Notes under the pieces: generated by a model
Told to the model about the DNA's origin: nothing
The model's input: the letters and a program-made list of their open reading frames with translations, nothing else
Database searches by the model: none
Part shown: positions 1-29,034 of the stretch, in pieces
How the letters are laid out: the number at the start of each line of letters is the position of its first letter
How positions within the stretch are numbered: the stretch's first letter is position 1
Source: a virus
IMG/VR virus record: IMGVR_UViG_3300033145_000937
Location: 1-29,034 of that record
Direction: 5' to 3' (one strand)
DNA length: 29,034 bases
Made by a program: the position numbers and the translations under genes

Positions 1-1115
1 CGTTCTTTTGGGTTATGCGTTGGTACTTTAAAACGTAATCGCTTACCAAAGACTGGATATAGTTCCCGTTTTATTAAATCCCAATCCGAACCAGACACTT
101 TCGCAGAGCCTTTCGCACCACCAGTCGAATCGCCGTAACAATAAATGTAACCCTCATGCTTGCCCCACTCATCTATTAACTTATTACAAACTTTTACGGT
201 ATTGCTATTACTGGCGATATGAACTTCTCCCATAACAGCACTTACAGTTCTACCGATAATAGGAAGACTGCCTACACTAGTTTTAAATGGAAGTTCTTGT
301 ATCACAGAAGCCGTTCCAGGAGCGACGTTGAAATCAAAGCAGAAAACCAATGGGAGTTTAGAATTATAAAATTTCCTATATTTCCCTACATTCATTTTTT
401 TATCATAAGCATAATATGCCGCACCAGTAAAGATTACAAAACTACCTTCAAACTCCTGCAGGTAAACCAGTTCATCTAAATCTTGTTTGGCCTGTGCTAT
501 CTCTTCATCCGAAAGTATATCAGCACTTATCCAATGATACTGACCCCATGTTCCTGTTTCATCTTCTCCTGCGTTTTCCCATAAGTCAAAATAATGATTC
601 CTTCCTTCTGGCGCACCTATAAAATCACACGTTCCTCTTCGATCTGCAAGTGCCGGCCTTACATGCTCTGGCCAAGTTTGTTTTTTCATGTTGCCATATT
701 CATCTAGGCAAGCATGATCCCAAGGAGTTCCTTCTGCTCTTTCTGGTCTATCCATACCAAGCAGATGAATTTCTGCACCAGTAATAAGATAAAGAATAAG
801 ATTGGATTCTGATGGTGGTCTCGATCGTAGCTTCGGTGGGACAAGCTTTTTTAAATCAGACCAATATATTCTTTTTACCTGCGTTCGTGTTGGCGCACCT
901 ACAAATCCTTTCCAATCAGTGAACTTTCCACCCATCAATGCTTTCAAAACTAACTTTCTTTTTCCACATAGCTCGGTCTTTCCGCTACGTCTTCCTGAAG
1001 GAACTATATTAAAACGATTCTTGCTCAGCCATAGCTTTGCTTGGGTCGGATGATACTTCAATGGATACCATCTATTGGCTTTGGCTTTTACTTCTATATT
1101 TGCTTGATCAAACAT
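1..1115 (-). CDS. terL: Terminase large subunit (TerL), C-terminus cut by window edge
   Basis: This is the ATP-driven DNA-packaging motor with headful or site-specific nuclease activity. The reading frame is open from an ATG at 1115 to the left edge, giving about 371 residues. A Walker A motif, GRRSGKT, lies at about residues 41-47. A Walker B, ACLDEY, ends in catalytic D138-E139. After about residue 255 the RNase H-like nuclease domain begins with FCFDFNVAPG (acidic residue D261), and a second acidic motif, YGDSTGG, contains D329. The final nuclease acidic residue is expected beyond the edge. The gene is last in a packaging cluster with TerS (1866-2426) and an HNH gene upstream. The family assignment rests on the ordered ATPase and nuclease motifs and is firm; the cleavage mode (cos or pac) cannot be read. 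Confidence 0.95.
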   Translation of the reverse strand, partial: MFDQANIEVKAKANRWYPLKYHPTQAKLWLSKNRFNIVPSGRRSGKTELCGKRKLVLKALMGGKFTDWKGFVGAPTRTQVKRIYWSDLKKLVPPKLRSRPPSESNLILYLITGAEIHLLGMDRPERAEGTPWDHACLDEYGNMKKQTWPEHVRPALADRRGTCDFIGAPEGRNHYFDLWENAGEDETGTWGQYHWISADILSDEEIAQAKQDLDELVYLQEFEGSFVIFTGAAYYAYDKKMNVGKYRKFYNSKLPLVFCFDFNVAPGTASVIQELPFKTSVGSLPIIGRTVSAVMGEVHIASNSNTVKVCNKLIDEWGKHEGYIYCYGDSTGGAKGSAKVSGSDWDLIKRELYPVFGKRLRFKVPTHNPKE

Positions 1116-1118
1116 TAT

Positions 1119-1316
1119 TTATTCTTTTTTTCTTATTGTTGGTTGGGCCAAGTAAAAGCATCTGCCCCTGCATGTAAAGACAGCCCATGCTCGCTGTAAC
1201 CTTTTCCAAAAGGGCGTATATTTCTTTTGGAAATTTAATGGTCTTGCAGGAACCCATTTACCGTTTATTTTAACCAATGTAATATTGGGCTTTCGTAATT
1301 GAGCCAATGTCCACAT
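1119..1316 (-). CDS. Small basic phage protein of unknown function
   Basis: This is a 65-residue, strongly basic protein with no recognised domain. The ATG at 1316 follows an AAGGGAT ribosome site, and the stop lies 3 bases before the TerL start, so it is probably translated with TerL. The middle segment (KRLQRAWAVFTCRGRCFYLAQ) resembles small proteins often encoded next to phage terminases and containing a RAW.VFTGRADA-like motif; this is recollection of a pattern, not a proven family. Two cysteines replace positions that are usually not cysteine. No function is proposed. The gene is accepted because of its ribosome site, tight spacing and strand. Confidence 0.65.
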   Translation of the reverse strand: MWTLAQLRKPNITLVKINGKWVPARPLNFQKKYTPFWKRLQRAWAVFTCRGRCFYLAQPTIRKKE

Positions 1317-1347
1317 TTTTATTATCCCTTATTTTAACTGGCATTAT

Positions 1348-1668
1348 TTATTCTTCAAAATAAAATTTTAAATGAGTTTTAAGTTTACCAATAATTCCAA
1401 ATCGTTCTAAAATTCTATACTTGGCAGAATCTCTTCTTAATCTATCTACATCATCAATAAGTCTTTTCCTAAATTCCTCAATAGTATATGTCGCTTTAGA
1501 AGCATTACAAGAACGACATGCAGGATATAAATTAATCCGTTGATTATTCCCTCCTCTTCCTTTTGCATAAATATGATCTACTTGCATTTCTTTTAATTTT
1601 ATCTTAATTCCACAGTATGCACAGTGACCACCAAACTTCTTGTATATTTGTTTTCTGTTTAGCTTCAT
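1348..1668 (-). CDS. HNH endonuclease of the packaging cluster
   Basis: This is a 106-residue single-domain HNH nuclease. Features visible are CAYC at residues 16-19, the catalytic DHI with an upstream V (VDHIYAKGRGG, about residues 31-41), an Asn in INLYPAC, and a second zinc pair, CRSCN, followed by K. It is unlike the six NUMOD3-type HNH proteins elsewhere in the window: it is shorter, has the classical C..C-DH-N-C..C layout, and lacks their Cys-rich N-terminus and C-terminal tail. Phage HNH genes next to terminase genes are known to assist TerL in DNA cleavage during packaging (HK97 gp74 is an example), and its place between TerS and TerL fits that role. The role is inferred from position; the HNH assignment is firm. 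Confidence 0.9.
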   Translation of the reverse strand: MKLNRKQIYKKFGGHCAYCGIKIKLKEMQVDHIYAKGRGGNNQRINLYPACRSCNASKATYTIEEFRKRLIDDVDRLRRDSAKYRILERFGIIGKLKTHLKFYFEE

Positions 1669-1670
1669 TA

Positions 1671-1850
1671 TTATTTTTTCTTCTTAGAGACGATTGGTAT
1701 ACCTGGAAATGGGCCAACAGTTTTCTTATGAGATATAATCAATCCTTTTGTTTTATCTATCTTTACATACTTTCCTGTCTTAGGATTTTTAATCTGCACC
1801 AACTCCTTCTTCTTCTTAACTGCTTTGGGTTTTACTTTTCCTAATACCAA
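1671..1850 (-). CDS. Small lysine-rich protein with TTG start
   Basis: This is a 59-codon gene starting with TTG at 1850 and ending with TAA at 1671-1673, two bases before the HNH ATG. The ribosome site AAGGAGGAAG sits 5 bases before the TTG and inside the last codons of TerS, a near-perfect Shine-Dalgarno that decides this start. The product is highly basic and contains NPKTGKYVKIDKTKG followed by GPFPGIPIVSK, a pattern resembling small phage proteins that read like NPKTGRYV.ID..TG. No domain or function is recognised. It fills what would otherwise be a gap between TerS and the HNH gene and keeps the compact operon spacing. Confidence 0.7.
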   Translation of the reverse strand: MVLGKVKPKAVKKKKELVQIKNPKTGKYVKIDKTKGLIISHKKTVGPFPGIPIVSKKKK

Positions 1851-1865
1851 TGTAACTTCCTCCTT

Positions 1866-2426
1866 CTAAGCCGGTTGTGCTTCGGGATAGATTGGAACTG
1901 ACTCGAAAAGTTCCTTTGCCAAATGCCTTACTTCAAGAGCTAAATCTTCTGCTGAAACTGCAATAGCCTCAACATCGGCATCCTTACCATAATCAAATCG
2001 TCTTTCCAAGAACCACGCAGCTGCTTTCCACTGCGGAGCCATTGTTTTTCTTGTTCTCTTTATTTCTGTTCCTTTAGGACCAAACGTTATGGTTGTATCG
2101 ATTATATTTGCGCCACCCTTTTGCGCATCCTTAATAACGTTTAGACATTCCTTTTCTATCTTGGCTTGTATTCGTTTAACTTTTCTTCGGAAGAAGTAAT
2201 ATACTAGAGGGTTTTTTTCAGGATCCTTGCCACGTTGCATCCACATGTAAATTGTATTATACGATACTCCAGCAAACTCGGCTGCTTTCTTTAAAGGTAA
2301 TCTATTCGCAATAGCACGAAGGATAATTAAACGCTTTCTTCTAGTGAGTTTTACATTCGCTCTCACACTGCGCCTTCTTATTCTTCTCATGCGTTCTGCT
2401 TTTCTTGATATTTGTTCAACTGACAT
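1866..2426 (-). CDS. terS: Terminase small subunit (TerS)
   Basis: This is the DNA-recognition subunit of the packaging terminase. The ATG at 2426 (MSVEQISRK) is preferred over one four codons upstream because GGAG lies 6 bases before it. The protein has about 186 residues. The N-terminal third is arginine-rich and runs into a helix-turn-helix (LPLKKAAEFAGVSYNTIYMWMQRG), followed by a K/E-rich helix (RRKVKRIQAKIEKE) typical of the TerS oligomerisation region. The C-terminal part (APQWKAAAWFLERRF) resembles the segment of phage TerS proteins that ends with W.LERR. It stands first in the packaging cluster, behind a candidate extended -10 promoter at 2502-2510. Confidence 0.85.
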   Translation of the reverse strand: MSVEQISRKAERMRRIRRRSVRANVKLTRRKRLIILRAIANRLPLKKAAEFAGVSYNTIYMWMQRGKDPEKNPLVYYFFRRKVKRIQAKIEKECLNVIKDAQKGGANIIDTTITFGPKGTEIKRTRKTMAPQWKAAAWFLERRFDYGKDADVEAIAVSAEDLALEVRHLAKELFESVPIYPEAQPA

Positions 2427-2501
2427 AGCAAACTCCATATTTTAAATTAACACCATATAACTTCCTAATACTCTATCCTGCTTATATTTGTAAAGACCTT
2501 T

Positions 2502-2510
2502 ATTATCCCA
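2502..2510 (-). promoter_or_regulatory. Candidate extended -10 promoter before terS
   Basis: On the minus strand the sequence TGGGATAAT fits TGn plus a five-of-six match to TATAAT. Transcription would begin near 2495, leaving a leader of about 65-70 bases before the TerS start. No good -35 box at 16-18 bases is visible, which extended -10 promoters tolerate. It lies in the longest gene-free stretch of the left half, where a late (packaging) promoter would be expected. This is a motif match only. Confidence 0.35.
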
Positions 2511-2621
2511 CACTATTACGGACACATCTAACAAGACATCTATACCCCCATAAACACCTCGTCTATAAGCAATTCAAATTAAAACAATATTAAAAGAATA
2601 CAGTAGTAGCTCACGGATTAG

Positions 2622-2633
2622 ATTACATGTAAT
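2622..2633. promoter_or_regulatory. 12-bp perfect palindrome in the terS leader region
   Basis: The sequence ATTACATGTAAT is a perfect 12-bp inverted repeat with no spacer, in the gene-free stretch between the 72-residue gene (2703-2921) and TerS. It could be an operator half-site pair for a dimeric regulator. It lies about 110 bases upstream of the candidate -10 box, so direct promoter occlusion is not obvious. It could also be chance in AT-rich DNA. Confidence 0.25.
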
Positions 2634-2679
2634 TGATATTAACTTTCTTATACATCTATAGAATTTGTACAGAACTTTC

Positions 2680-2703
2680 AGGTGGGTTTTTAGGTGGGTT
2701 TTT
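2680..2703. repeat. 12-bp tandem direct repeat next to a gene end
   Basis: Two adjacent identical copies of AGGTGGGTTTTT occupy 2680-2691 and 2692-2703 on the plus strand. The second copy reaches the stop codon of the minus-strand gene at 2703-2921. On the transcribed strand it reads as runs of A followed by CCCACCT, so it does not form a normal terminator hairpin. Together with the palindrome at 2622-2633 and the -10 box it makes up the recognisable content of the 264-base gene-free stretch 2439-2702; nothing else is visible there. Confidence 0.5.
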
Positions 2704-2921
2704 TATATTGGTTTTACATTTAATATTGCATTATTAACTTTAACTAATTCAAGTTGATAGTATTGAACTTTTCCTTCGAGATATTCTTTAACTTTCATAA
2801 GATCATTTATATTTTCATATACTGAAAAATCTATTGGCTGTAATATTCTTTTATGTTGAACTCTTACTCTTGCTTCTTGTTCCATTTCTTTATCCATTGC
2901 ATCTTCTTCTGCTGTTGTCAT
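2703..2921 (-). CDS. Small acidic helical protein, function unknown
   Basis: This is a 72-residue protein predicted by eye to be mostly helical. It has an acidic N-terminus (TTAEEDAMDKEMEQEAR) and a C-terminal heptad-like segment (INDLMKVKEYLEGKVQYYQLELVKVNNAIL) that could form a coiled coil. The ATG at 2921 follows AAAGGATAATAAAAGAT, an acceptable ribosome site. Spacing to the next gene upstream (2939) is 17 bases. No family is recognised. It is the last gene of the small-gene block before the gap that precedes TerS. Confidence 0.6.
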   Translation of the reverse strand: MTTAEEDAMDKEMEQEARVRVQHKRILQPIDFSVYENINDLMKVKEYLEGKVQYYQLELVKVNNAILNVKPI

Positions 2922-2938
2922 ATCTTTTATTATCCTTT

Positions 2939-3118
2939 CTATTTACCATTAAGTAATGGTCTTCCTTTTAGTGTTACTATTTTAAAATACTTCCAAGCAA
3001 ATTTAAATAAACATCTCTTTCCGCAAACATGGTCTCCTGTATTTAATCTAAACATATCGTTAACATCTTCTTCTGAGACATCGCATACACAACATTTAAT
3101 TTTTTTCGGTTCTTTCAC
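2939..3118 (-). CDS. Small zinc-ribbon-like protein, GTG start preferred
   Basis: This is a short protein with CCVCD and a later CGKRC pair (CxxC ... CxxxC), which suggests one bound zinc. An ATG at 3172 is in frame, but it would overlap the upstream gene by more than 50 bases and gives a poor N-terminus. A GTG at 3118 sits directly after the stop of the 81-residue gene, with AAGGAG 9 bases upstream, so it is preferred and gives 59 residues. The rest of the protein is basic (AWKYFKIVTLKGRPLLNGK). No family is recognised. The start is less certain than the frame. Confidence 0.55.
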   Translation of the reverse strand: MKEPKKIKCCVCDVSEEDVNDMFRLNTGDHVCGKRCLFKFAWKYFKIVTLKGRPLLNGK

Positions 3119-3119
3119 T

Positions 3120-3365
3120 TTATACTTCTCCTTCCCAAGCGCATCCTTCCCAGCCACCTTCACCTTTGGCATTCATAGTACCTTCTTTTAGCCGTGAAAA
3201 AATAGTTCCATTCATGGGATAGGACATACGAATACATTCAAAACCGCCCGAACCCATCACTAAGAATGCACAGCATTTATCGCCTTCTCCTAGCTTACAA
3301 ATTTCCTTTGCTTCTTCATCAGTCACCGTTACTTCTGTTGAAAATATTCCGATAATTTTTTCCAT
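3120..3365 (-). CDS. Small conserved-looking phage protein, function unknown
   Basis: This is an 81-residue protein with a ribosome site, AAGGAG, ahead of the ATG at 3365. The sequence contains CCAFLVMGSGGFECIRMSYP and ends with MNAKGEGGWEGC, so cysteines and glycines are concentrated in two places. Small proteins of this general form (C..L....GFEC.......I..R...GT..AKG.G.W.GC) occur in other phages, but no function is attached to them that can be named here. Its stop codon overlaps the ribosome site of the downstream zinc-ribbon gene, which indicates coupled translation. Confidence 0.65.
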   Translation of the reverse strand: MEKIIGIFSTEVTVTDEEAKEICKLGEGDKCCAFLVMGSGGFECIRMSYPMNGTIFSRLKEGTMNAKGEGGWEGCAWEGEV

Positions 3366-3378
3366 AATTCCTTACTCC

Positions 3379-3575
3379 TTAATATTCTAAACCACAAAGC
3401 TTGCGGACGCCTTCATTAAGCGTATCTTGCAACTTAACAATTCTATCCATGATTTCTGTCTTTATCATGTCGATATCTGACTTATTTGAATATAACAATT
3501 CATACAATCTTCTTAATTCATCATTAAGAGTTTTCAATGCTACAACTGCATCTGATCTCCAACCAAAAAACCCAT
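3379..3575 (-). pseudogene. Small helical-protein gene with an apparent frameshift in a T-run
   Basis: An excellent ribosome site (GAGGAGGGG) precedes an ATG at 3575, but that frame stops after 11 codons. If the run of six T after ATGGG had one more T, one clean frame would read MGFFGWRSDAVVALKTLNDE and continue as a helical protein of about 65 residues (ELRRLYELLYSNKS, then MDRIVKLQDTLNEGVRK) to a TAA at 3379. The length, 197 bases, is one short of a multiple of three, as expected. This is either a real one-base deletion, a homopolymer assembly error, or -1 slippage on T-TTT-TTG. The downstream frame has coding character and fits the operon. Confidence 0.55.
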
Positions 3576-3576
3576 T

Positions 3577-3831
3577 TTACCCCTCCTCTTTAGGTAATCT
3601 ATAATTTCTGATTAATAACTTCATAAGGTCATCAATATTTAATTTACTATAAAGCATTGCATAATGATCTTGATTTAAGCCTTTCAAATGATGTCTTGTA
3701 TATCTATAAATCCTTCCTCGACTTGCATGACCGCTGTTTGAAAAGGTAATTTTCCTTACATGGGTAAATTTAATTTGGTTATATTTTGTATCGAGTCTTT
3801 GTCCATCTAACGGACCACCTATAAATAACAT
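3577..3831 (-). CDS. Small phage protein with GGPLDG motif
   Basis: This is an 84-residue protein starting at an ATG with AGGAG 7 bases upstream. It opens with MLFIGGPLDGQRLD. The GGPLDG motif near the N-terminus is typical of a group of small, often antiparallel-beta phage and bacterial proteins of unknown function. The middle (IYRYTRHHLKGLNQDHYAML) is aromatic and histidine-rich, and the C-terminus (IDDLMKLLIRNYRLPKEEG) is helical. Its stop overlaps the ribosome site of the frameshifted gene downstream. No enzymatic role can be read from the sequence. Confidence 0.65.
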   Translation of the reverse strand: MLFIGGPLDGQRLDTKYNQIKFTHVRKITFSNSGHASRGRIYRYTRHHLKGLNQDHYAMLYSKLNIDDLMKLLIRNYRLPKEEG

Positions 3832-3844
3832 GACAACACTCCTA

Positions 3845-4291
3845 TTATTTTTCTATATTGTTTAACTGGCATTGCAATTTTTCTCTTAGCTTCATTAATA
3901 TTTTTCCCAATTCATTTCTTGAAGTTCCATCGTGTTTTACCGAACCCCAAAAGTTATCACCCCATGTATTGCCTTCAATAAGCTCCTGATCGCCCGTATT
4001 CACTAGTCTTATAGCAATATCAGTATTATTCATAAACTTCGCTACTACTATCTTGCGCATAACTTTTATTTTAACTTTATCCCAATCTATTCGCAAGATT
4101 ATACTTCTACCTGCCTTCTTAGCTTCGCCTGGAGTCTTTAATGAACAAATATATCTTCTATCAATTGAACTAAAAGACTTGGCTGCTTGGAAAGCATGCT
4201 CAGACGAAGGGTATACCAAATTGCCGTAAGGAACATTGGTTAAATAAAAATTACTTAGAAAAGAATATTTATCTCTGAATGAACTAATCAT
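3845..4291 (-). CDS. NADAR-family (YbiA-like) glycohydrolase
   Basis: The 148-residue protein covers a whole NADAR domain. The characteristic motifs appear in order: FLSNFYL near residues 11-17, YPSSEHAFQAAKS (about 27-39, with the conserved Glu), KTPGEAKKAGR, W-D-K-V....VMRKIVVAKF, TGDQELIEGNTWGDNFWG (about 100-117), and RNELGKILMKLRE. Known NADAR proteins act on N-glycosidic bonds: E. coli YbiA belongs to riboflavin metabolism, and other members reverse ADP-ribosylation of guanine in nucleic acid as antitoxins or phage counter-defence. Which activity applies here is unknown. The gene overlaps the upstream PD-(D/E)xK nuclease by 4 bases, so the two are translationally coupled. Family assignment is strong. 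Confidence 0.88.
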   Translation of the reverse strand: MISSFRDKYSFLSNFYLTNVPYGNLVYPSSEHAFQAAKSFSSIDRRYICSLKTPGEAKKAGRSIILRIDWDKVKIKVMRKIVVAKFMNNTDIAIRLVNTGDQELIEGNTWGDNFWGSVKHDGTSRNELGKILMKLREKLQCQLNNIEK

Positions 4292-4890
4292 TTTTTTCTC
4301 CGTTTAATTTTACGAAACAATGCGCTTGGTTTACACCAATCGAAAAAATCATCTAAAAGAAGCATTATCAAACAAGCTTTTCTTTCTTGTAAGACTATCC
4401 AATTTCCGCATTTAGGAAATGTAAAAGGCTTTTTATTTCTTTTCTCTATTTCTTGAAATGCTCCATAGTCCATGCAGATGCAGGCATTATGACGGTCTCT
4501 ACGAAATATAATAATTGAATATTTCCTGCCATGCACTTTCCGTTCTTCCTCGGCCTTCTCCCACCACTTTATCAATACAGGTTTATTTTTACGGTTCATT
4601 GGTATATCCAATGTTAGCAACACAGACAATCTAGAATCTTGTGATGTTTTCTTTTTATTATATCCTCTTTTGATTTCCACCAAACATAGGTCTACAAAGG
4701 GCTTACCAGTAGGATGCAAGTACGCTATATCACCTGCGCTATTAGCTGTATCTACACCCTTTTTCATACGAGTCGTGGCTCTCGCGCCACTACCAGCAGT
4801 GCGCCAGAACAAATCATCTCTTTCATCATTAGAAAACCATAATGACAATTCTTTCGCAATGGTTCTCTCAAAGCTTCCACCTTTAGCCAT
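4288..4890 (-). CDS. PD-(D/E)xK nuclease, Holliday-junction-resolvase-like
   Basis: This is a 200-residue protein. The N-terminus, SFERTIAKELSLWF, supplies the helix with conserved Glu seen in Hjc-like and VRR-type nucleases. The catalytic core is visible as AGDIAYL (Asp, about residue 53) and LCLVEIKRGY (E-x-K, about residues 71-75), with an SGARATTR loop before it that resembles phage resolvase sequences. The C-terminus is basic and ends FRKIKRRKK. Phages often carry such enzymes to resolve recombination or replication intermediates before packaging. Hjc-type resolution is plausible; another structure-specific or DNA-degrading nuclease is also possible. ATG at 4890; the stop overlaps the NADAR start. 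Confidence 0.75.
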   Translation of the reverse strand: MAKGGSFERTIAKELSLWFSNDERDDLFWRTAGSGARATTRMKKGVDTANSAGDIAYLHPTGKPFVDLCLVEIKRGYNKKKTSQDSRLSVLLTLDIPMNRKNKPVLIKWWEKAEEERKVHGRKYSIIIFRRDRHNACICMDYGAFQEIEKRNKKPFTFPKCGNWIVLQERKACLIMLLLDDFFDWCKPSALFRKIKRRKK

Positions 4891-4906
4891 TATTTAAATC
4901 CCCTTA

Positions 4907-5146
4907 TTAATTTATACTTAATGCTAATACTACATTCTCAGCAGAAAAAATAGGATGAATTTGTACTGCTGCTTGTCGTTGCTTAAAACCTACCGAGCCT
5001 TCATCAAGAAGTGTTTGTAAAATTTCTTCTAACGTATCAAGCTGTTTGCCATCGCTCTTTCTATAATGTAAAGTGCCTACCATTAAGGCATCGCTAATTG
5101 CCTTTATTAAAATTTTCGCTTTTTCTAATTCATCTTTTACTGGCAT
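4907..5146 (-). CDS. Small protein of unknown function
   Basis: This is a 79-residue protein starting at an ATG after AGAGGTG. The N-terminal half (DELEKAKILIKAISDALMVG) is helical, and the next part (LDTLEEILQTLLDEGSVGFKQRQAAVQI) is also helical, followed by a hydrophobic end. There is no signal peptide and no cysteine. It lies between a zinc-ribbon gene and the PD-(D/E)xK nuclease with short spacers. No family is recognised. Confidence 0.6.
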   Translation of the reverse strand: MPVKDELEKAKILIKAISDALMVGTLHYRKSDGKQLDTLEEILQTLLDEGSVGFKQRQAAVQIHPIFSAENVVLALSIN

Positions 5147-5165
5147 TTTTACACCTCTTTATTTA

Positions 5166-5447
5166 CTAGTCAGCCTGTCTTTTACCGCCTAATATCTTCC
5201 TATCACCAAAATTAAGCACCTCCAATATAGAACCAAGGGTCGTTAGTAACCCATTAAGCTTCGGGTGGGCAATTATCATAATACCTACAAATATTTCATT
5301 TTTACACTTGGGACAATTATCTTTAATAATTTTAGTACAGTCTTTTTCGAATGGAGCTATACTAATCAATATCTCCTGTTTACAATGGCCACATACTATT
5401 CTTGGTTTTAATTCTTCTTTATGGATTGTTATTAATTCTCTTGCCAT
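5166..5447 (-). CDS. Zinc-ribbon protein of unknown function
   Basis: The 93-residue protein carries two CxxC knuckles, CGHC at about residues 19-22 and CPKC at about 45-48, spaced as in a single four-cysteine zinc ribbon. The following segment (IFVGIMIIAHPKLNGLLTTLGSILEVL) is hydrophobic but interrupted by HPK, so a membrane segment is possible and not secure. The start codon overlaps the stop of the upstream HNH gene (TAATG), and its ribosome site GAAAGGAG is the last part of that HNH reading frame. The HNH copy therefore drives translation of this gene. Confidence 0.65.
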   Translation of the reverse strand: MARELITIHKEELKPRIVCGHCKQEILISIAPFEKDCTKIIKDNCPKCKNEIFVGIMIIAHPKLNGLLTTLGSILEVLNFGDRKILGGKRQAD

Positions 5448-6118
5448 TATATTCTCCTTTCAATTCTAATTATTTGTTGTGTTGATTTATTGATATACGA
5501 TACATGATCTTGTCTATTAATAATAACAAAATCTTTGGGGTTTACCGATATTGATTTATTATTTTGAAGTTGCCAATGTAATATGGCATGGCAAGGGTTA
5601 CATAAAGTCATAGTATCTTCTGGAGCACATCGTTTCTTATCTAAATAAATATGGTGGTTACCCAAACATTTATAATTATTCTTACAATTTTTATTTTCAC
5701 AGTAGTCTTTACGGATGTCTTTTTTGTATTCCCTATCTCTCCAGATTTCACAATACTTATCATTGGGATGGGATTTGGTATTTCCTATTGATATCTTTAA
5801 TTTTGTTTCTTCAGTATGTTTATAATTAAGCGCATTGATATTACCCATCATTCCTAATGATATTTTCTTTTTAGTTTCTTCAGATGGCTTTTTACCAATT
5901 TTTACAATAGACATTATTGCTTTTGATTCTTCTGAACATTTCTTACCACGCCTATTTGTATTGCCTTTACTTGCCACAGCCATCTTCTTCTTCGTTGCAT
6001 CAGATTGTTTTTTGCCAAGCATTGGTTTATTATGCCCACTAATATACCTCTTGCCATAGTTAGTTATCCTACCACAATCACCACAACCGCATATTCTACG
6101 TATTAGTTTCCTTTTCAT
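5447..6118 (-). CDS. NUMOD3/HNH homing-type endonuclease, copy A
   Basis: This is a 223-residue free-standing homing-type nuclease. Order: a basic N-terminus with a cysteine cluster (RRICGCGDCG) and a GHN motif; four NUMOD3-like DNA-binding repeats of the form S-E-E-T-K-x-K-I (KKQSDATKKKM, KKCSEESKAIM, KKPSEETKKKI, YKHTEETKLKI); then the nuclease part with DYCENKNCK, GNHHIYLDKKRCAPED, CNPCH and LH; and a C-terminal tail ending SYINKSTQQIIRIERRI. It lies between SbcC-C, which it overlaps by 4 bases, and a zinc-ribbon gene. Five close paralogues are in this window (7874, 9418, 16562, 20562, 27099). It is presumably mobile by homing into phages that lack it. Confidence 0.9.
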   Translation of the reverse strand: MKRKLIRRICGCGDCGRITNYGKRYISGHNKPMLGKKQSDATKKKMAVASKGNTNRRGKKCSEESKAIMSIVKIGKKPSEETKKKISLGMMGNINALNYKHTEETKLKISIGNTKSHPNDKYCEIWRDREYKKDIRKDYCENKNCKNNYKCLGNHHIYLDKKRCAPEDTMTLCNPCHAILHWQLQNNKSISVNPKDFVIINRQDHVSYINKSTQQIIRIERRI

Positions 6119-6729
6119 TTTCTTCTTTTAATTTTCCTCTTAACAGTAGCCTCTATTCCATTATACCTTACAATATAAATTTTATCACAATGTTTTTCCA
6201 GTCTTTGATCATGAGTAGTTAATAAAATCTGCATATTAAATTTTGTAGTTAGATACTGGAGCACTTGCCCTGCCTCTTTTGTAAACCGCCCCAGAAACTT
6301 AAAAGGCTCGTCAAGGAATAGAATCGGCCTAGATCGTGGTTGTTGCATATACCACAAAATAATACGAAATCCAAAGGATATGACATCCAACAATCCTCCA
6401 CCCATGTCCTTCTTGGGCATAAGCCTTGTATTACCTTTTTTAATAATTGGAGTTACTTCTACACTATTTCTTTTCGTATCAAATTGCAATTCAAAAATAT
6501 ATGGCCTATTGTAAACTGCCTGAACCATGTACGTGATAAGAGTCTCCACCTTTTTCTTAAACTGCTTTTGAATAATCTTACTGGTTTCGGTTAAAAGATA
6601 ATGAGCTTCTGTTGCTGTTTTAATTTCAGCCCTTACTTTTTTTAACTTCCGCATTTTTATTCTTTTATCCTGAAGTAACAATGTTTTTTGAACGAAAAGA
6701 TCATCGTATCTTTTTCTTATATCAATCAT
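6115..6729 (-). CDS. Rad50/SbcC C-terminal half (ABC ATPase: signature, Walker B, H-loop)
   Basis: The 204-residue protein is the C-terminal lobe of an SMC/Rad50-type ATPase as a separate polypeptide. The first 65 residues form a basic coiled coil. The ABC signature region is GGGLLDVISFGFRI (about 109-122), Walker B is RPILFLDEPF (about 134-143, catalytic Glu present), and the switch His is in LLTTHD (about 160-164). There is no Walker A here; it is in the gene at 8433-9416. Together they would rebuild one nucleotide site, as the two lobes of Rad50 do. The C-terminus is unusually basic (VKRKIKRRK). The start overlaps the 75-residue coiled-coil gene by 4 bases. Confidence 0.88.
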   Translation of the reverse strand: MIDIRKRYDDLFVQKTLLLQDKRIKMRKLKKVRAEIKTATEAHYLLTETSKIIQKQFKKKVETLITYMVQAVYNRPYIFELQFDTKRNSVEVTPIIKKGNTRLMPKKDMGGGLLDVISFGFRIILWYMQQPRSRPILFLDEPFKFLGRFTKEAGQVLQYLTTKFNMQILLTTHDQRLEKHCDKIYIVRYNGIEATVKRKIKRRK

Positions 6730-6953
6730 TCTTCCATTCCTTCAATCAGCCTCTGAGCCTTACCATGCAATACCCTTTTCTTTTTGGAAAACCTATCATA
6801 TTTTTTTTTCAATGAAATAAGATGATCCCCTGCTGTATCCATAGTAATACCATAACCTTTTAAAGTCTTAACAGATTTTTTTAAATCATTTTCAGCTATT
6901 GCTAGTTTCTTATCTAACTGAGCCATATTTTCTTTTAATTCTTCAAGGTTCAT
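6726..6953 (-). CDS. Short coiled-coil protein between SbcD and SbcC-C
   Basis: This is a 75-residue protein made almost entirely of heptad-like helix (LEELKENMAQLDKKLAIAEN, then LISLKKKYDRFSKKKRVLHG), with a short break around GYGITMDTAGD. It overlaps SbcD (6943-7866) by 11 bases upstream and the SbcC C-terminal half by 4 bases downstream. It most likely supplies part of the ascending coiled-coil arm of a split Rad50/SbcC, since the C-half has only a short coil. A one-base change would be needed to fuse it to SbcC-C, so it could also be an N-terminal extension separated by mutation. Function is inferred from position. Confidence 0.65.
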   Translation of the reverse strand: MNLEELKENMAQLDKKLAIAENDLKKSVKTLKGYGITMDTAGDHLISLKKKYDRFSKKKRVLHGKAQRLIEGMEE

Positions 6954-7866
6954 CTTCCATTACCTCAACTAAAAAATTTTTAACGTCAACGCTTGCGCTG
7001 CGTTTCTTCATAAGCTTTTGCAAAACATCTTTCACAGGCATTATCTTGTAATCTTGCTTTTGTATGAGTTTGGTAAATTTCCTTAGAATATCGACAGACA
7101 AGGAGTTGACTTTTTCTTTTCTTTTTATATGTCGCCTTGTCATTACTAACTTAGAGCTCTGATGGGGTATAATAACACGTTCTGAACGGCCTGACTTGCT
7201 GTTATAAACAAAGAAAGAAGGGGCATGACCTAAGTTATATTTATTGCTTTCCAATCTTAATATTGGTCCGGTGTTAATGACCGTTGTATCCTTCCCGTTA
7301 TAGATTGTTTGTGCATGGGTGTCGCCAACCAGAATTAAATCCCATCCTTTATTTTTTGAAACGAAATATGAAATTCCAGTGAAATCATGTTTTGGAAATA
7401 ATTCCTTGGTAGTAATCGGTGCATGGATAACAAGTATATTTATTTTCCAATTTGGCTTGGGCTTTGGTATAGCTTCCTTCCAGCTACAACCATATATACA
7501 AACATTATTATTTATAATCATAGGTATCTTATTACTCAATAATGTTATCAATCCTGATCTACTAAGAACCCCCAAGGTTGTTGGTGTAGTGTAAGGGTCA
7601 GCCCTCATATACAAGTCATGCTGTCCATATATCGTGTATATAGGAACTTTATATTTTTTTAATAGACAGCTCATTAAATGCAAAACATGCCAGTTGCGTG
7701 ACTCATTAAAAAAATCCCCTGCTTGCAGTATTAGAAGTTGATGTCGTTTTGCATACTTCAAAATAAAGGTAAACTTATTTTCAAAGACTTCCAATATTTC
7801 ATCTTTACGACCAACAGGATTTCTACTGGTTGCATGAATATCAGAAAGTAGTAAAACAGAAGTCAT
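6943..7866 (-). CDS. SbcD/Mre11-type metallophosphoesterase nuclease subunit
   Basis: The 307-residue protein has all metal-binding motifs of the Mre11/SbcD calcineurin-like nuclease: LSDIH (D9, H11), AGDFFNES (D51), IYGQHD (about 79-84), VIHAP and VGDTH. The length equals the catalytic core plus a short C-terminal extension (IMPVKDVLQKLMKKRSASVD) that could be the helical segment contacting the coiled-coil base of Rad50. It is encoded between the two halves of the SbcC-like ATPase. By analogy with T4 gp47 and SbcD it processes DNA ends and hairpins for recombination-dependent replication. It overlaps the downstream coiled-coil gene by 11 bases. Confidence 0.92.
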   Translation of the reverse strand: MTSVLLLSDIHATSRNPVGRKDEILEVFENKFTFILKYAKRHQLLILQAGDFFNESRNWHVLHLMSCLLKKYKVPIYTIYGQHDLYMRADPYTTPTTLGVLSRSGLITLLSNKIPMIINNNVCIYGCSWKEAIPKPKPNWKINILVIHAPITTKELFPKHDFTGISYFVSKNKGWDLILVGDTHAQTIYNGKDTTVINTGPILRLESNKYNLGHAPSFFVYNSKSGRSERVIIPHQSSKLVMTRRHIKRKEKVNSLSVDILRKFTKLIQKQDYKIMPVKDVLQKLMKKRSASVDVKNFLVEVMEDEP

Positions 7867-7873
7867 TTGTTTT

Positions 7874-8443
7874 TTATCTCTCTTTCTTATTAATTCTTAT
7901 TATTTTCCTTGTTAATTTATTAATATATGACACGTGGTCTAGTCTATTTATTATAATAAAATCTTTTGGATCGGCTGATTTTCTTTTACCATCTTGCAAT
8001 GCATTATGTAAAACCACATGGCAACTACAACACAAAGTCATTACTTCATTTGGCGCACACCTCTTTTTATCCAAGAATACATGATGGTTATCTAATTGCT
8101 TATAATGACCTTTACAATTTTTATTTTCACAGTAGTCTTTTCTTATATCTTTTTTGTACTCTCCATCACGCCATATATCACAATACTCATCATTAGGATT
8201 ACATTTTAAATTTGCTAAAGATCGTTTTAATATTGATTCTTTAGATTTTGTTTTGCCTTTACTTGCTAAAGACATATTTCTTTTAGCTTCTACAGACTTG
8301 GGTTTACGCATCTTTCTTTTAGTTTCTTCTGAACGTTTTTTATTTTCCCAAGTATGCCCAAGAATATATTTTTTGCCTGGGCTTGTAATGCCACCACAAC
8401 CACCCCTACACCTTCTACGTATTTTTCTTTTCTTATTTTTCAT
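7874..8443 (-). CDS. NUMOD3/HNH homing-type endonuclease, copy B
   Basis: At 189 residues this is one of the shorter paralogues. The N-terminus has RRRCRGGCGG and a GHT motif. There are three NUMOD3-like repeats (KKRSEETKRKM, KPKSVEAKRNM and a weaker KTKSKESILKR). The HNH region has DYCENKNCKGHYKQL, DNHHVFLDKKRCAPNE, CCSCHVVLH, and the tail ends SYINKLTRKIIRINKKER. It is inserted between SbcC-N and SbcD, starting 11 bases inside the end of SbcC-N. Its last codons (AAGAAAGAGAGATAA) provide the purine-rich site in front of SbcD. Confidence 0.9.
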   Translation of the reverse strand: MKNKKRKIRRRCRGGCGGITSPGKKYILGHTWENKKRSEETKRKMRKPKSVEAKRNMSLASKGKTKSKESILKRSLANLKCNPNDEYCDIWRDGEYKKDIRKDYCENKNCKGHYKQLDNHHVFLDKKRCAPNEVMTLCCSCHVVLHNALQDGKRKSADPKDFIIINRLDHVSYINKLTRKIIRINKKER

Positions 8444-9416
8444 AGTATTCTTTTTTTATTGCTCGTAATGTCTTCACACTAATTTTCCCAAAACACGTAG
8501 GGCATCTTTTCTCTTGTTTAATTATAGCAATATATTGCCTTATATATTTATTTTTTAAAATAGTATCACTCTTTATCTCTTCTTGTATATCTTGTGCCTC
8601 CAATATCAACCGTTCTTGTTGCTCAAGAGCCTCCATCCCTCGCTCAGCCTGTTCAATTTGTCTAACAAGGGTTTTTACCCTTAAATATTTTTTAAGAGCT
8701 TCAACCTCCTCTTGAGACTCTTCTATTTTTACCAATAAATCTTTAATCGTCCAGTATCTACTTTCTAGTTCTATTTCTTTTCCGTGAACACTTTCTAATT
8801 CAGCAATTATAGTATCGGCCTTATTCAAATCTTTTAAAGACTCAAGCTTCGCATCAAATTCTTCTATATCTATCTTGAGTCTTTTTTTCGATTCTTTTAA
8901 AACAGATAGTTTATCGGCAGCCTTTTTTATCCAAAGGATTATCTTATCAGCTTGTGTTATTTTACTGATTGCCTTGGCCACCTGTCCTCCGGAAGAAGTA
9001 ACCAAAAAATGAGGCTCTAACTGACCCGAAAAATTCAAATCGTTTAGGTTTAATTTTTCCTTTATGATATCAGGTATGGCATGGCCAGTTTTCCTAAACT
9101 TAAATGACTTCCTGCCATCTGCTATTTCCATTTTATATATAGATTTGCTTTTGGTATTAGAAAGGCTTATCTTTGATATATTGCCGGCATCATTAAAAGT
9201 AAGTTGCGTTTCGGTGGGGGTTTTTTTTTTATCAAAATCACTATGAAAATCAAAACCTTTTGGACGGTTAGTTACAACCTTTTGCACTGCCCTTATTATA
9301 GGAGTCTTACCAGCCAAGCTATCTCCTACAATTCCAGTAATGCCAGGAATAGGAGCTAGATTTATAATGGTGCTTCTATGGTTCTGAAAATTTTTTATCC
9401 TGATCTGTTTCAGCAT
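8433..9416 (-). CDS. Rad50/SbcC N-terminal half ending at the zinc hook
   Basis: This is a 327-residue protein. Residues 1-20 (MLKQIRIKNFQNHRSTIINL) are the typical SMC/Rad50 N-terminus, followed by Walker A GDSLAGKT at 31-38. A coiled coil begins near residue 175 (LSVLKESKKRLKIDIEEFDA) and runs to about 300. The last 25 residues hold a CPTC zinc-hook motif at 305-308. The protein stops there, so the descending coil and the Walker B lobe are missing and are supplied by separate genes (6726-6953 and 6115-6729). The hook would pair two such molecules through zinc. An HNH gene precedes it and repeats its first six residues. It partners with SbcD at 6943-7866. Confidence 0.88.
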   Translation of the reverse strand: MLKQIRIKNFQNHRSTIINLAPIPGITGIVGDSLAGKTPIIRAVQKVVTNRPKGFDFHSDFDKKKTPTETQLTFNDAGNISKISLSNTKSKSIYKMEIADGRKSFKFRKTGHAIPDIIKEKLNLNDLNFSGQLEPHFLVTSSGGQVAKAISKITQADKIILWIKKAADKLSVLKESKKRLKIDIEEFDAKLESLKDLNKADTIIAELESVHGKEIELESRYWTIKDLLVKIEESQEEVEALKKYLRVKTLVRQIEQAERGMEALEQQERLILEAQDIQEEIKSDTILKNKYIRQYIAIIKQEKRCPTCFGKISVKTLRAIKKEYYEK

Positions 9417-9417
9417 T

Positions 9418-10110
9418 TTATATCTTTTTCTCTATTCTAAATATTATTTTTCTTGATTTTTTATTAATATACGACACATAGTCTAGTCTATTTATTACTA
9501 TAAAATCTTTGGGATTTACTTTTTGTCTTTTACCATCTTCAAGCGCACGATGTAACCATACATGGCAACTTCTACATAAAGTTATTACATCATCTGGAGC
9601 ACATCTTTTTTTATCTAACCAAATATGGTGATTAACAAGTAATTTAGATATCTTTTTGCAATTAGCATTTTCGCAATAATCTTTTCTTATATCTTTTACA
9701 TATTCTTTATCTCTCCAAGTATCACAATATTCATCTTTAGGATGGGGTTTGATACTTGTTATAACCTTATTTTTTATATGCTCTTCAGATTTTGGCTTAC
9801 GCATCTTTCTTTTTGTTTCTTCAGACCTTGGCCCACACCCATAAGTATTGCCCATCATCTTTTTTATATGTTCCTCCGAAAGCTTTCTACCAGTCAATCC
9901 TAAAGATATATTCTTTTTATGTTCCTCAGATTTTGGCTTACCAATTGCTGCTAAAAACATATTTTTTCTTGCTTCCTCAGATGGTGGACCACGTTTTTTA
10001 CCTTTCCAATAATGCCCATGGACATATTTATTACCTGGCTCGGTAATTAGCTTACATTTTTCATCTGCACAACCACATCTTCTACGAATTTTCCTTATCT
10101 GCTTTAACAC
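9418..10110 (-). CDS. NUMOD3/HNH homing-type endonuclease, copy C (GTG start)
   Basis: At 230 residues this is the longest paralogue. It starts with GTG at 10110, and the ribosome site GAGGAG is in the end of the 58-residue gene upstream. Its first six residues, MLKQIR, are identical to the start of the following SbcC N-half, unlike the other copies. There are five NUMOD3-like repeats (GPPSEEARKNM, KPKSEEHKKNI, RKLSEEHIKKM, GPRSEETKRKM, KPKSEEHIKNK), then DYCENANCKKISKLL, VNHHIWLDKKRCAPDD, CRSCHVWLH, and the tail SYINKKSRKIIFRIEKKI. It has evidently captured the translation start of the SbcC gene. Confidence 0.9.
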   Translation of the reverse strand: MLKQIRKIRRRCGCADEKCKLITEPGNKYVHGHYWKGKKRGPPSEEARKNMFLAAIGKPKSEEHKKNISLGLTGRKLSEEHIKKMMGNTYGCGPRSEETKRKMRKPKSEEHIKNKVITSIKPHPKDEYCDTWRDKEYVKDIRKDYCENANCKKISKLLVNHHIWLDKKRCAPDDVITLCRSCHVWLHRALEDGKRQKVNPKDFIVINRLDYVSYINKKSRKIIFRIEKKI

Positions 10111-10116
10111 GCTACA

Positions 10117-10293
10117 TTACTCCTCTAACTCTTCATTAGTAGCAGGTCTAACACGGTCATGATATGAGAAATCAAAAGCTTGAGAGAACTTATCTGTAGA
10201 TAATCGAAAGTCGCCATTCTCACTAACATCCATTTCGACAATCTGCCCCACTGTAAAAAATTTACTCATTGGTTTGATAACTTTAACTTTCAT
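10117..10293 (-). CDS. Short protein of unknown function
   Basis: This is a 58-residue gene from an ATG at 10293 to TAA at 10117-10119. The product begins MKVKVIKPMSKFFTVGQIVE and ends RPATNEELEE; the middle reads like a small beta-strand domain with an NGDFRLSTDKF turn. It lies 7 bases after the stop of the H1-like gene and 7 bases before the GTG of HNH copy C. Its last codons (GAGGAG) are the ribosome site of that HNH gene, and were probably the site of SbcC-N before the HNH inserted. No family is recognised, and the ribosome site of this gene itself is weak. Confidence 0.6.
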   Translation of the reverse strand: MKVKVIKPMSKFFTVGQIVEMDVSENGDFRLSTDKFSQAFDFSYHDRVRPATNEELEE

Positions 10294-10299
10294 GACTTT

Positions 10300-10524
10300 T
10301 TATTTTCCTTTATTTTTTATTTCCTCTCTTTTCTTTTTACGGGTTAATATTTCCAGCCGTAGACTTCTTATTGCATGAGATATCTCCTGCAGTCTAAGTC
10401 TTACTCTTACACCGGCTGTCGCATTGCCTTTATCAAATTTTATTGCGTCTGGAATTATATCATCAAACTGCACTTGTAAATATTGAACAAGCTGATAAAT
10501 GTCAGGGTCTTTCTTCTTCGCCAT
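10300..10524 (-). CDS. Histone H1-like (Hc1-type) DNA-binding protein
   Basis: The preferred start is the ATG at 10524, which overlaps the stop of the FEN gene (TAATG) and has GGAGG 7 bases upstream, giving 74 residues. An upstream ATG at 10554 lies inside FEN and is unlikely. The sequence DKGNATAGVRVRLRLQEISH followed by AIRSLRLEIL, with a lysine-rich C-terminal end (RKKKREEIKNKGK), matches the short helical Hc1/histone-H1-like pattern (KGNK.AGTRARKAL.ELK....R.EI) found in bacteria and many phages. Such proteins bind DNA without clear specificity. Its position in the recombination block fits a DNA-organising role. Confidence 0.7.
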   Translation of the reverse strand: MAKKKDPDIYQLVQYLQVQFDDIIPDAIKFDKGNATAGVRVRLRLQEISHAIRSLRLEILTRKKKREEIKNKGK

Positions 10525-11474
10525 TACACTTCCTCCAAAAAATATTTCTTCCACTCTTTAAAATTATCTGTATTCAAAAAACTTTTAAAATGCAATTCAT
10601 CAAAAACTTTTAAAAATTTGTCTCTTCTAAATGTATTGCGTCGCAGTATCATTCTTGGCAATTCATCATCTCCATCTTTATACGGAAGCGTTACTAGAGG
10701 CAAGTTTCTTTTAATAATTTTCTGACCTTCTTTGCTTTCTATCCGATCTAAGATTTTTCCTTTATTTAATTTACCCAAAATATATTTCAATGCTTTTGAT
10801 GACGACTTCTTAGGGTCACTCGCACCAACAATTCCAGCCACACCATCTCCATCACAACCACCAATTGCCTTTGCAAAAGCCCACTGGTCGGGCGATACAC
10901 CAAACTCTTTTAAAAGGTGCTTTTCAGTAAAGAACTTCTTTTTCTGAGGACTCCATATATCGCAGTGGTTTAAGCATTGATACATATCATTATCGCTAGT
11001 AACCATAATAACACGGCTTTTAGTTTTTCTTAATTTCAATGCCCAATACGCAAGAACATCATCCCCTTCAAATCCATCTCTTATAAAATTATTTTCAAAT
11101 CCAAGAAAAGGAAGTACTCTTTCTGCCAATTCAGTTCTTTGCAAAGATACAGAACGATATGCTATTTCATCTTCTACAGTCTTGCTTTTATTTTTCTTGC
11201 GGTTTTCTTTGTACTGAGGGTAGGCCGTATATCTATGATTAATAGGAGAATCCCAACAAATAATAAATTTATTCGTTTGAAATTGTTTGGAGAGCGATAA
11301 GAGTTTACGTAAGAAGCCGTAAATAACCCCTGTCTCTTTACCATTATAAGACAAGTAGCCAACTGAATGCAATGCCGCATATGCAATTGCGCTACCGTCT
11401 ATTAAAAGCGTAACTGGTTTCTTAGTATCGTGGCTTTCTTGTTTTTTTATTTTGAGTTGGTTAAATATATTCAT
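10524..11474 (-). CDS. 5'-3' exonuclease / flap endonuclease (FEN, T5 D15-like)
   Basis: This is a 316-residue member of the PIN/FEN nuclease superfamily. The acidic residues of the two-metal site can be followed: LLIDGSA (about 23-29), FIICWDSP, YKENRK, DGFEGDDVLAYW (about 133-144), VTSDNDMYQ, and GGCDGDGVAGIVG (about 205-217), which is the helix-hairpin-helix region. This order is that of Pol I 5' nuclease domains and phage RNase H/FEN proteins that remove RNA primers and flaps. The ATG overlaps the stop of the deleted HNH remnant (11471-11599). It is encoded apart from a polymerase, as expected when the replicase is of DnaE type. Confidence 0.92.
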   Translation of the reverse strand: MNIFNQLKIKKQESHDTKKPVTLLIDGSAIAYAALHSVGYLSYNGKETGVIYGFLRKLLSLSKQFQTNKFIICWDSPINHRYTAYPQYKENRKKNKSKTVEDEIAYRSVSLQRTELAERVLPFLGFENNFIRDGFEGDDVLAYWALKLRKTKSRVIMVTSDNDMYQCLNHCDIWSPQKKKFFTEKHLLKEFGVSPDQWAFAKAIGGCDGDGVAGIVGASDPKKSSSKALKYILGKLNKGKILDRIESKEGQKIIKRNLPLVTLPYKDGDDELPRMILRRNTFRRDKFLKVFDELHFKSFLNTDNFKEWKKYFLEEV

Positions 11475-11599
11475 CTTTCTTTCACTAATTGTATTTTTAT
11501 TATTTTTCTTGTTGATTTATTAATATATTTATTGCCTGGCTCAGTAATACCACCACAACTACCCTTACATCTACATCTTCTACGGATTTTTCTAATCAT
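11471..11599 (-). pseudogene. Internally deleted NUMOD3/HNH gene (fossil homing endonuclease)
   Basis: This is a 42-codon open frame between RecA and FEN. Residues 1-26 (MIRKIRRRCRCKGSCGGITE, then PGNKYI) match the Cys-rich N-terminus of the intact HNH copies. The rest (NKSTRKIIKI) matches their extreme C-terminal tail. All NUMOD3 repeats and the nuclease domain, about 150 codons, are missing. The junction is at TATATTAAT, a short sequence present both in the N-terminal KYIN region and in the C-terminal SYIN region of intact copies, so deletion between microhomologies explains it. The frame stays open, and its end overlaps the FEN start, so it may persist as a translation coupler. Confidence 0.85.
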
Positions 11600-11600
11600 T

Positions 11601-12707
11601 TTAATATCTTTTCTTACGACGTTTAACATCTAAAGAAAATGCATCTTCTATTTTATTCCATTTTCCTTCTATTAATTTTTTGACTTCTTCTATTTCATTA
11701 TTTTTTTCTATATACCTTATAAACCTCTCTCTTGTCTTAAAAAATTTTCCTTTAAATCGGATTGCTTTCTTGCCCCATAAATAATCCACCATACTACCCA
11801 AATCATCAAGACCATAATCGTATAAAATATTAAAATCCGCTTCTCTAAACGGCTTTGCTACCTTACTTCTCTCAACCTTGACATGGCCTTTTATTCCAAA
11901 TACCTTTTTTTCTCCTAACTTGGTTTTTGTTAATTTTTCCTTTTCACGAATCCATGCTACTTGATGCGTGTAAAAATCTAATGCTTTGCCTCCAGCTCTA
12001 TAAGTCTTTTTACCAAAAGTAATTCCAATTTTAGTTCTTACTTGCGAAACTATAAATAAAGTAGAATCTTTATCATTCCTCTCTAATAGTGAACATACGT
12101 AAGCAAAAAAACTAGAAGTATACTTTTGCTTTTCAAGATTAAAGCTCCCTTCTATATCCTTATCGTCCTGTACACTTTTTGCAAATCGTGTATTGTCTGC
12201 CGTAGATTTTAACGCATCCCAACTATCAATAATATAAAGAAGGAACTCTCCTTTCCTTAATTCATTTAGTCTTTTAATATAATCACGACCCATTGCTTCT
12301 ATACTTTTATTTTTCTTCCAAATTACAGATTTTACAAAATCTTTTCCATACATTGCTTCAAGAGGAAAATCTATTATACCCTCAGAACTGGCATAAACAA
12401 TACTAACCTTTTTAACCCTTGGAAATATTCTTGATTTTACTTTCTTTACACGCTTGTAACACCAGAAAGCAAGCTCAAGAGCAAGAAGTGTTTTGCCACT
12501 GCTTCCATCGCCTACAATATTATCCACCCTTGCTCTTGACCAACCTCCATCCTTGCCCTTACCGCTAAGAGCAAGGTTTAACGTAGTACTTCCAGAAGAA
12601 AGAAAATCCACTGGAGGGGTCCCTCTTGCTTCAATACCAACAGACGACATTGCATCGTCAACCTTACTAGACGTTGAATTCTTGCTCCTACGTTTTATTT
12701 TTCTCAT
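11601..12707 (-). CDS. RecA/UvsX-family recombinase
   Basis: This is a 368-residue strand-exchange ATPase. Walker A is GDGSSGKT at residues 66-73, the Walker B strand is LLYIIDSWD (about 156-164), and the segment STLFIVSQVRTKIG followed by KKTYRAGGKALDFYTHQVAWI is the L1/L2 and core-end region of phage RecA/UvsX proteins. The linker VDFLSSGSTTLNLALSG is the usual start of the ATPase core. The N-terminus (MRKIKRRSKN) is unusually basic and resembles the start of the neighbouring HNH proteins. It works with the gp32-like SSB and the UvsY-like mediator encoded upstream in the same unit. Confidence 0.92.
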   Translation of the reverse strand: MRKIKRRSKNSTSSKVDDAMSSVGIEARGTPPVDFLSSGSTTLNLALSGKGKDGGWSRARVDNIVGDGSSGKTLLALELAFWCYKRVKKVKSRIFPRVKKVSIVYASSEGIIDFPLEAMYGKDFVKSVIWKKNKSIEAMGRDYIKRLNELRKGEFLLYIIDSWDALKSTADNTRFAKSVQDDKDIEGSFNLEKQKYTSSFFAYVCSLLERNDKDSTLFIVSQVRTKIGITFGKKTYRAGGKALDFYTHQVAWIREKEKLTKTKLGEKKVFGIKGHVKVERSKVAKPFREADFNILYDYGLDDLGSMVDYLWGKKAIRFKGKFFKTRERFIRYIEKNNEIEEVKKLIEGKWNKIEDAFSLDVKRRKKRY

Positions 12708-12735
12708 ATTTACTCGCTTTATTCTTTACCGAAAA

Positions 12736-14088
12736 TTAAAAAGGAATATCGTCAAACTTCTTCCCAAGTTCATCGGTGATCTTATCTTTAACATCATCTT
12801 CATCGTCTTTCCTTTTAATCTTTACCTTTAAATCATTTTCTTCGATGAAGTCTTTAAGCTCGTCCATATCATCAAGGTCTTCGAGCTCGTCAAGCAGGTC
12901 TTGCAATTGATTATCACCACCGCCCTTACCTCCAAGCTTCTTTACCAATGCCGCTTCTATCTTGGCCTTAACTTCGTCCTCATCATTTTTGACGTCTTTC
13001 CTTTTGACTTTTATATCCAAATCATTTTCTTCGACAAAATCTTTTAAGTCGTCTACACCTTCAAGGTCTTCAAGCTCGTCAAGTAAGTCCTGCAGATCAC
13101 TGTCATCACTACCCTTATCACTCCCAAGCTTGTCTTCAAGTTCTTCGATGATTTTTGCTTTAACATCATCTTCATCGTCTTTCCTTTTAATCTTTACCTT
13201 TAAATCATTTTCTTCGACAAAATCTTTTAACTCATCTATTTCATCGAGGTCTTCCAGTTCGTCAAGCAGGTCTTGCAATTCGTTATCATCACTGCCTTTA
13301 CCATGCCCTTTGCTCTTACTCGACTTGTCCGGACTATCTCCACCTTCATTAGCATCTGCAATTTCTTTATATGTAGGCCTATGCACATTTTCATCTAAAA
13401 CAATTACAGCATCGAGCAATTCTTCATCGATTTCATAATCCCTTTCGTCAAAACTATGGCCGATATATGATGGATAGTCCTCTTTGCTTTTTGCTGGTTC
13501 AATAGTGAAGGTAATCGACCGACCATTTATCGGGTCTGCGAAATTTATTAACTTGTCTTCGCCACCATGTCTAGATGGCTTCCTGGCAATGGCCAACACT
13601 TGCTTTTCAAAATAATGATATGAAATATCCCAAATTTGGATTCCCTTTTTCTCCTCACCTTTATCGTAACAAATAACATTATAAAGATTCCGTCTTTTGG
13701 GAAATAGTTTCTTCCATATTTCCTTGTCTACGCCCTTATCACGCAGTCGCTGTCTCTCTTCACATATAGGACAGGGCTTATTTTCCATTTCAGTTGGACA
13801 CAAATACATTACGTCATTTGGGCCAACTCTTGTATGCACCCACCCTTCAAAGGTATATGTTGGATCACCCTTCTTTACAAGTGGGTCGTACTTGCCAGCA
13901 TCGTAAGGAATAATATCAACAATATGTGCACCATCTTTAGGTCGCCAAAGAGGAACCGCAATTCCATCAGTAAGAATATTATTGAACTTTCCCTTACTCC
14001 TTTCTTGACCAAGCTTTACACGCTCCTGCAATTTCTTACTTTGTTTTTCTCTTTTCTTTCTGTTACTAGATAATGATTTTTTACCCAT
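12736..14088 (-). CDS. gp32-like single-stranded DNA-binding protein with C-terminal repeats
   Basis: This is a 450-residue protein. A basic N-terminal segment (residues 1-35) is followed by an OB-fold region with a putative zinc site, H85-C97-C106-C109 (VHTRVG, YLCP, PCPIC), whose spacing is close to the His-Cys3 site of T4 gp32. The region VPLWRPKDGAHIVDIIPYD is typical of phage SSBs. From residue 268 the protein has three tandem acidic repeats of about 60 residues, each with a QDLLDELEDL helix, a KDF(V/I)EENDL helix and a basic KIKRKD turn. These resemble SAP/HeH-type folds and replace the simple acidic tail of gp32. AAGGAGGAGG precedes the ATG, and the start overlaps the 58-residue membrane-protein gene. 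Confidence 0.88.
   Translation of the reverse strand: MGKKSLSSNRKKREKQSKKLQERVKLGQERSKGKFNNILTDGIAVPLWRPKDGAHIVDIIPYDAGKYDPLVKKGDPTYTFEGWVHTRVGPNDVMYLCPTEMENKPCPICEERQRLRDKGVDKEIWKKLFPKRRNLYNVICYDKGEEKKGIQIWDISYHYFEKQVLAIARKPSRHGGEDKLINFADPINGRSITFTIEPAKSKEDYPSYIGHSFDERDYEIDEELLDAVIVLDENVHRPTYKEIADANEGGDSPDKSSKSKGHGKGSDDNELQDLLDELEDLDEIDELKDFVEENDLKVKIKRKDDEDDVKAKIIEELEDKLGSDKGSDDSDLQDLLDELEDLEGVDDLKDFVEENDLDIKVKRKDVKNDEDEVKAKIEAALVKKLGGKGGGDNQLQDLLDELEDLDDMDELKDFIEENDLKVKIKRKDDEDDVKDKITDELGKKFDDIPF
12739..13287 (-). repeat. Three tandem ~180-bp coding repeats (SAP/HeH-like) in the SSB gene
   Basis: The repeats start at codons for residues 268, 329 and 392 of the SSB (about 13287, 13104 and 12915) and are about 61, 63 and 59 codons long. 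The conserved core is L-Q-D-L-L-D-E-L-E-D-L, then (D/E)LKDF(V/I)EENDL, a basic turn and a final K-A-K-I helix. DNA identity between copies is high enough to see by eye, which implies recent duplication and a site for unequal recombination or misassembly. A related unit occurs at the start of the gene at 28620-29034. Confidence 0.85.
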
Positions 14089-14264
14089 TAAACTACCTCC
14101 TCCTTTTTTGACTGTTTTTTATTTCCATTTTCTTTATTGCAATCGCCACATCCATGCATTGTTTGCCGCCATGACTTAGCGATAGCTAAACCTGCAATTC
14201 GAAAAAATAAATAAATTCCAAATAATCCAAGAACAAATATCAATAATATTTTTATGATTTCCAC
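14088..14264 (-). CDS. Small single-pass membrane protein, GTG start
   Basis: This is a 58-residue gene running from GTG at 14264, one base after the UvsY-like stop, to a TAA that overlaps the SSB ATG. The N-terminus is one hydrophobic segment (IIKILLIFVLGLFGIYLFF), followed by a helix, a GCGDC cysteine pair and a hydrophilic lysine-rich end. The last codons (AAGGAGGAGG) form the SSB ribosome site. Topology is probably N-out or a membrane anchor with a cytosolic tail by the positive-inside rule. Function is unknown; it might tether a replication component to the membrane, which is only a guess from its neighbours. Confidence 0.6.
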   Translation of the reverse strand: MEIIKILLIFVLGLFGIYLFFRIAGLAIAKSWRQTMHGCGDCNKENGNKKQSKKEEVV

Positions 14265-14265
14265 T

Positions 14266-14778
14266 TTATCTACGCTTTATTTTTCTAAGTTTTTTTCTAA
14301 TTAAACTACCTGTTTCATTATGGTACTGCTTCCGACCCTCTACGTATTCTGTGGGAGTCCTAGGTTCTGAAAAATGCAGTCGAGAATCCAATCGTGTAAG
14401 TCCTTCAAGCGAAGACTTTCTATAACCAAATGCTTTTTCTACTTTTGCTAATACCCTTTCATTATAGGATGCTTTTAAAAAAAGGCTTTCGTATCTTCTA
14501 ACTTCCCGATCAAGAATGACTAGAGTCTTAACAATTTTATCTGTTAATTTATCAGTAACCCCAAATCTTTTAGGATGTTTACGAATTTTCCTTTCTGCTT
14601 TTGCTTTAGTTAAATCTAAATCTTTTCTGGCCTCATCCTTTTCATCAGAGGCTTTGGTCATTGCTAATGCCCATTCCATATAGAGTTGGGGCTGGCGGAC
14701 AAGTTCTTCATCAAGATTGTATTTATCAATTTCTAAATCTCTTAAAAATTTATTTTTATTTCTATCTCTATTGCTCAT
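14266..14778 (-). CDS. UvsY-like recombination mediator (putative)
   Basis: This is a 170-residue, highly charged, mostly helical protein. The pattern LEIDKYNLDEELVRQPQLYMEWA at the N-terminus, IRKHPKRFGVTDKLTDKIVK in the middle and AFGYRKSSLEGLTRLDSRLHFSEP near the C-terminus is that of a widespread phage family often annotated as recombination mediator UvsY. Position supports this: it is directly upstream of SSB and RecA. The mediator helps load recombinase on SSB-coated DNA. The C-terminus ends in a basic tail (RKKLRKIKRR). A 13-base near-duplication (ATATGAGCATTAG, ATATGAGCAATAG) covers the start codon and creates a decoy ATG; the ribosome site is weak. Confidence 0.65.
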   Translation of the reverse strand: MSNRDRNKNKFLRDLEIDKYNLDEELVRQPQLYMEWALAMTKASDEKDEARKDLDLTKAKAERKIRKHPKRFGVTDKLTDKIVKTLVILDREVRRYESLFLKASYNERVLAKVEKAFGYRKSSLEGLTRLDSRLHFSEPRTPTEYVEGRKQYHNETGSLIRKKLRKIKRR

Positions 14779-14805
14779 ATCTAATGCTCATATCTAATCT
14801 TTATT

Positions 14806-15357
14806 TTATTCAGTAGCTACTAGCCTTCTCTCAGATGTAATGGTACTTACACACTTGATACTTTCTTGAATTGTTTTATCATTTAATTGTAATAACCCAC
14901 AATCAATTCCAAAATCAGTAAATGCACTCATCCAAGAATTATCTCTATCTTTATTTTTACTCTCGTATAATAATTCAAAATATACTTTTTTAATTCCAGA
15001 ACCTGCAATTTGCTTCAAGCAAACAAAACAGGGCTGTAAGGTACAATACATAATGCTATCTTTTATACTGATACCGTATTTAGCAGCGTAGTTGATTGCA
15101 TTAGCTTCCGCATGAATCGAAAGGCAAGTATTATACTTATCAATATCTAATGCTTTTTTTGATCTTCTAAAACAAAATTCACTTCCTTTGTCGCTACATT
15201 GAAACGTTCCAACAACTGTTCCTGTAAAACCAGTAGCAAGTATTCTATTATCTTTAACTATAATAGAACCGCTCGATCGCGAATTACATGTCGATCTTAA
15301 AGATATCAATTTTGCTATAACCATAAAATATTGATCCCAACTTATTCTATTCTGCAT
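14806..15357 (-). CDS. Deoxycytidylate (dCMP) deaminase
   Basis: The 183-residue enzyme converts dCMP to dUMP, the substrate of the thymidylate synthase encoded just upstream. The zinc-site motifs are HAE (H82, E84) and PCFVC (C110, C113). The segment RSTCNSRSSGSIIVKDNRIL near residue 21 is the usual first motif of dCMP rather than cytidine deaminases. The start overlaps the thymidylate synthase by 11 bases, with AAAGG ahead of it, so the two steps are co-translated. The central insert with extra cysteines and histidine (FQCSDKGSEFCFRRS) is the variable region where a second zinc binds in T4 dCMP deaminase. Confidence 0.9.
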   Translation of the reverse strand: MQNRISWDQYFMVIAKLISLRSTCNSRSSGSIIVKDNRILATGFTGTVVGTFQCSDKGSEFCFRRSKKALDIDKYNTCLSIHAEANAINYAAKYGISIKDSIMYCTLQPCFVCLKQIAGSGIKKVYFELLYESKNKDRDNSWMSAFTDFGIDCGLLQLNDKTIQESIKCVSTITSERRLVATE

Positions 15358-16120
15358 GCTTACCTTTCTTTAAAAGATTTTCTAATGGTTCAATCTGAAA
15401 ATCATAACAATGAAGACCCATACAAGAAAAGGCCATTGGCCCAGGCTCCACACCTATTTCTTCCGCTACATATTCGTTAAGTAAAGTAAAACCACCCATA
15501 TTCTGAGGCCACCCTCCATAAAGATCCCACGATCTATAGACAACGAGAGTTAATAATTTACCGTCTTTAACCTTAAAATCTAATCCTCTTAAGCAAGGCG
15601 ACGTGCCCCTTTCAGTTTCATTTGTATAGGGCTTGTCATATACAAAATTAGAATCTCTATCTCCTATATTAATATAACAATGATTATTTCCAAGACCCTT
15701 TTGTTTAAAGTGTCTAATCATCCATTCTAATTGAGTATCTCCTCCAGTAAACGACTCAGGTGGAACAGAAGGTTTTTTTGAATAGTAAGGGTTATAAAAT
15801 CTTCCATTAATCCACGTAGCATACTTATACTCTTCTAACTTACCCAAGACTGGATCCATTAAATAATTTGCAAAATATTCTCCTATTTTTTCATCCGTTG
15901 TTGTTGGATTTGATGAAATCCCTTCTGGCATTATAGGAGACAATGGCCTTTGATGAGGAAACATAGAAATACCAGAAACAAAATCAAATTCTAATCTATG
16001 CGCCCCTGCAAAAGAACCATTTGTAATCAAATACTTCCTACCATGATTATATATTTCCCATAAAAGATGAAACCAAGTATCACCAAGAGTTGTAGATTTA
16101 ACAAATACAGGATCGATCAT
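15347..16120 (-). CDS. Thymidylate synthase, archaeal (methanogen) type
   Basis: This is a 257-residue ThyA-superfamily enzyme that methylates dUMP. The nucleophile is C176 in TSPCLRG, followed by the phosphate-binding RSWD (R196-S197), PQN (N207), and LHCYD (H237, Y239). The residue equivalent to E. coli Asn177 is Asn, which favours dUMP rather than dCMP and argues against a cytidylate hydroxymethylase. The sequence RSWDLYGGWPQNMGGFTLLN and the one-residue differences from classical PCH....F are those of the shorter methanogen/archaeal branch, known also from some bacteria and phages. The N-terminus (DPVFVKSTTLGDTWFHLLWE) also fits that branch. Overlaps of 4 and 11 bases tie it to its neighbours. 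Confidence 0.82.
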   Translation of the reverse strand: MIDPVFVKSTTLGDTWFHLLWEIYNHGRKYLITNGSFAGAHRLEFDFVSGISMFPHQRPLSPIMPEGISSNPTTTDEKIGEYFANYLMDPVLGKLEEYKYATWINGRFYNPYYSKKPSVPPESFTGGDTQLEWMIRHFKQKGLGNNHCYINIGDRDSNFVYDKPYTNETERGTSPCLRGLDFKVKDGKLLTLVVYRSWDLYGGWPQNMGGFTLLNEYVAEEIGVEPGPMAFSCMGLHCYDFQIEPLENLLKKGKHAE

Positions 16121-16311
16121 TTTTTTATACCCCTTCCTATTTCCTTATCAATAGCCAAAATCATATTGGTTAAGCATCCCTTACATGCTAATAAATCTGT
16201 TTTAGGAATCTGTACAACCGCTGTAACAAACGATTCACAAAAAGAACAAGGGTGATCCATAGAAAAATCATTTTTAGCAATTCTTTTATTACTAAGTGTT
16301 TCTAATTCCAT
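16117..16311 (-). CDS. Small C4 zinc protein resembling the ClpX zinc-binding domain
   Basis: This is a 64-residue protein. The start is the ATG at 16311 because AGAGGTGG lies just upstream; the in-frame ATG at 16365 lies inside the tRNA-like T-arm and is rejected. The core, PCSFCESFVTAVVQIPKTDL, then ACKGCLTNMILAIDKEIGRG, has two CxxC pairs with the spacing and following amphipathic helix seen in the N-terminal zinc-binding domain of ClpX (CSFCGK....CxxC...). No ATPase follows. It could be a free-standing zinc knuckle with another role. The 4-base overlap couples it to thymidylate synthase. Confidence 0.65.
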   Translation of the reverse strand: MELETLSNKRIAKNDFSMDHPCSFCESFVTAVVQIPKTDLLACKGCLTNMILAIDKEIGRGIKK

Positions 16312-16338
16312 ATCCACCTCTTCTTTTTTATTTGGGAT

Positions 16339-16514
16339 CGGAGGAGGCAGGATTTGAACCCACACGAAATAATTTGACAGACTTTATTAACTTCAGAAAC
16401 AGATTCATCTTCAAAAATAGCAGAATTAATAACCAACTCTATACTCGCCCAGTAACCTATCTTATCGATATTTTCGCCCAGTAGTCTGCCTTCCCGATAT
16501 TCCGATACTCCTCC
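16339..16514 (-). tRNA. tRNA-like element, cloverleaf not resolved
   Basis: Read on the minus strand, the 3' end is a near-canonical tRNA T-arm (GTGGG TTCAAAT CCTGC), followed by CTCCTCC and G. A perfectly complementary 7-base partner, GGAGGAG, occurs 160-170 bases upstream at 16508-16514, followed by TA as tRNA positions 8-9. An extended -10 promoter lies about 30 bases before it. The 176-base span is too long for a normal tRNA, and no convincing D-arm or anticodon arm was found. It also lacks a tmRNA-like first section. It could be an intron-bearing or insertion-disrupted tRNA, or a tRNA-like RNA. No CCA is encoded. Confidence 0.3.
16442..16499 (-). repeat. Imperfect 29-bp tandem duplication
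   Basis: Two adjacent 29-base units (16471-16499 and 16442-16470, minus strand) both begin TATCG and share ACTGGGCGA near the end, with about 20 of 29 positions identical. They lie inside the 5' half of the tRNA-like element and partly explain why its D-arm cannot be folded normally. The remaining 16.3-16.4 kb of this gene-free stretch shows nothing else recognisable. Confidence 0.55.
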
Positions 16515-16543
16515 ATAAAATTTATTTGACTTCCACTAAATAC

Positions 16544-16552
16544 ATTATAACA
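16544..16552 (-). promoter_or_regulatory. Extended -10 promoter (TGTTATAAT)
   Basis: On the minus strand, TGTTATAAT is a perfect TGn plus TATAAT. Transcription would start near 16538, just after HNH copy D and about 25 bases before the tRNA-like element. It would drive the nucleotide-metabolism and recombination operon downstream (16311 to about 5 kb). No -35 box at 17 bases is evident, which is normal for extended -10 promoters. It is the best promoter match noticed in the window. Confidence 0.55.
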
Positions 16553-16561
16553 CTTTTTATA

Positions 16562-17200
16562 TTATTTTTTTAGGCAAAACTTTTCAATTCTAATTATTTT
16601 TCTCGTAATTTTATTAATATACGATACGTGATCTATCCTATTAATTATTATAAAATCTTTTGGATTGACTTTTTGTGTTTTACCATTTTGCAATGCACGA
16701 TGTAACCACATATGACAACTATTACATAAAGTCATTACTTCATTTGGCGCACATCTCTTTTTATCTAAGTAGATATGATGGTTAACAAGTCTTTTAGATA
16801 TTTTCTTGCAATCTTTATTTTCACAGTAGTCTTTACGAATGTCATCTTTGTATTCTTTATCATACCATTCACAACCATATTCATAATTGGGATTAAATTT
16901 AATTTTTCCTAAAGCCATTTTTAATTTAGTTTTTTTAGATATATTTTGCTTCACCAAAGACATTTTCTTCTTCGTTTCTTTTGTATGCTTAAATCCAAGC
17001 GCATTTGTATTACCCATTTGACCCAAAGACATATTCTTTCTTACTTTTTCAACATGTATTTTTCCTATATTACCTTTTCCATAAATATTACCAATATTTC
17101 TACTTGCAGTATTATGTCCATTAATATATTTATTACCAGGATTGGTTATTAGCCCACAACCACATTTACATCCTCTTCTTATTTTCCTTTTCTTTTTCAT
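16562..17200 (-). CDS. NUMOD3/HNH homing-type endonuclease, copy D
   Basis: This is a 212-residue paralogue directly after the polymerase gene (9-base gap). The N-terminus is MKKKRKIRRGCKCGCG with INGHN. The NUMOD3-like repeats are degenerate (KIHVEKVRKNM, FKHTKETKKKM, SKKTKLKM). The nuclease region is intact: DYCENKDCKKISKRL, VNHHIYLDKKRCAPNE, CNSCHMWLH. The tail SYINKITRKIIRIEKFCLKK has an unusual last part after the common IIRIE, so the 3' end of this copy has diverged or been replaced. It is followed by a promoter and the tRNA-like element rather than by a coupled gene. Confidence 0.9.
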   Translation of the reverse strand: MKKKRKIRRGCKCGCGLITNPGNKYINGHNTASRNIGNIYGKGNIGKIHVEKVRKNMSLGQMGNTNALGFKHTKETKKKMSLVKQNISKKTKLKMALGKIKFNPNYEYGCEWYDKEYKDDIRKDYCENKDCKKISKRLVNHHIYLDKKRCAPNEVMTLCNSCHMWLHRALQNGKTQKVNPKDFIIINRIDHVSYINKITRKIIRIEKFCLKK

Positions 17201-17209
17201 AATTTTTTA

Positions 17210-20200
17210 TTAATAATTTTTAAATAATAATACCTTAAGTAATTTTAAAAATACATTTATTCCTTGCTTAAAAACAGGCTTATTATCTGAAGAATGTAAT
17301 GATGCAGATGGACTAATACAATAACATATCCAAGCAGAATATTCTTCATTCCAAACTGTCTTCCCGCTCATGGCTATAATCCCAGCCTTTTGACCAGTAA
17401 AGAAATTTAAACTCGTATTGCCAAATGCTAAAATTATCTTCGGTTTAACCATTTTTATTTCATATTTTATAAACTTGCTACATAACTGAATCTCTTCAAT
17501 TGTAGACTTACCACTTACACTTGGATAGCATTTATTAATAAATGTTACATGAAAATCTTCCCTCTTATACCCACCTTGCTTAATAGGCTTCCATAATATA
17601 TCTCCAGATCGACCTACAAACCCCGTCCCTTTTTTATCTTCATCATACCCAGGTACCCCACCTATAATAAACATATTGAATTTGCCTGTGCTTGGTGAAA
17701 CTGGAGCAGTACATTCTTCTCGTAATTTACAAGCAGTACAAGACATAAGATCATCATGCCCTGAAAATTCAACTCTTTTTATAATCCTTTTAGATTTGCA
17801 AACTCTTCTAAGTTCTTTGCTATCACCTGATATTAAACCATCTATACGATCTAAACGAATACTTCCAACAAGACGATAAAGATTTTTATAAGTAGCTTTT
17901 GGATCTATAATAATACGAAAGTCAAAATACGATTTAACCTTCTCGCTCATTTGAACATTATCATTTAGATCATAAGCACCTATATCTTCAAGTATAGTTC
18001 TTAACGCTTTCTCCTTATGCTTGGCTGAATTTTTAGTATTGAAAAGTCCTTTAAGCTTATTATCTACGGGCGAAGCAGCCTGATATGCCTTTACTTCGCC
18101 CAATTTTTTAACTTCTTTAAATGGTACGTATAATTTATTCCCTCTGGAAACCCAATTAACAGGATCACTTATACCAACCTTTGGCAAAACCAGCACCAGC
18201 CCCAATCTATAAGCTTCTTCAACCAATAATGTTTTTTTATCTTTTGCTCCGTATGTTAATGATGCACAAATAAATTCTGTTGGATAGTATCTCTTTAGCC
18301 ATGCACATTGGTAGCCAACCAGCGCATACGCAACGGAATGAGCCTTATTAAATGAATATTTAGCATGCTCTTCTAGCCCATCCCAAAACTCTTCTGCTTC
18401 CCTTTTAGAAAAGGTTTTCTGTCTTAGACATCCACGAATAAATTTTTTCTTGTATGGCATAAATTCTTTTACACTTCTCTTTTTCCCAATAATCTTCCTA
18501 ATCTTATCAGCCGTAGAATAAGGAAGACCAGCCATCTTATGGATTACTTCCATTACCTGCTCTTGATAAACAATAACTCCATAAGTATCCTTAGTAATTT
18601 TCTCATATATTTTATGATGCTTGTCCCACTTTCCGCCTCTTTGTCTTCGTATGTATTCAGCAGTCATTCCAGAGTTGTAGATTCCTGGCCTTACAAGAGC
18701 AACAACATCACTTAAAGTTTTAAAATTCTTTATTGATAGCTCTGATATAAGAGCAGTCAAGGCATAAGTATTAAGCTGAAATACACCAACCGTATTCCCT
18801 TCGTTTATATCTCTTATAACATCTTTATCTTCAATATCAATTTTATCTAAATCAATATTTTTATGATTTTCTTTAGCTAACCTTACAGTTTCACCAAAAA
18901 CACTTAGAAGCTTTAATGCCAATGCATCGAGCTTCATCAATCCCACAAATTCAGCATTGTTCTTTTCCCAATTTACAAGAATCATTTCATTTCTTTCCAT
19001 AAGGTTACAGCGAGTACTATCTTCAAGAGGCTTCTTTGATATTACTAAGGCAGCTGCATGAGTACTATAAGTTTTAATCTGCCCCTCTAATGTCTTTGCT
19101 ATTTTTATTATCTCTGGATAGTTATCATCAAATTCTTTTCCTTCTGGATATTCATCTATCGCTTCTTGTATTCCGGTATGATCGTCATTATCCTCAATCA
19201 ATTTAGCAAACCTATCTACTTCGCCTAAAGGTATATCAAACACTCTACTAACATCTCTAACAACGGCCTTTGCTTTCATTCTATTAAAGCTACTTATATT
19301 TGCTATATGATTTTCTCCATACATTATTTGCAAATGCTTTTTTACAATATGTCTTTTTGTATGTTCAAAATCTACATCAATATCAGGATAGTCAATTCTA
19401 TCCTTATTAATAAATCTACTAAAAAGTAAACCATGTCGTATAGGGTCTAATTTGGCACCAGTGATTCCAAGAAGAAATGAAATTAATGACCCTCCGGCAG
19501 ACCCCCTGCCTTCACCAACAAAAATGCCATTCTTTTTACACCAACTAACCAATTCCCAAACTATTAAAAAATAACGAACAAATTTTTTATTAATAATTAA
19601 ATCGTATTCTTCTTTTAGCCTTTCATAATAAGCTTTATCTAGTTTAATACTCTTGCCAAATTTATTTCTAAATCCTTTAATACAAAGCTTCCATAAAAAA
19701 TTCTTTTCATTTAAAGGAACTCCTTTTACACGAGGTAATAATACTTCCTGTTTAACTATTCTAAAATCACTGCATTTCTCTGCTATCTCTATTGTATTCG
19801 TAAGATACTCTTTTTTATAAAAATCTATACTATTAAGTGCCCTCATCATTTCATTAGCAGTACATAAGTGAAGATTTTTAATTGAAAATTTCCATCGTTT
19901 AGGGTCTGTCCATCGTGCCTTTGTTTGAATTGCCAAAAGCACTTCTTGAGCTTTCCACTCACTGCGATTGATATAATGGCAGTCATTTGTAGCTATAATC
20001 TTACACCCAGTTTTACGAGAAAGTCGTAATGCAAGTTTATTTACCTTCCGTTGAGCTTCTAGTTTATGAGGCATTACTTCAAGATATAAGTCATCACCAA
20101 TCTTATCAAACAAGTCATGGAACAACGCAATCCCACTATCAAACTTGGTTAAAAAGGAACTCGCGCATGCTGTAGATATAACAAGACCCTTGCAGTGATC

Positions 20201-20569
20201 TAAAAGCATTTTATAACTAATTCTCGGTCTATAATAAAACCCTTCTATATTAGCGTAGGTAAGCAATCTACATAAATTTTTAAATCCGGTTTGATTCTTT
20301 ACCAAGAGTACTACGTGGCCACGTACCCTGTCTTTCTTTTCTATATCAGGAGCAATATATGCTTCGCATCCTAGAATTGGAGCAACACCATATTCATCGC
20401 ATGCCTTCTGAAACTCAATAAGGCCAGTCATTACGCCATGATCGGTACAGGCTAAATATTTAAATCCTAATTTTGAAGCTCTTTCGGCGTACTTTTTAAC
20501 CGTACCAACACCATCTAATACACTATATTCAGTATGCAGGTGTAAATGACAAAAGTTTGCATTATCCAT
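17210..20569 (-). CDS. dnaE: DnaE-type (C-family) DNA polymerase fused to a family-4 UDG-like domain
   Basis: This is the 1119-residue replicative polymerase. Residues 1-210 are a PHP domain with metal ligands still present (CHLHLH at 7-12, TDHG at 42-45). The palm/nucleotide site includes GEGRGSAGGSLISF (352-365) and catalytic D396 and D398 in YPDIDVDFE. The tandem helix-hairpin-helix region follows (about 800). The usual OB and tau-binding domains are not recognisable. Instead, residues about 940-1110 match family-4 uracil-DNA glycosylase: cysteines 944, 947, 1014 and 1030 with 4Fe-4S spacing, the GxPGxxED-like IGGVPGYDEDKKG, and FVGRSGDIL. The usual HPS motif reads SPSAS, so the glycosylase activity is doubtful. 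It is flanked by HNH copies D and E. Confidence 0.92.
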   Translation of the reverse strand: MDNANFCHLHLHTEYSVLDGVGTVKKYAERASKLGFKYLACTDHGVMTGLIEFQKACDEYGVAPILGCEAYIAPDIEKKDRVRGHVVLLVKNQTGFKNLCRLLTYANIEGFYYRPRISYKMLLDHCKGLVISTACASSFLTKFDSGIALFHDLFDKIGDDLYLEVMPHKLEAQRKVNKLALRLSRKTGCKIIATNDCHYINRSEWKAQEVLLAIQTKARWTDPKRWKFSIKNLHLCTANEMMRALNSIDFYKKEYLTNTIEIAEKCSDFRIVKQEVLLPRVKGVPLNEKNFLWKLCIKGFRNKFGKSIKLDKAYYERLKEEYDLIINKKFVRYFLIVWELVSWCKKNGIFVGEGRGSAGGSLISFLLGITGAKLDPIRHGLLFSRFINKDRIDYPDIDVDFEHTKRHIVKKHLQIMYGENHIANISSFNRMKAKAVVRDVSRVFDIPLGEVDRFAKLIEDNDDHTGIQEAIDEYPEGKEFDDNYPEIIKIAKTLEGQIKTYSTHAAALVISKKPLEDSTRCNLMERNEMILVNWEKNNAEFVGLMKLDALALKLLSVFGETVRLAKENHKNIDLDKIDIEDKDVIRDINEGNTVGVFQLNTYALTALISELSIKNFKTLSDVVALVRPGIYNSGMTAEYIRRQRGGKWDKHHKIYEKITKDTYGVIVYQEQVMEVIHKMAGLPYSTADKIRKIIGKKRSVKEFMPYKKKFIRGCLRQKTFSKREAEEFWDGLEEHAKYSFNKAHSVAYALVGYQCAWLKRYYPTEFICASLTYGAKDKKTLLVEEAYRLGLVLVLPKVGISDPVNWVSRGNKLYVPFKEVKKLGEVKAYQAASPVDNKLKGLFNTKNSAKHKEKALRTILEDIGAYDLNDNVQMSEKVKSYFDFRIIIDPKATYKNLYRLVGSIRLDRIDGLISGDSKELRRVCKSKRIIKRVEFSGHDDLMSCTACKLREECTAPVSPSTGKFNMFIIGGVPGYDEDKKGTGFVGRSGDILWKPIKQGGYKREDFHVTFINKCYPSVSGKSTIEEIQLCSKFIKYEIKMVKPKIILAFGNTSLNFFTGQKAGIIAMSGKTVWNEEYSAWICYCISPSASLHSSDNKPVFKQGINVFLKLLKVLLFKNY

Positions 20570-21125
20570 TTTTATTATTTACCTTATTAATTCTTATTAT
20601 TTGTTTATTTGATTTGCGTATGTATGACACGTGATCTGGGCGATTGATTATAATAAAGTCTTTGAGATTTGCTTTTTGATGCCATGCAAGCATTTGATGT
20701 AACCATGCATGGCAAGGATTACACAATGTTATTACATCATCTGGTGCACATCTCTTTTTATCTAAATAGATATGATGGTTAACAAGATATTTGTAATTAT
20801 CTTTACAATCCTTGTTTTCACAGTAATTTTTTCTTAAGTCTTTTATATATTCTGGATCTTGCCATTCACAACCGTATTGGTAATTTGGATTGGGTTTGAT
20901 TTGTGCTAAAGCTCGTTTTAATATATGCTCTTCGGATTGTTTTTTACCTTTATTAGCTTTCCCATTGGTATTGCCCATCATTCTTATAGAGCATTTCTTT
21001 TTCCATTCTTTAGTATGTGTATTTCTATTATGCCCTGGCAAATACTTCTTGCCATAATTGGTTATTAAACCACAACCATCTCCACACCTTCTACGTATTA
21101 ATCTTTTCCCGTTTTTAAATTTCAT
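20562..21125 (-). CDS. NUMOD3/HNH homing-type endonuclease, copy E
   Basis: At 187 residues this is the shortest intact copy. N-terminus MKFKNGKRLIRRRCGDGCG with PGHN; only two NUMOD3-like repeats (NTHTKEWKKKC, KKQSEEHILKR). The nuclease has DPEYIKDLRKNYCENKDCK, VNHHIYLDKKRCAPDD, CNPCHAWLH, and the tail is SYIRKSNKQIIRINKVNNKNG. It lies between the radical-SAM/SPASM gene and the polymerase and overlaps the polymerase start by 8 bases, so polymerase translation is coupled to that of this mobile gene. Confidence 0.9.
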   Translation of the reverse strand: MKFKNGKRLIRRRCGDGCGLITNYGKKYLPGHNRNTHTKEWKKKCSIRMMGNTNGKANKGKKQSEEHILKRALAQIKPNPNYQYGCEWQDPEYIKDLRKNYCENKDCKDNYKYLVNHHIYLDKKRCAPDDVITLCNPCHAWLHQMLAWHQKANLKDFIIINRPDHVSYIRKSNKQIIRINKVNNKNG

Positions 21126-21129
21126 GACG

Positions 21130-22113
21130 TTATCTCTTGTTTAATATATCCTTAATTCCTATTCTTTTCCCTTCAGGTTTTTCCCACGGCCTTTTGACTA
21201 TTCTTGACATTGTCTTGTCAAGTGTATTTTCCTCTTGTATATGTTCTATTTCTTTTTTTATAGGTATTGGCAATGTTGCTTTCCCCATCTTGTCTGGTAG
21301 CAATCCAACTCTGTAAGATATTGCATCGCACCATTTGCATGGTATGAAATTTCTGTTTCTATGGTATAATAATTTTCTTGCAATATTAAACTCCTTACCA
21401 TTCCAAATATCGTCTAGACAGCCTCCTTCTTTTACTTCTCCGCAATAGTAATGTCCTCTCCAATCGTTACAGCATATAGCAATTTTGCCATCCCATCTAA
21501 TACTCAATTCTCTAAATGGCTTTGCGCATCTTTTTTCTATTGGTGAAAGTAATGGAGGAAAGGCACACCCACAATGATTATTTAAAGTGCTATGCCCACC
21601 ACTTCCAGCGTCTTGTATGTCTTTTATGTATATAACTTTTTTGGTAGTAATTGGAAATTTTTTATGTGGGCTTGCGCATCCGGGATATTCTTCGCCTTTT
21701 ACTTTTAATTTGATCTTCTTTGAGAACGGATTATTTTTATAATCATCTATACCAATAATATTTATCCCATTTAAAAATAACTTATGGATTTTTTCTTTTG
21801 GTAAACGTGCAAGTCCAGTTCCATTTGTCAATATTGTTAATTGATTTTGTGGAAGATGAAATCTAAATATTTTTATAATTTCTAGATACTTTGGATTTAA
21901 AGTAGGCTCTCCATGCATGGCAAACTCAATACGTGATCCCCATTTTGTCGCCTTGATTTGTCTTGCAATGTTTTTACTACATTCTAACGACATGAATTTA
22001 TGTCCAGTTGGTTTTTTTCTTATGCCACGTATACCACAAAATTTACAAAATAAATTACAACCTTCTGTAAGTTCAACTTGTATTGAAAACGGTGGTTCTT
22101 GTTTTTCTTTCAT
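21130..22113 (-). CDS. Radical SAM enzyme with SPASM-type C-terminal cluster motif
   Basis: This is a 327-residue protein. The radical-SAM cluster motif is CNLFCKFC (CxxxCxxC, about residues 19-26) in ELTEGCNLFC, with the GE-type motif FAMHGEPTLNP (about 64-74). In the C-terminal half, RWDGKIAICCNDW, then GGCLDDIWNGKEF and FIPCKWC form the pattern of a SPASM or twitch auxiliary cluster. Such enzymes modify peptides, sugars or other substrates by radical chemistry. It overlaps the sulfotransferase-like gene by 4 bases and is last of a four-gene cassette (21130-25184). An inserted segment (about 135-190) with extra cysteines (NNHCGCAFPP) is unusual. Substrate unknown. Confidence 0.88.
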   Translation of the reverse strand: MKEKQEPPFSIQVELTEGCNLFCKFCGIRGIRKKPTGHKFMSLECSKNIARQIKATKWGSRIEFAMHGEPTLNPKYLEIIKIFRFHLPQNQLTILTNGTGLARLPKEKIHKLFLNGINIIGIDDYKNNPFSKKIKLKVKGEEYPGCASPHKKFPITTKKVIYIKDIQDAGSGGHSTLNNHCGCAFPPLLSPIEKRCAKPFRELSIRWDGKIAICCNDWRGHYYCGEVKEGGCLDDIWNGKEFNIARKLLYHRNRNFIPCKWCDAISYRVGLLPDKMGKATLPIPIKKEIEHIQEENTLDKTMSRIVKRPWEKPEGKRIGIKDILNKR

Positions 22114-22904
22114 TTTGAAATTAATCTCCCCTTTTTATTTAGTGCCCATCCAAATATGGAAAGGTTTATTTTACGCAACTCATCATCATCTAAAACTTTT
22201 TTGAATTTGGGAGTAATTCCAAATTCCTCAATATATTCCTTATACCGACCAAGGATTTCTTTAGGATTGGCATCTTTTCTGGTACCTGTAAACGAACTGC
22301 CGCCACCATAACTATGAATCTTATAGTCAAAGCGTCCATCGTTATTTGGGAGTTCTAACATCTCGCCGAGCTGAATGCGATATTTCTTTTTTGTAAACCA
22401 GTCATTGTAATTCAAACGAAAACAAAAATCAAAATTCTTATTAATAGCGAGTTGTTTCCAATGAATGATGCATTCGCTATACCACCCAGGAGGAGCAGGG
22501 GTTTTACGTTTATCGGAAAACTTTAAGCGAGAGACGACGTGGTTATACACATCTCGAATGATAATAATATATTTAATTTTACTAGTTGTTATACCATATT
22601 TTTTAAATCTATACAGGCCATCTGCATATCTCAATGCATCCTCGTAAGTCGTAACAACAAATGGGTGAACTATTTTTAATCTTCCTTTTTCATATTGTCT
22701 CAATTGAGTTTCATCATCTGCATTATGGAATGGGTATTCTATATTCCAATACTTTGTTGGACGAGTCCATTTTACATGTGGTCGAAGAGAATTAATTAAC
22801 ACTCCTGGTTCTTCAAAATGTAATGGAATCCATTCAACAATTGCATGACCCCCAGACCTCCTTTGGAAGAACAATCTATATTCTATGCTTACTTTTTGAG
22901 CCAT
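22110..22904 (-). CDS. Sulfotransferase-like protein
   Basis: This is a 264-residue protein. The N-terminal FFQRRSGGHAIVEWI (about 12-26) is like the 5'-phosphosulfate loop of PAPS-dependent sulfotransferases (R-S-G-x-H/T-x-L-x-x-x-L), and YIIIIRDVYNHVVSRLKFS (about 112-130) is like the 3'-phosphate motif (RDP.....S). The region after residue 130 has a W-rich segment (CIIHWKQLAI) and RLNYNDW, as seen where sulfotransferases have [YF]E.L. The transferred group and acceptor are not shown by the sequence. It overlaps the glycosyltransferase by 16 bases and the radical-SAM/SPASM gene by 4, so these act as one unit. Another P-loop transferase is the main alternative. Confidence 0.7.
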   Translation of the reverse strand: MAQKVSIEYRLFFQRRSGGHAIVEWIPLHFEEPGVLINSLRPHVKWTRPTKYWNIEYPFHNADDETQLRQYEKGRLKIVHPFVVTTYEDALRYADGLYRFKKYGITTSKIKYIIIIRDVYNHVVSRLKFSDKRKTPAPPGWYSECIIHWKQLAINKNFDFCFRLNYNDWFTKKKYRIQLGEMLELPNNDGRFDYKIHSYGGGSSFTGTRKDANPKEILGRYKEYIEEFGITPKFKKVLDDDELRKINLSIFGWALNKKGRLISK

Positions 22905-23728
22905 AATCTAATACCTCCATCCAATCTTTTCATTGTATTAAAAATTCTCTTCCATTGTATAACAACATCGGTTCTTGTTTTGCTATCAAAACCTTTCCAT
23001 GGTTTTGAACTGACCTTTTCAACTACACGCACATACTTTGGAAACTCTTGTGCTAATAAAATAGCACTTTCTTTTTGCATTTGAGATGTTCTGTATAAAG
23101 AGCATCCTCCATCAGCACCGCTCTGAGCTTGATTCCATGCATACTTATATGTAACACAATTTTTAAATCCACGCTGAAGTAATAATAATGTTACTACAAA
23201 ATCCTCCATAACAAGCTGTTTATTGTACTTGTTTTCAAGATAGTCGAATGATATGTTATATTTTTTTTTCAGCTCAATCATTTTTTTACAATTATAAGCA
23301 TACGCATTATTCATTCTTGTAATTTCCACATAATCTTCTTCTATTCTATTATTACCACATCTTTGACTTATGCCTACATGTATTATTCCTTCTTCAAGCC
23401 AACTCTCAAGGGTCCTAACCATATTAATAAAATCTTTAGGGCTACATTTTTGTAATTTTAAATTTTTATCACGAACATGAAAATTCATATCATCATCTAA
23501 CATCAATGCATATTTCTTTTTGCTATTTTCAATAATCCACTGCCTTGTTTTACATATACCCTTCTCAGGACACTCTATAACATTCGTGCCATATATTTTT
23601 TTATATTTTTTAAAATCTTGTTTATCAACTACGATGAAGGTGTTTTTTATAAATCTTTTAGGTATGGAATCAAAAGTTCTTTGATTTCTTGGTCTTCTAT
23701 GGCTTGGTATATATATGGCAATTTGCAT
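22889..23728 (-). CDS. Glycosyltransferase of the TET-associated (TAGT) type
   Basis: The preferred start is the ATG at 23728 (MQIAIYIPSH), with AAGGAC upstream, giving 279 residues; an ATG at 23779 lies inside the preceding gene. GT-A features are the IYIPSHRRP strand (5-13) and LMLDDDMNF (76-83, DDD metal motif). Beyond these, the order of GISQRCGNNR (119-128), VMEDFVVTLLLLQRGFKN (173-190), GGCSLYRT (207-214) and RTDVVIQWKRIF matches the phage TAGT family. That family is known from gene neighbourhoods to glycosylate modified pyrimidines in DNA, usually beside a TET/JBP oxygenase. No TET gene is in this window. The sugar donor and acceptor are unknown; other GT-A families are the alternative. 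Confidence 0.82.
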   Translation of the reverse strand: MQIAIYIPSHRRPRNQRTFDSIPKRFIKNTFIVVDKQDFKKYKKIYGTNVIECPEKGICKTRQWIIENSKKKYALMLDDDMNFHVRDKNLKLQKCSPKDFINMVRTLESWLEEGIIHVGISQRCGNNRIEEDYVEITRMNNAYAYNCKKMIELKKKYNISFDYLENKYNKQLVMEDFVVTLLLLQRGFKNCVTYKYAWNQAQSGADGGCSLYRTSQMQKESAILLAQEFPKYVRVVEKVSSKPWKGFDSKTRTDVVIQWKRIFNTMKRLDGGIRLWLKK

Positions 23729-23753
23729 CTTCTTTTTGTCCTTTTTTATATTT

Positions 23754-25184
23754 TCATTTTGTAAGATCGATCCCTTCATTTATCCAACGATCTTCATAAT
23801 CCGATTTTACATATATGTATACAAGATTTTCATTTTCATCGATTCTAATAGGTTTTACTTTACCATGAAAATAATTTGCAGGATTGCCGGGAGACCTGAG
23901 GTTATTCCAAGTAGCTCTAGCAAAATCAGCATATGACAAGCCTTGCCGTTCACACGCTGTCTTGCCGGATACACCAACATGGTCACTACCAAATTCAGTA
24001 GCCTTTAAATACGTATCCTTTTTGAAATTAAACACCTTATCAAATTTAAACTGCAAAACCCTACCATCACTATGATACTGTCTTCTTGCTTCTTTCAAAA
24101 AATAAGTTAGCTGACTTTTTGACCAATTTTGCATTTCTTTATTCTGTTCATAATCATCTGGCAACCCACAGCAAGACCCACTCATATTAAGTTCTTTGTA
24201 ATCCGGATCGCTACAAGCGAATAGAATATCATTTTTAAGACAAAACTTATATATCTTCTTAACAAATCGCTCCTTCACCAGTCTATTAAGCCTCATATAC
24301 CCACCACGTTCACTAGGGCTAAGAGCCTTAAAATATTTTAACAAATCTTTACAACCAATCAATTCGCCTATCCACTTATATCGTTTCATAAGATGATCGT
24401 TATGTCTTAAATCAATAGCAACAAATTCCATACTGACAGCCTGTATTCCTGCTTCCTTTGCCTTATATAACAAGTCATCTAGCCCATCATCTGAAATGCC
24501 TATAATAAAGGGTCTAAGGCGCAATATTGTATAATACCCCATATCGGATAATTGCTTTATTGCTTGTAATCGCTTACTTGTAACTGGTACACCAATTTCT
24601 ATCTTCCTGCTCATCTCATCACTTGGAGCTATAATAGAAACTTGAAAGGCAAAATTCTTTTGGTGAGCATATTTACCAAAAAGCTTGCGAAAATTAGGTC
24701 TAAAAATAGCCGATCCTTTAAAACTGAAAAGAGTTGGATATTTTTCCATTGCAAGTGCTCTAATAATTTTATATCCGATATTATTTGCTTTTTCAAAATT
24801 ACAGAATGGGTCTGCAAGGCCACCCCAATGGAAGACGAATCTTTTCTTTAAAAAATGCTCATAGAAAGCTTTATTACGTGACCCTGTTGGCTTGCCATGA
24901 ATAGTAGATATAAGGTTTTTGTAATTCACTGAATGTAACTTATTAGAAAAGCTTGGGTTAGAAGTCTTTTGCATTACTGCGAAGCAGTAGCTACAGCCCA
25001 TCGAGCAAAACGAGTAATGGTCAAACGTCATTGGCAAACTGCAATCCATAAACTCACTACTTATTCTTGGGCTTCCATATCTAAACGCTTTGGTACTTCG
25101 CGTATCAATCTTTAACCCTTTATTTTGCCTTACAAAAAGATTAGCCTCTCTTGTAATTGACTCCTGTGTATCACTCATTTTCAT
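23754..25184 (-). CDS. Radical SAM enzyme, SplB/photolyase-like
   Basis: This is a 476-residue protein. The cluster motif is CSMGCSYCF (CxxxCxxC, about 60-67), preceded by SLPMTFDHYSF. FHWGGLADPFC (about 118-128) is where SplB-like proteins have their G-T-x-T-D-P-Y motif. The first 290 residues look like a TIM-barrel radical-SAM domain. The last about 150 (GSCCGLPDDYEQNKEMQNW onward, with KTACERQGLSYADFARATWN) are a separate region unknown to me, which may bind substrate or an additional cluster. It is first of the cassette, coupled to a 134-residue gene by 4 bases. Known relatives act on DNA thymine dimers or unknown substrates; here a base-modifying role is inferred from the TAGT neighbour. 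Confidence 0.85.
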   Translation of the reverse strand: MKMSDTQESITREANLFVRQNKGLKIDTRSTKAFRYGSPRISSEFMDCSLPMTFDHYSFCSMGCSYCFAVMQKTSNPSFSNKLHSVNYKNLISTIHGKPTGSRNKAFYEHFLKKRFVFHWGGLADPFCNFEKANNIGYKIIRALAMEKYPTLFSFKGSAIFRPNFRKLFGKYAHQKNFAFQVSIIAPSDEMSRKIEIGVPVTSKRLQAIKQLSDMGYYTILRLRPFIIGISDDGLDDLLYKAKEAGIQAVSMEFVAIDLRHNDHLMKRYKWIGELIGCKDLLKYFKALSPSERGGYMRLNRLVKERFVKKIYKFCLKNDILFACSDPDYKELNMSGSCCGLPDDYEQNKEMQNWSKSQLTYFLKEARRQYHSDGRVLQFKFDKVFNFKKDTYLKATEFGSDHVGVSGKTACERQGLSYADFARATWNNLRSPGNPANYFHGKVKPIRIDENENLVYIYVKSDYEDRWINEGIDLTK

Positions 25185-25585
25185 AATCTCACCATTTTCC
25201 CATTCTTATTTTTTATAAGGAATTTCTTTCTTGACCGACTCCACTTTATACGGCCATTCCTCATAAGCCTTATAAGCTCTATTAAAAAATCAACATCATA
25301 AGTATTATTTTCTACATATGCATTTAATTTAAAAAATTTTCCAAGCTTTTCGATATGAGAAGAATCTGGGAATGCAAGAAGGAGAGTTCTCTTTTGGAAA
25401 CTTGTTCGCCCTGCCTTTGCCCCTTTATATTTAGGTACTGGCATAGGTTTTAATAAATGCATTTCTATTTTTCTTTGTTCTTCTTTTGAAGAGGCAGAAA
25501 CAATTAATTTTTCAAACTTTTTTATTTGACTTTCTTCTCGTGATATTTTTGATTTACTTACAAATTTCGTAATATCCATAATCAT
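25181..25585 (-). CDS. Basic protein of unknown function heading the radical-SAM cassette
   Basis: This is a 134-residue protein with a 4-base overlap into the SplB-like radical-SAM gene. The N-terminus is helical and charged (KSKISREESQIKKFEKL); a central RTSFQKRTLLLAFPDSSH looks like a buried strand and turn, then KFFKLNAYVENNTYDVDFLI; the C-terminus is very basic (KWSRSRKKFLIKNKNGK). The RTLLLAFP and NTYD motifs are reminiscent of small phage ParB-like nuclease partners, without enough detail to assign. It lies directly after a 20-base scar of an HNH gene that supplies its ribosome site (GAAAGGAAG). Confidence 0.6.
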   Translation of the reverse strand: MIMDITKFVSKSKISREESQIKKFEKLIVSASSKEEQRKIEMHLLKPMPVPKYKGAKAGRTSFQKRTLLLAFPDSSHIEKLGKFFKLNAYVENNTYDVDFLIELIRLMRNGRIKWSRSRKKFLIKNKNGKMVRL

Positions 25586-25589
25586 TACT

Positions 25590-25609
25590 TCCTTTCAATT
25601 CTTATTATT
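25590..25609 (-). mobile_element. 20-bp 3' scar of an HNH homing-endonuclease gene
   Basis: On the minus strand the 20 bases AATAATAAGAATTGAAAGGA match, with one difference, the end of HNH copy A (AATAATTAGAATTGAAAGGA), where they encode IIRIER. Nothing upstream resembles the rest of an HNH gene. The match overlaps the stop of the frameshifted small gene and supplies the ribosome site for the gene at 25181-25585. It is best read as the last remnant of an eighth HNH insertion; independent origin of a ribosome site is possible. Confidence 0.45.
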
Positions 25610-25785
25610 GTAAACGTATATTATTTGAATAAATAATATTGTTGTCAAGATCTTTAACTTGAATTGTTCCTGGATTACTAATAGCATTATCATAAGCAAA
25701 TTCATCATCTGTTTTACATAAACTAGGTGATTCAAGCAGGATTGTATAAAAACCATCTTTTCTAATAAAAAAGATATTCTTTCAT
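25605..25785 (-). pseudogene. Small-protein gene with an apparent frameshift in a T-run
   Basis: From an ATG at 25785, with AAGGTG upstream at the clamp-loader stop, the frame gives only MKEYLFY before a stop. Removing one T from the run of six restores a clean frame of 59 residues: MKEYLFIRKDGFYTILLESP, then SLCKTDDEFAYDNAIS, then NPGTIQVKDLDNN, ending RLQ at the TAA 25605-25607. The restored product has alternating strand and turn character and ordinary composition. The span, 181 bases, is one over a multiple of three. It is either a broken gene or a homopolymer error; it looks coding. Function unknown. Confidence 0.55.
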
Positions 25786-25789
25786 TTTT

Positions 25790-26167
25790 TTATTCACCTT
25801 TCTTTAACCCAAAATACTGTTCCGGCTTCTTACCAAGTTTCCTAATAATATTTATAATTTGTTTTGCTTGATAAGTGTTGCAACAAAGGGTTTGGCATAT
25901 TTTTTGATTTAATTTTAAATTTTCTTCTTTTACCTTTTTTATATACTGTAAATAGTTATTCAACCCTTGCTTCTTCACACAAAGATTGAAAAGAGAGTCT
26001 GTTGCCCATCTTGGAAGTCTTCCAATATATTTATTAATTTTTATAGAAGCAAGTATTGCCATAGGTTGATAAGATAAAATCTTGTTTACCATAAACCCAT
26101 GCTTTACACTTACATTGTCTTCTTTAAATAATCTCATAACAATATCAAAAGGATTTTCTTTACCCAT
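25790..26167 (-). CDS. Clamp-loader small subunit (T4 gp62-like)
   Basis: This is a 125-residue protein. ENPFDIVMRLFKED at the N-terminus and GFMVNKILSYQPMA (about 25-38) match the NPF and F(M/L)(V/I)NR.LSY.P motifs of phage clamp-loader subunit A proteins. The segment IGRLPRWATDSLFNL and the C-terminal AKQIINIIRKLGKKPEQYFG followed by LKKGE also fit; they vary in T4 gp62 itself. It lies directly after the AAA+ large subunit (2-base gap), the same order as gp44 and gp62 in T4. The subunit has no nucleotide site and completes the 4:1 loader. The assignment combines motif and position. Confidence 0.78.
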   Translation of the reverse strand: MGKENPFDIVMRLFKEDNVSVKHGFMVNKILSYQPMAILASIKINKYIGRLPRWATDSLFNLCVKKQGLNNYLQYIKKVKEENLKLNQKICQTLCCNTYQAKQIINIIRKLGKKPEQYFGLKKGE

Positions 26168-26169
26168 AA

Positions 26170-27096
26170 TTATTTCCTGCTTTTAAAATCTATGTTTACT
26201 TCTAACAAGCTCATCAGTTCGATACAACACGCTGTACAGTTTATTTCCTTGTCTGCAATGCCCTTATCCTTATATAGATAGTCGGCTACAACTACTGCTG
26301 CTTCAGGCTTTACTTCATCAGGCATGTGCTTTATTATAAATCCATTAAACAAATATTTGTATACCCAAATAAAGTCTACCCTGTTCTTCCACAATTCTCG
26401 TAATTTTGTAATTTTCCCACGCTTCAAAAAATCCATTACTTGATTTGTATCCAAAGACATATCGGCCATTTGTAACTTACCACCGACGCTACCAAGTTGC
26501 AAATTATTTATAATCGTCCTAACATCAGGGTAATAAAGATTTACAATTTTCTCAACAATCCTATTTCTATATTCTATCCTTTCTGCTTTTAATATCTTTT
26601 CCGCGAGATCAACAACGTCTTGTTTTTTAAAAGTGTTAAATTCAAATAGAATACATCTTGAAACAATCGCTTCATTAATTTTATCAAACTGGTTAGCAGT
26701 AAAAATAAACCTGCAATTGGCTTGATAAGAATCCATTGTCCCCTTGAGCGCAAGTTGGGCATCTACAGTAAGACCATCCGCTTCATCAAGCAAAACTATA
26801 TTTAATTTCTTTTTACTACTTCGCTGAGTAGAAGCGAATTGTTTTATTTTTTGCTTTACAGTAGCAACACCTCTATCACCAGAACTCGCATTAAGTGTAA
26901 GTTTCCTATCTGCTAATTCCTTTAAAAGAATAAGAGATAGCGTAGTCTTCCCACTACCAGGAGGTCCGTACAGAATGATATTTGGGATTTGTTTTTCTTC
27001 TATAAATTCCTCGAATGCCCTTCTTGTTTTTGGAGGTAAAATTAATTGCTTTAATTTGGATGGCCTAAATTTTTCTGCCCAAATCATAGATTTCAT
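26170..27096 (-). CDS. Sliding-clamp loader AAA+ subunit (gp44/RFC-small-like)
   Basis: This is a 308-residue AAA+ ATPase. MIWAEKFRPSKLKQLILPP is the classical RFC-box II start (W.EK.RP). Walker A is LYGPPGSGKT (about 43-52), Walker B is IVLLDEADGL (about 99-108), sensor 1 is FIFTANQFDKI, and the arginine-finger motif is AIVSRCILFEF (SRC). This is the archaeal/eukaryotic/T4 type and not bacterial DnaX, although the polymerase encoded nearby is bacterial DnaE-like. HNH copy F lies between this gene and the clamp gene. The start has an AAGGA site. Confidence 0.92.
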   Translation of the reverse strand: MKSMIWAEKFRPSKLKQLILPPKTRRAFEEFIEEKQIPNIILYGPPGSGKTTLSLILLKELADRKLTLNASSGDRGVATVKQKIKQFASTQRSSKKKLNIVLLDEADGLTVDAQLALKGTMDSYQANCRFIFTANQFDKINEAIVSRCILFEFNTFKKQDVVDLAEKILKAERIEYRNRIVEKIVNLYYPDVRTIINNLQLGSVGGKLQMADMSLDTNQVMDFLKRGKITKLRELWKNRVDFIWVYKYLFNGFIIKHMPDEVKPEAAVVVADYLYKDKGIADKEINCTACCIELMSLLEVNIDFKSRK

Positions 27097-27098
27097 AA

Positions 27099-27707
27099 TT
27101 AAATTTCCTTATTTATTCTTATTATTTTTCTTGTTGATTTATTAATATACGATACATGATCTATCCTGTTAATTATTATAAAATCTTTTGGGTTGATCTT
27201 TTTATATTGTTCTTCTTCGAGCAAGCGATGTAATATAGGATGACAACTATTACATAAAGTCATTACTTCATCTGGCGCACATCTTTTTTTATCTAAGAAG
27301 ATATGGTGGTTACATAGTCTTTTAGAAATACCCTTGCAATTTTTATTTTCACAATAATTTTTACACAAATCTTTTCTGTATTCTGGGTCTTGCCATTCGC
27401 AACCGTATTGATAATCAGGATTGTATTTGATATGCCCCAAAGATATATTTAATTTTGTTTCTTCAGACATGTTTTGCTTTGCTAAAGACATATTCTTTCT
27501 TGCTTCTTCAGACTTTGGACCACGCATTTTTTCTTTTGATTCTTCGGTATGTATTTTTCCTTTATTACCTTTTCCTATTTTCTTTTTCATTTCTTTAGAT
27601 AATTTTATATTTCTTCTATGATGTCCACGAAGATACTTCTTGCCATAGTTAGTTATACTACCACAACCACACTTGCATCTTCTTCTTATTTTCCTTTTCT
27701 TTTTCAC
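27099..27707 (-). CDS. NUMOD3/HNH homing-type endonuclease, copy F (GTG start)
   Basis: This is a 202-residue paralogue starting with GTG at 27707, since no in-frame ATG precedes the conserved KKKRKIRRRCKCGCG. It has a GHH motif and four NUMOD3-like repeats (IKLSKEMKKKI, KIHTEESKEKM, GPKSEEARKNM, QNMSEETKLNI). The nuclease has NYCENKNCKGISKRL, CNHHIFLDKKRCAPDE, CNSCHPILH, and the tail SYINKSTRKIIRINKEI. It separates the sliding clamp from the clamp loader, genes that are adjacent in T4-like phages. The ribosome site (GAGG) is about 15 bases away, so expression may rely on coupling to the clamp gene. Confidence 0.9.
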   Translation of the reverse strand: MKKKRKIRRRCKCGCGSITNYGKKYLRGHHRRNIKLSKEMKKKIGKGNKGKIHTEESKEKMRGPKSEEARKNMSLAKQNMSEETKLNISLGHIKYNPDYQYGCEWQDPEYRKDLCKNYCENKNCKGISKRLCNHHIFLDKKRCAPDEVMTLCNSCHPILHRLLEEEQYKKINPKDFIIINRIDHVSYINKSTRKIIRINKEI

Positions 27708-27717
27708 AACAGCCCAT

Positions 27718-28509
27718 TTATTCCTCTTCTAAATTAGTAAGCGGAACCAGTGCCCAGGCAGCATTATTATCCTCAACCATAATAAGCTCGTCTTCTGTAA
27801 AGGACAGCGTCGGAGGATCATCCTCATCAAAATCAATAGTAGAAAATATCCTTGCCAAATGCTCACCATTAACCTTAATGGAAAACGAATCGGCATCATC
27901 TCTATCTACCCCCTCTACCTCCGTGCTAAGTTCCAGCTCAAACTTATGATCGTTTGTGCCACCACAAATAAAGGTCAACTTCATATCGTCTTCGTCAAAA
28001 TCCAACGTAACATCTTTTGTTTTCAACAGGTTTATATATGAAAGGAAATCTTTTATAAAAGATGCAGTTAAATCTATCGTCAAGTCCATCATTTTTTTCA
28101 TCTTCTTATACGGATCATCTTGCTTTTCAGAACCTTCAGCCTGAAGCTGAGTTGCAATTAAATCAGGTTGGGTTAACAGGTAATCAAGCTTTCTACGGCC
28201 ACCTACTTTAGTAAGCTTAAAAATAGTAGAGGTGCACTTAAAATATAACTTGCTGTCACCAAGCGTAGATAAGAACTTTATAAGAATGTCAAGATTGCCC
28301 AGACCAAAAGTAATATTAGTATCTTTAGGCATTATAGGTTTTTTACATATAACAATCAGGGAGTTTGTTATATCAACCGCTTCTATCTTGGCCTTTCCGT
28401 TTTTTATTACCAACACGCATTCTTCAAGAATGCCTCCAAGGTTGACTTGTTTTAACATGCTTAAAAAAGCACCGATCTTTATAAATTCTTTCTTTATTGT
28501 TTTCGACAT
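27718..28509 (-). CDS. Sliding clamp (gp45/PCNA-like)
   Basis: This is a 263-residue processivity factor. It shows the two-domain pattern of PCNA-type clamps: an N-terminal half with GGILEECVLVIKNGKAKIEA, VDITNSLIV and FGLGNLDILIKFLSTL, and a second half with VTLDFDEDDMKLTFICGG, then FSIKVNGEHLARIFSTIDF and DDPPTLSFTEDELIMVEDNN, ending AWALVPL. A long charged linker (about 120-145) connects them. Length and ending fit a trimeric gp45/PCNA clamp rather than the three-domain bacterial beta clamp. The ATG has GGAGA 7 bases upstream and lies only about 20 bases after an intrinsic terminator. Confidence 0.85.
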   Translation of the reverse strand: MSKTIKKEFIKIGAFLSMLKQVNLGGILEECVLVIKNGKAKIEAVDITNSLIVICKKPIMPKDTNITFGLGNLDILIKFLSTLGDSKLYFKCTSTIFKLTKVGGRRKLDYLLTQPDLIATQLQAEGSEKQDDPYKKMKKMMDLTIDLTASFIKDFLSYINLLKTKDVTLDFDEDDMKLTFICGGTNDHKFELELSTEVEGVDRDDADSFSIKVNGEHLARIFSTIDFDEDDPPTLSFTEDELIMVEDNNAAWALVPLTNLEEE

Positions 28510-28527
28510 AACAGGTCTCCATTAGGT

Positions 28528-28577
28528 AAAAAAAAGCCGTCCAAAAACCCCGTGATAGGACTAATGGACGGCTTTTT
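28528..28577. terminator. Intrinsic terminator, usable in both directions
   Basis: The arms GCCGTCCA (28536-28543) and TGGACGGC (28565-28572) form a perfect 8-bp GC-rich stem with a 21-base loop, extended by A:T pairs from the A-run on one side and the T-run on the other. On the minus strand it ends in eight T, so it should stop transcripts coming from the gene at 28620 before the sliding-clamp gene. The 21-base loop is longer than usual. Confidence 0.85.
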
Positions 28578-28585
28578 AGTTTAAA

Positions 28586-28603
28586 TTATATAAGCTTATA
28601 TAA
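28586..28603. promoter_or_regulatory. 18-bp perfect palindrome
   Basis: TTATATAAGCTTATATAA is a perfect spacerless inverted repeat between the stop of the gene at 28620 and the terminator. It contains TATAAT-like -10 hexamers in both orientations. It may be an operator or a promoter for the clamp gene placed before the terminator. Its AT content makes partial chance origin possible, but 9-bp arms are uncommon. Confidence 0.4.
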
Positions 28604-28619
28604 CTTTATTTTAAGGCTG

Positions 28620-29034
28620 TTATTCCTCCTCTAAGCTAAAGACAGCTTCATCATCTACGCCATTAAATACAACTACAACATTTGCGGCCTTGGAAACCTT
28701 TCTGGAAACAAGACGGAGAACTTGATTCATACTCTTATCAACATCTTTCTTCTTGGCCTTGGCTACAATCTTTGCCAAATCCTTCCAAGTTGCTTCCTGA
28801 GCGATGGCAGTATAAAGTGCCGCAGGTAATGACCCACTTTTCAAACCCTTAACCTTTGTTTCCTTGCCGGCACCCTTTGTATCTTTGGCTTTTCCGCCCT
28901 TTGCGGCTTTCTTTGCAAGCTTAATGATCTTCTCAACGGCCTTTTCCAAAGTCTTCTTGGAAACTTTCATGTCAAGGTCAATGTCATTCTCTTCGAGATA
29001 TTCCTTAACTTCCTTTACGGACATATCTTCGAGC
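28620..29034 (-). CDS. Protein with SAP/HeH-like unit, N-terminus beyond window
   Basis: The frame stays open through the right edge; an ATG at 29024 exists, but the codons before it read L-E-D, so it is probably internal. The first residues (LEDMSVKEVKEYLEENDIDL) match the (E/D)DMDELKDFIEENDL unit repeated in the SSB at 12736-14088. A basic Lys/Ala/Gly linker follows (KKAAKGGKAKDTKGAGK), then a domain unknown to me (LPAALYTAIAQEATWKDLAK to VFNGVDDEAVFSLEEE). The gene ends upstream of a palindrome and terminator, so it is the last gene of its transcript. It may be a DNA-bound partner of the SSB or replisome; function is not established. Confidence 0.7.
   Translation of the reverse strand, partial: LEDMSVKEVKEYLEENDIDLDMKVSKKTLEKAVEKIIKLAKKAAKGGKAKDTKGAGKETKVKGLKSGSLPAALYTAIAQEATWKDLAKIVAKAKKKDVDKSMNQVLRLVSRKVSKAANVVVVFNGVDDEAVFSLEEE

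Follow-up and report, generated by a model that had tools for sequence, protein, structure and literature searches.

The 29,034-nucleotide stretch of viral DNA analyzed here (positions 1 to 29,034 of IMG/VR record IMGVR_UViG_3300033145_000937, which we call the window) likely encodes a phage SbcCD (Mre11-Rad50) whose ATPase subunit is made as separate proteins, together with a third component, and which would do a job like that of T4 gp46/47. The SbcC/Rad50 DNA-repair ATPase is normally one long protein. In the window it is cut exactly at the zinc hook, as the preliminary description of this DNA had proposed: the N-half stops 19 residues past CPTC, and a matching C-half lies at 6115–6729. The rest of the proposed layout held up as well, with SbcD encoded between the halves and a coiled-coil gene, predicted to be helical, ahead of the C-half. 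We confirmed the coordinates of the set, which is entirely on the minus strand and runs in the order N-half, SbcD, 75-aa gene, C-half:

9418–10110, minus strand: NUMOD3/HNH gene ahead of the N-half, incidental (NUMOD3 0.0019, below the cut-off; aligned to both of the remaining HNH genes)
8433–9416, minus strand: N-half of SbcC/Rad50, with ABC ATPase lobe I, a long helix and a C-terminal zinc hook (AAA_23 3e-7; phrog_16465 3.3e-23)
9303–9326, minus strand: Walker A GDSLAGKT, N-half residues 31–38 (sequence)
8511–8951, minus strand: N-half arm, residues 156–302, predicted single helix (AF2/DSSP; family 47-residue repeat)
8493–8504, minus strand: CPTC zinc hook, N-half residues 305–308 (sequence)
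7874–8443, minus strand: HNH homing-type endonuclease gene between the N-half and SbcD, incidental (PHROG HNH 6e-4)
6943–7866, minus strand: SbcD/Mre11-like phosphoesterase with motifs DIH, GDFF, GQHD, VIHAP and GDTH (Metallophos 6.4e-10; sequence)
6726–6953, minus strand: 75-aa predicted two-helix protein, third component (conserved family; AF2)
6115–6729, minus strand: C-half of SbcC/Rad50, with a short return coil, ABC signature, Walker B and H-loop (phrog_15167 2.5e-20)
6394–6402, minus strand: ABC signature GGG, C-half residues 110–112 (sequence)
6307–6312, minus strand: Walker B Asp-Glu, C-half residues 140–141 (sequence)
5447–6118, minus strand: NUMOD3/HNH gene past the C-half, incidental (NUMOD3 1.7e-12)

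Two halves of a proposed single ATPase

Taken together, the halves contain each catalytic motif once, and the two lobes that define SbcC/Rad50 on one polypeptide are here on two. The N-half (327 aa) has the Walker A and Q-loop (Q132) of ABC lobe I. G31, G36 and K37 are invariant in an alignment of 69 sequences, and the Q-loop Gln is present in all 92 viral loci that we compared (described in the next section). The family profile matches Rad50 in the PDB at 4.5e-15, and the AF2 model (pLDDT 88.8) has Rad50 heads as its best Foldseek matches. The window's CPTC provides the zinc-hook CxxC expected at the coil apex. Both Cys are invariant in alignment A6; the CxxC was found in 91/92 loci and is at most 25 residues from the N-half end in 89/92.

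The C-half (204 aa) begins with a short helical N-terminus, followed by the signature, Walker B (ILFLDEP) and H-loop (TH) of SbcC/Rad50. An SGGE-like signature is usual for SbcC/Rad50; this one is of the GGG type. G110 and G112 are conserved in at least 90% of 79 sequences, as is E141, and D140 is invariant. The family profile matches the Pyrococcus Rad50 C-half at 8.9e-18. A single-protein search of viral contigs with the C-half as query gave no matches.

SbcD has all five phosphoesterase motifs of SbcD/Mre11 in the window. Motif V, which is GDTH here, has the form GDxH in 71/92 loci, GHxH in 16/92 and neither in 5/92, and the predominance of GDxH over GHxH counts against reading the cluster as a split SbcCD. 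SbcD, the small gene and the C-half are coupled in the window by ATGA or short overlaps: the 75-aa gene starts within the 3' end of SbcD and has an ATGA overlap with the C-half start. The neighbors are UvsX-, gp32- and clamp-loader-like genes, plus a weak UvsY-like match below the cut-off.

The small protein belongs to a family of about 80 aa found in 89/92 loci. AF2 predicts helices at residues 3–33 and 43–74, equal at about 32 residues each and joined by a 9-residue loop (pLDDT 87.6). We found no Pfam or PHROG family common to its members, and a PDB fold search gave no match. We regard it as a conserved, dedicated third component outside catalogued families. Homology to either half was considered and set aside, as the profile matches, which cover coiled-coil stretches, were weak (25% and 58% probability). 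Further small ORFs that lie between SbcD and the C-half, listed for ten loci, were likewise rejected as additional arm pieces; they resemble unrelated phage genes.

The split among relatives

For counts we used 92 non-redundant viral loci with complete N- and C-halves. These were collected using split-protein patterns, so unsplit close relatives might have escaped, which also counts against our reading. The halves are separate genes in 92/92 loci, and no ORF in them matches both half profiles. The order N-half, SbcD, C-half and the split at the hook are both present in 89/92, a recurrence beyond chance. Each genome has one N-half, one C-half and usually one small gene.

We also searched 46 related records whole. 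Each has a single C-half, and the halves are in separate frames in 46/46. AAA_23 was above the cut-off only in N-half frames (305–472 aa) or in two SbcD-N fusions. A complete SbcC elsewhere in the genome, which the preliminary description had named as evidence to the contrary, was therefore not found in these records; the search of the window covered the 29-kb fragment only.

The split occurs in isolated phages too, namely Mvi-JY20, vB_BboS-125 and Magritte. The same four genes are consecutive in Microcystis phage Mvi-JY20. The exceptions that weigh against a split SbcCD are Magritte, where the cluster genes are scattered and the N-half (gp155) has no CxxC, and locus L110, whose N-half has no strict CxxC. 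Magritte gp4 was dropped as a candidate N-half because by eye it is a clamp-loader-like ATPase. Genome contigs gave 13 loci, all MAG fragments, of which 12 fit the split family. Genome-contig locus L171 was rejected as a member: its C-half profile match is weak (best 9.6e-7) and it resembles an ABC transporter.

Arm length and architecture

Rad50 arms normally pair antiparallel inside a single chain. The preliminary description had suggested that the split would let each arm be built from a pair of polypeptides that come together at zinc. This is not supported in that form, as the zinc ligands are on the N-half alone and the arm lengths of the halves are uncoupled. N-arm length against C-half coil plus small protein gave a rho of 0.001 (p 0.99, 88 loci), compared with a rho of 0.94 for outgoing against returning coil in intact SbcC (9 measurable of 31 fetched loci). 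The matching of outgoing and returning coil lengths expected of SbcC/Rad50 is not seen in the split loci. Because of this uncoupling, a two-polypeptide antiparallel arm is unsupported, and the distal arm would be closed otherwise or not at all.

N-half arm lengths step by about 42–50 residues, with no accompanying change in the length of the C-half coil or of the small protein. In 19 arms of equal length we saw a hydrophobic repeat of 47 residues (lag 47 r 0.65, lag 94 r 0.51), with doubled hydrophobic positions in each unit of about 47. The repeat was not seen in intact SbcC arms. A Rayleigh test on arm length was broad (best moduli 45–51, with 50 the best when N-halves were clustered at 40%), so we describe the arm unit as about 42–50 residues and not as exactly 47. 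Arm class changes recurrently on the C-half tree. We dropped the idea that a hydrophobic period of 3.38 reflects unusual packing, since the out-arms of intact SbcC are identical in period.

Tentatively, and with less than even confidence, we suggest that the split freed the Rad50 arm: modules of about 47 residues could be gained or lost without a return strand, with a new hairpin subunit or the partner N-half closing the arm. If true, the modular N arm would give the Rad50/SMC superfamily a new type of arm, made of three pieces and shared by many phages.

One possibility, which we consider less likely than not, is that two N-half helices run parallel from the heads to a shared zinc, with the small hairpin bracing the arm or its base. 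Any change in length would then be matched automatically, and the uncoupled lengths, the recurrent changes of arm class and the confinement of the hook to the N-half are all consistent with this pairing, although it runs counter to the usual antiparallel, same-chain Rad50 arm. It is unlikely that each unit of the N arm instead docks one small hairpin, with several copies per arm, or that the units double back into an alpha-solenoid. The 47-residue repeat, its doubled hydrophobic positions and its absence from intact SbcC arms point that way. However, AF2 predicts the window arm as one continuous helix, lag 47 ranks only fourth among lags in that arm, and in profile comparison the small protein is only weakly similar to either half. 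The presence of one small gene per genome is uninformative on protein copy number.

We consider it quite improbable that this is an ordinary Rad50 with the chain merely cut, in which the N coil would pair with the small protein plus the C-half coil as a full antiparallel arm to the hook. The window's lengths are close (173 residues from Q-loop to CxxC, against 75 for the small protein plus 111 from C-half start to signature), and the N-half arm is predicted as one helix of 147 residues, but the contrast in length correlation with intact SbcC and the predicted pair of equal helices with a short loop both speak against it.

HNH-type genes and the origin of the split

The preliminary description had also proposed that HNH invasion may have produced or fixed the split. 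By eye, an HNH- or AP2-type gene lies within the cluster in only 3/92 loci, namely the window, L017 (HNH) and Bacillus phage vB_BboS-125 (AP2), and relatives without a cluster HNH gene have the identical split, so we conclude that HNH invasion did not make it. In 44/92 loci the N-half gene directly adjoins the SbcD gene, overlaps it or is fused to it. The tail of the window's N-half after CPTC resembles those of HNH-free relatives, so nothing has been cut off. That the pieces are relics of an SbcC broken by HNH invasion or frameshift, as the HNH genes flanking and interrupting the window cluster might suggest, is extremely improbable and already contradicted, since the split is common to 92 diverged loci, both halves keep their catalytic residues and nearly all loci lack a cluster HNH gene.

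Proposed complex and what it offers

In the split SbcCD that we propose, Walker A, the Q-loop, the long outgoing helix and the terminal zinc hook come from the N-half, and the C-half contributes the signature, Walker B and H-loop along with its short return coil. The halves may associate at the head and arm base to form one ABC ATPase, and two such heads with two SbcD would make up the nuclease. N-halves could dimerize by sharing zinc through the terminal CxxC. The two-helix protein most likely sits on the arm or arm base. By analogy with T4 gp46/47, the complex would process DNA ends for recombination-dependent replication.

We see these loci as a natural experiment that bears on the requirements of the Rad50 arm and zinc hook: the hook is kept, the chain is cut directly after it, and arm length is free of the return coil. 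The small, separable parts make head, arm, hook and nuclease individually testable. The split also explains phage genes annotated as 'hypothetical', 'exonuclease' or 'ATPase'.

Comparison with known systems

The nearest PDB relatives of the split halves are Rad50 heads, and the cluster shares its ABC motifs, CxxC hook, SbcD partner and DNA-metabolism setting with E. coli SbcCD, archaeal Mre11-Rad50 and T4 gp46/47. It differs from SbcCD/Mre11-Rad50 in that its ATPase is two polypeptides, cut past the hook, in the addition of a conserved two-helix protein, and in the uncoupled arm lengths of its halves.

All scanned N-halves (69/69) match PHROG 16465 'exonuclease' and all scanned C-halves (79/79) match PHROG 15167 'ATPase', so each half was already catalogued singly; the names do not link them as two halves of a single ATPase. 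Phages often divide cellular multidomain enzymes, such as jumbo-phage DNA Pol III and RNAP subunits, and in the passages concerned SbcC is handled as a single ATPase, with no mention of a split one (PMC7824862).

For the SbcD-SbcC fusion of Bacillus phage 0305phi8-36, the published description says of one of the P-loop NTPase segments of SbcC that it 'was not observed' (PMC3175470). In locus L150, a record of 218,948 bases which we infer to be this phage, partly from its SbcD fusion, a single ORF joins SbcD to an N-half that stops at the hook, and the C-half is a separate ORF. The separate C-half probably explains the missing segment. Unlike in the window, SbcD and the N-half of 0305phi8-36 are on one protein.

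Split ATPase genes in the window

The window is a virus record of 29,034 bases. The following genes were found on its minus strand.

8433-9416, minus: N-half of SbcC/Rad50, with Walker A, Q-loop and CPTC
minus, listed between the N-half and SbcD: HNH gene
6943-7866, minus: SbcD
6726-6953, minus: 75-aa helical gene
6115-6729, minus: C-half of SbcC/Rad50, with signature, Walker B and H-loop

As the preliminary description had proposed, this is a Rad50/SbcC split at the zinc hook: CPTC lies near the end of the N-half, which stops 19 residues later, and the signature, Walker B and H-loop are on the C-half. Rad50 was the top match for both family profiles against solved structures (4.5e-15 for the N-half, 8.9e-18 for the C-half). 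The AF2 model of the window N-half (69 sequences, pLDDT 88.8) has a lobe-I head, a single helix at 156-302, the hook and a short helix, and its top Foldseek matches were Rad50 heads.

Spread among viruses

We scanned viral contigs with the N-half alone (5 loci), a four-sequence N-half alignment (80 of 194 loci kept) and a C-half alignment (68 loci). A survey of relatives for unsplit SbcC had been suggested; in 158 sources, with the window's own copy dropped, the profiles matched N in 148, C in 130 and SbcD in 138. The N and C profiles never matched the same ORF. All these sets were retrieved with patterns built on split proteins, and a sister group with an unsplit SbcC may have escaped them. 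The 46 records searched whole each had a single C-half match; the open frames with these matches are 196-302 aa long. In the same records, the AAA_23 matches above the cut-off were in N-half frames of 305-472 aa or two SbcD fusions; below it were one N-half (in the record of locus L154) and five more matches, in frames of 309-420 aa.

Once near-copies and incomplete genes were taken out, 92 loci were left, window included. SbcD lies between the halves in the window, and the order N-SbcD-C holds in 89/92. SbcD comes after the C-half in Bacillus phage vB_BboS-125, and SbcD and the N-half are one ORF in two loci, with the hook still at the end (L144 3102-5420, L150 2648-4957). CxxC was found in 91/92, at most 25 residues from the N-half end in 89/92 (median 7). 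For SbcD motif V, 71 of the 92 loci read GDxH, 16 read GHxH and 5 have neither form, possibly a change of metal ligand.

A pattern scan of bacterial and archaeal genomes gave 13 loci, of which 12 are stray MAG contigs of the split-SbcC family and one is doubtful, so the family looks viral. We found no description of a split SbcC/Rad50 in the open-licence literature.

The small third component

The coiled-coil gene noted before the C-half (6726-6953) is a family: a profile from 67 seeds matched 123 loci and 89 of the 92. It also matched 43 of 47 whole records, including one weak match in an unrelated place (L150's record). There was no Pfam or PHROG family common to its members, and the scattered single matches were coiled-coil noise. 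The AF2 model (76 sequences, pLDDT 87.6) shows two helices, 3-33 and 43-74, joined by a loop of 9 residues; the equal length of the helices suggests a hairpin. Foldseek found no match to the model. At one locus (L146 4559-5925) a 366-aa gene, sliding clamp-like by eye, sits between the small gene and the C-half.

Arm lengths

The N-half arm, from Q-loop to CxxC, spans 170-326 residues. Its lengths fall into classes at around 175, 222 and 269, plus a longer one (14, 57, 15 and 4 of 91 rows; one unclassed). The C-half runs 112 +/- 13 residues from start to signature and the small protein is 84 +/- 7. That two polypeptides form each arm was not borne out, as N-arm length does not track these two lengths combined (rho 0.001, p 0.99, n=88). 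In intact SbcC (n=9, out of 31 loci fetched from the phylum to which a Streptomyces genome belongs), the outgoing length matches the returning one (rho 0.94).

The C-half tree has at least 26 changes of arm class; well-supported branches alone force 7 for the 222 class. Close pairs differ by one unit of about 42-50 residues with their partners unchanged, for example arms of 175 vs 225 (L061, L019) with C-coils of 116 vs 118 and small proteins of 84 vs 84. The N-half arms repeat at lag 47: across 19 arms with a length of exactly 222, the hydrophobic-profile correlation was 0.65 there and 0.51 at lag 94. Lag 47 ranks only fourth in the window's own arm, and the repeat is absent in intact SbcC arms. 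From the uncoupled lengths, class changes and lag-47 repeat, we concluded that the N-half arm is modular and is not paired residue for residue with the return coil of C-half and small protein.

Origin of the split

It had been put forward that HNH invasion may have produced or fixed the split. We examined by eye every ORF of at least 110 aa within the 92 clusters, and only three (the window, L017 and vB_BboS-125) have HNH or AP2 genes inside. The window N-half is not cut by the HNH gene, whose start codon overlaps the last N-half codons, and its tail (FGKISVKTLRAIKKEYYEK) is like those of relatives lacking HNH genes, L029 and L091 among them. The rarity of these genes and the shared tail argue against invasion as the source of the split; the HNH genes are passengers. 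In 44/92 loci the N-half gene abuts the SbcD gene, overlaps it or is fused to it. Elsewhere in the window, a 52-aa ORF (11471-11629, minus) resembles an HNH gene that has lost its middle part, the N-terminal motif being joined to the C-terminal NKSTRKIIKI tail.

Proposed mechanism

The halves would most likely rebuild ABC heads together with SbcD, with the hook most likely borne by the N-half alone. Candidates for closing the distal arm would be a partner N-half in parallel, the small hairpins, or both. The complex most likely processes ends in recombination-dependent replication; neighbours in the window are UvsX-like, gp32-like and weakly UvsY-like proteins.

Other window genes

All of these are on the minus strand. 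Pol III alpha (17210-20569) has PHP, NTPase and finger domains and a fused uracil-DNA glycosylase domain (residues 966-1103). HMC-glucosyltransferase-like (22889-23779; phrog_842, 2.6e-46), thymidylate-synthase-like (15347-16120) and dCMP-deaminase (14806-15357) genes point to possible glucosylated hydroxymethylated DNA. There are also a radical-SAM/SPASM protein (21130-22113) and a second, weaker radical-SAM-like protein (23754-25184).

Isolated phages

In Microcystis phage Mvi-JY20 the N-half (332 aa, ending 14 residues after CSQC), SbcD, small protein (94 aa) and C-half (205 aa) adjoin in one row, all four annotated as hypothetical. Bacillus phage vB_BboS-125 has the N-half, an AP2 gene, the small gene and the C-half; the parts of its description that we consulted (PMC6375668) do not mention SbcC. 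The genes are dispersed in Microbacterium phage Magritte (C-half gp2, N-half gp155 without CxxC, MRE11 gp228), with a small-protein match within gp245. L150 (218,948 b) probably represents Bacillus phage 0305phi8-36, whose SbcD-SbcC fusion is reported to lack one NTPase segment (PMC3175470); in L150 a separate ORF, some 1 kb downstream, encodes this segment.

Follow-up and report, generated by a model that had tools for sequence, protein, structure and literature searches.

A phage C-family DNA polymerase with a family-4 uracil-DNA glycosylase fold in place of its usual C-terminal domains

The phage DNA analysed here (IMG/VR record IMGVR_UViG_3300033145_000937, positions 1-29,034, the whole stretch of 29,034 nucleotides being called the window below) encodes a replicative DNA polymerase of the C family (DnaE type) that ends in a uracil-DNA glycosylase (UDG) fold of family 4. 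Computational analysis shows that the window domain has lost the residues that hold uracil and has kept its fold and its iron-sulphur (Fe-S) cysteines, and that most fused relatives retain a complete pocket. We favour, with moderate confidence, the explanation that the window domain is a glycosylase-dead module maintained for structure or DNA handling, and that its relatives probably carry an active, replicase-tethered UDG. Both the activity proposed for the relatives and the inactivity proposed for the window domain are deduced from the residues that line the pocket.

That a replicase should carry its own uracil glycosylase is a paradox, for excision of uracil from the single-stranded template ahead would leave an abasic site in the path of the polymerase. 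The family described below is a set of matched natural variants, comprising intact pockets with an EG or EA doublet, QD pockets, pocket-dead but folded domains, domains devoid of Fe-S ligands and polymerases with no such domain at all, so that roles in repair, in sensing or in structure only become testable by comparison of orthologues. It also shows a clamp and loader of the PCNA/T4 type, instead of the usual beta clamp, accompanying a polymerase of the C family.

The architecture itself has been known for some time. The initial annotation regarded a C-terminal UDG domain on a C-family enzyme as a new arrangement, which it is not, since a DnaE variant with an archaeal-type UDG replacing the OB fold and the C-terminal domain (CTD) was already reported as an additional polymerase in some strains of Yersinia pestis and Salmonella enterica (Timinskas et al., 2013; PMC3919608). 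The window polymerase has the same build, with a PHP-Pol3-(HhH)2 core followed by PF03167 in place of the OB and CTD, and the variant indicates that loss of these two domains is tolerated (PMC3919608). Our literature search found no account of DnaE-UDG as a phage replicase family; it did not cover the survey of viral replicases by Kazlauskas and Venclovas (2011), so an earlier mention in phages is possible. What is new is the extent of the fusion in phages (95 non-identical fused domains), its PCNA/T4-type clamp setting and the mixture of intact, QD and dead pockets.

The polymerase core

The position first annotated for the polymerase gene, 17210..20569, is correct; the gene lies on the minus strand and encodes 1119 amino acids from an ATG start. 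The PHP domain (residues 8-168; 20066..20548, minus strand; Pfam PF02811, E 8.5e-39) is probably an active proofreading nuclease, because its metal-ligand-type residues (H10, H12, D19, H44, E69, H85, C135, D196 and H198) are conserved. The palm, thumb and fingers follow at residues 291-717 (18419..19699, minus strand), as delimited by Pfam (DNA_pol3_alpha at 291-551, fingers at 556-717) and supported by structural alignment with Taq DnaE, and the catalytic aspartates D396, D398 and D548 are invariant in the alignment with relatives. All the features that define the C family (PHP, palm/thumb, fingers and catalytic aspartates) are thus present. Pfam gives no A-family match, and with a PHP/DNA_pol3 core the enzyme is not a UDG-PolA polymerase of the SPO1 type.

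A full-length AlphaFold model, built from 44 relatives, has a mean pLDDT of 88.9. Residues 1 to about 916 align with DnaE (Z 39.5 against Taq DnaE over 862 residues). The structural alignments with DnaE end there, Pfam detects no OB domain, and the C-terminal OB fold plus tau-binding CTD of a typical DnaE1 are lacking. It had been noted from the sequence that these two domains were not recognisable, and the model agrees, with a UDG fold standing where they would be expected.

A family-4 UDG fold with a degenerate uracil pocket

The UDG fold spans residues 934-1115 (17225..17770, minus strand). PF03167 matches residues 966-1103 above its gathering cut-off (E 1.8e-17), and the NCBIfam family-4 profile matches residues 944-1096 with an E of 3.2e-24, a value under its curated cut-off. 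Searched alone against PDB sequences, the tail retrieves the family-4 UDGs of Thermotoga and Thermus (E ~1e-20). The initial annotation, which had proposed the fusion of a DnaE-type polymerase to such a domain, suggested structure prediction and superposition of the C-terminus as a check. In the AlphaFold model this region (pLDDT ~92) superposes on Thermus UDGa over 180 residues with a Z of 23.0 and an rmsd of 1.9 A, so that Pfam, PDB sequence search and structure all uphold the fusion. The four cysteines singled out at the outset also hold in the alignment to Thermus UDGa: C944 (17738..17740), C947 (17729..17731), C1014 (17528..17530) and C1030 (17480..17482), all on the minus strand, correspond to Thermus C13, C16, C84 and C100 and are predicted Fe-S ligands.

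The pocket has fared differently. Uracil is contacted in Thermus UDGa by E41, G42, E47, F54, N80 and H155, with N80 making bidentate hydrogen bonds to the base (PMC5387724). Aligned to this enzyme, the window domain retains E47 and F54 and carries the replacements E41G, G42V, N80F and H155S (Thermus numbering). Motif 1 reads GGVPG at residues 970-974 (17648..17662, minus strand), with G971 for E41 and V972 for G42, and thus has neither the E-G/A doublet of family 4 nor a functional QD doublet; F1010 (17540..17542, minus strand) stands in place of the uracil-contacting Asn, and motif 2 reads SPS at residues 1086-1088 (17306..17314, minus strand), with S1086 in place of the catalytic His. The initial annotation rightly saw that SPSAS replaces the HPS motif, leaving a non-catalytic motif 2. 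Its GxPGxxED-like motif 1 is likewise present, as GGVPGYDED, but the loss of the essential Glu within it was overlooked, as was that of the uracil-specificity Asn. The marks of UdgX, a cross-linking UDG, were sought and are absent from the window domain, in which there is no KRRIH with its cross-linking His, no GEQPG and no R-loop insertion relative to Thermus UDGa.

Mutants of the Thermus enzyme indicate what these replacements may mean. With H155S, k2 falls over more than three orders of magnitude at a nearly unaltered Km (7.6e-7 vs 9.7e-7 M), E41Q lowers k2/Km about 900-fold with binding no longer detectable, N80A costs more than 40-fold, and the double mutant E41Q-G42D returns to within about 5-fold of wild-type activity (PMC5387724).

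Fused relatives in phages and plasmids

A search for the same fusion in other phages, proposed along with the initial annotation, showed that it recurs across dozens of independent contigs and also among phage isolates. Scanning viral contigs with the window polymerase alone retrieved the full-length fusion at 65% identity from separate assemblies (L003, L004, L005 and L007); an alignment-based scan with patterns in the polymerase core added several dozen further fusions, and a third scan, using the tail, gave 66 fused ORFs, part of them repeats of earlier contigs. Phage isolates with complete genomes (Rhizobium phages RHph_Y2_11 and B1VFA, Pseudomonas phage hairong) encode the fusion too, as do plasmids of ~100-110 kb from E. 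coli, Aeromonas and Acinetobacter.

For pocket comparison, 95 non-identical fused UDG domains were aligned to Thermus UDGa. E or Q at position 41, N80, H155 and the four cysteines are all retained in 79 of the 95, a count that is inflated for loci from the third scan. The patterns of that scan were motif-based, and a fairer figure comes from the whole-protein or polymerase-core searches, in which 30 of the 41 domains found are intact. The combination G41/V42/F80/S155 occurs in the window only, and the sister protein (L003; 72% core identity, support 100) retains the whole pocket, with an EA doublet. Six fused domains, that of L013 among them, have a natural QD doublet (GQDPG), in which Q41 and D42 always co-occur, as expected if catalysis is selected; these pockets parallel the engineered E41Q-G42D pair of Thermus UDGa (PMC5387724). 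Two of the fused polymerases (L032 and L033) contain an intein, located at the third Fe-S cysteine.

A different state is seen in the lineage that groups the plasmids, the Rhizobium phages and hairong, in which the pocket is lost together with part or all of the cysteine set; for the Rhizobium and hairong domains this is a comparison of sequences alone. The plasmid homologues from E. coli, Aeromonas and Acinetobacter lack the pocket and either several or all of the Fe-S ligands. Unlike these, the clade of the window mostly keeps both pocket and cysteines and encodes a T4-type clamp loader.

Constraint and phylogeny

Within the clade, UDG distance tracks polymerase-core distance, and the window domain follows this trend (residual 0.2 sd, n=55). 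Of the 43 columns that show no variation among the remaining clade members, 39 are preserved in it; the four lost include N80 and H155. Given this small residual and the invariant columns kept, the pocket was lost specifically, in a fold that is still constrained. An analysis of dN/dS was uninformative, synonymous sites being saturated. On the polymerase tree, which gives no direction of change, the pocket state changes at least four times and the presence of the domain twice; nesting on this tree favours an early gain of the UDG domain, followed by losses.

A putative clamp-binding motif and T4-type replisome genes

The relatives that have no UDG domain (L045-L051) end about 60 residues past the polymerase core, in ...RSYFIF, ...KSLFIF or ...KQYFDF (for instance ...KYKQYFDF*). 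The fused proteins carry the corresponding YF.F motif internally, followed by a linker and then the UDG domain; in the window it reads KSYFDF (residues 879-884), with the YFDF core at residues 881-884 (17918..17929, minus strand). The strict pattern [YFLM]F.F is found at this site in most members, compared with 1.2% in random segments. The motif resembles the C-terminal ends of the T4 and RB69 polymerases (gp43), KASLDFLFG and KKASLFDMF respectively, and this polymerase tail binds the gp45 clamp (PMC3012046). We therefore consider YFDF a putative clamp-binding site with the UDG domain placed just beyond it.

The window also encodes the following replication and recombination proteins, with genes on the minus strand. 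A sliding clamp of the PCNA/gp45 type (27718..28509; phrog_223, E 3.4e-6), found in the window itself, sets it apart from the setting of the variant of Timinskas et al. (2013), and its AlphaFold model (pLDDT 73) matches archaeal PCNA with a Z of 18.0. Also encoded are a T4 gp44-type clamp loader ATPase (26170..27096; phrog_168, E 6.9e-74), a gp62-type small clamp-loader subunit (25790..26167; phrog_225, E 4.2e-6), a gp32-like ssDNA-binding protein with acidic C-terminal repeats (12736..14088; PF08804, E 4.3e-9) and a UvsX/RecA-like recombinase (11601..12707; Pfam and phrog profile matches). Together with a UvsY-like protein, this set recalls the T4/RB69 replisome (gp43, gp45, gp44/62, gp32 and UvsX), from which the window departs in that its polymerase is of the C rather than the B family and its clamp motif is internal and precedes the UDG domain. 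The gp44 profile matches 22 of the 23 records tested, although it also matches cellular clamp loaders; a search for gp45 homologues with the phrog_223 profile gave zero matches, controls included, and is thus uninformative.

Uracil metabolism and base modification

The fused domain is the only PF03167 match in 19 of 23 records, and no stand-alone UDG was found in these contigs, whether close to the polymerase gene or farther away (PF03167, 23 records). No dUTPase (PF00692; 0/23) and no AP endonuclease above cut-off (PF01261) was detected in these mostly fragmentary records, and a complete phage-encoded base-excision pathway was not seen in the 23 contigs; as most are incomplete, full genomes may differ.

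The window encodes a dCMP deaminase, a thymidylate synthase (TS)-like protein and a TET-associated glycosyltransferase (TAGT), which suggests base modification. A link between these genes and pocket loss was considered and is not supported, since relatives that have them keep the pocket: a glycosyltransferase is present in a sister phage genome with an intact pocket (G012/L005), and dCMP deaminase/TS-like genes accompany intact pockets in L027 and L034.

Possible roles of the fused domain

The explanation that we favour can be set out as follows. The C-family core would work with the phage PCNA/gp45-type clamp, probably through the YFDF motif just past the core, and the family-4 UDG module would occupy the usual place of the OB and tau-binding domains. 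In most relatives, with a complete pocket, the module is most likely an active UDG, which the polymerase and clamp would hold at the fork and which would remove uracil around it. In this phage at least four substitutions have removed the pocket after the split from the sister lineage, leaving the fold, the Fe-S cysteines and almost every other position under constraint in place. Because the pocket went while fold and cysteines stayed, uracil excision and specific uracil binding have most likely both been lost from the window module, which would most likely be kept as a structural and DNA-handling part that may hold the template or contact replisome partners where an OB domain would sit. Two points tell against this explanation: the retained Fe-S ligands, E47 and F54 could also fit a ligand-binding role, and the existence of UDG-less relatives at two separate places of the tree means that this type of polymerase can do without the domain, which weakens an essential structural role.

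The initial annotation had proposed that the domain could sense uracil or a modified base at the fork rather than excise it, in which case it would stall or redirect the polymerase, an effect comparable to the read-ahead function of archaeal B-family polymerases. Retention of the fold, the Fe-S cysteines, E47 and F54 would agree with such a sensor, as would the near-constant Km of Thermus H155S (PMC5387724), and the base-modification genes of the window make unusual bases plausible. Uracil sensing is nevertheless not supported, since Phe, Gly and Ser replace the residues that would hold the base; N80F and E41G weaken it, E41Q abolishes detectable binding in the Thermus enzyme (PMC5387724), and relatives with the same types of modification genes have ordinary pockets. 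We thus regard a sensor as unlikely. It is possible that the window domain reads or excises another base. Motif 1 and motif 2 residues vary between UDG families, and four altered positions in an otherwise constrained domain, with base-modification genes nearby, are what a pocket remodelled for a different base might look like; however, Ser for the motif-2 His and Phe for the base-reading Asn match no pocket-intact fused relative, and on these residues excision of another base seems very unlikely. We also give little credence to a scenario in which many phages have a competent UDG built into the replicase that removes uracil co-replicatively, and in which this enzyme came, in the window lineage, to read a phage-specific base without cutting it out.

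Alternatively, the domain may be a relic, its function recently gone and the domain itself on the way out, as in the relatives with YF.F at their very end; its absence from two places of the tree and its degeneration in several lineages would be in keeping with this. Yet the window domain evolves at the rate of intact ones, with its invariant columns and all Fe-S cysteines largely or wholly preserved, and the plasmid/Rhizobium lineage has maintained a pocket-less domain across deep divergence, which makes a relic unlikely. That the assembly joined separate polymerase and UDG genes by mistake can be dismissed with near certainty: several of the metagenomic contigs are short, but nothing was found to support a join, and the fusion recurs in separate assemblies, in many divergent contigs and in plasmids and phage isolates sequenced to completion.

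Related UDG-fold proteins

Compared with Thermus thermophilus UDGa (PDB 1ui0), the window domain shares the fold, the four Fe-S cysteines, E47 and F54, and differs in its fusion to a polymerase and in the replacement of E41, G42, N80 and H155, at 31% identity. A UDG-fold domain on a phage replicative polymerase is also a feature of the SPO1-type family-A enzymes (PDB 9qhs; Caudoviricetes sp. MW202455, L010). In these the UDG-like domain is N-terminal (residues 32-199 in L010) and the catalytic core is of the A family by annotation.

Probable mobile elements in polymerase and replication genes

The replication genes of the window are interspersed with six HNH-like paralogs, all on the minus strand (5447-6118, 7874-8443, 9418-10110, 16562-17200, 20562-21125 and 27099-27707), and two of these directly flank the polymerase gene. 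The six proteins share 45-60% identity with one another, a weak match to NUMOD3 is present in one of them, and they are probably homing endonucleases.

In the related loci L032 and L033 (polymerase ORF at 7907), the fused UDG domain is split by an intein (C...HN/C, with Hint and DUF559 matches), which is inserted exactly at the third Fe-S cysteine of this domain. The UDG-less polymerase of L055 (ORF at 7994, 1155 aa) contains approximately 250 additional residues within its core, probably another intein. On the Acinetobacter plasmid pDD520 (L092, 2986-7229), a NUMOD4 endonuclease ORF interrupts dnaE. The annotation treats the 3' portion of dnaE as a gene in its own right, for a 'uracil-DNA glycosylase family protein', although it encodes the C-terminal part of the polymerase.

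Natural UDG variants and genomic context

The family-4 UDG domains of L013, L016, L019, L020, L021 and L109 naturally carry a family-1-like QD doublet (GQDPG), the same doublet as in the engineered Thermus E41Q-G42D mutant (PMC5387724). The polymerase–UDG fusion is also present on contigs binned into metagenome-assembled genomes of Syntrophaceae (L170) and Sulfuricurvum (L171), and this binning faintly hints at hosts.

The minus strand of the window also encodes a TET-associated glycosyltransferase (PF20691; 22889-23779), a dCMP deaminase (14806-15357) and a TS-like protein (15347-16120), which together may point to hypermodification of the phage DNA. Two radical-SAM proteins (21130-22113 and 23754-25184, minus strand) are encoded between the polymerase and clamp-loader genes.

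Follow-up and report, generated by a model that had tools for sequence, protein, structure and literature searches.

Genes of the locus

The window, which is the whole 29,034-nucleotide stretch of virus DNA analyzed here, holds five minus-strand open reading frames in positions 21130-25585. All five genes called by an earlier note on this DNA exist. They are given below, together with three other genes of the window.

25181..25585, minus strand: basic protein, 134 aa; upstream partner of the SplB-like gene in nearly all of 20 loci with homologues
23754..25184, minus strand: SplB/PA0069-type radical SAM enzyme, 476 aa; NCBIfam NF033668 at 49.3 bits, CxxxCxxC motif
22889..23728, minus strand: TAGT glycosyltransferase of GT-A type with a DDD motif, 279 aa; PF20691, PHROG 842
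22110..22904, minus strand: sulfotransferase-like protein, 264 aa; motifs, weak profile match, APS kinase in relatives
21130..22113, minus strand: radical SAM/SPASM enzyme, 327 aa; PF04055, PF13186
20562..21125, minus strand: HNH homing-type endonuclease, one of six paralogues; weak PHROG 7370 HNH match
15347..16120, minus strand: thymidylate-synthase-fold (TS-fold) enzyme with Asn (dUMP-type); PF00303 at 35.9 bits
14806..15357, minus strand: dCMP deaminase (dUMP supply); PF00383 at 68.3 bits, ComEB-like at 108 bits

The genes for the basic and SplB-like proteins overlap by 4 bases (25181/25184), TAGT and sulfotransferase-like by 16 bases (22889/22904), and sulfotransferase-like and SPASM by 4 bases (22110/22113). 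The TAGT frame spans 22889-23779, and read from this long start it overlaps the SplB-like gene by 26 bases. Read from the conserved start at 23728, the Met where the homologue in the close relative L003 begins, it leaves a gap of 25 bases. Gene order and reading frames are kept in relatives at 53-82% protein identity, and thus the five frames are not due to chance. The cassette lies within a T4-like replication module, in the part that runs from clamp to polymerase, in agreement with its earlier placement inside the replication region, and in all relatives of this phage group the island lies between clamp loader and polymerase. All the records compared are contigs with no completeness estimates, and the window record is a fragment.

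The glycosyltransferase and the probable modified base

The profile search confirmed the TAGT assignment of 22889-23728. PF20691 matched at 68.6 bits (curated cut-off of 27.5) over model positions 2-205 of 205, and PHROG 842, whose name comes from the T-even gentiobiosyl enzyme, matched at 2.6e-46. Identity to the members from T4-like phages is only 22-25%. The family is clear from these matches, and the protein very likely glycosylates a base of DNA, its presumed substrate.

The TAGT of T6 and T2 (beta-glucosyl-HMC-alpha-glucosyltransferase, PF20691) is of the same Pfam and PHROG family, and there too T4-like replication genes lie around it. The T6 member acts on glucosylated hmC (PMC13216743), so cytosine keeps a share of the probability. 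Unlike T6 and T2, the window has no dCMP-type hydroxymethylase, and its TAGT gene has those of two radical SAM enzymes and of the sulfotransferase-like protein as companions. The TS-fold protein at 15347-16120 reads WPQN; it shares this Asn with thymidylate synthases and phage M6 gp58, whereas the residue in T4 gp42 is Asp. A T4-type dCMP hydroxymethylase was rejected for this gene because Asn replaces the cytosine-recognizing Asp. By its sequence it would be either a dTMP synthase or a dUMP hydroxymethylase, and it may simply make dTMP. A TET HMM search found no Tet/JBP gene in the window, and 5-hmdU DNA kinase or HMUDK_hel, present in sister islands, is absent from this fragment record.

A T6-like pathway, where the TAGT sugar would go onto (glucosyl-)hydroxymethylcytosine with tailoring afterwards, would suit both the name of PHROG 842 and the T4-like replication module. 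We consider it unlikely: besides the Asn of the TS-fold protein, no alpha- or beta-glucosyltransferase was present among the window proteins scanned, and sister islands carry 5-hmdU kinase, ADDT, and dUMP-type TS-fold genes. Thymine rather than cytosine is the likely modified base.

The radical SAM enzymes and their neighborhoods

For 23754-25184, the SplB-like radical SAM assignment holds. Its CxxxCxxC motif at residues 60-67 is intact and conserved, and the nearest NCBIfam is the PA0069/Rv2578c radical SAM family (NF033668; 3.5e-13, 49.3 bits). It falls below the equivalog cut-offs for SPL (15.8 vs. 437 bits) and PA0069 (49.3 vs. 360 bits), and by these scores is a distant relative of both equivalogs, not a member. 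The family comprises 47 viral and 17 bacterial/archaeal loci (64 in total), and its HMM matches phage M6 gp53 at 97 bits. Its relatives adjoin TAGT genes, M6 gp54-like kinases (5-hmdU-kinase-like; E 1e-10 to 7e-15), the amino acid:DNA transferase ADDT (PF18724, 69.7 bits), and Ploopntkinase3 (PF18751, 41.8 bits). The family is widespread among phages and prophages, and many of the genomes that carry it were obtained from gut or rumen.

Tet_JBP was found in 0/20 SplB-like records by HMM search (the positive control worked), and the SplB-like lineages are mostly without a recognized hydroxymethylase or TET. The SplB-like enzyme may thus prepare the base oxygen-free, and we regard a role as maker of the base handle as possible but doubtful. 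Mutual replacement between SplB-like and TS/TET genes gave P 7e-13 when lineages were merged at 90% identity, 1e-7 at 70%, and 0.59 at 50%; since the signal is lost at 50% merging, a strict exchange is a lead and not a result.

The basic protein goes with the SplB-like enzyme and not with the TAGT block: nearly all of its homologues (20 loci) lie directly upstream of an SplB-like gene, and the 4-base overlap recurs in many of them. In other lineages, a ParB-like gene is found at this position or close to it. The protein had no Pfam match, and its AF2 model (pLDDT 75, pTM 0.31) had no PDB match at E<=0.001. It sits at the position of T4 regA, which is synteny only, RegA identity being without sequence support.

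The radical-SAM/SPASM assignment of 21130-22113 was reproduced with both domains above cut-off (PF04055, 51.1 bits; PF13186 SPASM, 35.9 bits) and a C19-x3-C23-x2-C26 motif (CxxxCxxC). When relatives were merged at 90% identity, 29 of the 40 lineages had a TS-fold or Tet/JBP gene within about 8 kb. These neighbors include TS-fold genes (above cut-off), HMUDK_hel (PF18723, 145.8 bits), and Tet_JBP (PF12851, 79 bits), and the TS-fold enzymes are often accompanied by 5-hmdU DNA kinase domains. The TS and HMUDK proteins at these loci closely resemble gp58 and gp55 of phage M6 (404 and 287 bits). Such neighborhoods support the placing of the SPASM enzyme in a DNA-hypermodification-linked clade.

The role in DNA hypermodification first proposed from the window is therefore backed by independent neighborhoods with a 5-hmdU DNA kinase domain, the TS-fold hydroxymethylase type, Tet/JBP, and an amino acid:DNA transferase; judging from this comparison, it is the role that the region very probably has. 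Peptide maturation is common for SPASM enzymes and glycan targets are common for sulfotransferases, and the three genes could instead act on a surface glycan of the host or in the maturation of a peptide, with no relation to DNA. The L091 contig has a sulfotransferase-like/kinase pair (L140) in a different region, which would suit such a pathway. We hold it to be very improbable, as the glycosyltransferase is a TAGT and not of a glycan family, the clamp loader-polymerase location is common to all relatives of this group, and DNA-base enzymes adjoin the island genes in unrelated phages.

The sulfotransferase-like protein

The 264-aa protein (22110-22904) had no match in Pfam, PHROG, NCBIfam, or PDB, and no Pfam sulfotransferase family passed its curated cut-off for the window, L003, or L016 proteins. 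Close to its N-terminus lies RRSGGHA (5' PAPS-loop-like), and it also contains IIIIRDVYNHVVSR (3' phosphate-motif-like) and GGGSSFTG; RSGGHA and RDxYNxxxSR are invariant in three lineages of the protein (72% and 30% identity). In profile comparison, sulfotransferases rank best among about 57 families, and hhalign against Sulfotransfer_3 proteins gave a weak match (nominal P 0.0017, decoys >=0.048). An AlphaFold model from three sequences reached only pLDDT 36 and was discarded, and searches of phages, PDB, bacterial contigs, and 198 Bacteroidota genomes retrieved no convincing bridging relatives.

In the close relatives (L003), this operon also includes an APS kinase gene (L003:14001-14606) that overlaps the SPASM gene by 4 bases. 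Its protein matches PF01583 at 194 bits and TIGR00455 at 222 bits (equivalog-domain cut-off of 138.7). The product of APS kinase is PAPS, which donates the sulfate. The gene is absent from the window, where the HNH endonuclease (20562..21125) holds its place. The operon in relatives thus strengthens the earlier guess of a sulfotransferase, which is still not proven. From the motifs, the weak profile match and, most tellingly, the relatives' APS kinase, sulfate transfer is a rather probable function.

The same island could work without sulfate, the 264-aa protein being a P-loop or other transferase and the relatives' APS kinase homologue acting on another hydroxyl (e.g., as a DNA or sugar kinase). 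The empty database searches and the poor AF2 model would agree with this, and P-loop-class DNA kinases are common in sister islands. We find it rather unlikely, considering that the relatives' kinase passes the cut-off of true APS kinases, that both motifs are invariant, and that sulfotransferases lead the profile comparison.

Modularity and comparison to known systems

The TAGT, sulfotransferase-like, and SPASM genes occur together in 3/3 lineages that have the sulfotransferase-like gene, including the distant L016, where HMUDK_hel and TS are also present. The five genes of the earlier note are not one fixed unit: from the gene neighborhoods, the moving block is TAGT-sulfotransferase-SPASM and the constant core is the basic protein with the SplB-like enzyme. 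Silent divergence is lowered in the block (68/185 four-fold sites vs. 391/607 for the nine genes flanking it, P 3.6e-11), and at these sites it looks as if it had been exchanged as one piece between two diverged phages.

Pseudomonas phage M6, with 5-NedU made from 5hmdU in its DNA (PMC6449724, PMC11946847), has a TS-fold hydroxymethylase type, a kinase, HMUDK_hel, and the SplB-type radical SAM gp53 together in a cluster. Most SPASM-relative loci likewise carry M6-type TS and HMUDK_hel. Unlike the island in the window, M6 tailors with an amino group and not a sugar, and the SPASM, TAGT, sulfotransferase-like, and basic HMMs had no match among the M6 proteins tested. Tet/JBP-TAGT phage clusters were reportedly described by Iyer et al. 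in 2013, a study that PMC6449724 cites. As in them, TAGT adjoins DNA-base enzymes here, and the L058 type combines Tet_JBP, ParB, SplB-like, TAGT, and SPASM, whereas the window is without Tet/JBP.

Proposed pathway

As a whole, a modular thymine/5-hydroxymethyluracil tailoring island with a new, predicted sulfating branch is the best explanation, and we deem it fairly probable from the sequence comparisons. First, either a TS-fold enzyme would make hydroxymethylated dUMP before replication as the base handle, or the basic partner would bring the SplB-like enzyme to DNA, with the base activated there. TAGT would then put a sugar on the handle, and the SPASM enzyme may alter either this sugar or the side chain of the base. 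Finally, the sulfotransferase-like protein would move sulfate from PAPS to a sugar hydroxyl, with PAPS supplied by the host in the window virus and boosted by the phage APS kinase in close relatives. The resulting base would be bulky and carry negative charge, and would protect the genome against nucleases of the host.

The hypermodified thymine of Bacillus phage SP-15 is dihydroxypentyluracil with glucose and phosphoglucuronate (PMC5977210). Like the proposed product it is negatively charged and sugar-bearing, but it has a phosphodiester instead of sulfate and a different gene set, with Thy1-type enzymes. We know of no described sulfate ester on a DNA base. If true, it would be new genome chemistry and a new handle for host defenses and for enzymatic DNA labelling.

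TET enzymes are O2-dependent and should not work in anaerobes. More speculatively, and unlikely in its entirety, the SplB-like family would be an O2-independent substitute for hydroxymethylase/TET on thymine in DNA, feeding interchangeable decorating modules (TAGT and sulfotransferase, kinase and amino acid transferase, or GT-B), and would lead here to a sulfated glycosylated base, the first DNA sulfate ester. With the SplB-like core constant and the tailoring genes exchangeable, how viruses of anaerobes activate thymine in DNA becomes a testable question.

Gene content and genomic setting

The window is in itself a virus record (29,034 bases). It carries a T4-like replication module (clamp, clamp loader of the 44 and 62 types, polymerase, UvsY, gp32, RecA/UvsX, and 5'-3' exonuclease) whose polymerase is a DNA polymerase III alpha of bacterial type. 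The five co-directional genes described in the earlier note were borne out; they sit with the small clamp-loader subunit on one side and the polymerase on the other:

25181-25585, minus strand, basic protein
23754-25184, minus strand, SplB-like protein (distant SplB/PA0069-type radical SAM)
22889-23728, minus strand, TET-associated glycosyltransferase (TAGT)
22110-22904, minus strand, sulfotransferase-like protein (264 aa)
21130-22113, minus strand, SPASM enzyme

Profile search agreed that the glycosyltransferase is a TAGT (PF20691, 68.6 bits, cut-off 27.5; PHROG 842, 2.6e-46), and its start is probably 23728, since relatives begin at that Met. The SPASM enzyme exceeded both domain cut-offs. 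The SplB-like protein keeps CxxxCxxC intact. With matches of 1e-11 to 1e-13, it resembles the radical SAM families PA0069/Rv2578c but stays well under their equivalog cut-offs, and judged by score it is not a spore photoproduct lyase.

The polymerase (17210-20569) ends in a uracil-DNA-glycosylase domain (PF03167, residues 966-1103, 64 bits), and a UDG-like protein seemingly occupies the corresponding position in several relatives. Dispersed over the replication region are six HNH endonucleases of the homing type, paralogues at 45-60% identity (5447-6118, 7874-8443, 9418-10110, 16562-17200, 20562-21125, and 27099-27707). A NADAR-domain protein (3845-4291; PF08719, 92 bits) is possibly linked to ADP-ribosylation-based defence.

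Probable exchange of a three-gene block

Four viral contigs of a single lineage (L002-L005) hold the five genes in unchanged order, with 53-82% protein identity. We compared four-fold degenerate sites gene by gene between the window and L003. Nine replication, SplB-like and basic genes differed at 50-73% of these sites, near saturation, whereas TAGT differed at 25%, SPASM at 32%, and the sulfotransferase-like gene at 55% (Fisher P 3.6e-11 for the three against the nine). Within the sulfotransferase-like gene, nucleotide identity falls from roughly 0.83 to 0.70. These divergences are most simply read as a recent exchange of the three genes together between phages that have otherwise diverged; selection on silent sites is less likely. 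A third, distant sulfotransferase-like copy (L016, 25-30% identity) again adjoins TAGT and SPASM, with HMUDK_hel (PF18723) and a TS-fold gene nearby. The three genes thus co-travel in 3/3 lineages. The earlier proposal of five linked genes holds for gene order in L002-L005, but the moving block leaves out the basic and SplB-like genes.

The sulfotransferase-like protein

The sulfotransferase-like protein had no database match, curated families included. RRSGGHA, RDxYNxxxSR, and GGGSSFTG are invariant across its three lineages, and their order agrees with that of sulfotransferases: 5' PAPS loop, 3' phosphate motif, and late glycine-rich loop. By hhalign, the family matched 14 Sulfotransfer_3 proteins from Bacteroidota genomes at a nominal P of 0.0017 (decoys, 42 phage families and the reversed sequence, gave 0.048 or worse), with the RDxYN segment aligned to the corresponding RNP segment.

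In the L002-L005 lineage, an APS kinase follows the SPASM gene immediately, with a 4-base overlap (L003 lineage: PF01583, 194 bits; TIGR00455, 222 bits, cut-off 138.7). APS kinase makes PAPS, the donor for sulfotransferases. One of the six HNH endonucleases takes its place in the window, where PAPS would have to be host-derived. The invariant motifs, the hhalign match, and the kinase in the relatives' operon incline us towards sulfate transfer, a leaning tempered by the lack of a curated match, an unusable AF2 model, and a search for a bridging homologue that found none.

The island's parts are of known kinds: TAGTs, the SplB-like radical SAM of Pseudomonas phage M6 (gp53), 5-hmdU kinases, and Tet/JBP clusters. 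The literature searched, which did not include Iyer 2013 and Lee 2022 as the likeliest sources of earlier hints, describes no DNA-modification cluster with a sulfotransferase or an APS kinase, nor an island built on a constant basic and SplB-like core. Solitary TAGTs, without alpha- or beta-GT, occurred in 288/753 phage genomes surveyed and were termed potentially novel (PMC13216743).

The SPASM clade

The scan found SPASM relatives at 60 viral loci, which merged at 90% identity into 40 lineages, the window among them. Their neighbourhoods held a TS-fold gene in 24/40, HMUDK_hel in 21/40, and Tet_JBP in 5/40 (representative Pfam scores: Thymidylat_synt 63.8, HMUDK_hel 145.8, and Tet_JBP 79 bits). 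The TS profile matched M6 gp58 (404 bits) and the HMUDK_hel profile M6 gp55 (287 bits); the SPASM profile had no match among the M6 proteins tested. M6 DNA contains 5-(2-aminoethyl)deoxyuridine made from 5hmdU (PMC6449724; PMC11946847). These neighbours tie the SPASM clade to hydroxymethylated thymine.

A second, unrelated sulfotransferase-like protein (L015:956-1660; PF13469, 19.4 bits, under cut-off) lies roughly 7 kb away from a cluster of SPASM, TAGT-like, HMUDK and TS genes.

The SplB-like clade and the origin of the handle

SplB-like relatives occupied 47 viral loci and another 17 in bacteria or archaea; most of these 17 came from MAGs of gut and rumen samples. In phages like that of the window, the basic protein gene precedes the SplB-like gene, frequently overlapping it by 4 bases, and the DNA between this pair and the polymerase forms an island of variable content.

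Island content between the basic/SplB-like pair and the polymerase
Window: TAGT, sulfotransferase-like, SPASM
L003: TAGT, sulfotransferase-like, SPASM, APS kinase
L013: B12-binding radical SAM, two SPASM, two TAGT
L081, L083, L084: M6 gp54-like kinase (E 1e-10 to 7e-15)
L082, L086: GT-B-like genes with B12 radical SAM or SPASM
L088, L089, L091: TAGT, one or two copies

The B12-binding enzyme (L013:3628-5238), alongside the two TAGTs and two SPASM enzymes, suggests that the decoration undergoes methylation or some other radical step. A conserved protein of ~170-200 aa with no Pfam match recurs in islands with the gp54-like kinase or TAGT (L081:9670-10254, L083:8468-9046, L084:5255-5854, and L089:6424-6939) and is a candidate new tailoring enzyme.

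Other SplB-like loci have a ParB-like gene in or close to the upstream position, accompanied by ADDT (PF18724, 69.7 bits), Ploopntkinase3 (PF18751, 41.8 bits), GNAT or TAGT genes. The SplB-like family HMM matched M6 gp53 at 97 bits, and both gp53 and the window protein match the same NCBIfam families. In the 5-NedU pathway, gp53 acts as the radical SAM isomerase.

For the steps by kinase, ADDT, and TAGT, the base must carry a handle such as a hydroxymethyl group. Of 20 SplB-like records (several span 70-190 kb), none had Tet_JBP, with a TET positive control included, and one had a TS-fold gene. Pooled, TS or TET occurred in 4/50 SplB-like lineages vs. 26/30 other SPASM lineages (P 7e-13 with 90% merging, 1e-7 with 70%, not significant with 50%). 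This rarity, though later steps need the handle, suggests that the SplB-like enzyme may itself prepare the base, independently of oxygen.

The window is among the few SplB-like exceptions with a TS-fold gene. Enzymes forming dTMP and 5-hmdUMP have no safe distinction from sequence (PMC5977210), and either could be the product here; the substrate is likely dUMP, because Asn replaces the Asp of T4 dCMP hydroxymethylase. In L091 (8779-11227), the SplB-like gene is split by what looks like an intein at the radical SAM cysteine cluster, since the insert ends in GVLVHNC before FSYF.
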